Origin: Desulfovibrionaceae bacterium
GTDB lineage: Bacteria; Desulfobacterota; Desulfovibrionia; Desulfovibrionales; Desulfovibrionaceae
Length of the DNA stretch: 47,946 bases
Direction of reading: 5' to 3'
Assembly (NCBI GenBank): GCA_015233395.1
Contig: JADFXV010000015.1
Location: forward strand, 1-47,946
Below, piece by piece: positions 1 to 47,946 of the stretch (its first letter is position 1; every line of letters starts with the position of its first letter). The notes below the pieces were generated by a model. That model saw nothing but the letters and a program-made list of their open reading frames with translations. It did not search any database and was not told the origin of the DNA. The translations under genes were made by a program, and so were the position numbers.

Positions 1-168
1 GCAAATAAATGGGTGATTGGAGCGCATTCCCTTAACGCGACGCGAGCCAGCCGCAAGGCTGGCTCGCCGCCGCAGGCGGCGTGAGTGAGCCGCAAACCGC
101 GTTTGCGGCGAGCGATCTTTCCAGAAATAGGTGGTTGAAACAACCACCTATTTCTGGAACATCACACT
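1..168 (+). repeat. Multi-hairpin dispersed repeat, copy 1 (left end cut by window)
   Basis: This stretch is a copy of the sequence at 30893-31075, which lies in the opposite orientation. It contains in order a GAGCCAGCC/GGCTGGCTC hairpin (about 43-65), a GCCGCC/GGCGGC hairpin, a GCCGCAAAC/GTTTGCGGC hairpin and a terminal 17-bp stem with an AAA loop (121-157). The other copy has a GTGTCGCGTT/AACGCGACAC outer pair; here only the AACGCGAC arm (34-41) is inside the window. It has a 4-base GTGA duplication relative to copy 2. No coding potential was recognised. It resembles a MITE or BIME-type element; the class is not known. Confidence 0.85.
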
Positions 169-201
169 AGGACGGCCCTAAATACTTTTTGCTCCCAGGA
201 A

Positions 202-252
202 TATTACGGGAGCGCGAAAAGTGAGAAATTTTCTGTTCCCGTTTATATGACG
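202..252 (+). promoter_or_regulatory. Leader motif shared with a response-regulator gene
   Basis: About 50 bases upstream of the PilZ gene match the region before the response regulator at 42006-42533 (copy at 42570-42622, minus strand). Shared features are TATTAC, then GGGAGCGCGAA, a central AGAAATTTTC, then a TCCC arm and GTTYATAT. The GGGAGC and GTTCCC arms can pair (with one G-U). The role (operator, promoter or RNA leader) is inferred only from position. Confidence 0.45.
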
Positions 253-277
253 CATTGTCGGAAAAAAGGAGTCTGGT

Positions 278-1030
278 TTGCCCCAGCCGCCCCGGCCCAG
301 CGTTGCCGCGCCCCCCGCCGCGACGGGCAAGGATCTTGCGCCCCGCATCCTGCTTCTGGTCGCGGGCCAAAACGCCGCCTCGGTTTACCTCAAGCGCCTG
401 GGCGAACTCGGCGCGGTCTGCGAAACCGCTGCAAACATCGCCGAACTGACCGCCAAACTGCGGGCCCAGCCTTACAACGGCATCGTTCTCGACGTCCCCA
501 CCCTCATCAAGGACAAAAGCTACGATAAACGCCTGATCGCCGAGGCCATGGATTTTTTCCCGCTTCTGCGCGCCCGGGTCGACGCCGCCGGAGGCGCCAT
601 TTTGGCTTTGTCGCCCGGCGGCGCGGCCGCAACGGGGAATGTGCTCGCCGATTTCGTCTTGGCGCGTTGCGCCGCCTTTCCCGCGCGCCGCATCCGCGCG
701 GGCGAGCGCGCCGGTCTGTGCCTGAACGTCCTGGTCCATGGGCTTGCGCCGGGCGAACCAAAGATCGCGCCGGGCCGGTCCTGCGTGCTCGACGTCTCAA
801 GCGGCGGCTGTTTCGTCTGGGATTTCGACCCGCCGCCGGCCGGAGTCGCATTGCGTCTCGAATTCACCGGCCGTTCCGGCCAGCCCTGCGCCGCGGCCCG
901 GGTCATCTGGCGCCAACCCTGGGGCGAGCGACCGGCCCCGCCCGGGGCGGGCCTGGAATTTACGGAACTGCCCGCCGAACTGGCCTCGTGGATCGCCGCG
1001 CTGATCGACAAATCGTCCGCGCCGCATTGA
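278..1030 (+). CDS. PilZ-domain protein, probable c-di-GMP receptor
   Basis: A 250-residue protein. The C-terminal half (about 135-245) fits a PilZ domain: an arginine-rich ARRIR stretch near residue 136 and DVSSGG at 172-177 match the RxxxR and D/NxSxxG c-di-GMP contacts of the family. The N-terminal 20-110 has the alternating hydrophobic pattern of a degenerate receiver-like fold (RILLLVAG, GIVLDVP) but no clear phosphorylation site. The start is TTG at 278, chosen because AGGAG ends 6 bases upstream; no ATG gives a better start. It is a single gene followed by a tRNA and a terminator. Binding to c-di-GMP is inferred from motifs, and the output target is unknown. Confidence 0.75.
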   Translation: MPQPPRPSVAAPPAATGKDLAPRILLLVAGQNAASVYLKRLGELGAVCETAANIAELTAKLRAQPYNGIVLDVPTLIKDKSYDKRLIAEAMDFFPLLRARVDAAGGAILALSPGGAAATGNVLADFVLARCAAFPARRIRAGERAGLCLNVLVHGLAPGEPKIAPGRSCVLDVSSGGCFVWDFDPPPAGVALRLEFTGRSGQPCAAARVIWRQPWGERPAPPGAGLEFTELPAELASWIAALIDKSSAPH

Positions 1031-1127
1031 CGCCGTGCGTCCGGCAAAACGCCGCGCGCGGGCGGCGCGTCCGGGCCGGTCTTGCCTGACGGCGACCGGG
1101 AGTGTTAGAAAGATTCGCCGCGATTGC

Positions 1128-1217
1128 GGAGGGATGGCCGAGCGGTTGAAGGCGGTAGTCTTGAAAACTACTGATGGGGGAACCCATCCGGGGGTTCAAA
1201 TCCCTCTCCCTCCGCCA
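1128..1217 (+). tRNA. tRNA-Ser (anticodon UGA)
   Basis: A 90-base class II tRNA. The acceptor arms GGAGGGA and TCCCTCC are followed by discriminator G and an encoded CCA at 1215-1217. The anticodon stem GTAGT/ACTAC encloses CTTGAAA with anticodon TGA at 1162-1164. A long variable arm (GATGGGGG...CCCATC) and the T-arm GGGGGTTCAAATCCC identify a serine tRNA. It is not tRNA-Sec, whose anticodon would be UCA and whose acceptor stem is longer. Confidence 0.95.
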
Positions 1218-1298
1218 GTTGCGGAGAACAGGCAAAAACATTGAAAAAGCATGCCCCACACGATCGGGCCTGATGGATTCGATCATTGTCCTTGAAGG

Positions 1299-1332
1299 AA
1301 AAAGCCCCGGCCGGTAAGCCGGGGCTTTTTTT
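1299..1332 (+). terminator. Rho-independent terminator, probably bidirectional
   Basis: An 11-bp stem AAAGCCCCGGC / GCCGGGGCTTT with a 6-base loop is followed by a T-run on the plus strand and by TTTTT on the minus strand. It sits after tRNA-Ser and about 50 bases beyond the stop of the kinase gene at 1385, so it can serve both. Confidence 0.85.
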
Positions 1333-1384
1333 ATGGGGGAATAATGGCCGGGACGGTTGTTTCACGGCGTCCTTGAGCGTCTTC

Positions 1385-3658
1385 TCATTTGGCGACCGGA
1401 ATGCGGATGTAAAAGCTCGCCCCCCCGGCGCGGTTGTTCTTGACGTGGATGCTGCCTCCGTAATCCTTGACGATGCCGTAGCTGATGGACAGGCCAAGGC
1501 CCGTGCCCTTGCCGACCTGTTTGGTGGTGAAGAAGGGCTCGAAGATCTTGTCCATATAAGCCGCCTGGATGCCCACGCCGGTGTCGCTGATGACGACCGT
1601 GGCGAACTCGCGGTTATGGGTGGTCTTGATGGTGATGGAATTTTTCTCGTGCTCGCCCGGGGCCTTTACGGTCTTTTCCTCGATGGCGTCGCGGGCGTTG
1701 ATCAAAAAATTGATGAACACCTGCTCCATGCGGTTCTGCTCGCACATGACCAGGGGCAGGTTCTCTTCGAGCTCCCAATGGATATCGATGCCGCGACGGG
1801 TGAACTGCTGGCTGAAAAATTCCAGGGCCCGGCGCAAAACCTCGTTCAAAGCCACTTCCTCCAGGTGCAGTTCCGGTTTGCGGCCGAATTCGCGCATATG
1901 CCCGATGATCTTGACCGCCCGTTCGACCTGGGCGCCGGCCAGTTCGCTGACCCTCTCCAGCAGGCCCTTTTCGGGCGTCTCGCCCCGGGCGAGGCTGCGC
2001 TTGATCAAATCGATGCTGGTTTGGATGACGGCCAGGGGCTGATTGATCTCATGGGCCACGCCAGTGGCCATTTCGCCCAGCGTAGCCATCTTGCTGGCCT
2101 GGATGAGCTGCTGTTCGGTTTCCAGACGCTTGGTGATGTCGCTGGTGGTCACCAGGAAGACCGCTTTGCCCGAGAACTCGGAGGGCGAGGAATTGATGCT
2201 GACGAAGAATTCCCGCCCGTCCCTGGCGACCTGCTTGGCCTGGTTGATGACCGCGCCGGTCTTGATGGCCTGGCTGAAGGCGTCCCAGTTGTCCTCGGCG
2301 AAGAATTCGAGGAAGGATTTGCCCATCAGTTCGTCCTTGGCGTAGCCGTAGACATGGATGGCCGACAGATTGCAGTCCAGGATGGCGAAATCAATGGGGT
2401 CGAGCACGAAGATGGCGCTCGGGATGTTGTTGAAAATGTCGATATATTTGCGCTCGGAACGTTTGAGTTCGCCTTCGAGGTCCTTGCGTTCGGTGATGTC
2501 CAGGCACATTTCCATGGCCGCGACCAGCTTGCCCTTGGAATCGTGGATCGGCGCCGTGGTCACGATCCAGTGGGCGGCCGCGCCGTCCTTGTAGCGTCCG
2601 GTCTCCTCGGTGGTGTGGGACTTTCCGGTTTCGAAGGTCTTGGCCACCGGGCAGGGGTCGCAGGGCTTGTCGCGGTTCTTGTAGGCCTTGTAACAGTGGT
2701 CGCCGACCTTGGCGGCGAAGCGCTCGGCAAAAGCGCGGTTGAAGCGGATCAGGCGGTAGTCGCGGCCTTGGACCGTAACCAGGCAGGGCACGCCCTCGAA
2801 CAGATCGCGGTACAGATTTTTTTGCATGCCGAGCTGCTCGTTCTTGACGATCAGGTCGGTGCCCATCTGATTGATGGCCTTTGAAAGCTGACCGATTTCG
2901 TCGGTGGTCCGCACCGCCTGCTCGCCCGGGCGCTGGCCCCGGGAAAGGATCTTGGCCTGCTCCATGATCCTGTTGATCGGCGTCTTGATGAGCGCGTAAA
3001 TGAGCAGGCACAGAGTCGCAAAGGTGGTGAAAAACAGGATGCAGGCCAGGTAGACGGATTTTTTCTTGAAGCCGGCGATCAACGATTCGGAGTCCGCGAG
3101 CGAAAAGGAGATGTCGAGCAGGCCGAGAACCTTCTCCTCGGCGGAATGGAAATGGCAGTCCGTATTCTGGTGGCAGCTCTCCTCGTTGAAGACCGGACTG
3201 ACCAGACGCAGGACGTGTTCGCCGCCGGCCTGGGCGTCGGAGTAGACCCGCTCGGTTAAGTTCGGCTTGACGCTCGGTTTGGCCAGGCGGTGGCAAACCT
3301 GGCACAGCGGTTCGGCCTGGTCCACGGTCCCGCCGGCCTCGTCGTCGCCGCTGGAAAACATGACCTGGCCTTGCTTGTTCAGCAGCCGGATCGCGCGGAT
3401 TTCGTTCAGCCGCCCGTAGTTGCGGATAATGGCCTTGATGTCGTCGCGCGAGTTGAGCAGCATGGCGTAGTTGAGGCCGAGCTGCACGGTGTTGCCCACC
3501 CGGTCCACCTCGATGATGAGGTTGGTGCGGGCGAAGCGTTCCTGCTCCCCGACATAGAAGTCGGCCCATAGGAAAATGCAGGCGAACAGGACCATTGCCA
3601 CCGGAATGACGATCTTGACGAGCAGACGCGAACGCAGGCTGTCTAAGGTCTTGCCCAT
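1385..3658 (-). CDS. Membrane sensor histidine kinase with periplasmic heme-c motif and two PAS domains
   Basis: 757 residues. Transmembrane segments at about 14-33 and 202-224 bracket a periplasmic domain holding CQVCH (119-123), a canonical c-type heme attachment site, and SCHQNTDCHFH (161-171), a second Cys/His cluster. A HAMP-like linker follows, then a PAS domain (about 283-395) with an unusual HCY-x11-CDPCP cysteine set (321-337), a second PAS (405-515), the H-box GVAHEINQP with H536, and an ATPase domain (SDTGVGI, GTGLGLS). It is the last gene of the SQR operon and starts 4 bases after the preceding kinase stop. A redox or gas ligand sensed by heme is inferred. No DNA-binding output is encoded with it; the lone receiver in the operon is a candidate partner. 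Confidence 0.85.
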   Translation of the reverse strand: MGKTLDSLRSRLLVKIVIPVAMVLFACIFLWADFYVGEQERFARTNLIIEVDRVGNTVQLGLNYAMLLNSRDDIKAIIRNYGRLNEIRAIRLLNKQGQVMFSSGDDEAGGTVDQAEPLCQVCHRLAKPSVKPNLTERVYSDAQAGGEHVLRLVSPVFNEESCHQNTDCHFHSAEEKVLGLLDISFSLADSESLIAGFKKKSVYLACILFFTTFATLCLLIYALIKTPINRIMEQAKILSRGQRPGEQAVRTTDEIGQLSKAINQMGTDLIVKNEQLGMQKNLYRDLFEGVPCLVTVQGRDYRLIRFNRAFAERFAAKVGDHCYKAYKNRDKPCDPCPVAKTFETGKSHTTEETGRYKDGAAAHWIVTTAPIHDSKGKLVAAMEMCLDITERKDLEGELKRSERKYIDIFNNIPSAIFVLDPIDFAILDCNLSAIHVYGYAKDELMGKSFLEFFAEDNWDAFSQAIKTGAVINQAKQVARDGREFFVSINSSPSEFSGKAVFLVTTSDITKRLETEQQLIQASKMATLGEMATGVAHEINQPLAVIQTSIDLIKRSLARGETPEKGLLERVSELAGAQVERAVKIIGHMREFGRKPELHLEEVALNEVLRRALEFFSQQFTRRGIDIHWELEENLPLVMCEQNRMEQVFINFLINARDAIEEKTVKAPGEHEKNSITIKTTHNREFATVVISDTGVGIQAAYMDKIFEPFFTTKQVGKGTGLGLSISYGIVKDYGGSIHVKNNRAGGASFYIRIPVAK

Positions 3659-3662
3659 GGCG

Positions 3663-5591
3663 TCAAACGCCTTGGTTGGGGTTTAAGCGGCGCGGCAGGA
3701 CAACGGCGATGGTCGAGCCAGCCCCGGGCGCGGACTCCACCTCGATGACGCCGCCGTGGCGGCGCACGGCCTGATTGGAGATGAACAGGCCAAGGCCGGT
3801 GCCCTTGGAGCCCTTGGAGGAGAAGAACAGGCTGAACATTTTCTCGCGGGTGTCCTGGTCCATGCCGACGCCGTTGTCCCGGATGGTGAACACGATCGCC
3901 TCGCCCCGAAGGCCGGCGGAAAATACGATTTCATGGGCGGTCTTGGCCCGGTCCTCGGCGCAGGCGTCCACGGAATTTTCCAGGAAATTGACCAGGGCCG
4001 GAGACAGGCTCGCTTCGTCGAGCAAGGCCTCGCCAACGGCGGCGTCGATGCGGGCGACGAAATCCACACCCTTGCCGCGCGCCTTGGGTTCGACAATGGC
4101 GGCCACGTCGGCGGCGAATCTGGCGACGTCCACCGGGGCCAGCTCCGGCTCACGGGACTTGGCGTAGTAGAGAATGTCCAGGACCATTTTCCTGATCCTG
4201 GCGATCTTGTCCGAGACGATGGCCCAGCCTTCGGCGAGCTTGTCCTGGTCTGCGCGCCTAAGCCCCGCGTTGACCTTGAGCACGCCTCCGTCGAGCGCCG
4301 TCAGAAGCCCCTTGACGCCGTGGGACATGCTGCCGAGCATCAGTCCAAGCGAGGCGAGATGGTCCTGGAGGGCGCGGATCTCGGTGATGTCGGCGGCGAT
4401 TTCCAAAACCTGTTCGATTCCGCCGGATTCGCCGAAAATCGGGGCGGTCTGGATGAGCACGTTGAGCTGGACGCCCTCGCGGGTGGTCACCACGGTTTCC
4501 AGCCTGCGCGGCGTTCCGTCGGCCAGGGTGGCTTCGGCCGGGCAATGTTCGCAGGGTTCGCCGCGATGGGCGAAGAGTTCATGGCAGCGCGCGCTCCTGG
4601 GTTCGCCGAAATCGGCCCGGTAGCGGCGGTTGGCCTCGACCAGGTTCAGATCGCGGTCGAGCACCGAGATATAGCTCGGCACGGCGTCGAACAGGCGCTG
4701 GTATTTCTCCCTGACCGCGCGCAGTTCCTCCTGGATGCGGTTGACCTCGGTGACGTCGACGGAAATCTCGATGATCAACTCCACCTCGCGCTTCTGGTTG
4801 AAGATCGGGGCGGTATGCACGATCACCGGGATGGCCTGGCCGGCCCTGCCTAGGAGCACCTCGTTGCTGCGCTGGCCCTTGCCTTCGCCGATGGTCTTGA
4901 CCACCGGGCAGGCGTTGCTGCTCGCCTCGTGGCCCTGGTAGGCCTCCCAGGAATTACGGCCGACCATGTCGCCCAGGCGGTCCCGGTGCAGTTGGTTGGC
5001 GGCCACGATCTCCAGATAGCGGTTGTGCACGGCGATGAAGCAGGGCAGTTCGTTGAAATAGCTCGGTCCCTCGTCGAAGGAGGAGACCAGGGTGCGCATG
5101 ACCGCGCCCAGGCCTTCGACCACCTGGCCCACGGCGATCTGGCGTTCGAGCTCGACCAGCTTGGCCGACTTTTCCTTGACGATGCGCTCCAGGTTTTCGG
5201 TATGCTCGCGGATCTGGCGGCGCATGCCGATGCGCTCCGTCGCGCGTTTGAGCGCGTTGATCAAAAGCTCCTCGCGCACCGGCTTGGTGATGAAATCAAG
5301 CGCCCCGTGCTGCAGGCTTTTGATGGCCAGGTCCATGTCGCCGTGGCCGGAGATCATGACGACTTCGACGTCCGGGTGTTTTTCCTTGAGCCGGCGCAAC
5401 AGCTCCACGCCGTCCATGACCGGCATCTTGATGTCCGTGAGCACGATGCCCGGCGTGTTCGCCTCGAAGACGGCCAGGGCCGCCTCGCCGTTTGCGGCGG
5501 TGAGGACCGGGTAGCCGAGGTCGGCCAGGGACAGGCTCATGATCTCCCGGATGGCCTCTTCGTCGTCGACCAGCAGCACTGTTTCTTTCAT
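3663..5591 (-). CDS. Hybrid receiver-PAS-PAS-histidine kinase
   Basis: 642 residues, cytoplasmic. Receiver domain 1-120 with phosphorylatable D53 (LTDIKMP) and KP at 103-104; a coiled coil at about 125-160; PAS at about 175-285 with one CPVV; PAS at about 295-405 with C336 and CEHCP (347-351), the same cysteine layout as in the neighbouring membrane kinase. The dimerisation segment has the divergent H-box SMSHGVKG (H424). The ATPase domain follows (N-box NFLENSVDA, DNGVGM, GTGLGLF). The receiver at the N-terminus suggests phosphotransfer from another kinase. It lies between the lone receiver (79-base gap with a hairpin) and the heme kinase (4-base gap). Confidence 0.85.
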   Translation of the reverse strand: MKETVLLVDDEEAIREIMSLSLADLGYPVLTAANGEAALAVFEANTPGIVLTDIKMPVMDGVELLRRLKEKHPDVEVVMISGHGDMDLAIKSLQHGALDFITKPVREELLINALKRATERIGMRRQIREHTENLERIVKEKSAKLVELERQIAVGQVVEGLGAVMRTLVSSFDEGPSYFNELPCFIAVHNRYLEIVAANQLHRDRLGDMVGRNSWEAYQGHEASSNACPVVKTIGEGKGQRSNEVLLGRAGQAIPVIVHTAPIFNQKREVELIIEISVDVTEVNRIQEELRAVREKYQRLFDAVPSYISVLDRDLNLVEANRRYRADFGEPRSARCHELFAHRGEPCEHCPAEATLADGTPRRLETVVTTREGVQLNVLIQTAPIFGESGGIEQVLEIAADITEIRALQDHLASLGLMLGSMSHGVKGLLTALDGGVLKVNAGLRRADQDKLAEGWAIVSDKIARIRKMVLDILYYAKSREPELAPVDVARFAADVAAIVEPKARGKGVDFVARIDAAVGEALLDEASLSPALVNFLENSVDACAEDRAKTAHEIVFSAGLRGEAIVFTIRDNGVGMDQDTREKMFSLFFSSKGSKGTGLGLFISNQAVRRHGGVIEVESAPGAGSTIAVVLPRRLNPNQGV

Positions 5592-5625
5592 GTGCGTTCC
5601 CCGCGTCCCGGCCAGGGCGGCAAAG

Positions 5626-5655
5626 GCCGGGGGGAGGCGGGACGCTCCCCCCGGC
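5626..5655 (-). other. Intra-operon GC hairpin
   Basis: A perfect 11-bp stem, GCCGGGGGGAG / CTCCCCCCGGC, with an 8-base loop sits in the 79-base gap between the receiver gene and the hybrid kinase. There is no U-tract. It could reduce read-through or stabilise the upstream message; this is inference. Confidence 0.5.
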
Positions 5656-5670
5656 GCGGCGTATCGGACG

Positions 5671-6027
5671 TTATTCGGCGAGCATTTCCTTGATCAGGCG
5701 CAGAGTCTTTTCCGGATCGATGGGCTTGCTGAGCACCGGCACGTTCTTGGTCAGCACCGGGGGCCTGGGGCCCACGCCGCTGATCACGATCACCGGTATC
5801 TCGGCCAGTTCCGGCTCCTTGCGCAATTTGACGTAGAACTGGGTGCCGCCCCGGTTGGGCATGTCCATGTCGAGGGTGATCAGGTCCGGCTTGTGGACCT
5901 GGCACTGGGTGATGCCCTCCACGCCGTCGCCGGCGGTGAAGGCCGTATACCCGGCCTCTTCGAACACGTCCTTGAAATAGCTCAGTATTTCCGGGTCGTC
6001 GTCGATGATGAGTATCTTTTTCGACAT
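5671..6027 (-). CDS. Stand-alone response regulator receiver
   Basis: 118 residues, a single receiver domain without output. The acidic pair D10/D11, phospho-acceptor D53 (ITLDMDMP), S84 (VISG) and lysine K101 (SKP) are present. The ATG is preceded by AGAGGAC. It lies 30 bases after the DUF1641 gene and upstream of the hybrid kinase, so it is likely a phosphorelay intermediate or a protein-interaction switch acting with the two kinases of the operon. Confidence 0.85.
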   Translation of the reverse strand: MSKKILIIDDDPEILSYFKDVFEEAGYTAFTAGDGVEGITQCQVHKPDLITLDMDMPNRGGTQFYVKLRKEPELAEIPVIVISGVGPRPPVLTKNVPVLSKPIDPEKTLRLIKEMLAE

Positions 6028-6057
6028 AATGTCCTCTCTTTGGTCTTGGATTGTTCG

Positions 6058-6708
6058 CTAGCCTCTGAGTCCGCCCAAAGCCTTGGTCAATTCCATGGCC
6101 ACGCCGAGACCTTCCTTGAACTTCGGATCGCTCATGGCCGAGAGCATGCCCAAAGCTCCGACCGGCTTGGCCTTGGACAGGTCCACCGCGGCGGGCAAAT
6201 CCATGAGCTTGTCGAGCAGGGCCATGAATTCCGGATTGGCCATCTTCTTGAGCAAGCCGACGAGGTGGACGAAGGTGTCGCCCATGGCCTCGATGTCGGC
6301 CGCGCCGTAGTTCGCGGCCATCTTGGCGCGCACGTCGAGCATAGCCTCGTAGGTGCGGAAGACGCCCTTTTGTTCGAGCGCGCCCAGTTTGAAGATCAGG
6401 TTATGCACCATGGACTTGGCCATGGGTTCGACGGTGTCCCACAGCTCCAGGCCGTTTTCGAGCATGTCCAGGGCCTCGGCCAGGTTCTTCATGTTGCGCA
6501 AAAAGCGCTTGACGAGCAAAAAGACGTCATCCAACTGGAAGCCGGATTCGATCTTGCCCAGCTCCTTGAGCAGGAGTTGGAAGCCGCTTTTGAGCAGGGG
6601 ATTGAAATCGTCGACAAGCTCGTTCCAAGTCTCCCTGACCGTGCGGACTTCCGCCAACTCGGCTTCGATTCTGCCGAGTTTTTCCAATATGAGTTCCTCG
6701 TTGGTCAT
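6058..6708 (-). CDS. DUF1641 protein, SQR partner
   Basis: 216 residues, mostly helical, rich in Leu, Lys and Glu, with no catalytic motif. The C-terminal part (VGALGMLSAMSDPKFKEGLGV) is the conserved core of DUF1641, a family often encoded beside sulfide:quinone or formate oxidoreductases. GGGGAGGCG precedes the ATG at 6708, and the gene follows sqr by 11 bases, so the two are almost certainly co-translated. The molecular function is unknown; an accessory or tethering role for the quinone enzyme is inferred from context. Confidence 0.75.
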   Translation of the reverse strand: MTNEELILEKLGRIEAELAEVRTVRETWNELVDDFNPLLKSGFQLLLKELGKIESGFQLDDVFLLVKRFLRNMKNLAEALDMLENGLELWDTVEPMAKSMVHNLIFKLGALEQKGVFRTYEAMLDVRAKMAANYGAADIEAMGDTFVHLVGLLKKMANPEFMALLDKLMDLPAAVDLSKAKPVGALGMLSAMSDPKFKEGLGVAMELTKALGGLRG

Positions 6709-6719
6709 CGTCGCCTCCC

Positions 6720-7961
6720 CTAGATGCTGCAAGCGCCCATGCGTCTCTTTCCGGCCATGAACATCTGGGGCTCCAGGGGCAGCTCCTTGCCTTTGAGCAT
6801 GAGGTTGAAATAAACCCACTTGAACATCATCTTGCCCACGTAGTTGCCGAAGCTTTCTTCGAGCAGCATGAGCGGCCCCAGGCCCGGGAAGGGGTATTTG
6901 CCCGGCAGCGGCTCGATCTTGTAATTGAAATCGATGAGCACGGCCTTTTCGTAGCCAGAGACGATAAAGCAGGTGGAATGGCCGTCGAAATCGGGCAGCG
7001 GCTCCAGGCCCTCGATGTCGCGCAGCAGGTTCTCGACCACGATGTCGCTCTGGTAGTGGGCCACGCTGCCGGCCTTGGAGGTCGGCACGTTGGTGGCGTC
7101 GCCGATGACGTACATGTTCTCGTATTGCTTGGACTTGAGCGTGTGGTGGTCGGTGTCGAGATAGCACATGGCGTCGCCGATCTCGCTGTCCTCGATGACC
7201 TTGGCGCCGAAGTTCGGCGGAATGGTCACGAACAGGTCGTAATCGACCTCCTCGCCCTTGTGCGACTCGATGGTCTTCTTGTCCGCGTTGACCTGGGCGA
7301 TCTCGAAGTTGGGCGTGATCTTGATGTTCTTCTCGTCGCACATCTTACCCAATATCTCGGCTGACACCGGCTTTGTGAACGCTCCGGCCAGCGGCGTGAC
7401 CAGTTCGACCTCCACGTTGCAGCGGCTGTCGTTGATCATGAAGAACCAGTCGGCCAGAAAGACGAATTCCAACGGCGCGACCGGGCACTTGATGGGCATT
7501 TCGGCGATGTTGAGCACCACCTTGCCTTTGTTGAAGCGCTTGAGCTTTTTGGCCAGGGCGATCGCCCCGTCCGGGGTGTAGAAAGTGTGGACGTTGCCCT
7601 TCCAGTCGTCCATCATGCCATCGATTTCCTCGGGCACGATGCGACAGCCCGTGGCCACCACGATCCAGTCGTAGTCGTACTTGCCGTTTGCGCAGGTGAC
7701 CACCTTGCCCACGGGATCGATGTTCGTGATTTCGTCCTGGACGAAATCCACGCCCCGAGGCGTGAAGTCGGCCTGGGGTTTGACGCAGTCCTTGATGTCG
7801 TAGACGCCAAACGGCACGAACAGCCAGCCGGCCTGGTAGTGGTGTTGCCATGAGCGGTCGATGACCGTGATCTGCCATTGCTTTTCTTCGAGTTTCTTGC
7901 GGATCTTGGTGGCCACCATGACGCCGCCTGCCCCGGAACCCAGAATCAGAAGCTTTTTCAT
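6720..7961 (-). CDS. sqr: Sulfide:quinone oxidoreductase-type flavoprotein
   Basis: 413 residues. The N-terminal FAD-binding motif is GSGAGG (8-13) and the second nucleotide motif is YVIGDATNVP (284-293). Cysteines C159 (IKCPVAP) and C331 (STCFIVSGYEKA) are at the positions of the redox-active pair in SQR enzymes. C-terminal helices 360-413 are amphipathic, as in the membrane-attached family. Expected reaction: oxidation of sulfide to polysulfide with quinone reduction at the cytoplasmic membrane. It is first in an operon with DUF1641 and three signalling genes, behind a sigma-54-type promoter. In a sulfidogen it may serve sulfide detoxification, redox balance or polysulfide turnover. A related flavoprotein with another substrate cannot be excluded. 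Confidence 0.8.
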   Translation of the reverse strand: MKKLLILGSGAGGVMVATKIRKKLEEKQWQITVIDRSWQHHYQAGWLFVPFGVYDIKDCVKPQADFTPRGVDFVQDEITNIDPVGKVVTCANGKYDYDWIVVATGCRIVPEEIDGMMDDWKGNVHTFYTPDGAIALAKKLKRFNKGKVVLNIAEMPIKCPVAPLEFVFLADWFFMINDSRCNVEVELVTPLAGAFTKPVSAEILGKMCDEKNIKITPNFEIAQVNADKKTIESHKGEEVDYDLFVTIPPNFGAKVIEDSEIGDAMCYLDTDHHTLKSKQYENMYVIGDATNVPTSKAGSVAHYQSDIVVENLLRDIEGLEPLPDFDGHSTCFIVSGYEKAVLIDFNYKIEPLPGKYPFPGLGPLMLLEESFGNYVGKMMFKWVYFNLMLKGKELPLEPQMFMAGKRRMGACSI

Positions 7962-8056
7962 GCCCGGTTTACTCCCTGTTCGCTGGTTTATTCCTGGTCG
8001 CTGCCCTTCGCCCGGCTCGCGCGCGCCGGGCGCCTAAAATCATACCGTTTTGGTAG

Positions 8057-8072
8057 AGCAAGAGCCGGGCCA
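8057..8072 (-). promoter_or_regulatory. Predicted sigma-54 (-24/-12) promoter of the sqr operon
   Basis: On the minus strand the sequence TGGCCC-GGCTC-TTGCT matches TGGCAC-N5-TTGCW with one mismatch, including the invariant GG and GC at the correct spacing. The predicted transcription start is near 8046, giving an 85-base leader to the sqr ATG at 7961. A GAFTGA-containing activator is encoded just upstream. Confidence 0.65.
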
Positions 8073-8144
8073 GCGGTGCCATGGCAAATAAAAACTATCA
8101 TTTCAGTATATTGGCGCATCTCGGGGATTGCAGGCTGAGCCGGG

Positions 8145-8160
8145 TGCAACCTTGGTTGCG
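8145..8160. promoter_or_regulatory. Palindromic activator site 1 (TGCAACCTTGGTTGCG)
   Basis: Perfect GCAACC / GGTTGC arms separated by TT. The same 16-mer with one change occurs at 8290-8305. The centre is about 106 bp upstream of the predicted sigma-54 start, a normal enhancer distance. Binding by the adjacent NtrC-type protein is inferred. Confidence 0.6.
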
Positions 8161-8271
8161 GCGCTGCGGCGCCTGCGCGCCCGCAGCGAATCGCAAATCA
8201 CAGGCAGTGGGCGGGGAAATCCTCGCGCGGCGCTCATTTTCGCATTTCTTCCCGGCAGGCGATGGGGCGAT

Positions 8272-8287
8272 GTCAACAGACGTTGAC
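8272..8287. promoter_or_regulatory. Inverted repeat GTCAAC-AGAC-GTTGAC
   Basis: Perfect 6-bp arms with a 4-base spacer lie immediately beside palindromic site 2, separated by 2 bases. It differs in sequence from the two TGCAACC sites and may bind a second regulator. Function is unknown. Confidence 0.35.
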
Positions 8288-8289
8288 GC

Positions 8290-8305
8290 TGCAACCCTGG
8301 TTGCG
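8290..8305. promoter_or_regulatory. Palindromic activator site 2 (TGCAACCCTGGTTGCG)
   Basis: Perfect GCAACC / GGTTGC arms separated by CT; differs from site 1 only in the first spacer base. It lies about 250 bp upstream of the predicted sigma-54 start and 42 bp from the stop codon of the activator gene. Confidence 0.6.
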
Positions 8306-8346
8306 CGAAAGCGAGGATTGCGCGGGGTGGGCGGTTTGTTCGAAGA

Positions 8347-9759
8347 TCAGGCCGTCGGCTCGCGCTTGCGGGTCAGGAGGCGCTTGTTCAGGGCCTGGCG
8401 GGAGATGCCGAGAATACGCGCGGCCTCGCTCTGCTTGCCGCCCGCTTGCTCCAAGGCCCGGAGGATGAGTTCTTCCTCGGCCTGGCGCAGGGTGGGCAGG
8501 GGGCAACACGGACCGTCGGCCCGGTCCCGGACGCCCGCCTGGCCCGTCTGGTCCACCGGGCCGGTCGCGCGGGTCCAGGCGCGAAACACGTCCGCGTCAA
8601 GCCGCTGCGGTCCGGACCTGGCCACGGCGTCGAAGATCATGGCGCGCAGTTCCCGGACATTGCCCGGAAAGTCGTAGGCCGAAAGAAGCGCCGCCACGTC
8701 GCCCGGCACGGCGGTGAAAGGTTTGCCGAACTTGGCCGAGGCCTTGGCGAGGTAATGTTCGCTTAAGGGGGCGACGTCGGCCGGGCGTTCGCGCAGGCTG
8801 GGCAAGTGGATGTGGTGGGTGCGCAGGCGGTAGAAAAGATCGCTGCGGAAACGGGCCGGATCGAGCAGCTCTTCCAGGGACCGGTTGGTGGCCGCAATCA
8901 CCCGGGCGTCGGTCGTTCTGCACTCGTCCGCGCCCACGGGAAAGTATTCGCGCTCTTCCAGCAGGCGCAGGAGCTTAAGCTGGGAGGCGTGGCTTAAATC
9001 CCCGATCTCGTCCAAAAAAAGGCTCCCGCCCTCGGCCTTGCCGATAAGCCCCTCGCGCCGGGCCTCCGCGCCGGTGAAGGCCCCTTTGCGGTGGCCGAAC
9101 AGGCTGTCGGCGAAGACCGCGTCGTCCAGGCCGGCGGCGTTGACGGCCACAAACGGCGTCCGCCCGCGCGAGACGTGGTGGATGGCCTGGGCGGCCATTT
9201 CCTTGCCCACGCCGGTCTCCCCGGTGATCAGGACCGGCTCGCGACTGGCGGCGATGGCGGCGATATAGCGGCAGACCTCGCTCATCTGTTCGCTGGCGTG
9301 GACGATGTGCACGAAAGCCCCGGGCACGGCCGCGTTTTCCGCGGTGCCGGCCTGGGCAAGGCGCAGGTAGCCCCGGTGCAGCGCCAAGGCCGAGGTCACG
9401 GCCTGCATGAACCGGGGCGGGTCCACCGGTTTGACCAAGTAGTCCGCAGCCCCGGCGCGCATGCAGCGCACGGCCGTCTCCACCTCGTTTTCTCCGGTGA
9501 CCACGATCACCGGGGCGTCCGGCCGGGCGGACCGGATGAGCGCGAGCAGTTCCTCGCCGCCCAGATGCGGCATGCATAGATCGAGCACGGCCAGGCTGAT
9601 GTCGTTGGTTTTGACGAATGCGGCGGCCTTGCGCGGGTCCTGGCAGCGCACGGCATTGGGGTGGCCGCCGTAGCGCAGAGTAAGTTCGTAGCTTTGCAGG
9701 GCCTGCTCTTCGTCGTCCACGAGCAGAATCGGGGCGTCGGCGCCGGAAACGGTTGGCAT
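8347..9759 (-). CDS. Sigma-54-dependent response regulator (NtrC family)
   Basis: 470 residues. Receiver 10-125 with phospho-acceptor D60 (LAVLDLCMP). AAA+ domain about 150-385: Walker A GETGVGKE (180-187), the sigma-54-contacting GAFTGA loop (226-231), Walker B SLFLDEIG (246-253) and a sensor arginine region. The C-terminal Fis-type helix-turn-helix is at 437-461 (SEAARILGISRQALNKR). It lies 13 bases after its cognate PAS kinase. Because the next gene is sqr, behind a sigma-54-like promoter with two matching palindromes, this protein is the best candidate for its activator. The signal and any wider regulon are unknown. Confidence 0.92.
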   Translation of the reverse strand: MPTVSGADAPILLVDDEEQALQSYELTLRYGGHPNAVRCQDPRKAAAFVKTNDISLAVLDLCMPHLGGEELLALIRSARPDAPVIVVTGENEVETAVRCMRAGAADYLVKPVDPPRFMQAVTSALALHRGYLRLAQAGTAENAAVPGAFVHIVHASEQMSEVCRYIAAIAASREPVLITGETGVGKEMAAQAIHHVSRGRTPFVAVNAAGLDDAVFADSLFGHRKGAFTGAEARREGLIGKAEGGSLFLDEIGDLSHASQLKLLRLLEEREYFPVGADECRTTDARVIAATNRSLEELLDPARFRSDLFYRLRTHHIHLPSLRERPADVAPLSEHYLAKASAKFGKPFTAVPGDVAALLSAYDFPGNVRELRAMIFDAVARSGPQRLDADVFRAWTRATGPVDQTGQAGVRDRADGPCCPLPTLRQAEEELILRALEQAGGKQSEAARILGISRQALNKRLLTRKREPTA

Positions 9760-9772
9760 GCGTCCTCGCTCC

Positions 9773-11392
9773 CTAGCGCGCCGCCGGCAGGACGATCCTG
9801 GCCCGGGTTCCCTGGCCCGGGGTCGAATCGAACTCCAGCCTGCCGCCGTGATCCTTGAGAATTTTCAGCGAGATGGGCAGTCCGAGTCCGGTGCCCCCCT
9901 TTCTCGCCCGGGTGGAAAAAAACGGCTCCGCGACCCGGGGCATGTCCTCGGGCCGGATGCCCACTCCCTCGTCGCGCACGGTGATCCGCACGGAGTCGCT
10001 TGACCGGTCGTGGTCGGTCACGATCTCGATGGCCTGGGATGGATTTTCCAGGGCCAGGCAGGCGTTCTGGATGAGGTTTAAGATCACCTGCTCCAGACGC
10101 TGGGCCACGCCCTTGACCATGGGCAGGTTTTCGCCGCGGCGCACGCTCAGATGATTGGTGTGGGTCCGGATGGTCTTGCCCAGGAGCAGGACCGCCGAAG
10201 CCACGATCTCGTCCACCGCGACCAAGGTAAGGCTGCCGCCGTCGGCGAGTCTCGCGTACTGCTTCAGCTCGCCGACGATATTCTTGATGCGCGCGGCGCC
10301 CTCGGCAATGCCGCCGAGCAGCCCGCGCACATCGGCGTCCATCTGCTCCAGGCTCGCGCCGCCCAGTCCATCCGGTCCGTCCGCTCCGCCCGCCGCCCGC
10401 CGCAGGACCGGCAGGGCCTTGTCCCAGATGGCCGCGAGCAGCGGGGCGTTGAGCATGATAAAATTGTTGGGGTTGTTCACCTCGTGGGCCACCCCCGAGA
10501 CCAGGGTGCCAAGCGAAACCAGGCGGCCTGCCTGAAACACCCGCTCCTCGGCGATCTTGTGTTCCGAGATGTCCACGCCCACGCCTTGATAGTCCTTGAT
10601 GTGGCCGGTGCGGTAGAAAAACCCTCGGAAGGTCCACTTGATCCACAGCGTCCCGCCGTCCGGCCAGGCCAGGCGTTGCTCCATGTGCGCCGCCGGGGCG
10701 GACGGCGTGACCGCGTCCAGCGCGCTCACGAGCCGGACGCGGTCTTCGGGCCGGATCAGATCCAGGAAATTGCGCCCCACGACTTCGCGCCGGGTGCGGC
10801 CGAAGCATTTGCAAAATGAGGCGTTGGCGTAAAGCAGGCTCAGGTCCGGCAGAAATCGGCACAGCGGGTCGGAGCGCAGTTCCACGAACCCCCGGTAGAG
10901 CTTGTGACGGTTCACCAGTTGCTCGACGCGCTCCCGGTAGCGGGTGACGTCGTCCACGACCAGGCGCAGACAGGGCTCGCCGCCGGGAAGCGAAGTCCGG
11001 GAGAGGTGGGTCCGGCACCAGGAGAAGGAACCATCGGTCCGCTCCAGGTATTTTTCGACGCCCTGGAATTTGGCGTTTACATCCTCGGCCCCGTCGCCGT
11101 CTTCGTCCCGCGAGGCCGGCGAAACCGGAAGGAGCGGGCGCACGGGCGCGACGCGGGCAGCCGGAGCGTCCAGGCGAAACAGGGCCGAGGCTTCGGGAAA
11201 GCGCAGCCTGGCGGGATTGACGCCCGCGCCGGCGACGATGGAGCAAAAGGCTTTATTGGCGTAGAGCAATCCGCCGCCAAGGCGAAACAGGGCCAAGCCC
11301 ACGGGCAGGTCCTCGTAGACCTCGGCCAAGACGTCCGGCAAATCTTCCCGAGCCGCATCCCTCGCCAGACTGCGTGCGCCGGCCTGATTCAT
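9773..11392 (-). CDS. Cytoplasmic PAS sensor histidine kinase, partner of the sigma-54 regulator
   Basis: 539 residues from the chosen ATG at 11392, which has AGAGG 9 bases upstream; an in-frame ATG at 11440 would add 16 residues but has no ribosome site. No membrane segments. Two PAS domains, the second at about 170-280 with TLWIKWTFRGFF, are followed by the H-box VSGVAHEVNNPNN (H303), a dimerisation helix with an Ala/Gly-rich insertion, and an ATPase domain (NLIQNA, DEGVGI, GGTGLGLP). The VNNPNN flavour of the H-box and the NtrC-type neighbour suggest an NtrB-like pair responding to an internal redox or metabolic cue. Confidence 0.88.
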   Translation of the reverse strand: MNQAGARSLARDAAREDLPDVLAEVYEDLPVGLALFRLGGGLLYANKAFCSIVAGAGVNPARLRFPEASALFRLDAPAARVAPVRPLLPVSPASRDEDGDGAEDVNAKFQGVEKYLERTDGSFSWCRTHLSRTSLPGGEPCLRLVVDDVTRYRERVEQLVNRHKLYRGFVELRSDPLCRFLPDLSLLYANASFCKCFGRTRREVVGRNFLDLIRPEDRVRLVSALDAVTPSAPAAHMEQRLAWPDGGTLWIKWTFRGFFYRTGHIKDYQGVGVDISEHKIAEERVFQAGRLVSLGTLVSGVAHEVNNPNNFIMLNAPLLAAIWDKALPVLRRAAGGADGPDGLGGASLEQMDADVRGLLGGIAEGAARIKNIVGELKQYARLADGGSLTLVAVDEIVASAVLLLGKTIRTHTNHLSVRRGENLPMVKGVAQRLEQVILNLIQNACLALENPSQAIEIVTDHDRSSDSVRITVRDEGVGIRPEDMPRVAEPFFSTRARKGGTGLGLPISLKILKDHGGRLEFDSTPGQGTRARIVLPAAR

Positions 11393-11596
11393 GGCGGTTC
11401 GCCTCTTTCCGTTCGTCTGGTCCGTCACGGGCATACCCATCGTTGGACTCGGCTTGTCTTACGAACTGCGCCGCCGCCACGGCCGCGCAATCAATATTCG
11501 CCTCCGGAGCGAGGACTTTCCCCGAACCGTCGAACAGGGGTAAATCATACCTTTCCGGGGTGAATTAAATCTATACCGATGCGCCCTGATTTGCAA

Positions 11597-11876
11597 TAAA
11601 AAATGGGGCTGTCCCAGCCAACAAGCGACAATCCACATCTTTCGTAATGTTATCAAATTGTTGAAGTGGATTCTTTGTTTTGTCATCAAGCGGGGGCCGG
11701 GGGCCGCGGGCCCCCTGGGGAAAAATAGTGGTTTTGGTTTTCTGCTTTCAAGCCTGAACGCGTCAGCCCTTTGAAGAGCAAAGCCAGAACCACTGGTTTT
11801 TTCCCAAGGGGGCTTCGCCCCCGGCCCCCATGAAAGCGGAAAGCGAATTCCTTAGCTAGGACAGCCCCTAAAAAAT
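11597..11876. mobile_element. MITE-like element (264 bp) with 8-bp target-site duplication
   Basis: The element spans 11605-11868. Both ends start GGGGCTGTCC(C/T)AGC when read inward, giving imperfect terminal inverted repeats of about 17 bp. It is flanked on both sides by the direct repeat TAAAAAAT (11597-11604 and 11869-11876), as expected from transposition with an 8-bp duplication. Inside are nested inverted repeats: GGGGGCC-type GC arms and a GTGGTT/AACCAC pair. No transposase is encoded, so it would need a transposase supplied in trans. The parent family is not identified; several insertion-sequence families make 8-bp duplications. Confidence 0.8.
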
Positions 11877-12004
11877 TATCGCCGGGCGGCCTGATTTTCC
11901 TGCGGCGGCACGAGGGGAAAGGAGGCGGAGACGATGCGATTCAGGGGTTTGGGCTCAAGGCGAGGAGCAAACGAGTCGCAATGAACAGTTCGGGCCGAGA
12001 GCGT

Positions 12005-12274
12005 TTACAGGTCGGCGAGCAGGCGATCGATGCCCTCGACGCGCCCGTATAGCTCTCCGTAGGCTCCGACCAGGGTTTTCAGATAGCTGTAGTTGCGCTG
12101 GATGAAATAGTAATCCACGGCGTGGGTGTCCATGTATTCGAGGATGCTGTCGATGCCGAAGTTTTCGGGAGAGGAAATCTTGCGCCGCTTGCGGGAGCAG
12201 AAATCATTCAACCAGCGCAGCGTTTCATCGTCGATGAACGGCAGGGTCTGTTTTTTTACGGCTTCAATGTCCAT
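12005..12274 (-). CDS. Hypothetical 89-residue protein
   Basis: A short acidic-to-basic helical protein (MDIEAVKKQTLPFIDDETLRW...) with a basic RKRRK patch near residue 28 and no recognised domain, signal peptide or membrane segment. It follows ureG by about 107 bases on the same strand and may be the last gene of the urease operon or independent. The ribosome site is weak: GAGG lies about 15 bases before the ATG. Codon use is less GC-skewed than in the urease genes. Function unknown. Confidence 0.5.
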   Translation of the reverse strand: MDIEAVKKQTLPFIDDETLRWLNDFCSRKRRKISSPENFGIDSILEYMDTHAVDYYFIQRNYSYLKTLVGAYGELYGRVEGIDRLLADL

Positions 12275-12381
12275 GTCGCGTTAAGCGCCGCCTCGCGCTG
12301 AGGAAATCAGGGACAACCCCTGTTCGTCTGGTAAGCGTTTCAGCGAGGAAGGTCAATTCGCGGACGAATGGGTTTGCGTCC

Positions 12382-12996
<615 letters not shown>

Positions 12997-13018
12997 AAGT
13001 CCTGCCTCCTCTCGGTCT

Positions 13019-13049
13019 GCTGAAAAACGCCGTCCCGGCGTTTTTCAGC
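13019..13049 (-). terminator. Terminator-like hairpin between ureF and ureG
   Basis: A perfect 14-bp stem, GCTGAAAAACGCCG / CGGCGTTTTTCAGC, with a 3-base loop. The A5/T5 runs lie within the stem, so it could terminate or attenuate transcription into ureG, or protect the message end. Partial termination would lower UreG relative to the other subunits; this is inference. Confidence 0.5.
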
Positions 13050-13066
13050 TTGGCTTCAACACTCCG

Positions 13067-13759
13067 TCAGGACCTGAACAACCGCGTTTCAAGGGTTTCG
13101 TGCAGGGCCGAGGCCATGGCCTGGCCGGGCGCAAGCGAGCCGATGTCCTCGTCGGCCAGGGCCGCGCCGCAAGCGACCGCGTCCGGGATGAGCCCGCCGG
13201 CCTCATGCAGGATGCGTTGTCCGGCGCTCTGGCCCAGGCAGCCGAGCTTGAGCGCGGCGGCGAGCTGGTTTTCCGCCCAGGAGAAGAGGTATCCAGCGCA
13301 GGCGTCGCAGGAGCGAATCTCCCACCGCGCGGCGGCCAGGGCGAACAGGCAGGCGAAGGTGGCGCGCGGGTCGCTCCGGAAGGCTTCGGCCTCGGCCATG
13401 CCCAGGCCGGCGAGCAGCTTGGCCAGGGCCTGGCCGGTCTGGCGGTCTTCCAGGCGGGCCTCGTGCGTTTCGCGCGAGGCGTAGAGAAAGTCGTTCCAGG
13501 CGGCCGCCTTGGCCGTATCGCCCGAGGCGAAGGCGGCGTGCAGCCGGCACAGGACCGGGGCGTCCAGGCGGGAGAGCGAGCGGTCCAAAAGTCCCAATAT
13601 CCAGTCCCGGACAGCGGCGGCGTCAGGCGTGAGCCCCGCGGCCGCGACCCATTCCAGACCCCGGGAATAGGCAAAGGCCCCGACCGGCAAGGCCGGGCTG
13701 GAGAGGTGCAGCAGGCGCGTCAGGGCCAAAGACCCGGTTAATGCCGGTGCGCGCCGCAT
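13067..13759 (-). CDS. ureF: Urease accessory protein UreF
   Basis: 230 residues, all-helical. The conserved N-terminal motif LLHLSSPALPVGAFAYSRGLE (about 15-35) is the family signature. UreF bridges UreD and UreG in the nickel-insertion complex. The start overlaps the end of ureE by 22 bases, indicating translational coupling. Confidence 0.92.
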   Translation of the reverse strand: MRRAPALTGSLALTRLLHLSSPALPVGAFAYSRGLEWVAAAGLTPDAAAVRDWILGLLDRSLSRLDAPVLCRLHAAFASGDTAKAAAWNDFLYASRETHEARLEDRQTGQALAKLLAGLGMAEAEAFRSDPRATFACLFALAAARWEIRSCDACAGYLFSWAENQLAAALKLGCLGQSAGQRILHEAGGLIPDAVACGAALADEDIGSLAPGQAMASALHETLETRLFRS

Positions 13760-14166
13760 TCCGGCTCAAAGGCCGCGCTCACGGCCGCGACGGCGTGGCC
13801 CAGCTCCGCGACCATGGCGTCGATCACCGGGCCGGCCGGGTAGAATACCCGCTCGCCCTCGATCTGCACGGGGTGATGGCGGTTGCCGAGATGATAGCAC
13901 AGCCTGGCCAGGGCGGCCGGGTCCGGGCAGAGCACGTACGACAGGCGTTCGGCCTCGGCCCGGACCACGACGCGTTCTCCGCCCTCGGCCTCAAGGACGT
14001 CGCCCTGGCGCAGCACCGTGCCGCGCGGCAGATGCAGCGCGGCTTCGCGGCCGTCGTCCAGGCGAACCTTCTGGCGGCTCTTGCGCCGCTCCTCGAAGCC
14101 GAGCGTCAGCCCGCAGGCCTGTTCGTCCGTGGCGCACTGTTCGCAGCGCCTGACAATTTTCAGCAT
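13738..14166 (-). CDS. ureE: Urease accessory protein UreE (nickel chaperone)
   Basis: 142 residues from the ATG at 14166. The N-terminal domain (RRKSRQKVRLDDGREAALHL) and the C-terminal metal-binding domain (LCYHLGNRHHPVQI with the conserved GNRH at about 94-97) are as in UreE. It ends with a short His tail (ECGAHRH) rather than the long His-rich tail of some homologues. GAGG lies very close to the start. A Cys-rich N-terminal stretch (RRCEQCATDEQAC) is unusual and could add metal ligands. Confidence 0.9.
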   Translation of the reverse strand: MLKIVRRCEQCATDEQACGLTLGFEERRKSRQKVRLDDGREAALHLPRGTVLRQGDVLEAEGGERVVVRAEAERLSYVLCPDPAALARLCYHLGNRHHPVQIEGERVFYPAGPVIDAMVAELGHAVAAVSAAFEPECGAHRH

Positions 14167-14237
14167 ATCCTCACTGCATCCTTCCCCCTTCCTGGGATTC
14201 CAAAGTGGCCGCCGGAGGTCTAAATACCCCCGGTCTC

Positions 14238-15927
<1,690 letters not shown>

Positions 15928-15941
<14 letters not shown>

Positions 15942-16257
15942 GGCCCGTTCTCTCCAGCTTGCCCATGATTTTGCCCTGGAAACCGTATACCGCGCGCAGG
16001 CCCCGGTACGGCGCCAGTTCCACCTCGCGCTTTTGTCCCGGCTCAAAGCGCATCGAACTGCCGGCCGGGATGTTCAGCCGCATGCCGAGCGCTACGTCGC
16101 GATCGAAAACCAGAGCCTGGTTGGTCTCGTAAAAATGATAATGGGAACCGACCTGGATGGGCCGGTCGCCCGAGTTGGCCACGTTGACCGTCACCGGCGT
16201 CAGACCGGCGTTGAGCTCGATTTCGCCCTCGGCGAGAAACAATTCTCCGGGTATCAT
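15928..16257 (-). CDS. ureB: Urease beta subunit UreB
   Basis: 109 residues. Contains the family core [17 protein letters not shown] and RFEPGQ(K)REVELAPY. Structural subunit assembling with UreA and UreC. It starts at the ATG at 16257, 38 bases after ureA, with AGGAGGAT upstream, and overlaps ureC at its 3' end. Confidence 0.95.
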
Positions 16258-16295
16258 GACGCGATCCTCCTGGCGTAATGCCCTGGCGTATGGGC

Positions 16296-16598
16296 CTAGC
16301 GTATGGGATGATGCACCGTGACCAGCTTCGTGCCGTCCGGAAAAGTGGCTTCGACCTGCACCTCGCCGATCATCTCGGGCACGCCCTCCATCACGTCGGC
16401 CCGGGTGAGCAGGCCCGCTCCGCGGCTCATCAGCTCGGCCACGCCCATGCCGTCGCGCGCGCCTTCCATGATGGCGCAGGAAATAAAGGCCACGGCTTCG
16501 GGATAGTTGAGCTTGAGCCCGCGCGCCTTGCGGCGCTCGGCCACAAGTCCGGCGGTGAACAGCAACAGTTTGTCTTTCTCGCGCGGCGTAAGTTTCAT
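16296..16598 (-). CDS. ureA: Urease gamma subunit UreA
   Basis: 100 residues, standard length. Begins [17 protein letters not shown] and has the conserved LNYPEAVA and TVHHPI C-terminus of the gamma subunit. It is separated from ureD by 210 bases of GC palindromes, the only long gap in this urease operon. Confidence 0.95.
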
Positions 16599-16808
16599 GG
16601 CGGCTCCTTGCCTGCGAAAGCCAAAGGAGCGTCGCCCCTTTGGATTCTCCGCCGGGGGGCATGATGTCCCCCGGCCCCCGCGACGGGGCTGTTTGTTGGT
16701 CAACACGAGACCATTTTTCAAAACGGCCGGCAATGCGAAAATCAGTACCCCCGTTTTTTTCAAGAGGGCTGCCGCCCTCGGCCCCCGCCTCTCTCATCCC
16801 CTTGCCCC
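16599..16808. repeat. Palindromic spacer between ureD and ureA
   Basis: Two palindromes lie here. One is CCAAAGGAGC/GCCCCTTTGG (16621-16643), a member of the CCAAAGGGGC family also seen at 26106, 27588 and 35536. The other is GCCGGGGG/CCCCCGGC (16651-16675). The rest is GC-rich with no coding potential. It looks like an inserted dispersed repeat inside the operon. Confidence 0.65.
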
Positions 16809-17687
16809 TCAAGTCGCCCAGATGCGGGGCGGGTGGGCGAGGCGGCCCAGGGTCAGGGGGCGCAAGGCCCGCCAGGCGGCGATAAAGGCTTTTTTGGCCG
16901 CGGCCGAGTCGCGGCCGTGCAGGCGGCAGACGAGCAGGCCGTCGCACAGGCAGGCCGCGACGAGGTTGTCCCGGGTAAAGGGGGAGACAGCCTCGCGGGC
17001 GGCGGCGAGCGCGGCCTGGCGGAATGGTTCCGGCCCGCCCGGCGCACCCAGGGTGCAAACGAACGTCGCGGCCACGGTGTGGCCGGACAGGCCCCAGGGG
17101 GCGATCAGGCTTCGGTCGCCGGCGCGGCAGCGGAGGTTTTCGATCAGAAGCGGCCGCGCGTCTTGCCAAATCTCCAAGCGTTGGCGGAACTCGCCGTGGA
17201 CAAAGGGTTTGTTGGACGCCGCAAGTCCCAGGCAGATGATTTCCCAACCGAAAAAGCACGCCCCGGGCGTGAGTTCGACGCGGGTGGCCAGGGCGGCGAC
17301 GGCGCCGTCGTAGACGATGGTTTCCTGGGGCAGCCATTCCAGGCTCGCTCCCGCGCCCACGCGGAAATGCTGGTCCACGCGCGCCGGCTCTCCCGCGCTG
17401 CGGTAGAATTTTCCGGCCGCCGGGGTGGTGGCCAGGGCCTTTGCGCACGGCCCGAGGTCGAGGCCGACGGCCAGCTCGTCGCCGCCGCAGACGCCTCCCG
17501 GCGGGTGGACGAGGTAGATATGGGCCAGGTCCGCGCCTTCGGGGTAGAAGGGTTTTTGCACCACCAGGGGGCCGGCGTGCTCGTTTTTGGCGAGCACGGC
17601 GCGCTGTCCGTCGGCGCGCAAGCCCAGTTCGATCCGGGCGCGCCACCCGCCCCCGGGGGTCTGTTGCATCGCGGTTGCCTGGTTCAT
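16809..17687 (-). CDS. ureD: Urease accessory protein UreD
   Basis: 292 residues. Family motifs include the QKPFYPEG and [12 protein letters not shown] stretches, [11 protein letters not shown], and [10 protein letters not shown] with its conserved tryptophan-glutamate. UreD (UreH) is the scaffold that binds apo-urease and channels nickel from UreG through UreF. It sits between the urea transporter (urtE start at 18397, stop at 17702) and ureA and is 14 bases from urtE, so transporter and urease are one transcription unit at least up to here. Confidence 0.92.
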
Positions 17688-17701
17688 GGGCGCACGGCGG
17701 G

Positions 17702-18397
17702 TCAGACCGTCAGGTGGCGGTCGATCAGTTCGTCGCCGAGGTCGGCCATCGCGCCCGAGGCCACCAGGCGGCCCTTGTCCATGAGATGGAAGAAGCCGGC
17801 CACTTTTCTGGCGAACAGGAGTTTTTGTTCGACCAGCAGCACGGTCATGCCGCGTTCCGTGTTCAGGCGTTTGATGATGTCGCCGATTTCCTGGACGATA
17901 TTGGGCTGGATGCCTTCGGTGGGTTCGTCGAGGACGAGCAGTTCAGGCTCGACCGCCAGGGCGCGGCCGATGGCCAGTTGCTGCTGCTGGCCGCCGGAGA
18001 GGTCGCCGCCCTGGCGCGAAAGCATCTCGCGCAGCGCCGGGAAGAGCTCGAAGATGATTTCCGGGATGATGCGGCTTTTGTCGCGGCGTCCGATCAGTCC
18101 GACCCTCAGATTTTCCTCCACGCTCAGGCGCGGGAAGATTTCCCGGCCTTGGGGCACGTAGCCGATGCCGTTTCTGGCGCGCAGGGCGGGGTTTTTCCCG
18201 GCCAGGTCGCGGCCGCTGAAGACGATGGCGCCGCTTTTGATCTGGACCAGGCCCATGATGGCCTTCAGCAGAGTGGTCTTGCCCACGCCGTTGCGGCCCA
18301 TGATGCACGCGCACGAGCCGCGCGGCACGGTAAAGCCCACATCCCAGAGGGTGTGGCTGCCGCCGTAGAACTGGTTGAGTCCGGACACCTCAAGCAT
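17702..18397 (-). CDS. urtE: Urea ABC transporter ATP-binding protein UrtE
   Basis: 231 residues from the ATG at 18397, chosen because GGAG lies just upstream and the protein then aligns with its family from [15 protein letters not shown]. Walker A GRNGVGKT (34-41), signature [15 protein letters not shown], Walker [14 protein letters not shown]. Overlaps urtD by 8 bases. Second ATPase of the high-affinity urea importer. Confidence 0.92.
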
Positions 18398-19193
18398 GGG
18401 CTTCTCCGAGATAGACTTCGACGACCCGGGAGTTGTGCCGGACAAAGTCCATGTCGCCCTCGGCCAGAACCTTTCCTTCATGCAGGACGGTGACGCGTCT
18501 GGCGATGGCGTGGACAAAGTCCATGTCGTGTTCGATGACCACGACGGTGTGCTGTCCGGCCAGGCTTTTGAGCAGTTCGATGGAATGTTCGATTTCGTGC
18601 GGGGTCATGCCCGCGGCCGGTTCGTCCAGGAGCAGCACGCGCGGGGCCTGCATGAGCAGCATGCCGATTTCCAGCCATTGTTTCTGGCCGTGGGAGAGCA
18701 GTCCGGCAAGCCGGTCCGCTTCACCGGTCAGGCCGATAATCCCCAGAACCTCGTCGATGCGCTCCCGGCGCGCGGGGGTGAGTTTCCAAAACAGGCTCTC
18801 GCGCAGCCCCTTGCCGCAGTGCAGGGCCAGTTCCAGGTTTTCGAACAGGGTGTGGTTTTCGAAGACCGTGGGTTTCTGGAATTTGCGGCCCACGCCGATG
18901 CGGGCGATTTCGGATTCGGTCAAATCGGTCAGTTTGATGTTCTGGCCGAGAAAGACGTCGCCGCTGTCGGGCTTGGTCTTGCCGGTGATGATGTCGAGCA
19001 GGGTGGTCTTGCCCGCGCCGTTGGGCCCGATGATGCAGTGCAGGCTGCCGTCCTCGATGGACAAAGACAGGTCGTCGATGGCTTTGAATCCGTCGAATTC
19101 GACGCTGACGTTCTCCACGTAGAGGATGACGCCCCGGCTGACGTCGATGTCCGTGGGCGAACCGGAGATTTTGCGGACGGCTTCGATGGGCAT
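18390..19193 (-). CDS. urtD: Urea ABC transporter ATP-binding protein UrtD
   Basis: 267 residues. Walker A GPNGAGKT (56-63), signature LSHGQKQWLEIGMLL, Walker B VLLLDEPAAGM, switch histidine in VVVIEHDMDF. The LSHGQ variant and the TPxE after the D-loop are typical of branched-chain/urea-type importers. Starts 3 bases after urtC. Confidence 0.92.
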   Translation of the reverse strand: MPIEAVRKISGSPTDIDVSRGVILYVENVSVEFDGFKAIDDLSLSIEDGSLHCIIGPNGAGKTTLLDIITGKTKPDSGDVFLGQNIKLTDLTESEIARIGVGRKFQKPTVFENHTLFENLELALHCGKGLRESLFWKLTPARRERIDEVLGIIGLTGEADRLAGLLSHGQKQWLEIGMLLMQAPRVLLLDEPAAGMTPHEIEHSIELLKSLAGQHTVVVIEHDMDFVHAIARRVTVLHEGKVLAEGDMDFVRHNSRVVEVYLGEAHA

Positions 19194-19196
19194 GGT

Positions 19197-20309
19197 CTAG
19201 CTCCGCTCTCCATGACGTCCGTTTTTGCGGCCGGACAAAAGGCGGCCGAGCCCGACGATCCCCGCCGGCAGAAACAGGGTGGTGGCGATGAAGATCGCGC
19301 CCAGAAAGTACAGCCACAAGTCCGGGAAGGCCACGGTGAAGACGCTTTTGGCGCCGTTGACCAGCCAGGCGCCGATAATCGGGCCGATGAGCGTGCCGCG
19401 TCCGCCCACGGCCGCCCAGATGGCCATTTCGATGGAGTTGCCGGGATGCATTTCGCTGGGGTTGATGATGCCCACCTGGGGCGCGTACAGGGCCCCGGCG
19501 ACGCCGCAGAGCACGGCCGAGAGGGTCCAGACGAAAAGTTTGTAGCGCAAGGGGTCGTAGCCCGAGAACATGACCCGGGATTCGGCGTCGCGGATCGCGA
19601 TGAGCACGCGGCCGAGCTTGCTTACGGTCACGAAGCGGCAGAGCAGGAAGGTCCCGGCCAGGGCGAGCGCGCTGGCGACGTAGAGGCCGACCTTGGTCCC
19701 GGATTCCAGGAGCGAGAAGCCCAGCAGCCGCTTGAAATCGGTCAGGCCGTTGTTGCCGCCGAAACCGGTGTTGTTGCGGAAGAACAAGAGCATTGCGGCG
19801 TAGGTCATGGCCTGGGTGATGATGGAGAAATACACGCCCTTGATCCGGGAGCGGAAGGCGAAAAAGCCGAAGACCAGGGCGAACGCGCCCGGCACGAGGA
19901 CGGCCATGAGCATGGCGAACCAGAAATGCTCGAAGCCGTGCCAGTACCAGGGCAGTTCCTTCCAGTCGAGAAAGACCATGAAGTCGGGCAGATCGCTACG
20001 GTAGACGCCTTCGCCGGCGATGCCGCGCATCAGGTGCATGCCCATGGCGTAGCCGCCCAGCGCGAAGAACATGCCGTGACCCAGGCTCAATATGCCGGTG
20101 AAGCCCCAGATCAGGTCGATGGCCAGGGCGACCATGGCGTAGCACAGAAATTTGCCCATCAGGGCGACCAGGTAGTCGGGCGCGTGCAAGGCGCTGTCCG
20201 CGGGCAGGGCCAGGTTGAGAACCGGGACGATCAGGACGGCGGCGCCGAGGGCGGCGGCGAAGGCGGTCCAGGCGACGGGCGAAAGCAGGCCGGCGGTGTT
20301 TTTGGTCAT
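19197..20309 (-). CDS. urtC: Urea ABC transporter permease UrtC
   Basis: 370 residues with about ten hydrophobic segments. Motifs LIWGFTGILSLGHGMFFALGGYAMGM and GRVLIAIRDAESRVMFSGY are the LivM-type permease core. Starts 3 bases after urtB, so translation is coupled. Partners with UrtB to form the membrane channel. Confidence 0.92.
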   Translation of the reverse strand: MTKNTAGLLSPVAWTAFAAALGAAVLIVPVLNLALPADSALHAPDYLVALMGKFLCYAMVALAIDLIWGFTGILSLGHGMFFALGGYAMGMHLMRGIAGEGVYRSDLPDFMVFLDWKELPWYWHGFEHFWFAMLMAVLVPGAFALVFGFFAFRSRIKGVYFSIITQAMTYAAMLLFFRNNTGFGGNNGLTDFKRLLGFSLLESGTKVGLYVASALALAGTFLLCRFVTVSKLGRVLIAIRDAESRVMFSGYDPLRYKLFVWTLSAVLCGVAGALYAPQVGIINPSEMHPGNSIEMAIWAAVGGRGTLIGPIIGAWLVNGAKSVFTVAFPDLWLYFLGAIFIATTLFLPAGIVGLGRLLSGRKNGRHGERS

Positions 20310-20312
20310 GGC

Positions 20313-21953
20313 CTAGTCCGCCGTCCGGCCCTTGAGGGCGAAGATGCCCTGGGGGCGCTTTTGGATGAAGACGACCACCAAAACGAGTACGATAATCTTG
20401 CCCAGCACCGCCCCGGAGAAGGGCTCCAGGAATTTGTTGATGAACCCGAGGCCGAGCGCGCCGAAGATGGTTCCGGCCAGTTTGCCCACGCCGCCGAGCA
20501 CGACCACCATGAAGGAGTCCACGATGTAGGACTGGCCGAGTTCCGGGCCGACGTTGCCGACCTGGGTCAGGGCCACGCCGCCGAGCCCGGCGATCCCCGA
20601 GCCCAGGCCGAAGGTCCACATGTCCACCCTGGAGGTGAAGATGCCCATGGCCGAAGCGGTGGACCGGCTCTGGGTCACGGCCCGGATCGAAAGGCCAAGC
20701 GGGGTGCGGTTGAGCAGAAGCCAGGTGAGCGCGACCACGAAGACCACGAAGACGATGATGCCGATGCGGTTGTAAGTCAGGGTCAGGCCCCGGACGAGCT
20801 CGAAGCCGCCGGAGAGGAAGGCCGGGTTGCGCACCTCGACGTTTTGGGCGCCGAAGATCAGGCGCACGGTCTGGATCAGGGCGAGCGAGATGCCCCAGGT
20901 GGCCAGCAGGGTTTCCAGGGGGCGGCCGTAGAGATGGCGGATGATGGCCCGTTCGAGCAGCATGCCGATCACGGCGGCGGTGGCGAACGCCAGGGGGATC
21001 GCGGCCGGCAGGTACCAGTCGGCGAAGTCCGGAAAGCGGTTGCTGAAAAATTCCTGGACCACGTAGGCGACGTAGGCGCCGATCATGAGCATTTCGCCGT
21101 GGGCCATGTTGATCACGCCCATCAGGCCAAAGGTGATGGCCAGGCCGAGCGCGGCCAGGAGCAACACGCTGCCCAGGCTCGCGCCGAAAAAGAGGTCCCT
21201 GGCGGCGCGCACGGCCAGGTCGCGGCGTTCGAGCGAGGCCACGGCCCGGGCGGCGGCCTCGGAGATGTCCGGGTCGGCGCTTAAGGCGTCGGAGTTGTCG
21301 AGCTTGTCCACGACTTGGCGCAGGGCGGGCAGGAAATCGGAATTGCCGGAAGCGCCGATGGCCTTGATGGCCGCAAGGCGGGCGGTCTTGTCCGGACTTT
21401 TGAGATCGATCTGGGCCAGGGTTTGTTCCAGCAGGGACTTGACCCGGGCGTCGGTTTCCTTGCCCAGGGCCTTGGCGAGCCCGGCGCGGGCGCTTTCGAC
21501 CGGCCGGCCGGCCAGTTCCTTGGCGGCGAGCAGGCGCTGTTCGGGATCGGGCGAGATCAGGGCGAGCGCGGAGAGCACCGCGGAAATACGCTGGCGCACG
21601 AGGTTGTTGACCGGCGGATCGGACAGCGCGTCGAGGGGGCCGGGGTAGTTTTCGCCGCTGGCGGCGTCCACGGCCGAGGCGCCGTCCTTGGAGACGATCA
21701 GGACGCGCCCGGCGGCGTCGCGTTTGAGCCGGCGGTCCTGGAGGGCGTCGAGCGCCGGCAGGGCGCGGGGATCGCCGAGCCCGGCGACGGCGTCCAGGCT
21801 GTCGAGGATGGTCTGGCGGCTGTCCGAGCCCAGTCCGGCGACGGCCTTTGGGTAGTCGCCTCCGGGGTCGCCGTCCGCGGCCAAGGCCAGAGGCGGCAGG
21901 CACGGCAGGCAAAAGAGAGCCAGGGCGAGAAATATGCGCGTCAGTCGAGTCAT
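20313..21953 (-). CDS. urtB: Urea ABC transporter permease UrtB
   Basis: 546 residues. A signal peptide (1-25, LALFCLPCLPPLALA) is followed by a soluble domain of about 200 residues with repeated helical units (DPEQRLLAAKELAGRP, SPDKTARLAAIKAIG), then the LivH-type permease core (GLAITFGLMGVINMAHGEMLMIGAYVAY). The extended periplasmic N-terminal domain is characteristic of UrtB rather than LivH. It follows urtA after a 64-base gap with a strong hairpin. Confidence 0.92.
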   Translation of the reverse strand: MTRLTRIFLALALFCLPCLPPLALAADGDPGGDYPKAVAGLGSDSRQTILDSLDAVAGLGDPRALPALDALQDRRLKRDAAGRVLIVSKDGASAVDAASGENYPGPLDALSDPPVNNLVRQRISAVLSALALISPDPEQRLLAAKELAGRPVESARAGLAKALGKETDARVKSLLEQTLAQIDLKSPDKTARLAAIKAIGASGNSDFLPALRQVVDKLDNSDALSADPDISEAAARAVASLERRDLAVRAARDLFFGASLGSVLLLAALGLAITFGLMGVINMAHGEMLMIGAYVAYVVQEFFSNRFPDFADWYLPAAIPLAFATAAVIGMLLERAIIRHLYGRPLETLLATWGISLALIQTVRLIFGAQNVEVRNPAFLSGGFELVRGLTLTYNRIGIIVFVVFVVALTWLLLNRTPLGLSIRAVTQSRSTASAMGIFTSRVDMWTFGLGSGIAGLGGVALTQVGNVGPELGQSYIVDSFMVVVLGGVGKLAGTIFGALGLGFINKFLEPFSGAVLGKIIVLVLVVVFIQKRPQGIFALKGRTAD

Positions 21954-21966
21954 CGCCTGTCCGTAT

Positions 21967-22006
21967 TTCCGGTCCGGCCCGGCCAGACAGGCCGGGCGGA
22001 CCGGAA
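21967..22006 (-). other. Hairpin between urtA and urtB
   Basis: An 17-bp stem (one bulged base) starting TTCCGGTCCG and closing CGGACCGGAA with a 5-base loop. There is no U-tract. Such structures after the binding-protein gene commonly cause higher expression of the binding protein than of the permeases, by blocking 3' decay or by partial termination. That role is inferred here. Confidence 0.6.
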
Positions 22007-22017
22007 GAGAGCAACGG

Positions 22018-23313
22018 TTAATACTTGGCTTTTTCGCAGTTGCCGCAGACCCAGGGATAGGTCCAGTCGGCGGTCTTCTTGGCGCTGTCCGGGATGAACG
22101 GGCTCCAGGCCTCGGCGCGGATCGGGCCGGAGGTTTTCCAGACGATGTCGAATTGGCCGTTGTCGCGCACTTCGCCGATGACCACTGGTTTGTGCAGGTG
22201 GTGGTTCTTCGTGTCCATGACGATGTCGTAGCCCGAGGGGGCCTTGAAGGACTGGCCGGCCACGGCCTGGCGCACGGCGTCCACGTTTACGCTGCCGGCC
22301 TGGCGCACGGCGTGGGCCCACATCATCACGCCGATGTAGGTGGCTTCCATGGGATCGTTGGTCACGCGGGCGGCGCCGCCGGGCAGGTTGTGCTTTTTGA
22401 CGTAGGCCTGCCACTTGGCGATGAAGGCCTTGTTTTCCGGGGTGTCCATGGACATGAAGTAGTTCCAGGCGGCCAGGTGCCCGACCAGGGGCTTGGTGTC
22501 GATGCCGCGCAGTTCCTCTTCGCCCACGGAGAAGGCGACCACCGGGATGTCCTGGGCCTTGAGTCCCTGGTTGGCCAGTTCCTTGTAGAAGGGCACGTTG
22601 GAGTCGCCGTTGATCGTCGAGACCACGGCGGTGCGTTTGCCGGAGGCGAATTTCTTCACGTCGCTGACGATGGTCTGGTAGTCGCTGTGACCGAAGGGAG
22701 TGTAGGTCTCCATGATGTCTTCGTCGGCCACGCCCTTGGAGTGCAGGAAAGCGCGCAGGATTTTATTGGTGGTGCGGGGATAGACGTAGTCGGTGCCGAG
22801 CAGAACGAAGCGCTTGGCGCTTCCGCCGTCGGCGCTCATGAGGTATTCGACCGCCGGGATGGCCTGTTGGTTGGGGGCGGCGCCGGTGTAGAAGACGTTG
22901 TAGGAGCATTCCTCGCCCTCATACTGCACCGGGTAGAAGAGCAGGCCGTTTAATTCCTCGAAGACCGGCAAGACGGACTTGCGCGACACCGAGGTCCAGC
23001 AGCCGAAGACCGCGGCGACTTTCTGCTTGGTCAGCAGTTCGCGGGCTTTTTCGGCGAACAGCGGCCAGTTCGAGGCCGGATCGACCACCACCGGCTCGAT
23101 TTTCTTGCCGAGCAGGCCGCCGGAGTCGTTGATTTCCTCGATGGCCATGAGCGCCATGTCTTTGAGCGAGGTTTCGCTGATGGCCATGGTGCCCGACAGC
23201 GAATGCAGGATGCCGACCTTGATGGTCTCTTCGGCCTGGGCGGCGCCGGCCAGCGACAGGGCCATAAGCAGGATCGCCAAAATGCGGGTGATCGAGGTCA
23301 ATGTCTTTTTCAT
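22018..23313 (-). CDS. urtA: Urea ABC transporter substrate-binding protein UrtA
   Basis: 431 residues from the ATG at 23313 with GGAG 6 bases upstream. Signal peptide 1-28 (ending AGAAQA). Mature protein has the branched-chain/amide-binding fold: IKVGILHSLSGTMAISE, GCWTSVSRKSVLPVFEE, FYTGAAPNQQAIPAVEYL. The C-terminal VCGNCEKAKY is a family feature. It is the first gene of the urea operon. No sigma-54-type promoter was found just upstream; the nearest AT-rich region is at 23570-23650. Confidence 0.93.
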   Translation of the reverse strand: MKKTLTSITRILAILLMALSLAGAAQAEETIKVGILHSLSGTMAISETSLKDMALMAIEEINDSGGLLGKKIEPVVVDPASNWPLFAEKARELLTKQKVAAVFGCWTSVSRKSVLPVFEELNGLLFYPVQYEGEECSYNVFYTGAAPNQQAIPAVEYLMSADGGSAKRFVLLGTDYVYPRTTNKILRAFLHSKGVADEDIMETYTPFGHSDYQTIVSDVKKFASGKRTAVVSTINGDSNVPFYKELANQGLKAQDIPVVAFSVGEEELRGIDTKPLVGHLAAWNYFMSMDTPENKAFIAKWQAYVKKHNLPGGAARVTNDPMEATYIGVMMWAHAVRQAGSVNVDAVRQAVAGQSFKAPSGYDIVMDTKNHHLHKPVVIGEVRDNGQFDIVWKTSGPIRAEAWSPFIPDSAKKTADWTYPWVCGNCEKAKY

Positions 23314-23704
23314 CGCGGACTCCTTCATGAAGGTTTTCGCCATGCGGGAGGCGCAAGGCCCACGGCCGGACGCGCCCGCAAAACAACCCCAAGTCACGGA
23401 ACAGAGTATTGCGCGCGGCCCGGGTCTGGCGTGGGCAGGCAAAGGCCGCGTGAAAAGACGTTTTTGGGACGGATGGAGATGAGGATGTGAACCAGCCGCC
23501 ATGCAGCCCTATTTCAAAAGGCGTGCCGCAAAATAGCGGGGCGGCTTGTTCGCGTTAACACACGGGAATAGCGGGATACTTTGAAATAATGAGTCGAGAT
23601 TCGCCGGTTGTTGCGGTTACCATTTTGTGTTTATCAATGTAAACTTTACTACAGAAATGTATGTCCGGAACAGCCGGCGGGCCTTTCCCCGCTCGACCCG
23701 CTCC
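23314..23704. other. Intergenic region upstream of urtA
   Basis: No gene was recognised. The part nearest urtA is GC-rich. At 23570-23650 the composition turns AT-rich and holds a short inverted repeat, GTTTA-N6-TAAAC (23628-23643), a plausible promoter or operator area for the urea operon. No motif match is strong enough to name. Confidence 0.4.
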
Positions 23705-23980
23705 TCAATCCCGCGGATGCGCCTGGCCGGCAGGGGAAACGTTTTCCGGCTGGTCCTTGTTTTCTCCTTGATGGCTGCCGTGAAAGCGCCTCCACAGCTT
23801 CTTTTCATTCCTGCTTTGACCCACGACGGTTCTTCCCGTCAGATAGGGGGGATTTTTTTCAACATTTTTTGTGATTTTCCCGCCGTCTTCCCGGGGCTTG
23901 GCTGTATCCTGGGAATATACGGGCCGGATAAATCCAACCAGCATCGCCACGAGGCATATGGCGGCGAATTTTGCAGGCAA
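23705..23980 (-). CDS. Small predicted secreted protein, TTG start
   Basis: 91 residues. The start is TTG at 23980, with CCGGAG 8 bases upstream, followed at once by a good signal peptide (PAKFAAICLVAMLVGFIRPVYSQ, cleavage near residue 24). The mature part is short, charged and basic (KITKNVEKNPPYLTGR, KKLWRRFHG) without cysteines or known motifs. The frame is open further upstream (to 24295), but without a signal sequence or ribosome site. AT content is higher than in its neighbours. Function unknown; existence is supported by the ribosome site plus signal peptide only. Confidence 0.5.
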   Translation of the reverse strand: MPAKFAAICLVAMLVGFIRPVYSQDTAKPREDGGKITKNVEKNPPYLTGRTVVGQSRNEKKLWRRFHGSHQGENKDQPENVSPAGQAHPRD

Positions 23981-24231
23981 TTTGATTTTCTCCGGTGTTT
24001 CAGGGGAAATCCCCACGGGCCGACGCGGGAGAAGGGATCGCTTTATTACCGGGAGTGAAAGTCTTTTGGGCTGTTCGAGCTCGGGAATTCGTCTCCCGTG
24101 GCTCGGACAGGCGCAAAAAGAATGCAGTTTTTCGGGGGAGAGGTTCCGGGGGAGGCGCCGTGGGACGACGGTCCCTTTGTTCGGCGGGGGAGAGCGGAAA
24201 AGATCTGTATTTTCGCGCTCTCTCCGGCGAA

Positions 24232-24254
24232 CGAGAGCGCGCGCGGCGCTCTCG
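24232..24254 (-). terminator. Hairpin downstream of rplS
   Basis: A 9-bp stem, CGAGAGCGC / GCGCTCTCG, lies about 30 bases beyond the rplS stop. There is no long U-tract, so factor-independent termination is uncertain. Confidence 0.45.
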
Positions 24255-24282
24255 AAGAGTGAAAGACTCCTTCCCCGGCGGA

Positions 24283-24636
24283 CTAATTGTCCCACTGGTT
24301 CTTGATCTTGATCCTGGACGCCTTGCCCTTGAGCTTGCGCAGGTAGTAGAGGCGGCTGCGCCGGACCTTGCCTTCGCTGACGACCTCGACGCGTTCGATG
24401 AACGGCGAATGGATGGGGAAGATGCGCTCCACGCCGACGCCGTCGGAGACTTTGCGCACGGTGAAGGTGGAGTTGGCGCCGCCCTTGCGCAGCCTGAGCA
24501 CGGCGCCCTGGAAGACCTGGATGCGTTCCTTTTCGCCTTCCAGGATGCGCAGGAAGACCTTGACGGTGTCGCCGGCCTTGAACTTGGGCACGTCCAGGCG
24601 CATTTGTTCGAGTTCGATTTTGCGGATCAAGTCCAT
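24283..24636 (-). CDS. rplS: 50S ribosomal protein L19
   Basis: 117 residues, the standard length. Motifs [45 protein letters not shown] and [21 protein letters not shown] are diagnostic. It lies at the 30S-50S interface. It follows trmD by 90 bases, conserving the common trmD-rplS order. Confidence 0.97.
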
Positions 24637-24726
24637 GGCGTTATTCTCCTTATGGGCCGTCCGGCGTGTATCGTCGGCCGGATCGTGTCGTCTGGCGCAT
24701 TCTCCCCGCGTTTGCGGGCGGGCGAA

Positions 24727-26004
24727 CTACAAAAAGTCGCCCAGGATTCTGTCCACGGTCACGGCGCAGGCCGTCCGGACCGAGAGGTGGTTGTAGCCGT
24801 CCAAAAAGCGGATCGGCCGCAGCCGGCCGCTGGTTTTCTCGTACGTCCCGGGAGACAGTCCCGAGGCGGTGCCGAGCAAAAGCAAAACCGGACCCTCGCC
24901 AAGCCAGGCCCGCACGCTCTCCGGCGTCGCGTCGCCCGGCCCCTTGGCGCTGGTGGCGACGAGCCTCGGGGCGCGGCCGCATTCGCCCGCGATCGCCTGA
25001 ACGGCCTCTTCGACCGAGGCTGCGGTGGACACCAGCGAAAGCGCATCGCCGCGGTCCGGATTGGCCGCCTTGCCCGGGCCGTGCGTCCAGTGCCCGGCGA
25101 TGCGCCGGGCCAGCTCGCGCTGGTCGGCCAGGGGGGTGACGATGGTGTAGCCACCCAGTCCATACGAACGGCAAACGCGGGCAATATCATGGATGTCCAG
25201 GTTTGTCAAAGAAGTCGTGAGGGTTTCCCCGTTTTTGTTGACCACCGGGTAATGCACCAGGGCCACGTAAAGATTGCGGCCCAGCCGCAGCCTCGGGAGC
25301 TCGCGCAAAACCTTCGCGTCGGCTTCGTCAAGCCGCGCCCCGGCCAAAAGATCGGGACGCCTGGCCAGGGTGCGCGTGAGCGCCGACTCGCGGCGGTAGG
25401 CCGCGACCTTGGCGTGGTCGCCGCCGGTCAACACTTCCGGCGCGGACATCTCCCGCCAGACCTCGGGGCGGGTGTAATGGGGGTATTCCAGAAGCCCCTC
25501 GGAAAAACTCTCCTCCAGGCCCGAATCCTCATGGCCCATAAAACCCGGCAACAGCCGCGACACCGCCTCGACCAGGCACAAAGCCGCCGCCTCGCCGCCG
25601 GAGAGCACGAAATCGCCCACCGAGACCGGGGTGACGGACGCGCTCTGAAAAAAACGCTCGTCCACGCCCTCGTACCGGCCGCAGATCAGGGTCAACGACT
25701 CCTCGCGGGCGAGCTCCCGGGCCATGGCCTGGGTCAGGGGCGCGCCCGAGGGCGAAAGCATAAGCACCCGGCCCGGACGCGCGACCGAAGCCAGCGCGCC
25801 GGCCAGCGGCTGCGCCATCATGACCATGCCCGGACCGCCGCCGTAAGGCCGGCCGTCCACGGTGCGATGGCGGTCGCTCGTGAAATCGCGGGGATTGACC
25901 AGCGTAAACGAAACGATCCCGGCCTGGCGCGCCTTGGACAACAAGGCGCACGTCAGGGGCGAATCGAAAAATTCGGGAAACAAGGTGATCAGAGTAAATT
26001 GCAT
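24727..26004 (-). CDS. trmD: tRNA (guanine-N1)-methyltransferase TrmD fused to a TM1570-type SPOUT domain
   Basis: 425 residues from the ATG at 26004 (MQFTLITLFPEFF). Residues 1-240 are TrmD: GRPYGGGPGMVMM, LICGRYEGVDERF, SVGDFVLSGGEAA trefoil-knot motifs, which methylate G37 of tRNA. Residues about 245-425 form a second domain starting LYVALVHYPVVNKNGE and ending DRILGDFL, which fits the PF09936/TM1570 SAM-dependent RNA methyltransferase family. In Thermotoga that protein is separate and encoded next to trmD, whereas fusion occurs in Desulfovibrio-type bacteria. The usual upstream rpsP and rimM genes are absent; upstream lies an intergenic palindrome and a divergent exporter gene. Confidence 0.93.
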   Translation of the reverse strand: MQFTLITLFPEFFDSPLTCALLSKARQAGIVSFTLVNPRDFTSDRHRTVDGRPYGGGPGMVMMAQPLAGALASVARPGRVLMLSPSGAPLTQAMARELAREESLTLICGRYEGVDERFFQSASVTPVSVGDFVLSGGEAAALCLVEAVSRLLPGFMGHEDSGLEESFSEGLLEYPHYTRPEVWREMSAPEVLTGGDHAKVAAYRRESALTRTLARRPDLLAGARLDEADAKVLRELPRLRLGRNLYVALVHYPVVNKNGETLTTSLTNLDIHDIARVCRSYGLGGYTIVTPLADQRELARRIAGHWTHGPGKAANPDRGDALSLVSTAASVEEAVQAIAGECGRAPRLVATSAKGPGDATPESVRAWLGEGPVLLLLGTASGLSPGTYEKTSGRLRPIRFLDGYNHLSVRTACAVTVDRILGDFL

Positions 26005-26105
26005 GGGCCGCCCGGCCGCCGCGATCGGCGGGAACTCCGCATGACCGATCCGGGCGGCGACGTCAAGGTGGGGGATGAGCGGGGTGTGAAGAAGGCCTCC
26101 GGCGG

Positions 26106-26128
26106 CCAAAGGGGCCAGGCCCCTTTGG
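26106..26128. repeat. CCAAAGGGGC-type palindrome
   Basis: Perfect 11-bp arms, CCAAAGGGGCC / GGCCCCTTTGG, around a single A, preceded by CCTCCGGCGG and followed by AAACCC. Same family as 16621, 27588 and 35536. It lies between divergent trmD and the TauE-family gene. Confidence 0.75.
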
Positions 26129-26258
26129 AAACCCTTTTCAGGGGATCGCCGGGGGGCGCGTCTGGACAATCGGCGGACATTGGTTCACAGGGAAAATGCG
26201 GCGGGACGCCGCGCATGGCGAGGAGCGGGCCGGCATTTTGGAATTTCGAGGCGGTTTC

Positions 26259-27095
26259 ATGAATGTTCTTGAGTTCAGCGCCGTGGTCTTCGCGGGCTCG
26301 CTGGCGGCGGGCTTTCTTGGCGCGCTGACCGGGTTCGGCGGCGGGGTGGTGATCGTTCCCCTGCTTACGCTCGGCCTTGGCGTGGATATCCGCTACGCCA
26401 TCGGCGCGTCCCTGGTGTCGGTGATCGCCACCTCCTCGGGCGCGGCGGCGGCCTACGTCAAGGAAGGATTCTCCAATATCCGCATCGGCATGTTCCTCGA
26501 ACTGGCGACGACCATCGGCACCCTGCTCGGGGCGGCGCTGGCGGGCGTGATCTCGGGCGGGGCCATCGCCGTCATCTTCGGCCTGTTCCTGGTCTATTCG
26601 GCCTGGCTCTCCGGACGGCCGCGCCGGGAACGGGCCGCCGGGGAGAAAGCCGACCCCATGGCGGCGGCGCTGAAACTCGACGGGCATTATCCCGGGCCGG
26701 CCGGGTGGGTCGACTACCACGTCCGCGCCGTGCCCACGGGATTTAGCCTGATGCTCGTGGCCGGAACCCTGTCCGGGCTGCTCGGGATCGGCTCGGGCGC
26801 GGTCAAGGTGCTGGCCATGGATCTGGCCATGGGGCTGCCGTTTAAGGTGTCCACGACCACCAGCAATTTCATGATCGGGGTGACGGCGGCGGCCAGCGCC
26901 GGCTTGTATCTCAACCGGGGCTACATCGATCCGGGCCTGGCCATGCCGGTGGTGCTCGGCGTGCTCCTCGGGGCTTCGGCCGGGGCGCGCAGGCTCGCCG
27001 GCGCGAAAAGCCGCACCCTGCGCCTGGTCTTCGCCTCGGTCATCCTCGTTCTGGGCGCGCAAATGATTTACAAGGGCGTAACCGGACAACTCTAA
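26259..27095 (+). CDS. TauE/SafE-family membrane exporter
   Basis: 278 residues, about eight hydrophobic segments in two halves. Conserved motifs GALTGFGGGVVIVPLL and, in the second half, GTLSGLLGIGSGAVKVLAMD are the paired signatures of TauE/SafE (DUF81) permeases, which export sulfite, sulfoacetate or related anions. Start ATG at 26259 follows GAGG by 8 bases. The next gene is DUF1634, a frequent partner. In a sulfate reducer the substrate may be a sulfur oxyanion, but this is inferred. Confidence 0.88.
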   Translation: MNVLEFSAVVFAGSLAAGFLGALTGFGGGVVIVPLLTLGLGVDIRYAIGASLVSVIATSSGAAAAYVKEGFSNIRIGMFLELATTIGTLLGAALAGVISGGAIAVIFGLFLVYSAWLSGRPRRERAAGEKADPMAAALKLDGHYPGPAGWVDYHVRAVPTGFSLMLVAGTLSGLLGIGSGAVKVLAMDLAMGLPFKVSTTTSNFMIGVTAAASAGLYLNRGYIDPGLAMPVVLGVLLGASAGARRLAGAKSRTLRLVFASVILVLGAQMIYKGVTGQL

Positions 27096-27108
27096 AAGGG
27101 GGTTGCGC

Positions 27109-27498
27109 ATGGACGGGCAAGGCGAATCCACGCCGGACGAGCGGGTGGAAGTCTTTATCGGGACGCTTTTGCGGGCCGGAGTGACCCTTGCGGCCGCAGT
27201 CGTTTTTCTGGGGGGTGTGGCCTATCTCGCAAGCCATGGGACGCAAATCCCCGACTACCGCATATTCCGGGGCGAACCCTCGGATTTGCGCAATATCGCC
27301 GGGATCGTGACGGACGCGGCGCGCCTGAGCCGGCGCGGCCTGATCCAGTTCGGCCTGCTCCTGCTCATCGCCACGCCCATCGTGCGCGTGGGGTTCACCG
27401 TCCTGGCCTTCATCCTGCAAAAGGACAAAACCTACGTCCTGATAACGCTCATCGTGCTCGGCATCCTGCTTTACAGCCTCGTGGGCGCGGGCTGGTAG
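27109..27498 (+). CDS. DUF1634 membrane protein, exporter partner
   Basis: 129 residues with three transmembrane segments (about 22-42, 80-102, 108-127). The motif LIQFGLLLLIATPIVRVGFTVLAF is the DUF1634 core. The ATG at 27109 follows AAAGGGGG by about 6 bases; a TTG at 27103 is possible but too close to that ribosome site. Located 13 bases after the TauE-family gene, so the two likely form a transporter complex. Confidence 0.85.
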   Translation: MDGQGESTPDERVEVFIGTLLRAGVTLAAAVVFLGGVAYLASHGTQIPDYRIFRGEPSDLRNIAGIVTDAARLSRRGLIQFGLLLLIATPIVRVGFTVLAFILQKDKTYVLITLIVLGILLYSLVGAGW

Positions 27499-27587
27499 GG
27501 AACTTCGCGCCGCTGTCCCCGATTTTCCCCTCTTCCCGAACCGGCGCCATGACTTGGAGCCATAAGGAAAATACTGATAAGGGCTTC

Positions 27588-27606
27588 CAAAGGGCGCGGC
27601 CCTTTG
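27588..27606. repeat. CAAAGGGC palindrome (CCAAAGGGGC family)
   Basis: Perfect 8-bp arms, CAAAGGGC / GCCCTTTG, with a 3-base loop. CGCCGGAGGC follows, the reverse complement of the CCTCCGGCG flank of the other family members. It sits between converging genes. Confidence 0.6.
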
Positions 27607-27674
27607 CCCGCCGGAGGCGTTAAAAAACACGATCTTTGCAAGTCCCTAGAAAATTGAGAAATTTTCCGCTCCCT

Positions 27675-27986
27675 TCAATCGCCGCCGAAGTTCTGATTGC
27701 AATACTGGTTGCACAGGTCCATGCCGTTTGCCGCCGAGCGCTCGCAGCGGTTGATCGCGTTTTCGGACGCCAGCCGCTGGTGGAGCGCGGTGCAGGTCTC
27801 GCGGCATTGCTTCTTGCCGGTGAATTTCACATCGGCGACAGCGTCGCGGTATGCGTCGCACACATTGAAGCATTCCGGATCGGAGGCGGACCAGCACCTG
27901 GCGCGCACGGATTCCGGCGTCAGGTTGGCTGAAGCGCAGCCGCTCAGGATCAGCGCGGCCAGGGCTGCCAGAATCGATGTTTTCAT
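27675..27986 (-). CDS. Cysteine-rich lipoprotein with three CX3C motifs
   Basis: 103 residues. Lipobox LSGC with lipidated C17 after a short signal sequence. The mature part has eight further cysteines, including three CX3C pairs (CFNVC, CRETC, CNQYC), and is predicted helical. This pattern suggests disulfide-stapled helical hairpins in the periplasm. The ATG at 27986 is preceded by GGGAGG. No domain name could be assigned. In-frame codons continue upstream but run antisense through the cupin gene and are rejected. Confidence 0.75.
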   Translation of the reverse strand: MKTSILAALAALILSGCASANLTPESVRARCWSASDPECFNVCDAYRDAVADVKFTGKKQCRETCTALHQRLASENAINRCERSAANGMDLCNQYCNQNFGGD

Positions 27987-28163
27987 GCGAGCCTCCCGAA
28001 GGTTTGGTGTGCCGTGCGGGTATAGCATGGCGCGCGGGAAAAACAAGACCCCGCAAGCGAATGGCCCGCCCGGCGGCCCTTGGCGGCCGGTTGCCAACGC
28101 CGCCGGTTTTGATAAGGATAACGCAAGCGGCCGGCGGCCGCGCGGGAGAAAAAGGAGGCGCGG

Positions 28164-28511
28164 ATGGCCGAGGACAAGCAAGGCGCGGCGGCGTACGCCG
28201 TGGCGAACAAGGAAACCATCGCCAAGGTTCCCGGGCTCCAGGCGGTCCGCTTCACCATGGCCCCGGGCGAGTCCACGCCCTGGCACTACCACAGCCAGGT
28301 CACGGACCATTTTTTCTGCCTGGCCGGTCCCCTGGAAGTGCGGTTGCACGATCCGGGCGAGACCGTGACCCTGGCCTGCGGCGAATCTTTCGCCGTGGCC
28401 CCGTACCGGGTGCACCGGGTGGTCAATCCGGGCGCGGGCGTCGCCCGCTATCTTCTGCTTCAGGGCATCGGGGAATACGACTTCATCGCCGCGCCCGGGG
28501 ACGCGGGGTAG
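28164..28511 (+). CDS. Small cupin-domain protein
   Basis: 115 residues, single cupin barrel. Motif 1 is GESTPWHYHSQVTDHFFCLAGPLEV with candidate metal ligands H42, H44 and the D/H pair; motif 2 is GESFAVAPYRVHRVVNPG with a conserved His. AAAGGAGG precedes the ATG. It is a stand-alone plus-strand gene converging on the GGDEF gene. Ligand or reaction unknown; it could be a metal-dependent enzyme or a small-molecule sensor. Confidence 0.8.
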   Translation: MAEDKQGAAAYAVANKETIAKVPGLQAVRFTMAPGESTPWHYHSQVTDHFFCLAGPLEVRLHDPGETVTLACGESFAVAPYRVHRVVNPGAGVARYLLLQGIGEYDFIAAPGDAG

Positions 28512-28517
28512 TCCGGC

Positions 28518-29822
28518 CTAAATTTCCCGCGCCCCCGCCTTGGGGGCGGCGTCGCCGGCGAGCATCACCTTGTTGCGCCCGCCGCGTTTGGCCGCGTACA
28601 GGGCGTCGTCCGCCCGGGCAAGCAGAACGTCGAGGGAATCGCCTCCACTCATTGCCGCCACGCCGATGCTGACCGTGAACGAAGCTCCCCGGCCGGCTTC
28701 GCCGGTCTCGATTTTGGACAGGGCAAGGCGCAACCGTTCGGCGATTTCCATTGCTTCGTGGACCGGGCACTCGATCAGGGTGACGGCGAACTCCTCGCCG
28801 CCGATCCGGCCGAAGATGTCGTGTTCGCGCAGGTTGGCCTGGACCTCCCGGGCCAAAAGGCGCAGCACCTCGTCGCCGGCGTTGTGGCCGTAAGTGTCGT
28901 TGATGCGCTTGAAATGGTCGATGTCCATGGAGAGCGCCGCCAGCGGGGCGTCGTGCCTTTTGGCGCGGGAAAGTTCGCGCTCGGAGAGGTGGATGTATTC
29001 GCGGCGGTTGGAGATTCCCGTCAAATAGTCCGTGCCGGCCTGGCGCAGAAGCTCCTCTTCGAGGGCCTTGCGTTTGGTGGCGTCGATCATCACCCAGACC
29101 ACCATGCCGGCCTGGCCGTCCTCGCCGGGCACGGCCTTGGCCGAGGAGTCGAGCCAAATGGGCGTCCCGTCGCGGCGCAGGAAGCGTTCCTCGGCGCGGT
29201 GCTCGGTGAGCGCGCCGCCGGCCAATTCCCGGAACCTCTCCAGGGCCTGGGCCGCGTCGTCGGGGTGGACCAGCTCCGAGCCCGGCCTGCCGGCCAGTTC
29301 CCCGGGGTCGTGGCCCAGCATCGCGGCGAAGGTGGCGTTGACCCGCAGGATGCGCCCCTGCGCGTCGGTCATGACGATCCCGGCGGCGGCGTTGTCGAAG
29401 ATGGAACGGAACAGCCGTTCGGATTTTTTCAGCCGGTCTTCCGCGTCATGCTGGGCCAGGGCCATTTCCAAGGCGGTCAGGAGCCAGCGTTCGTCGATGG
29501 GTTTGATGACGTAGCCGTGACAACCGGCGGCCTTGGCCCGGGCCAGCGTTTTTTCGTCGGCGTGGGCGGTGAGGAAAACCACCGGGATGTCGTGCCGCGA
29601 GATGATGACCCCGGCGGCCTCGATGCCGTCCATGGGGCCGGCCAGGGTCACGTCCATCAGCGCCAGTGAGGGCTTAAGGCGGCTTGCGGCTTCGATCGCC
29701 GCCGGGCTGTCGCCCGGGATCTCCTCAAACGGGGCGTAGCCGAGTTTGGTCAGACGCTGGCGGATGTCCAGGGCGATGATGGCCTCGTCTTCGACGATCA
29801 GCACGGTGGTCTTTTTATCCAT
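28518..29822 (-). CDS. Response regulator with PAS and GGDEF (diguanylate cyclase)
   Basis: About 434 residues. Receiver 1-120 with D57 (LALMDVTLAG) of the AmiR/RpfG-like flavour; PAS 132-255; GGDEF domain 262-425 with the active motif GGEEF (341-345) and an intact inhibitory I-site RxxD (REHD, 332-335). It should make c-di-GMP on phosphorylation and be product-inhibited. The ATG at 29822 has no clear ribosome site; an in-frame GTG at 29840 with GAGG 9 bases upstream is a good alternative. No partner kinase is adjacent. Confidence 0.88.
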   Translation of the reverse strand: MDKKTTVLIVEDEAIIALDIRQRLTKLGYAPFEEIPGDSPAAIEAASRLKPSLALMDVTLAGPMDGIEAAGVIISRHDIPVVFLTAHADEKTLARAKAAGCHGYVIKPIDERWLLTALEMALAQHDAEDRLKKSERLFRSIFDNAAAGIVMTDAQGRILRVNATFAAMLGHDPGELAGRPGSELVHPDDAAQALERFRELAGGALTEHRAEERFLRRDGTPIWLDSSAKAVPGEDGQAGMVVWVMIDATKRKALEEELLRQAGTDYLTGISNRREYIHLSERELSRAKRHDAPLAALSMDIDHFKRINDTYGHNAGDEVLRLLAREVQANLREHDIFGRIGGEEFAVTLIECPVHEAMEIAERLRLALSKIETGEAGRGASFTVSIGVAAMSGGDSLDVLLARADDALYAAKRGGRNKVMLAGDAAPKAGAREI

Positions 29823-29840
29823 GGGAACGGTGGTTAGCAC

Positions 29841-30160
29841 GAATGGGAACCTCGTAAGGAGCAAGCGGGACAGGCGCGGCCCGTTTCGCGGCCAGGCCCT
29901 GATCGCTTGGCCGGGGCAAACCGGGCGCGGCTTGACGGATTTTTTCGAGGCTTTGTAGGACAAGTTCGGCGCAATGAAAACAAGAAAAAGAACGAATTAA
30001 TAGATTGACAATAATTACAGTGGTTACATGAGGAGAGGTGGATTGGACCGGGGCCGTCCCTTCTTCGTCTCCCTCGGCCCGAAGCGCGAAACGGCCCGGG
30101 GAGATCTCCCCTCGGGCCGTTTCGCCGGACAGGTTATGCCGATTGGCCCGATATGGCCGG
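29841..30160. other. Intergenic region between the GGDEF regulator and fdhB
   Basis: No gene supported. An AT-rich stretch at 29970-30030 is the probable promoter area of the minus-strand GGDEF gene. A nested hairpin occupies 30086-30125. Open frames reading plus through here run antisense into fdhB and are not credible. Confidence 0.5.
30086..30125 (-). terminator. Hairpin after fdhB
   Basis: Perfect 13-bp outer arms, GCGAAACGGCCCG / CGGGCCGTTTCGC, with an inner GGGAGA/TCTCCC stem. It starts 36 bases beyond the fdhB stop. It lacks a U-run, so either Rho assists or it serves as a 3' stabiliser. Confidence 0.6.
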
Positions 30161-30886
30161 TCAGGTTCTCGTCCGCGGCGCGTTGCCGCCCAAAAGCGCC
30201 AGGGCGCTTCTGCGGGAGAAATTCCCGGGCGCGGCCTCGGCCGCCTGGACGAACGCGTGGTATTGCCGGACCGGGTAGAGCGTCAGGTACACCGCGCGCA
30301 CGTCGCGCGCGTCGATCAGCGCGGCCTGGGGATAACGCGGGGCGAGCGCGCCCAGGCGCTTCGCCGCCATGGCCAGGACATCCTGACGGTCGCCGAAGTT
30401 CATGGCCCCGGTCGGGCAGGTCTTGACGCAGGCCGGCAGCATGCCCGAGCGGACCCGGTCGAGGCACATGTCGCATTTGTACATGATCTTGGTGACCGGA
30501 TCGACGCGGGGGATGTCGTAGGGACAGACCGGGCGCACCAGATTGATGTCAAGCCCCTTGGTCTTTTCGGTGAACACGACCGCCCCGGTGTCCGGGTCCT
30601 GGACGATGGCGTCCTGAATCACCGGGTCCGAGGCCAGCTTGCAGGGCGAGTCCAGGCAGTGGCGGCACTGGTCCGGGAAGAACAGCCATTTGAAGTCGCC
30701 GCCGACGGCCGTTTCCTTGAAGCGCACCAGTTTGAGCGTCGCGGCCGACAGGTCCGGAGGATTCTGGTGCGAGCCGGTATTGGCCGTCTTTTCCGCCGGT
30801 TTTTGTTTCCATTGTTTGCAGGCCACCTGGCAACCCCGGCAGGCCGTGCATCTGGAGAGATCGATAAAGAAGCTTTTGCCGGACAT
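30161..30886 (-). CDS. fdhB: Formate dehydrogenase beta (iron-sulfur) subunit
   Basis: 241 residues from the ATG at 30886 (AGGAGG 6 bases upstream). Four [4Fe-4S] clusters are indicated: CTACRGCQVACK (C12, C15, C18, C22), CRHCLDSPC, CPYDIP, and CDMCLDRVRSGMLPACVKTCPTGA. Length and motifs match the FdhB subunit of periplasmic Desulfovibrio formate dehydrogenases, which carries electrons from FdhA to cytochrome c3. No cytochrome subunit gene follows. It has no signal peptide and presumably rides with FdhA through the Tat pathway. Confidence 0.93.
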   Translation of the reverse strand: MSGKSFFIDLSRCTACRGCQVACKQWKQKPAEKTANTGSHQNPPDLSAATLKLVRFKETAVGGDFKWLFFPDQCRHCLDSPCKLASDPVIQDAIVQDPDTGAVVFTEKTKGLDINLVRPVCPYDIPRVDPVTKIMYKCDMCLDRVRSGMLPACVKTCPTGAMNFGDRQDVLAMAAKRLGALAPRYPQAALIDARDVRAVYLTLYPVRQYHAFVQAAEAAPGNFSRRSALALLGGNAPRTRT

Positions 30887-30892
30887 GCGGAC

Positions 30893-31075
30893 CTCCTCGT
30901 GTGATGTTCCGGAAACAGGCGGTTGTTTCAAGCGCCTGTTTCCGGAAAGATCGTTCGCCGCAAACGCGGTTTGCGGCTCACGCCGCCTGCGGCGGCGAGC
31001 CAGCCTCGCGGCTGGCGTGTGTCGCGTTAAAGGAATGCAATTCAAGCACCCATTTACTTGCGCAACGCGACACTA
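30893..31075 (-). repeat. Multi-hairpin dispersed repeat, copy 2, filling the fdhA-fdhB gap
   Basis: Reading the minus strand, the element runs from GTGTCGCGTT, which abuts the fdhA stop, to ACATCACACGAGG, which merges with the fdhB ribosome site. It holds the same hairpins as copy 1 (1-168), including the terminal stem at 30909-30945 (16 of 17 pairs). The outer pair GTGTCGCGTT / AACGCGACAC is complete here. Three base pairs in the terminal stem differ from copy 1 by double, compensating changes. No coding potential. Confidence 0.85.
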
Positions 31076-34000
31076 GGCTTTGCGCACATTGACCATGAAG
31101 GCCTTGGTTTCCGGGATGCCGGTATTTGGGTCTCCCACGGACGAGGTGAGCAGGTTGGCCGAATCGCCGCCGTCCTTGGGATAAACCCAGCCGAAATGCC
31201 AGGGAATGCCCACTTGGTGCACGGTCTGGCCCATGACGGTGAACGGTTTGATGCGTTCGGTGATGATGCACGCCGCCCACAGCTTGCCGCGCGCGCTCTC
31301 CACGATCAGCTTTTCGCCGGGCTTAAAGCCGCGCAGCCGGGCCAGCTCGGTGCTCACTTCCACGAACATCTGGGGCTCGGCCTCAAGCAGCCAGGGCGTG
31401 TACCGGGTCATGACGCCGGTCTGCCAGTGCTCGGTGACCCGGTAGGTCGAACACACGAATGGGAAACGCGGATCGCAGACCGCCCGCTCTTCCCTGGGGC
31501 CCTTGAAGACCAGCGCCGTGGGGTTGTGCAGCCGTTTGGAAAAGGGATGCTGGGCCACCGGGCATTCCAGCGGCTCGTAGTATTCCGGGAACGGCCCGTC
31601 GTTTCTGCCCGGGCCGAAGAACTGCCCGAACCCTTCGGCGTTCATGATGAAGGGGTAGCGCCCCTTTTCGACGTCGGCCATGGGCGGCCAGGGACCGTCC
31701 GGGATGTCTCCGGTCCACTTGTCGCCGGCCCACTCGATGACCGGCTTGTCCGGCTGGTACGGCTTGCCCGAGGGGTCCACCGAAGCGCGGTTGTAGATGA
31801 TGCGCCGGTTGACCGGCCAGGCCCAGGACCAGCTCGGGTAGAGCCCGATCTTCTCCTGCATCGGCGTCTGGGTCCTGTCGCGGCGTGCGGCCATGTTCTT
31901 GTCCGTGTAGGACTGGCAGTAGATCCAGTTGCCCGAACAGGTCGAGCCGTCGGCCTGGAGCAGGGCGAAGGCCGGCGCCGGGTCGCCGGGCTTGTAGGTC
32001 TTGTCCCCGATGGTCTTTTCCTTCAGGAAAAAGCCGTTGATTAGCCTCGCCGCCTTGTGCGGATCGTAGGCGTTACCCGAGGCCACGTCCCAGTTCAGAT
32101 TCTTGATCGGCCCCTCGAAGGCCCCGCCTTCCTTGGCGTAGAGCGCGCGGATCTTCAGAAACAGCTCGTAGATGATGTCGCCGTCGGGCTTGCTCTGGCC
32201 CATGGGCTTCGGGCCCGCGTACCGCCACTGCATCCAGCGGCCGGAATTGGACACCGAGCCTTCCTTCTCGATGGACACGCAACAGGGCAGGAAGAAGACC
32301 TCGGTCTTGATCTTGGCCGGGTCCATGCCCGGTCCCTTCCAGAACGAACCGGTCTCGTTCTCGAAGAGGTTCACGTTGACCATCCAGTCGAGCTTGGCCA
32401 GGGCCTCGCGGGTCTTGTTCGCATTGGCGCCGCTGGCCGCCGGATTCTGGCCCCAGGCGAAAAAGCCCTTGAAGCCGCCGTTATGCATGACGTCGAACAG
32501 CGACAGCCAGGAGTAGTCCTTGCCGTCGTCGAGCTTGGGCAGGTACGCGTAAGCCTCTTCGAGCTCCTGGCCGGGATACATGGCCTTGAGCAGGCTTGCG
32601 ATGTATTTGGGCCGGTTGCTCCACCAGTTGGCGCTGCGCGGATCCTTGGAGACCGGCGTGGTTTTGTCGTTGTAGGTCTTCAGGTCCGGCATCGAGGCAG
32701 GGGGCGCGGGCAGGTAGCCGGGCAGGCTGTTGAACAAAAGGCCCTGGTCGGTCGAGCCCTGGACGTTGGATTCGCCGCGCAGGGCGTTGATGCCGCCGCC
32801 GGCCACGCCGATGTTGCCGAGCAGCATCTGCACCAGGGTCATGGCCCGGATGTTCTGCACGCCCACGGTATGCTGGGTCTGGCCCATGGCGTAGAGGATG
32901 GTTCCGGATTTCTCGGGCGTCCCGGTTCCGGCGAAGCTTTGGAAAACCTTGAGCAGATCGGCCTCGGGCGTGCCGCAGATCTCGGAGACCTTTTTTACGT
33001 CGTAGCGGTCGTAATGCGCCCGCATGAGCTGAAAGACGCACCTCGGGTCCGTCAGGCTCGGGTCCTTCTTGACGACGCCGCGCCCGTCCTTGACGAAAGA
33101 CCAGCTCGATTTGTCGTAGGCCCGCTTGTCCTCGTTAAAGCCCGAGAACAAGCCGTCGCTGAAGGCGTACTTGTCGCCGACGATGAACGAGGCGTTGGTG
33201 TAGTTGACGACGTAGTCTTTGAAATAGAGATTGTTCGCCAGGATGTACCGGATCATGCCGCCGAGAAACCCCAGGTCCGACCCGGAGCGCAAGGGGGCGT
33301 AAATGTCGGCCTGCGTCGAGGTGCGGGTGAACCTCGGATCGACGTGGATGACCACGCCGCCCGCGTCTTTGGCCCGCAGCACCCACTTAAACGAAATGGG
33401 GTGGTTCTCGGCCGGGTTGGAGCCCATAATCAGGATGGCGTCGGCATTCTTGATGTCGATCCAGTGATTGGTCATCGCGCCGCGTCCGAACGACTCTGCC
33501 AGAGCCGCTACAGTAGCGCTGTGTCAGATACGGGCCTGATGCTCGATGTAGGTCAGCCCCATGGCGCGCAGCATGGACTGGTAGATCCAGCACTCCTCGT
33601 TGTCCATGGCGGCGCTGCCCACCGAGGCCATGCCGGCCACGCGGTTGACGACCTGGTCCTTAGCGTTTTTCACCTCGAACGTGGCGTCGCGGGTGTCCTT
33701 GACCTTGCGGGCGATCCTGTCCAGGGCCCAGTCCCAGGGCTTCTCCTCCCACTTGTCGGAATACGGGGCGCGGTACATGACCGAGGTCAGGCGCTTGTCG
33801 TTTTCGGTGAGCTGCCAGATGGACGCGCCCTTGGGGCACAGGGAGCCTTCGTTGATGGGATGGTCCGGGTCGCCCTCGACGTTGACCGCGCGGCCGTTTC
33901 CGCCCTCGGCGGTGTTCACGATCAGGCCGCAGCCGACCGAACAATAGCAGCAGACCGACGTGGTCTGCCTGGTGCGCGTGAGCTTGGCGAGCTCGGCCTT

Positions 34001-34096
34001 GGCGAAGGCGGGCTTCAGATCAAACCCCAAACCGCTGAAAGCCGCCGCCGCCGTCGCGGCGGAAAGTTTCAGAAACTGCCTGCGTTCAATGGTCAT
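31073..34096 (-). CDS. fdhA: Formate dehydrogenase alpha subunit, selenoprotein, Tat-exported
   Basis: 1007 residues, reading through an in-frame UGA at 33524-33526 as selenocysteine (U191, context ARI-U-HSATV). Evidence for read-through: uninterrupted homology on both sides, the active-site position, and a SECIS hairpin just after the UGA. N-terminal Tat motif ERRQFLK (4-10) and signal sequence ending near AFA; [4Fe-4S] ligands C49, C52, C56 and C87; molybdo/tungstopterin domains follow, with the C-terminal MoCo-binding region ending at 31073. It oxidises formate to CO2 in the periplasm. The ATG at 34096 has AGGAG 8 bases upstream. Metal choice (W or Mo) cannot be read from the sequence. Confidence 0.95.
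33489..33526 (-). promoter_or_regulatory. Selenocysteine UGA and bacterial SECIS element
   Basis: Beginning 14 bases after the UGA, AGCGGCUCU pairs with AGAGUCGUU in a 9-bp stem (two G-U pairs) with apical loop GGC. The loop begins 24 bases from the UGA, and a G occupies the first loop position, both as expected for SelB-recognised bacterial SECIS hairpins. An alternative small hairpin (CGCUA/UAGCG) lies closer to the UGA. Confidence 0.8.
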
Positions 34097-34183
34097 GACG
34101 GGTGCTCCTTTGAGAATGACGCCTTGCGTAACACAAACGGAACCGGATTGCCGCAGCATGCGCTTTTCGGGAAAAAAAACAAT

Positions 34184-34213
34184 CATAATAGTATTATGCC
34201 TGCAAAGACACAA
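34184..34213 (-). promoter_or_regulatory. Predicted fdhA promoter with overlapping palindrome
   Basis: On the minus strand TTGTGT (34208-34213) and TATTAT (34185-34190) are separated by exactly 17 bases, a good sigma-70 arrangement with start near 34178. The perfect palindrome CATAATA-G-TATTATG (34184-34198) covers the -10 element, so a repressor or other regulator could act there. The regulator is unknown. Confidence 0.5.
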
Positions 34214-34377
34214 TGAGGAGACGGAAAGCGGGGTGAAAAACCGGCAAGGGGGCGGGGGGCAACGTCCCGGGCAATGGGGAGTTTCGCCCGCGACGCGAGG
34301 GGGGCGGCGCCCCGGGGCAGGAAAGGTCAAGCCTGCGGCGGAAGACAGGCCGGGGAACCGGAAAGACTCCTTCGGGT
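34214..34377. other. GC-rich intergenic region between fdhA and rpe
   Basis: Contains GC palindromic runs (GGGGGGC...GCCCCGG, 34298-34317) that are probably the 3' end of the rpe transcript. No gene seen. Confidence 0.4.
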
Positions 34378-35046
34378 CTAGCCTTTCGCGAAAGGCGCGT
34401 AAAAGGCATCAAGGCGCTCGGCGTAGGGCGGAAAGCCGAAGAAGGCCGAACCCGAGACCAAGACGTCCGCCCCGGCCTCGACGAGCTCCCGGGCGTTGTC
34501 GGGGCAGGCCCCGCCGTCCACCTGGATGAGCGTCGACAGCCCCTTGGCCCGGATCATGGCCTTTAGGCCGCGAATTTTGTCCAGGCTGAAGGGGATGAAT
34601 TTCTGGCCGCCGAAACCCGGGTTCACGCTCATGACGAGAACCATGTGCAGCTGGGGCAGCAGATATTCGACCGCGCACAGCGGCGTGGCCGGGTTGAGCG
34701 CCACCGCCGGCTTGGCCCCGAGCCTGGCGATCTCGGCCACGGCGCGCTCCAGGTGAGCGGTCGCCTCGGCGTGCACGCAGATCAAGTCCGCCCCGGCGTC
34801 CGCGAACTGCGTCAGATAGCGCTCGGGCCGCTCGATCATCAGGTGGACGTCGAAAAAAAGACGGCTTCGCGACCGCAAAGCCCCGATCACCAGCGGCCCG
34901 AAGGTGATGTTGGGCACGAACGCGCCGTCCATCACGTCCCAGTGCGCCCAGGCGAGCCCGGCGGCCTCCAGGTCGCGCAGCTCCTCGGCCAGGCGGCCGA
35001 AATCGCACGACAACAACGACGGCGACAAGATAAACGGCGCGGCCAT
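34378..35046 (-). CDS. rpe: Ribulose-phosphate 3-epimerase
   Basis: 222 residues, TIM barrel. Motifs LSPSLLSCDFGRLAEE, HWDVMDGAFVPNITFGP, FFDVHLMIE, MSVNPGFGGQKFIP and QVDGGACPDNA are all conserved, including the metal-binding His and Asp. Interconverts ribulose-5-P and xylulose-5-P. Its ATG directly follows the ahbB stop (TAA-ATG), with GGGGAGG inside the end of ahbB, so it is the last gene of the heme operon by position only. Confidence 0.95.
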   Translation of the reverse strand: MAAPFILSPSLLSCDFGRLAEELRDLEAAGLAWAHWDVMDGAFVPNITFGPLVIGALRSRSRLFFDVHLMIERPERYLTQFADAGADLICVHAEATAHLERAVAEIARLGAKPAVALNPATPLCAVEYLLPQLHMVLVMSVNPGFGGQKFIPFSLDKIRGLKAMIRAKGLSTLIQVDGGACPDNARELVEAGADVLVSGSAFFGFPPYAERLDAFYAPFAKG

Positions 35047-35517
35047 TTACGCCTCCCCGGCTTGCGGCTTTGCCTGCATGGCGAAGTCGACCTTGATCTT
35101 GTAGGTTTTCAGGGCCGGCAGATACAGAATCGGCACGCCGGTCTTGGCCGTGATCGCCGCAAGCGTATCCTGCACGGCCTGCGCCGATTCCCCGATGAAC
35201 GTAAACCAGATGTTGAATTCGTGCTCGCGGCGGTAGTTGTGCGTCACCCCGGGATGGGAATTGACCTCGGCCACGAAGGCGTCGAGCTTGTCCGCCGGAA
35301 CCTTGGCGGCGCACAATGTGCTGTGCCAGCCGATGCCGCGCGACGGGAAATTGGCCCCGATGCGCCGGATCACGCCCGAACCCGTGAGCGCGCGCACCCG
35401 GGCGAGCGTCTCGGCCTCGGTCAGGCCGAGACGCTCGCCGATCGCGGCGTACGGCCTGGACACCAGCGGATAATGCGACTGAATGATGTCCAGGATGGCT
35501 TTGTCGATCATGTCCAT
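35047..35517 (-). CDS. ahbB: Siroheme decarboxylase subunit (AhbB/AhbA family)
   Basis: 156 residues. An AsnC/Lrp-like winged helix (1-60) is followed by a ferredoxin-like domain with GVTHNYRREHEFNIWFTF, the catalytic-region motif of siroheme decarboxylases. AhbA/AhbB convert siroheme to 12,18-didecarboxysiroheme in the alternative heme pathway. Only one of the two subunits is in this window; assignment to AhbB rather than AhbA rests on length and is tentative. A DNA-binding Lrp regulator is less likely given the heme context. Confidence 0.8.
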   Translation of the reverse strand: MDMIDKAILDIIQSHYPLVSRPYAAIGERLGLTEAETLARVRALTGSGVIRRIGANFPSRGIGWHSTLCAAKVPADKLDAFVAEVNSHPGVTHNYRREHEFNIWFTFIGESAQAVQDTLAAITAKTGVPILYLPALKTYKIKVDFAMQAKPQAGEA

Positions 35518-35535
35518 GGAAGGCGCCTCCGGCGT

Positions 35536-35556
35536 CCAAGGGGCTGCGCCCCTTGG
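35536..35556. repeat. CCAAGGGGC palindrome (CCAAAGGGGC family)
   Basis: Perfect 9-bp arms CCAAGGGGC / GCCCCTTGG with a TGC loop, preceded by CCTCCGGCG and followed by AACCCC. Lies in the 47-base gap between ahbD and ahbB, inside an operon. Confidence 0.75.
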
Positions 35557-35564
35557 AACCCCTT

Positions 35565-36689
35565 CTACTTCTTCACCGGCTCATACGAGCACAGCGGTTC
35601 CTCGGCCAGGTGGTCGCCGCCGATGGTGTAGGCCCGGGCGCGGCAGCCGCCGCAGACTTTGTGGTATTCGCAGGCGCCGCATTTGCCCTGGTATTGCGAC
35701 TGGTCGCGCAGGGCCAGGAACTTGGGCGAGTTGGCCCATATCTCCGGGAACGGAGTTGCGCGGACCTGGCCGCAGTCGAGATCCAGGTAGCCGCAGGGTT
35801 GGACTTGTCCGGAGTGGGAGATGAAGCAAAAGCCCGTGCCGCCGAGGCAGCCCCGGGTCATGGCGTCCATGCCGAAGGTGTCCGGGGCGACTTTGACGCC
35901 TTCGGCCTTGGCGCGCTGGCGCATGATGCGGTAGTAGTGCGGCGCGCAGGTGGCCTTGAGGTGCATGGCGGTGGTTTTGCGGAAGTCGTAGAACCAGTTG
36001 AGCGCCTCTTCGTATTGCGCGGCGCTGATCACCTGGGCTCCGAGGTCTGCGGCCCGGCCGGTGGGCACGAGCAGGAAGATGTGCCAGGCGGCGGCGCCGA
36101 GGCTTTCGACCAGGGAAAAGATCTGTTTGAAGCTGGCCAGATTGTCTTTGGTCACGGTGGTGTTGACCTGGAATTCCACCCCGGCGCTTTTTAAGTTTTC
36201 GATGCCGCTCATCGAGGCGGCGAAGGCGCCGGGCACGCCCCGGAAGGCGTCGTGATCGGCGGCGCTTGGCGCGTCGATCGAGATCGAGCAGCGCGCGATG
36301 CCCGAGGCCTTGATTTCCTTTGCGGTCTCGCGGGTGACGAGCGTGCCGTTGGGGGCCATGACGCAGCGCAGTCCCTTGCCGCCCGCGTGGCGCACCAGGT
36401 CGAAGACGTCGGCGCGCATGAGCGGTTCGCCGCCGGTGAAGATGATGATCGGGTCGCCCGTCTGGGGGAAGGTGTCGATCAGGGCCTTGGCCTCGGCGGT
36501 GTCGAGTTCGCCGGGATAGGGCTCAAGGTGGGCCGTCGCGCGGCAATGTTTGCAGGCCAGGTTGCAGGCCCGGGTGATTTCCCAGGCGATCAGCCTCGGC
36601 CCGGCCTGGGCCGGGTTCGGCCGGTCGAGCGAACCGTGGGGCGCGTTGTGGGGATGGCCCGCGCCGTGGGGGTGATTTTTGTGGTGCAT
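35565..36689 (-). CDS. ahbD: Radical SAM heme b synthase AhbD (or AhbC)
   Basis: 374 residues. The His-rich N-terminus (MHHKNHPHGAGHPHN) precedes a radical SAM core with CNLACKHC (C42, C46, C49) and the GGEPL motif (FTGGEPLMR). The C-terminal SPASM-type region has at least seven cysteines (GFCFISHSGQVQPCGY, KCGACEYHKVCGGC). With hemB and a siroheme decarboxylase alongside, it belongs to the alternative heme pathway: AhbD decarboxylates Fe-coproporphyrin III to heme. The AhbC step (loss of acetate groups) is the main alternative. Start ATG at 36689 lies 2 bases after the GGDEF stop, suggesting coupling. Confidence 0.8.
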   Translation of the reverse strand: MHHKNHPHGAGHPHNAPHGSLDRPNPAQAGPRLIAWEITRACNLACKHCRATAHLEPYPGELDTAEAKALIDTFPQTGDPIIIFTGGEPLMRADVFDLVRHAGGKGLRCVMAPNGTLVTRETAKEIKASGIARCSISIDAPSAADHDAFRGVPGAFAASMSGIENLKSAGVEFQVNTTVTKDNLASFKQIFSLVESLGAAAWHIFLLVPTGRAADLGAQVISAAQYEEALNWFYDFRKTTAMHLKATCAPHYYRIMRQRAKAEGVKVAPDTFGMDAMTRGCLGGTGFCFISHSGQVQPCGYLDLDCGQVRATPFPEIWANSPKFLALRDQSQYQGKCGACEYHKVCGGCRARAYTIGGDHLAEEPLCSYEPVKK

Positions 36690-36691
36690 GG

Positions 36692-37756
36692 TCAGTCTTT
36701 GTAGCGCACGACCCGGTTGCGGCCGGCGTTTTTGGCCATGTACATGGCCTTGTCGGCGTCGCGGATCAGGTCGGCGGCGGTTTGGCGGTTGCCGGCGAGA
36801 TCGGCCACGCCGATGCTCACGGTGAAGCGGATGAGCTGGCCCGGGCCTTCGTCCTGGCGGACCAGAAATTCGTAGTTTTCGACCGCGCGGCGCAGGGCCT
36901 GGGCCGTTTCGGCCGCGGCCTCCGCGCCCGGGATCAGGACCACGAGTTCCTCGCCGCCGTAGCGGGCGGCGAAGGCGCCGGTTTCCTTGGCCTTGTCCTG
37001 GACGATTTTGGCGATGACCTTGAGCACGTCGTCGCCGGCCTGGTGGCCATGGGTGTCGTTGATGGCCTTGAAGCGGTCCACGTCGATCATGAGCAGGGCG
37101 AGCGGCGAGGCGGCCTTGGAGTGACGATCGACGGCCTCGGCGATGTGTTCGTCGAACGAACGCCGGTTGTTCAGGCCGGTGAGCAGCGGATCGACTTTGG
37201 CGCGCTGCTCCAGGGAGCGAACCTTTTTTTCCAGCTTGGAGGACTCTTCCTTGGCCGATTCCAGGGCCGTGCCGATCAGGTCCTTGAGCCTGGCGGCCAG
37301 GGATTGCTTGTCCAGGCCGGCGAGCACGGCCGCTCGCGCGTTGGTGTCGAGCCCGACCAGATTGGCTTCCTGTTTTGCCGCCGCGCTGCGCAATTCGGGA
37401 GCGATTTCCTCGATCGCGCCGAGCAGCGAGACCGAAAAGTCGCGTTCGAGTTCGAGCTTGTTTTCCACTGCCGCCAGGTGTCCGGCCATGACCGCACGGA
37501 AGCGTTCGGCCAGGGCGGTCACGACCGAGGCCAGGGCCGCGTCCGAGAAATCGCGTTTTTCCAGGGCGGCGAGCACCAGGCCTTGGATCTGAGCGACCTC
37601 CGGGCCGGGCAAAAGCGTCAGCCGGGGCAATAGATCGCGGATAAAGAGCACGAGCGCCATCCAGGGGGGGTTGCCGTCCAGTCCGTAGCGCTCGAAAAAG
37701 GCGTACACTTCCGCGGCTTCGCGGTTTTCGCCGGCTGCGCGGCCGCGAGCGGACAC
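36692..37756 (-). CDS. GGDEF diguanylate cyclase within the heme operon
   Basis: 354 residues, GTG start at 37756 with GAGG 8 bases upstream. A helical N-terminal region (1-185) with heptad-like spacing and no known sensor domain is followed by a GGDEF domain (188-350). The active motif is GGEEL (267-271), the last position Leu rather than Phe. The I-site RxxD is absent (KETG at that spot), so product inhibition is unlikely. The Mg-binding DVDRFK motif is intact. It lies between hemB (11-base gap) and ahbD (2-base gap), so it is co-expressed with heme synthesis. Confidence 0.88.
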   Translation of the reverse strand: MSARGRAAGENREAAEVYAFFERYGLDGNPPWMALVLFIRDLLPRLTLLPGPEVAQIQGLVLAALEKRDFSDAALASVVTALAERFRAVMAGHLAAVENKLELERDFSVSLLGAIEEIAPELRSAAAKQEANLVGLDTNARAAVLAGLDKQSLAARLKDLIGTALESAKEESSKLEKKVRSLEQRAKVDPLLTGLNNRRSFDEHIAEAVDRHSKAASPLALLMIDVDRFKAINDTHGHQAGDDVLKVIAKIVQDKAKETGAFAARYGGEELVVLIPGAEAAAETAQALRRAVENYEFLVRQDEGPGQLIRFTVSIGVADLAGNRQTAADLIRDADKAMYMAKNAGRNRVVRYKD

Positions 37757-37767
37757 GCCGGGCCTCG

Positions 37768-38754
37768 CTATCGCCCAAGGACGCGCAAGGCGTCCACGGC
37801 GAAATAGGTCAGCAGCAGATCGGCTCCGGCCCGCTTGAGCCCGATGAGCGATTCCATCACCGCCCGGTCGTGGTCCAGCCAGCCGTGGCCCGAGGCGGCC
37901 TTGATCATGGCGTATTCGCCGCTGACCTGATAGGCGGCGATCGGGGCGTCAAACGTGTCGCGCATGAGCCGGATGACGTCCTGGTAGGGCATGCCCGGTT
38001 TGACCATGATGATGTCCGCGCCCTCGGCGATGTCCGCCGCCGCTTCCCGCAGCGCCTCGCGGACATTGGGCGGGTCCATTTGGTAAGCCTTGCGGTCGCC
38101 GGATTTCGGGGCGCTTTCGGCCGCTTCCCGGAACGGGCCGTAAAAGCAGGAGGCGTATTTGACCGCGTAGCTCATGACCGGAATATTTTCGAAACCCGAG
38201 TCGTCAAGGGCCTCGCGGATGGCCGCCACCCGGCCGTCCATCATGTCCGAGGGGGCGATCAGGTCCGCCCCGGCCTGGGCGTGGGACACGGCCGTTTGGG
38301 CCAGAAGCGCAAGCGTCGGATCGTTTTGCACCTCGCCGGACGGCGAAAGCAGGCCGCAATGGCCGTGGGAAGTGTATTCGCACAGACAGACGTCGGTGAC
38401 CACGCACAGCTGCGGAAACCGCTTCTTCAAACCGGAGACGGCCCGTTGCACGATGCCGCCCTGGGCGTAGGCGCCGCTGCCGGCCTCGTCCTTGGACCCG
38501 GGCAGGCCGAAAAGCAGCACGGCCCGCAGTCCCAGATCCACGGCTTTGGCCGTCTCTTCGTACAACGCCGCAAGCCCGAGCTGCGCCTGGCCGGGCATGG
38601 AGCCGATCGGCTTGCGATAATGGGAATCCTCGGTCTCGACCACGAAATACGGCATGATCAGATCGGCCGGACGAATTTCGGTCTCGCGGACAAGTTCGCG
38701 GATCGTTTCCGTGCGCCGCAAACGCCGGCCGCGATGAAAATCGAAGTGCGTCAT
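37768..38754 (-). CDS. hemB: Porphobilinogen synthase (delta-aminolevulinate dehydratase)
   Basis: 328 residues. Metal-binding cysteines lie in [14 protein letters not shown], the zinc-type pattern. Active-site lysines are in MSYAVKYAS and [10 protein letters not shown]. Condenses two 5-aminolevulinate molecules to porphobilinogen. First gene of the operon hemB-GGDEF-ahbD-ahbB-rpe. The neighbours point to flow through siroheme to heme. Confidence 0.97.
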
Positions 38755-38866
38755 GACGCGCCCCCAAATAACGATGGCCTCCCGGACGGAAGGCCACGGT
38801 CTTCACGCTATGAGCCCCGTAAATTACCCGCCGCCTCTTGAGCGGTCAAGCGTTTTGAGAAAAGAG

Positions 38867-38968
38867 GAATCGGGGGAAAACCCCTTTCCCCAAAAAAATT
38901 TGTCCCGGGCAGGCTTCGTTTTTCGCCGCGCGAAAAACGAAGCCTGCCCGGAAAACATCCAGGGACAA
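38867..38968. repeat. Intergenic tandem hairpins with a 21-bp perfect stem (copy 1)
   Basis: After AATCGGGGG and a GGGGG-AAAA-CCCC hairpin comes a perfect 21-bp stem (38905-38925 with 38931-38951), loop CCGCG, whose top pairs are TTTTTCG/CGAAAAA. An outer TTGTCCC/GGGACAA pair encloses it. The same design recurs at 41866-41968. It lies between the hemB start and the wrbA stop (both minus), so it is both upstream of hemB and downstream of wrbA. Confidence 0.75.
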
Positions 38969-39042
38969 GGGTCGCCGGGGGGCGACCGCGAGTTGCAAAG
39001 GTCTTGCTTCGCTTGCGCGCGGTGAATCCCCCGGAGGCTCTT

Positions 39043-39654
39043 TTATCCCTTCAGTTTGCGTGCGAGCGCGGCCAATCGTTTGGCCTGGAATTTGACCCCT
39101 TCGAGTTCGTTGGCGCTTGGGCTGCGCGAGCCGTTTTCTCCGGCCACGGTCGAGGCGCCGTAGGGCGAGCCGCCGGTGATTTCGTCCATGCGCATCTGGC
39201 CCTGGAAGGAGTAGGGCAGGCCGACGACGATCATGCCCTGGTGGAGCAGGTAGGGCATGAAGGTGAGCGCGGTGGATTCCTGTCCGCCGTGCTGGGTGTT
39301 GGAGCTGACGAACACGCCGGCCGGCTTGTCGAGCAGGGCGCCGCTCATCCACAGGCTGCCCGTGGCGTCCAGAAATTGGCGCATTTGGCCGCACATGTTG
39401 CCGAAGCGGGTGGGGGTGCCAAACAGCACGGCGTCGGCCGCGCCCAGTTCCTCGACCGTGCAGGCCGGAACGTGGGCCATGGCTTTTTGGGCGTCGGCCG
39501 CGCCCATCTTGGCCAGGACGGCCTCGGGCAGGGTTTCCGGCGCGCGGCGCAGGACCGCGTCGGTCCCCGGGACTTCGCGGGCGCCCTCGGCCGCGGCTTC
39601 GGCCATGGCGTGGATGTGTCCGTAGAGCGAATAGTACAGGATCAAGAGTTTCAT
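39043..39654 (-). CDS. wrbA: WrbA-type NAD(P)H:quinone oxidoreductase (flavodoxin-like)
   Basis: 203 residues from the ATG at 39654 with GGAGG just upstream. Flavodoxin fold with FMN-binding loops YYSLYGHIHAMAEA (8-21), GTPTRFGNMCGQMRQF and SNTQHGGQE, and the WrbA-specific GGSPYGASTV. Two-electron reduction of quinones, protecting against semiquinone radicals. Single gene divergent from the M23 peptidase. Confidence 0.92.
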   Translation of the reverse strand: MKLLILYYSLYGHIHAMAEAAAEGAREVPGTDAVLRRAPETLPEAVLAKMGAADAQKAMAHVPACTVEELGAADAVLFGTPTRFGNMCGQMRQFLDATGSLWMSGALLDKPAGVFVSSNTQHGGQESTALTFMPYLLHQGMIVVGLPYSFQGQMRMDEITGGSPYGASTVAGENGSRSPSANELEGVKFQAKRLAALARKLKG

Positions 39655-39856
39655 GTCGCCTCCAATTGGGTTGTCCGGACGAGCCTTCAGCATATGCCTT
39701 CGCGGGCGCCGTATTGTCAACCAGGCGCGCGGCCGCGCCTGCCGTCTTGACCCGGGGGCCGTTTCCTCCTAATCCGGGCTTGTCGCCTCCGTACGGAAAA
39801 AGACAACGCCGCGTGAACCGCCGGCCATGCTCCGGCGGTCAAAATAGGACCGCGCC

Positions 39857-41155
39857 ATGAAAAAGATCTTGGGATTCTTCATCGTTTTGCTTTTGCTTCT
39901 GGTCGCCGGGGTGAGCTTCTATCTTATGGCCGACAAGACCGCGCCCGATGTTTTGCTCGTGCCGGACGTGGCCGCCGTGTCCGGGAAAAAGGAGTTTACG
40001 GTCACGGCCAAGTCCGAGAAAAGCGGGGTCAAGTCGCTTCGGGTCACGGTCAACCAGGGCCAGAAAGACATCGTGATCGTGCAGAAAAAGTTTTCGCCCG
40101 CGCCCAAAACCATGTCCGAAAAGTTTTCTCTGGAGAGCGCCGGGTTGCGCGAGGGCGCCTTTGAACTGTCGGTGGCCGTGCAGGACAATTCCATCTTCAA
40201 TTTCGGCGACGGCAACACCGCGCGCATCACCAGGTCCATGAATCTGGACACCAAGCCGCCCGTGGTCACGGTCCTAAGCTCCGCCCATTACATCAAGCCC
40301 GGGGGCGCGGGCGCCGTGGTCTACGCGGTCAACAAGCCGGTGGCCAAAAGCGGCGTGCAGGTGGGCGAGTATTACTTCCCCGGTTTTCGCCTGGACAGCG
40401 GCAATTACGTCTGCATCTACGCCATGCCGTACGGGGTCGACCCCGCCCGCTTCAGTCCCAAGCTCTCCGCCGAGGACACGGCCGGCAACGAAAAATCCAC
40501 CCTGTTCCGCAACACGATTTTGCCGCGCAAGTTCCGAAGCGACCGGATCAACCTTTCCGAGGAATTCCTCGCCAGCAAGATGCCGCAGTTTTACGACATC
40601 TATCCGGGCATCAGCGATCCGGTGGAGCTCTATGTCAAGGTCAACGGGGAGCTCAGAAGCAAGAATCTGGCCACGCTGCGCCAACTCGGCGCGCAAAGCG
40701 CCCCGCGCATGCTCTGGGAAGGGGCCTTTTTGCGGCTGCCCAACGCCAAGCCCATGGCCGGGTACGGCGACCACCGCGAATATTATTACAAAGACCGCAA
40801 GATCGACGAGCAGACCCACCTGGGCGTGGATCTGGCCTCGCTCGAACATGCCCAGGTGCCGGCGGCCAACACCGGCCGCGTGGCGCTCACCGGCTTTTTC
40901 GGCATCTACGGCCAGACGGTGATCATCGACCACGGCCTGGGAGTGCAGACGCTGTATTCCCACCTCTCCCAGATCGCCGTGGCCGAGGGCGACATGGTCA
41001 AAAAGGGCGATTTGATCGGCTTCACCGGCGCCACCGGGCTGGCCGGCGGCGACCATCTCCATTTCGGGATGGTGCTCTCCGGCGTCGAGGTCATGCCCAT
41101 CGAATGGTGGGATCCGCACTGGATTCAGGACAACATCACCGGCAAATTCCAATAA
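39857..41155 (+). CDS. Membrane-anchored M23 (LytM) peptidase-family protein
   Basis: 432 residues. A single N-terminal membrane anchor (4-25) is followed by an extracytoplasmic beta-rich region (30-290) and a C-terminal LytM domain (about 310-420). Zinc motif HLGVDLAS (H and D) and HLHFGM with both histidines are present, as are the YSHLSQ segment and a GATGLAGGDHLH loop. It could cleave peptidoglycan cross-bridges or activate amidases. AGGA lies 8 bases before the ATG. The following methyltransferase starts 15 bases downstream. Confidence 0.9.
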   Translation: MKKILGFFIVLLLLLVAGVSFYLMADKTAPDVLLVPDVAAVSGKKEFTVTAKSEKSGVKSLRVTVNQGQKDIVIVQKKFSPAPKTMSEKFSLESAGLREGAFELSVAVQDNSIFNFGDGNTARITRSMNLDTKPPVVTVLSSAHYIKPGGAGAVVYAVNKPVAKSGVQVGEYYFPGFRLDSGNYVCIYAMPYGVDPARFSPKLSAEDTAGNEKSTLFRNTILPRKFRSDRINLSEEFLASKMPQFYDIYPGISDPVELYVKVNGELRSKNLATLRQLGAQSAPRMLWEGAFLRLPNAKPMAGYGDHREYYYKDRKIDEQTHLGVDLASLEHAQVPAANTGRVALTGFFGIYGQTVIIDHGLGVQTLYSHLSQIAVAEGDMVKKGDLIGFTGATGLAGGDHLHFGMVLSGVEVMPIEWWDPHWIQDNITGKFQ

Positions 41156-41170
41156 GGCGGGAGTCTTTGC

Positions 41171-41824
41171 ATGAGCCGCGACACCATAGCCAGAGATTTT
41201 AACGCCGAAGCGGCGGTCTGGGACGAAAAACCGGCGCGGGTCAAGCTCGCCGGCGAAGTCGCCGCCGCCATCCTGGAGGCGGCCGGTTTGGCCCGTTCGG
41301 CCGGTGAGCTGGACGTCCTGGATTTCGGCTGCGGCACGGGCCTGGTGACCCTGGCCCTGCAGCCGTTTTGCCGTTCAGTGACCGGCGCGGACACCTCAAG
41401 CGGCATGCTCGGCGCGCTTGAGGCCAAAGCCGAAAAAGCGGGCCTGCGCAATGTCCGGACGCACCAGATCGACCCGGAGAACCCGCAGCTGCCCGCCGGG
41501 CCGTTTGGCCTGATCGTCAGTTCCATGACCCTGCACCATGTGAAGCAGCCCGGGCTGACGCTCGCGCAACTGCATGCGGTCTCGGCCCCGGGGGGCCTCG
41601 TGTGCCTGGCCGACCTGGAGCCGGACGGGGGGCTTTTCCACGAGGACAACGCCGGCGTGTATCATTTCGGCTTCGACCGGGAGGCCATGCGCGAGCTGCT
41701 CGCCTCGGCGGGGTTCACGCTGGCGAGCTATGAAACCGCCGCGCGGGTCGAAAAGCCGGCCGCGGACGGCCGGACGCGCGATTTCGGCGTTTTTCTCGCC
41801 GTGGGCGTCAACGCGCCGCGCTGA
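41171..41824 (+). CDS. Class I SAM-dependent methyltransferase
   Basis: 217 residues. SAM-binding motif I LDVLDFGCGTGLVTLAL (48-64), the acidic motif II GADTSSGML, and LIVSSMTLHHVKQP at motif IV. GGGAG precedes the ATG. Resembles small-molecule methyltransferases (UbiE/Methyltransf_11/25 type); substrate unknown. It is probably co-transcribed with the M23 gene, and is followed by a strong hairpin. Confidence 0.85.
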   Translation: MSRDTIARDFNAEAAVWDEKPARVKLAGEVAAAILEAAGLARSAGELDVLDFGCGTGLVTLALQPFCRSVTGADTSSGMLGALEAKAEKAGLRNVRTHQIDPENPQLPAGPFGLIVSSMTLHHVKQPGLTLAQLHAVSAPGGLVCLADLEPDGGLFHEDNAGVYHFGFDREAMRELLASAGFTLASYETAARVEKPAADGRTRDFGVFLAVGVNAPR

Positions 41825-41865
41825 CGGGCGCGGCCGGGTGCACAGGGGGCAGGAGAGGGAGAATC

Positions 41866-41968
41866 GGGGAGAACTTTTTTGAAAAAAAGTTCTCCCCGGA
41901 CCCCTCTCAAAAAACTTCAAACGGCGGCCTGAGCGGTTTTCGCTATGCGAAAACCGCTCAGGCCGCCG
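41866..41968. repeat. Intergenic tandem hairpins with a 21-bp perfect stem (copy 2)
   Basis: First a 15-bp stem GGGGAGAACTTTTTT / AAAAAAGTTCTCCCC (41866-41897), terminator-like for the methyltransferase gene, preceded by AATCGGGG. Then a perfect 21-bp stem (41922-41942 with 41948-41968), loop CTATG, whose top is TTTTCG/CGAAAA. It is enclosed by AAAACTTCAAA and TTTTTGAAG arms. It lies between converging genes. Same architecture as 38867-38968 but a different stem sequence. Confidence 0.75.
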
Positions 41969-42005
41969 CTGGCGTTTTTGAAGGGCCCGCAGGGGGATTT
42001 CGCTG

Positions 42006-42533
42006 TCAGACGGATTCCGTGGAGGGGGACCGGGGGGAATCATTCCCCCCGGCAGGGGAGTCCGAGGGGGCGGCGCCCCCTCGGACATGCTCCGCATTGG
42101 TCCAGGGCGAGGGCGTAAGTTCTCCGGCCGCGTCCTTGGCGATGATTTTGGTTTCAACCAAGAGCCTGCGCAGGTCGTCGCGGCTGAACGGTTTGACCAG
42201 GTAGGCTTCCGCGTTGCATTTGAAGAAGGCTTCGCTCACGATCTTCATGTCGCATTTGCCAGAGACCATGAACAGCTTGAAGGATTGCGGCCCGTCGAGG
42301 CCGTGCGCTTTTTCCCTCGCCCGCAGTATTTTTCCGGTTTCGACGCCGTTTATGCCGGGCATCATGAAATCCATGAACACGGCCGCGAAGGGGTCGGCGC
42401 GGTCGAGCCCGTCCTGGAAAAGTTCGATGGCGCGCGGCCCGTCGTGAGCGGTCACGCACTGCGCATATTCAGACAGAAACTTGCCAAGCAGCAAGATCAT
42501 GCGCTCATCGTCGTCAACGATGAGGAATTTCAT
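42006..42533 (-). CDS. Response regulator receiver with palindrome-encoded tail
   Basis: 175 residues from the ATG at 42533 (GGAG 8 bases upstream; an in-frame ATG at 42575 lacks one). Receiver 1-130 with D55 (AVFMDFMMPG) and KP at about 118. There is no output domain. The last 30 or so residues (NAEHVRGGAAPSDSPAGGNDSPRS...) are encoded by two GC palindromes: arms at 42061-42085 and at 42031-42051. The tail is therefore likely a repeat-derived extension. It is preceded by the leader motif at 42570-42622. No partner kinase is adjacent. Confidence 0.82.
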   Translation of the reverse strand: MKFLIVDDDERMILLLGKFLSEYAQCVTAHDGPRAIELFQDGLDRADPFAAVFMDFMMPGINGVETGKILRAREKAHGLDGPQSFKLFMVSGKCDMKIVSEAFFKCNAEAYLVKPFSRDDLRRLLVETKIIAKDAAGELTPSPWTNAEHVRGGAAPSDSPAGGNDSPRSPSTESV

Positions 42534-42569
42534 GGCCGGCTCCGCAATCGTGTTGGGACGCGCCGCGTC

Positions 42570-42622
42570 CGTCAATATGAACGGGAGCGGAAAATTTCTT
42601 CATCTTCGCGCTCCCAGTAATA
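42570..42622 (-). promoter_or_regulatory. Leader motif shared with the PilZ gene
   Basis: Minus strand: TATTACTGGGAGCGCGAA, a central AGAAATTTTC, then CGCTCCC and GTTCATATTGACG. The arms GGGAGCG/CGCTCCC form a perfect 7-bp stem; the equivalent arms in the copy at 202-252 also pair. A partial copy (AGAAATTTTCCGCTCCC) is at 27657-27673. Position 37 bases before the gene start suggests an operator or 5' leader. Confidence 0.45.
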
Positions 42623-42727
42623 ACAATCAAGAGCGACGATCACGCGAAAACGCCTGCGCCGCGCCCGTGCGGTTTCCGGCGCATTTCGCGAGCGTCGCGG
42701 GTAATTACGACGATCGCCCGGTCCCGG

Positions 42728-43753
42728 TCAAGGGCGGTCCGCCTGCTGCAGATTGAAAATCAGCTTGTGCAGAAGTTTGGCCAGGATCGGGTCGTATTTC
42801 CGATCCTCGGACAAGGCTCCGGCCGCTTTCATGGGCTCACCAGCTTCGGCGTAGGGCCTTTTGGAGATCATGGCGCAGTAGGAATCGACCAGCGCGGTCA
42901 GGGCCCCTGCGTCCGAGATGTCCTTGTGCTTGAATTTCTGGGGATAGCCGGTGCCGTCCATGCGTTCGTGGTGCTGGGTGACGCACTGCTCGATCTCGGG
43001 GTGCTTGAGGTCGAGCTTGGAGAGCATTTCATAGCCGATCATGGTGTGTTTGTGGATTTTCTGGCGATCGTCCGGAATAAGCTGCTGCTTCTTGCCGGTG
43101 AGCACCGCCGGTATTTTGGTCATGCCCAGGTCGTGCAGGAAAAGCCCCAGGGCCATCCGGTCGAAAAGCTGCCGGTTTTGCGGAGGATCCCTGAAGTCGC
43201 CGGGTTTTGAGGCCAAAAAGAGCATCAGCCCGATAAAGCCGCAATTGACCGAATGGCGCGCCAGCGTGTGGTCGGTGGCCATCCTCCGGGCCAGGGCCCG
43301 GCAGCGGTTCGGGTCTTCCCAGAGATACTGCGTGAGCACCAGCAGGTCCTCGTTGACCTTGTCCAGCACCGGCTTGACCGGCTGGTCCATGAATTCTTCG
43401 ATGCGCCGGGTCAGCGCGGCCACGAAGATGTCGGCGATCTCGTTTTCCTTGAGATGCCGGTCCTGGAGCACCAGGTCGAGCTGGTAGCTGATGTGTTTGA
43501 CGTAGACCGGGTGGTCCTTGCGCGAGACGAACATGACTCCGGCGCCGACCAGTTCGGCCAGCTCTTCGGTCTGCTCCTTGGAAAGCCGTTCGCCCACCTT
43601 GTAGTAGGTCACCACCCGGCCCACGTCCTCGCGAAATTTGAAGATGTCCAGCGGTGGGCGGAATTTGTTGAAGCTCTGAACGATTTCCGGGCTGATCTGG
43701 TAGTATTGCTCTTCCAGGTCGCTTGGCGTTTCGATGGCGGCTTTGGGCGGCAT
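42728..43753 (-). CDS. HD-GYP domain protein, probable c-di-GMP phosphodiesterase
   Basis: 341 residues from the ATG at 43753. N-terminal region 1-145 lacks a known domain. HD-GYP domain about 150-335: HD pair at 207-208 (FLHDLGMTKIP), HKHTMIGYEML, and the diagnostic HHERMDGTGYP (261-271), all complete. Expected to hydrolyse c-di-GMP with a di-iron or tri-iron centre. The ribosome site is weak (AAGAAAA). Divergent from mraZ. Confidence 0.88.
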   Translation of the reverse strand: MPPKAAIETPSDLEEQYYQISPEIVQSFNKFRPPLDIFKFREDVGRVVTYYKVGERLSKEQTEELAELVGAGVMFVSRKDHPVYVKHISYQLDLVLQDRHLKENEIADIFVAALTRRIEEFMDQPVKPVLDKVNEDLLVLTQYLWEDPNRCRALARRMATDHTLARHSVNCGFIGLMLFLASKPGDFRDPPQNRQLFDRMALGLFLHDLGMTKIPAVLTGKKQQLIPDDRQKIHKHTMIGYEMLSKLDLKHPEIEQCVTQHHERMDGTGYPQKFKHKDISDAGALTALVDSYCAMISKRPYAEAGEPMKAAGALSEDRKYDPILAKLLHKLIFNLQQADRP

Positions 43754-43993
43754 ACGTTTTCTTGGCGTTGAGGTTCGCGCCGTCACGGCCGTCCGCCCGG
43801 CGCCTTTGCGCTCAATGCGCGGACCCGTCCCGCGCCTTCCCGTTGGCCTTACGGACAAGGCGATTTTTTTGCAAGTCCGGGGGCGGCGTCGCCGCCTTTG
43901 CACGTTTTTTTCCCACATTTCAATATCAACCCGGGATGACTGGGATTGTTTTTTCGAGCTGCGAAAAAAAAATGTTCGTGGCGCATTATTTCC
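43754..43993. other. Intergenic region between the HD-GYP gene and mraZ promoter
   Basis: No gene supported. Composition shifts from GC-rich to AT-rich toward 43985. It must hold the divergent promoter of the HD-GYP gene, but no confident match was seen. Confidence 0.4.
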
Positions 43994-44062
43994 TTGACAA
44001 GAAGCCTGGGTTGGGGTGAACAGTGGGAAAAAGTGGAAAGAAGTGGTGAAAAGTGTAAAAGG
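43994..44062 (+). promoter_or_regulatory. mraZ promoter with four 10-bp MraZ boxes
   Basis: TTGACA at 43994-43999 is a perfect -35; with a 17-base spacer the -10 would be TGAACA (44017-44022), a weak match. Directly downstream are four repeats with exact 10-bp period starting at 44023, 44033, 44043 and 44053: GTGGGAAAAA, GTGGAAAGAA, GTGGTGAAAA, GTGTAAAAGG. Spaced TGGGA-like repeats are the known binding pattern of MraZ, so autoregulation is expected. Confidence 0.75.
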
Positions 44063-44091
44063 GTTTTCCATCTGAGGCGAGAAAGACGGAC

Positions 44092-44550
44092 ATGACATTT
44101 CGAGGCCACTCCTACCGCAACCTCGATCCCAAGGGTCGAATGATGTTGCCGCCCGAATTCCGGGAGGTGGTCCTGGCGCATTCTCCGGACGGGCGCGTGA
44201 TGCTCACCAATTTCGACGGCTGCGTCACCGGGTATCCCCTGCCCGAGTGGGAGCGCATCGAGGAAAGTTTCCAGCGCATCAACGTGCTCGACGCGCGGCT
44301 TCGCAATCTGCAGCGGTTCATCGTGTCCGGAGCTCTGGAAGCGACCCTGGACAAACAGGGCCGTCTTCTGATTCCGCCGCATCTGCGCGGCTACGCCAAG
44401 CTGGACAAGGACGTGGTCCTGGCCGGCGTGGTCCGCAAGTTCGAGATCTGGGACAAGGGCGTTTACGAGCAGCGCCGCCTGGCCATGGAAGACGCCTTCG
44501 ACGTGGACATGGCCGCTCTGGCCCAGGGCGGCTTCGAGCTCAGGCTCTAA
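44092..44550 (+). CDS. mraZ: Transcriptional regulator MraZ
   Basis: 152 residues with two AbrB-like halves: FRGHSYRNLDPKGRMMLPPEFRE and LEATLDKQGRLLIPPHLR. First gene of the division/cell-wall cluster, binding repeats in its own promoter. Stop and next start overlap (TAATG), so rsmH is translationally coupled. Confidence 0.97.
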   Translation: MTFRGHSYRNLDPKGRMMLPPEFREVVLAHSPDGRVMLTNFDGCVTGYPLPEWERIEESFQRINVLDARLRNLQRFIVSGALEATLDKQGRLLIPPHLRGYAKLDKDVVLAGVVRKFEIWDKGVYEQRRLAMEDAFDVDMAALAQGGFELRL

Positions 44551-45527
44551 TGGAAAGCCCGGTCCATGTTCCTGTTTTGGCGAGTGAGATTCTAGAGTTG
44601 CTTGCGATAAAGCCCGGGGCCCGGGTTCTGGACGCGACCGTAGGCCTTGGCGGTCATGCCCGGGCCCTGCTGAACGCGGCCCCGGACGTGTTCCTGCTCG
44701 GCCTGGACCGCGACGAGCGGGCCTTGGAAGAGGCGGGGGCGCGCCTTGAGGAGTTCGGCGGCCGGGCGGCGCTGCGGCGCATGCGATTTAGCGAGTTTCC
44801 GGCGGCTTTGGAGGAGATGGGCTGGGACGGACTGGACGCGGTCCTGGCCGACCTGGGGGTGTCGTCGATGCAGCTTGACGATGCGGGACGGGGATTTAGT
44901 TTTCTGGCCGACGGGCCGCTCGACATGCGCATGGGCGCGTCCGACGGCCTGGCGCCGGCTTCCCGGCTCGTGAACAAGGCCTCTTTCGAGGAATTGCGCC
45001 GGATCATCGGCGAATACGGGGAAGACCCGATGGCCGGGCGCATCGCCCGGGCCATCAAGGCGGCGCGGGAGAAGGCTCCGATCGAAACCACCGTCCGGCT
45101 CGCCGCCGTCGTCGAGGCGGCCTATCCGGCCAAGTGGCGCGCGCTCGCCCGCAACCATCCGGCCACGCGCACCTTCCAGGCTTTGCGCATGGCCGTGAAC
45201 CGCGAACTCGACGATTTGGCCGCCTTTCTTTCAAATATCGTGGATTATCTGCGGCCCGGAGCGCGTTTGGCGGTGATTTCCTTTCATTCGCTCGAGGACA
45301 GGCTGGTCAAGCAGGCCTTCCGCCGCGAGGCCGCCGGTTGCGTCTGTCCGCCGGGCGCGGCCCGCTGCGTTTGCCGGGGCATGCCCCGGCTGGCCATTGT
45401 GACCAAGAAGCCGCTTACCGCCTCCGCCTCCGAGGTGGCCGCCAACTCCAGGAGCCGCAGCGCCAAGCTCAGGGTCGCCGAGCGGCTTGCGCAGGCGCCC
45501 GCCGCAGCGCGGCCGGAGGGCGCGTGA
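44550..45527 (+). CDS. rsmH: 16S rRNA (cytosine-1402-N4)-methyltransferase RsmH
   Basis: 325 residues. Motifs HVPVLASEILELL, LDATVGLGGHARALL, ADLGVSSMQLDDAGRGFSF, DMRM and RTFQALRMAVNRELD are diagnostic. A CVCPPGAARCVC cysteine pair-of-pairs near the C-terminus is the usual family segment. Overlaps mraZ by 1 base and the next gene by 4. Confidence 0.97.
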   Translation: MESPVHVPVLASEILELLAIKPGARVLDATVGLGGHARALLNAAPDVFLLGLDRDERALEEAGARLEEFGGRAALRRMRFSEFPAALEEMGWDGLDAVLADLGVSSMQLDDAGRGFSFLADGPLDMRMGASDGLAPASRLVNKASFEELRRIIGEYGEDPMAGRIARAIKAAREKAPIETTVRLAAVVEAAYPAKWRALARNHPATRTFQALRMAVNRELDDLAAFLSNIVDYLRPGARLAVISFHSLEDRLVKQAFRREAAGCVCPPGAARCVCRGMPRLAIVTKKPLTASASEVAANSRSRSAKLRVAERLAQAPAAARPEGA

Positions 45528-46009
45528 AGGCGGTCTCCGGCAGTTGGGTCGCGGTCATGATTTTGCTTTTTGCGGCCGCCCTGGCGCAGGGGCTCGGGCT
45601 GGTCTGGGTGAATATCGAGCGGGTCGATCTGGCCTATGAGATCAAGAAGCTCCAGACCCAGGCCGACAACGCCCAGACGCTGATCGCGAAGTTGCAGGTG
45701 GAGCGCGACAACCTAATCAACCCCAGGCGCCTTGACCAGCTGGCCAAGGATTACGGCCTGGGTCCGGCCAAGCCGGGACAAATCAGGCGTTTCACCGAGG
45801 ATGGCAAGGAAGTCGCGGCCATCGCCTTGCCCGGCCAAAATCCGGCGGATCAGCAAAAGGCGCGCCAGGAAAGCAAAGAGGCCGACCGCAAGAAGGCCGA
45901 GGCCAAAGAGATCAAAAAGGCCGAGGACAAGGAAATGAAGAAGGCCGAGGACAAGGAAAAAAAGAAGCCCAGGCCGCTTGAGCAGCCGGCGGCCGCACCG
46001 GCCCAGTGA
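45524..46009 (+). CDS. ftsL: FtsL-like division protein with Lys/Glu-rich tail
   Basis: 161 residues, GTG start overlapping the rsmH stop (GTGA). One membrane segment (8-29), then a coiled-coil-forming stretch (34-66, heptads of Leu/Ile) as in FtsL, with the typical NPRRLDQLAKDYGLGPAKPGQI region. The C-terminus (from about 110) is a charged repeat, with KKAEAKEI, KKAEDKEM and KKAEDKEK in tandem, then a Pro/Ala end. The tail is longer than in most FtsL proteins. Assignment rests on topology and gene order. Confidence 0.8.
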   Translation: MKAVSGSWVAVMILLFAAALAQGLGLVWVNIERVDLAYEIKKLQTQADNAQTLIAKLQVERDNLINPRRLDQLAKDYGLGPAKPGQIRRFTEDGKEVAAIALPGQNPADQQKARQESKEADRKKAEAKEIKKAEDKEMKKAEDKEKKKPRPLEQPAAAPAQ

Positions 46010-46099
46010 CATAAGAAGGCAATGGCCAAGCGCGGGAAAACCCGCGTGCGCCGGAGACAGCCTCCGGCGGCAGCGTAAACCAAGGACGAAGGCAAGCCC

Positions 46100-47946
46100 A
46101 TGGCCAGGCCCAGCAGCCAGCAGATCCGAGACTACAGCCGCATGCGACTTTTGATCGTGGGTTGCTTTTTCTCTTTGGTCTGGGTCGCGCTGTGGGCCAG
46201 GGCGGGATTTCTGCAAATCGTGCGCGGCCCGGAACTCGCCCAGATGGCCCTGCGCCAGCACGTTTCCTCCGAGATGGAGATGGGACGTCGCGGCGAGATC
46301 GTGGACCGCAACGGGCTGGTTCTGGCCCAAAGCGTCGAATTCGTCGGCGTCTACGCCCGGCCCAACGAGATGCGCGACATCCCGGCCGCCGCCGCCACCT
46401 TGGCCAAGATCCTGGAGGAACCGGCCAAGGACATCGCCAAAAAACTCGCTTCCAACGAACATTACGTCTTTGTCGAGCACAAGATCGGCGACAAGCCGGC
46501 GGCCAAAATCAAGGAAGCGGCCATTCCCGGCGTCTATCTGGTCGAGGAATACGGCCGGTCGTACCCCAACAAGCATCTGGCCGGGCAACTGCTCGGGTTC
46601 GTGGGACAGGACGACGACGGCCAGGAGGGCCTGGAGCAGGCCTTCCAGGCGCGCCTGGCCGGGAAAAAAGCCGTGTTCACCGTGCAGCGCGACGCCTCGG
46701 GCCGCAAACTCTATCTGGACGACCAGGGCCGAGAGGTGGTCACCAACGGCCGCGACGTGGCCCTGACCATCGACGCGCAGGTCCAGTATTTCGCCGAGGA
46801 GGCGCTGGCCCGGGCCGTGGTCGAAAACAAGGGCAAGGCCGGAGTCTGCCTGGTGGTCCACGTGCCCAGCGCCGAGATCCTGGCCTGGGCCAACTATCCC
46901 TTTTTCAATCCCAACGCCTTTGACCGCAAGAAGCCCGAACAGTGGCGCAACCATCTGGCGCTCGACGTGATCGAGCCGGGCTCGACCATGAAGCCCATCC
47001 TGATCGCCGGCGCCCTGCAGGAAAACGTGGTCAAGCCCGACACCCAGTTCTTCTGCGAAAACGGCCGCTGGAATTACGCCGACACCACCATCCGCGACAC
47101 CCACCCCTACGATACCCTGCCGGTGGACAGGATCATGCGCTATTCGAGCAACATCGGCGCGGCCAAGATCGGCTTGCTCATGGGCGCGAACCGGCTGCAT
47201 GCGTATTTCGAGCGGGTCGGCTTCGGCGAGCGCACCGGCCTGCCTCTGCCCGGCGAGGCCAGGGGGCTTTTGCGCTCCGCCAAGCAGTGGGCCAAGATCG
47301 ATCTGGCCACGGCCAGTTTCGGCCAGGGCGTGGGCGTCACTCCCTTGCAGTTGGCCCAGGCCTATCACGTGCTCGCCAACGGGGGCTTGTACACGCCGCT
47401 CAAACTCGTGCGCGATCCGGGCGGCGAACGCTACGCCACCCAGGCCGATCATAGGGTCTTTGAGCCCAAAATCGTCGCTACCGTGCAGCAGATGATGCGC
47501 GAAGTCGTGGAAGAGGAGAAGGGAACCGGCGTCAAGGCGCGCATCGCCGGCCTGGACACCGGCGGCAAGACCGGCACCGCCCAGAAGGCGGGCAAGCGCG
47601 GCGGCTATGTCGAAAAGTACCTGGCCTCGTTTATCGGCTTCATTCCGGCGATCAACCCCGAATATCTGGTCATGGTCATGGTCGACGAGCCCGAGCCCTG
47701 CCACTATGGCGGCGTCGTCGCCGCCCCGGCGGTGCGCGAGGTGGCCCTTAAGACCATGGCTTATCAGGGCAAGATGCCCGAGACCGTGAAATTGGCCGAA
47801 CTGCGCCCCCAGACGCAACCGTCCGCTCCGGCCTTCTCCCGCCAGGCGGAAGCCAGGCGGCCAAGCGCGGCCGCAGCGCTTTCGACGACCAGAACCGGCG
47901 CTTTGCCCGCGAGTTCGGGCAATTCGCGCTCGGCGAGCACTACGGC
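46100..47946 (+). CDS. ftsI: Penicillin-binding protein (FtsI/PBP3-type transpeptidase), 3' end cut by window
   Basis: 615 codons are present with no stop before the window end. Membrane anchor at 16-38 (LLIVGCFFSLVWVALWARAGF); PBP dimerisation region (GRRGEIVDRNGLVLA, about 60-75); transpeptidase domain with the catalytic SxxK in EPGSTMKP (S295, K298), SSN (349-351) and KTGT (K490). These are septal peptidoglycan synthesis enzymes. The last 60 residues are a Pro/Ala/Ser-rich tail. AAGG lies 8 bases upstream of the ATG at 46100. No PASTA domain is visible so far, but the end is missing. Confidence 0.95.
   Translation, partial: MARPSSQQIRDYSRMRLLIVGCFFSLVWVALWARAGFLQIVRGPELAQMALRQHVSSEMEMGRRGEIVDRNGLVLAQSVEFVGVYARPNEMRDIPAAAATLAKILEEPAKDIAKKLASNEHYVFVEHKIGDKPAAKIKEAAIPGVYLVEEYGRSYPNKHLAGQLLGFVGQDDDGQEGLEQAFQARLAGKKAVFTVQRDASGRKLYLDDQGREVVTNGRDVALTIDAQVQYFAEEALARAVVENKGKAGVCLVVHVPSAEILAWANYPFFNPNAFDRKKPEQWRNHLALDVIEPGSTMKPILIAGALQENVVKPDTQFFCENGRWNYADTTIRDTHPYDTLPVDRIMRYSSNIGAAKIGLLMGANRLHAYFERVGFGERTGLPLPGEARGLLRSAKQWAKIDLATASFGQGVGVTPLQLAQAYHVLANGGLYTPLKLVRDPGGERYATQADHRVFEPKIVATVQQMMREVVEEEKGTGVKARIAGLDTGGKTGTAQKAGKRGGYVEKYLASFIGFIPAINPEYLVMVMVDEPEPCHYGGVVAAPAVREVALKTMAYQGKMPETVKLAELRPQTQPSAPAFSRQAEARRPSAAAALSTTRTGALPASSGNSRSASTT

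Follow-up and report, generated by a model that had tools for sequence, protein, structure and literature searches.

The reason for which a sulfide:quinone reductase (SQR) is retained in sulfate-reducing lineages is, to our knowledge, unclear, and little is known to us about the regulation of their quinone-linked complexes. Both points meet in the window considered here, a stretch of 47,946 nucleotides from a Desulfovibrionaceae bacterium, where an SQR gene is followed by one for a DUF1641 protein and by three genes for signalling proteins: what do these three proteins sense, and on what do they act? The reading that we favour, with a probability of roughly 0.6, is that of a menaquinone-linked sulfide-oxidation operon with an attached two-component redox cassette of Hmc/Tmc type and a separate sigma-54 control. 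As for previous work, our literature searches found no paper naming "DVU0259", the family closest to one of these signalling proteins, and none combining "DUF1641" and "sulfide quinone".

Layout and conservation of the five-gene set

The five genes lie on the minus strand in the order SQR (6720..7961), DUF1641 protein (6058..6708), lone receiver (5671..6027), receiver-PAS-PAS-kinase (3663..5591) and membrane histidine kinase (1385..3658); from their ORF coordinates, the intergenic gaps are 11, 30, 79 and 4 bp, in agreement with the same-strand series and the gaps of 4-79 bases reported in the initial annotation. The last gene is followed on the same strand by a terminator-like hairpin with a T-run (1299..1328), which was read by eye and is absent from the list of the scan, and beyond it lies a tRNA-Ser on the opposite strand (1128-1217). 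Regarding the other end, no sigma-70 promoter was found before SQR; the scan of 1150-8400 gave one sigma-70-like site, inside SQR, vs 1.3 expected. The Pfam domains of the five proteins include no DNA-binding domain, and the domains and motifs described below agree with the earlier view of the module as one with putative heme- and cysteine-bearing sensors that lacks a DNA-binding output.

Conservation of the gene order in relatives had been named as a check, and the order is kept: in 288 genomes of the same family, the membrane kinase lies 3.1-3.8 kb downstream of SQR at 28 of 75 SQR places, over 10 genera, and reading the loci gene by gene also gave the five-gene order, which is beyond chance. 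This linkage count had 35 kinase places entered, with at most three candidates scored per genome, so that weaker kinases may be missed; among the remaining kinase places of the SQR-bearing genomes, none shares a contig with an unlinked SQR at a distance of 100 kb or less. At 47 of the 75 places SQR has no adjacent membrane kinase, and the enzyme therefore does not need the signalling module. Two genomes (G454 and G455) were counted as unlinked: their SQR lies close to the end of its contig, with a strong membrane kinase encoded on a different one, and the second kinase was not found in the remaining ~1.0-1.3 kb. A contig scan for the module kept at least 80 loci; L042-L069 were analysed and L070-L121, with weak or receiver-only matches mostly from Bacteroidetes, were dropped.

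The enzyme pair and the membrane kinase

The SQR product has a Pfam Pyr_redox_2 domain and a weak match to flavocytochrome-c sulfide dehydrogenase, and it scores 665.9 bits against NCBIfam NF049943 (type III SQR, selenoprotein subtype), over the curated cut-off of 525. Its C159 (7485-7487) and C331 (6969-6971) align with cysteines of mitochondrial SQOR that we take to be redox-active, and both are invariant in 18/18 aligned sequences; however, codon 331 is TGC (Cys) where the NF049943 selenoproteins carry TGA, so that selenocysteine is not encoded there. SQR is present once in the genome and, judging from these matches, probably oxidises sulfide and reduces quinone.

As for the DUF1641 protein, it matches PF07849 with 36.9 bits (cut-off 21), and its gene is immediately 3' of SQR in all 30 loci fetched by SQR, a sample with 19 loci from one set of 27 SQR places and without the four most distant ones (212-233 bits). 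Its AlphaFold model is weak (pTM 0.28). ForE, a DUF1641 protein, mediates the use of menaquinone by the formate dehydrogenase of B. subtilis (PMC8808070). In that account, the gene of the ForCE catalytic subunit adjoins the DUF1641 gene and menaquinone is the acceptor, as proposed here; the enzyme there is a molybdenum enzyme, whereas here it is a flavin SQR and the quinone role is putative. By this analogy the DUF1641 protein is likely the quinone-coupling partner of SQR, and it would help to pass electrons from sulfide oxidation to menaquinone.

The membrane kinase has HAMP, two PAS, HisKA (with H536) and HATPase domains (Pfam), together with a periplasmic Cache-type sensor that contains two cysteine motifs. 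The CxxCH heme site of the initial annotation is present at residues 119-123 (3290..3304, minus strand) and in 24/25 aligned sequences, window included; the structural precedent for heme, however, belongs to the other motif, C162-x5-C168-H169 (3152..3175, minus strand), which aligns with the heme CxxCH of the Geobacter sensors 3b42 and 3b47. This second site is CX3-5CH in 25/25 aligned sequences, window included, and in the window it is CX5CH, a spacing that is non-canonical for heme. In addition, the first cytoplasmic PAS domain has four Cys (292, 322, 333 and 336; 2651..2785, minus strand) that are invariant in 25/25 aligned sequences.

The sensor profile matches the heme-c sensors 3b42 (E 3.6e-5, as one segment with a modest i-Evalue of 0.0079) and 3b47 (E 5.6e-4), and on these matches the sensor is homologous to the sensor domains of GSU0935 and GSU0582. 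PF21563 is matched by 22 of the 25 members, the window with 20.5 bits being below the cut-off of 27; at E<=0.1 the members match 18 families in all, and PF11845 (sCache_heme/Tll0287-like) is none of these. Most matches of a fold search with the sensor were Cache domains (WalK, Z 14.3, rmsd 2.0, 137 residues) or PAS/LOV domains; neither Geobacter heme sensor appeared among the 50 matches listed, and both were recovered by sequence profile alone. The sCache_heme sensors (DUF3365/Tll0287; GSU0582, GSU0935; PMC12889525) are similar in having a Cache-type periplasmic domain whose motif lies in a short helix ahead of the final strand; the family of the window differs from them in having CX3-5CH there (CX5CH in the window, in place of CXXCH), an extra CxxCH, and no PF11845 match. 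Taken as sequence motifs, the two sites are candidates for heme attachment, and the kinase may sense the redox (or ligand) state of the periplasmic or quinone electron pool via one or two covalent hemes and the Cys-rich PAS domain.

A paralogous set at Hmc/Tmc-type operons and the possible role of the receiver

Six of nine sampled kinase loci without SQR adjoin Hmc/Tmc-type genes, as read from their domain content ("Tmc" being presumably the right label for the Hmc-related loci), and homologues of the receiver, the receiver-PAS-kinase and the membrane kinase are all present at such sets. The set of the window sits behind SQR-DUF1641 and not in an Hmc/Tmc operon. In the trees, whose rows were selected by score and length (above 300 bits and 450 aa for the second kinase, above 500 bits and 600 aa for the membrane kinase, and above 60 bits but under 310 aa for the receiver), the SQR-linked membrane kinases are set apart by one branch with an SH-aLRT of 99, and 29/31 SQR-linked receivers are behind one branch with a support of 99. 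The SQR signalling set is a paralogue of the set at Hmc/Tmc-type electron-transfer operons, and it is not unique to SQR. It shares with the Hmc operon of Desulfovibrio (hmcA-F, rrf1, rrf2) and the Tmc loci the presence of a lone receiver in the operon of a redox enzyme, and with those loci in relatives also the receiver-PAS-kinase and a homologous membrane kinase; it differs in its enzyme, SQR-DUF1641, in the separate branches of its proteins and in that a universal stress protein and an Rrf2 gene are not part of the set in the lineage of the window. Close paralogues of the module were not found in its own genome (the next receiver has 72 bits and the next second-kinase match 119 bits), which has one membrane kinase at E<=1e-130; an HmcF gene is present (840 bits), and its contig ends 55 bp past the match.

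This paralogy bears on the signal, which had been proposed to be sulfide, polysulfide or quinone. Because the module is a paralogue of the Hmc/Tmc-type set, a signal specific to sulfide or polysulfide is not implied, and a general one, from the redox state of the periplasm or of the quinones, is no less likely. The signalling part of the five-gene set looks like a reused redox-control kit beside a probable sulfide-oxidising enzyme and its likely quinone partner, and the conserved layout predicts a redox-control cassette common to SQR, Hmc and Tmc, along with quinone coupling by DUF1641, a heme sensor unusual in having two sites, sigma-54 control at a defined site, and a receiver with a natural change of Asp to Glu.

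The lone receiver (Response_reg), with D53 (5869-5871), S83 and K101 present, is near the DVU0259 family: it scores 128.8 bits against NF045717, below the curated cut-off of 160, and this is the sole NCBIfam family at E<=1e-20 for the receivers (13/13 aligned). The second kinase has the Pfam domains Response_reg, PAS, PAS and HATPase, and an H-box in which H424 is followed by Gly (SHGVKG), the acidic residue after His being absent. In the favoured reading, the membrane kinase would phosphorylate the lone receiver, whose action would be through protein contact, as well as the receiver domain of the second kinase; the second kinase, given its unusual H-box, may be a cytoplasmic redox-tuned partner or a phosphate sink. 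One genus (g38; loci L035, L193, L197 and L198) keeps the receiver beside SQR-DUF1641 without an adjacent kinase, and in 4/4 of these receivers the phospho-acceptor Asp is replaced by Glu and D10 by Asn; of the 64 receivers compared, the remaining 60 have Asp at the two positions. Glu is able to mimic phospho-Asp. The replacement, together with the missing kinases, hints that the lone receiver acts directly on the enzyme, and the protein-contact mode of action, one of the two outputs put forward in the initial annotation, gains some support from it.

The strongest alternative takes this further, with the lone receiver directly controlling SQR/DUF1641 activity or membrane docking at the post-translational level, and both kinases dedicated to it. 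In gene order the receiver comes third, ahead of a hairpin (see below), it is retained beside SQR under differing promoters, and in g38 the loss of the adjacent kinases goes with the loss of the phospho-site; however, the four copies from g38 are nearly identical, which makes them a single event, and homologous receivers adjoin quite different enzymes (Hmc, Tmc), so that a specific interface with SQR is not implied. We regard it as a possible but tentative explanation. A wider proposal, more doubtful, is that of a portable redox cassette of Desulfobacterota, made of a di-heme Cache kinase (CX3-5CH and CxxCH), a receiver-PAS-PAS protein with the non-canonical SHGVKG H-box, and a lone receiver, and common to quinone-linked Hmc, Tmc and SQR: the phosphorylated receiver would act directly on the enzyme or on the quinone-coupling subunit, as a post-translational control of electron flow, transcription would go through interchangeable factors (the sigma-54 activator here, an Rrf2-type one elsewhere), and in the genus without adjacent kinases, Glu instead of the phosphorylated Asp would keep the receiver permanently on.

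The putative sigma-54 control region and the transcription units

Upstream of SQR, by 112 bp, there is a sigma-54 promoter-like site on the minus strand (8057..8073) with 12/13 consensus positions; its score was unreached in 300 shuffles, and the pattern, which was written to fit the site, occurs once in the window vs 0.02 expected. A site at -93 to -117 is present in 16/32 module loci vs 0/27 others, a count that skipped L050 (117 bp upstream) and L176 (start not found), includes G454 and G455 among the 16 positives, and has a few loci that are one genome under two names; three sites of one genus (g25) are individually weak, being reached by 10-21 of 300 shuffles. Farther upstream, three minus-strand palindromes (8145..8159, 8272..8287 and 8290..8304) are candidate activator sites; over three groups of loci, palindromes, with patterns drawn after the data were seen, are present in 12/16, 0/16 and 1/28. 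The next gene (8347..9759, minus strand) encodes a sigma-54 activator that, with its receiver, sigma-54 AAA+ and Fis-type HTH (HTH_8) domains in Pfam, and with the -24/-12 site and the palindromes upstream of it, is of the NtrC type, its binding to these sites being putative. It is paired with a PAS histidine kinase (9773..11440, minus strand), whose gene adjoins that of the activator in 12/12 loci, window included.

An activator of at least 415 bits, a line also drawn after the data were seen, is found in 13/14 genomes with the promoter vs 0/11 without it (Fisher 2.7e-6; 25 genomes, G454 and G455 excluded); this association of promoter and activator extends over no more than five genera, and is hence confounded by descent. 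The same genomes also have related activators (345-406 bits), and in one genome (G555) the promoter is present with no activator above 393 bits. Since the promoter and the palindromes precede SQR, and the activator tracks the promoter, the sigma-54 pair is placed upstream of the operon: most likely it controls the operon promoter with its own kinase, rather than serving as output of the module. Transcription would then be switched on separately, with the kinase phosphorylating the activator, which would bind the palindromes and drive the sigma-54 promoter.

The opposite arrangement, an output through the sigma-54 pair as also suggested in the initial annotation, would be a phosphorelay from the membrane kinase via the receivers to the activator, feeding back on the operon. 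Its appeal lies in proximity, because the activator gene adjoins SQR upstream in six genomes and is ~13 kb or less downstream of the module in five more, and in the palindromes ahead of the operon; however, the constant pairing of the activator with a kinase of its own argues against it, as do the 11/25 genomes that have the full module without promoter or activator; in several of these lineages an Rrf2-type gene takes the position directly ahead of SQR. We consider this output unlikely.

The weakest alternative, that the kinase and enzyme genes are separate transcription units and neighbours by chance, could draw on a strong hairpin between receiver and kinases in 8/16 loci, and is improbable given the constant order with 3.1-3.8 kb spacing over 10 genera, the paralogous cassettes that accompany other redox operons, and a scan in which the receiver/kinase gap of the window had no coding-strand hairpin with a T tail. 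This GC hairpin (5626..5655, minus strand) has a local stem that beats 100/100 shuffles in the window, as do the stems of 7/15 other loci; the 79-bp gap taken whole is no more strongly folded than shuffles (z -0.48). It is a possible partial terminator or processing site, and could split the kinases off from the enzyme transcript.

Organization and spread of the operon

The five genes described in the initial annotation are arranged as claimed, on the minus strand from 7961 to 1385: sulfide:quinone reductase (SQR, 6720-7961), a DUF1641 gene (6058-6708), a lone receiver (5671-6027), a second kinase with receiver-PAS-PAS-kinase architecture (3663-5591), and a membrane kinase (1385-3658); the gaps are 11, 30, 79, and 4 bp, and the expected Pfam domains are found. 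SQR occurs once in the 3.37-Mb genome.

As for relatives, a DUF1641 query had matches in 17 of 59 genomes of the same family, the window's own counted, and the full five-gene order was found in 9 of the 19 stretches around these matches, with one more cut at the contig end. A SQR profile applied to 288 genomes of the family returned 75 SQR places in 69 genomes, and the gene order is indeed kept: at 28 of the 75 places, in 10 genera, SQR is followed on its own strand by the membrane kinase at a distance of 3,065-3,753 bp, a count that leaves out two genomes of uncertain linkage (G454 and G455). A further linked case (G557) is cut by the contig end, and G054 is compatible with linkage but split between contigs. 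Shorter sets exist in genus g21 (L040, L194-L196; SQR-DUF1641-receiver-kinase) and genus g38 (L035, L193, L197, L198; SQR-DUF1641-receiver), while some of the remaining SQR loci read have SQR-DUF1641 alone. In a phylum sample, SQR was detected at E ≤ 1e-60 in 24 of 297 genomes; none of the 19 SQR loci read from it had the full module; one is about 4 kb from a receiver and kinase, and in another DUF1641 is followed by a receiver. The five-gene operon is real, conserved, and interpretable.

In genome G014, the receiver, second kinase, and membrane kinase occur a second time (L041, 9449-14489), with identical scores; this copy is placed behind a DUF1641 fragment, has no SQR, and is on the opposite strand to the full operon at a distance of about 70 kb.

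Control of expression

Regarding the nearby sigma-54 pair, namely the NtrC-type activator (8347-9759, minus strand) and its kinase (9773-11440, minus strand), the suggestion that the module acts through it is not supported as it stands, since genomes that lack the promoter and activator still have the three-protein module. Instead, the pair most likely drives the operon, upstream of it rather than as the module's output, as judged from the promoter, palindromes, activator co-occurrence, paired kinase, and Rrf2-type alternatives. A sigma-54-type site before SQR (8057-8073) agrees with 12 of 13 consensus positions, a score reached by 0 of 300 shuffles, and the pattern fitted to it occurs at one place in the window versus 0.02 expected. 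Scores of 10-12 at -93 to -117 were found in 16 of 32 module loci (g1, g9, g10, g15, g25), with 0 to 21 shuffles per 300 matching them, depending on the locus; there were none in the other 16, nor in any of the 27 SQR loci where the set is incomplete. GTCAAC/GTTGAC-type palindromes, with patterns framed post hoc, are present in the upstream regions of 12/16 promoter-positive, 0/16 promoter-negative, and 1/28 other cases; the window has three (8145-8304), and of the three matches to a relaxed pattern across the genome, one is upstream of this SQR.

Of the 14 promoter-positive genomes, 13 encode an activator counterpart of at least 415 bits, against none of the 11 promoter-negative genomes (Fisher 2.7e-6), an association with a cut-off set post hoc and with shared descent as a caveat. 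In six of the 13 this counterpart adjoins SQR; five have it downstream of the module, and two at other places. The activator of G014, which adjoins SQR, scores 415.9 bits versus up to 406 for other copies; G555 is promoter-positive without such a counterpart. The activator is adjoined by its kinase in 12/12 loci. Immediately upstream of SQR, phmmer identifies an Rrf2-type gene in several promoter-negative lineages; the SQR loci L029, L030, L193-L198, and L220-L224 have a gene of this type upstream and no sigma-54 site.

Within the 79-bp gap, a stem at 5626-5655 is better than 100/100 shuffles, and the whole gap folds no better than shuffles (z -0.48). The stem test was positive for the receiver/kinase gap in 8/16 loci, window included, for the DUF1641-receiver gap in 2/13, and for the kinase-kinase gap in 0/7. 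The kinases may be expressed at a lower level than the enzyme as a result of this hairpin. A strong hairpin recurs in other genera with a different sequence.

Enzyme, receiver, and sensors

The window SQR exceeds the cut-off of 525 for type III SQR in NCBIfam, with a score of 665.9, and is similar to mitochondrial SQOR (E about 1e-50); both redox-active SQOR cysteines are aligned, and they are invariant in 18/18 aligned SQR sequences. DUF1641 is directly downstream of SQR in all 30 loci fetched by SQR (19 from the phylum sample and 11 others); it also follows SQR in the window and 17 more loci, but the latter were fetched through DUF1641 itself. The only characterised DUF1641 proteins found in the literature, Bacillus subtilis ForE1 and ForE2, are described as partner subunits of formate dehydrogenases, with ForE1 required to reduce menadione and, most likely, to bind menaquinone (PMC8808070). 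By this precedent, DUF1641 would couple SQR to quinone.

The SQR genes of L170-L175, from members of the same phylum (G291, G333, G312, G195, G101), contain one in-frame TGA, probably read as selenocysteine, at the position of window C331 in the two sequences inspected; PMC13188914 already lists SQR of a selenoprotein type.

The lone receiver of the window retains its phospho-acceptor Asp along with the other key residues. This Asp is replaced in only 4 of 64 tree receivers, those of g38 (L035, L193, L197, L198; Glu, with D10 changed to Asn), which stand beside SQR-DUF1641 with no adjacent kinase; they are near-identical and represent one event, not four. The replacement fits with the kinases and receiver being partners, and with continued action of the receiver at the enzyme through a built-in phospho-Asp mimic; the Glu is a possible natural phospho-mimic.

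The periplasmic domain of the membrane kinase, as a profile of 25 sequences, has matches in two heme-c sensors, 3b42 (E 3.6e-5) and 3b47 (E 5.6e-4); single segments give modest i-Evalues of 0.0079 and 0.061, respectively. The heme site of the initial annotation, CxxCH at residues 119-123, is kept in 24/25 sensors, but the motif aligned with the CxxCH of 3b42 and 3b47 is C162-x5-C168-H169, where CX3-5CH is kept in 25/25. One SQR-linked membrane kinase (L199, 10284-12605, G525) lacks CxxCH and has CX4CH, a heme motif of cytochrome c3. In the sensor model (pLDDT 82.7), residues 160-164 are in a short helix that precedes the last strand, where heme is placed in sCache_heme domains; the CX5CH spacing departs from the CXXCH reported for 99% of these (PMC12889525, preprint). 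Given the alignment, motif conservation, and modelled position, the protein is a good candidate for a two-site heme sensor. Its first cytoplasmic PAS has four cysteines, invariant in 25/25.

In the second kinase, three cysteines of the second PAS (C336, C347, C350) are kept in 12/12, and the H-box is unusual, with Gly after the histidine in 12/12 aligned sequences (SHGVKG in the window); a motif search on 55 second kinases found the SHG form in 46 and no match in nine. Pfam lists HisKA at E ≤ 0.1 for the membrane kinase and not for this one. By analogy with HisKA domains, the lack of an acidic residue after this histidine would weaken autophosphorylation.

Kinship with Hmc/Tmc-type sets

Among the listed matches of a second-kinase scan of named genomes were SQR-linked copies and copies behind another operon, with genes for a multiheme cytochrome, ferredoxin, NrfD, Fer4-CCG protein, and universal stress protein; such loci are termed Hmc/Tmc-type here. 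The Pfam content of one agrees with the description of the Hmc complex in PMC10924467, which places hmc expression under rrf1 and rrf2 control. Nine membrane kinases were sampled away from SQR: Hmc/Tmc-type genes accompany six, a universal stress protein gene is close to two others, and the ninth has neither nearby.

In quick trees with a single support measure, all 16 SQR-linked membrane kinases (28 rows) fall on one side of a single branch (SH-aLRT 99), and 29 of 31 SQR-linked receivers (64 rows) group together with one contig-end row (support 99); the second kinase tree (55 rows) is less clean, with long branches and four changes of the SQR label versus 18.6 in shuffles. The two receiver exceptions, L180 and L189, are placed among Hmc-type receivers, which suggests that an Hmc-type set was recruited to SQR independently. 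At both loci (G139 and G524, respectively), the neighbourhood of SQR-DUF1641 includes Hmc-type receivers and kinases. Among named families, DVU0259 is closest to the window receiver (128.8 bits, below its cut-off, 160); the receiver of L061, which is Hmc-linked, reaches 185.1 bits. The SQR signalling set is a paralogue of that at Hmc/Tmc-type loci, and what is new here is the setting and the sensor variant of a known redox signalling set.

Outside the SQR finding, a formate dehydrogenase-like gene with a Tat-type signal (31073 to about 34100, minus strand) has one in-frame TGA at 33524-33526 and is probably a selenoprotein. A urease region (12382-17646, minus strand) has the urease beta-subunit domain by Pfam, with accessory genes nearby recognised by eye only.
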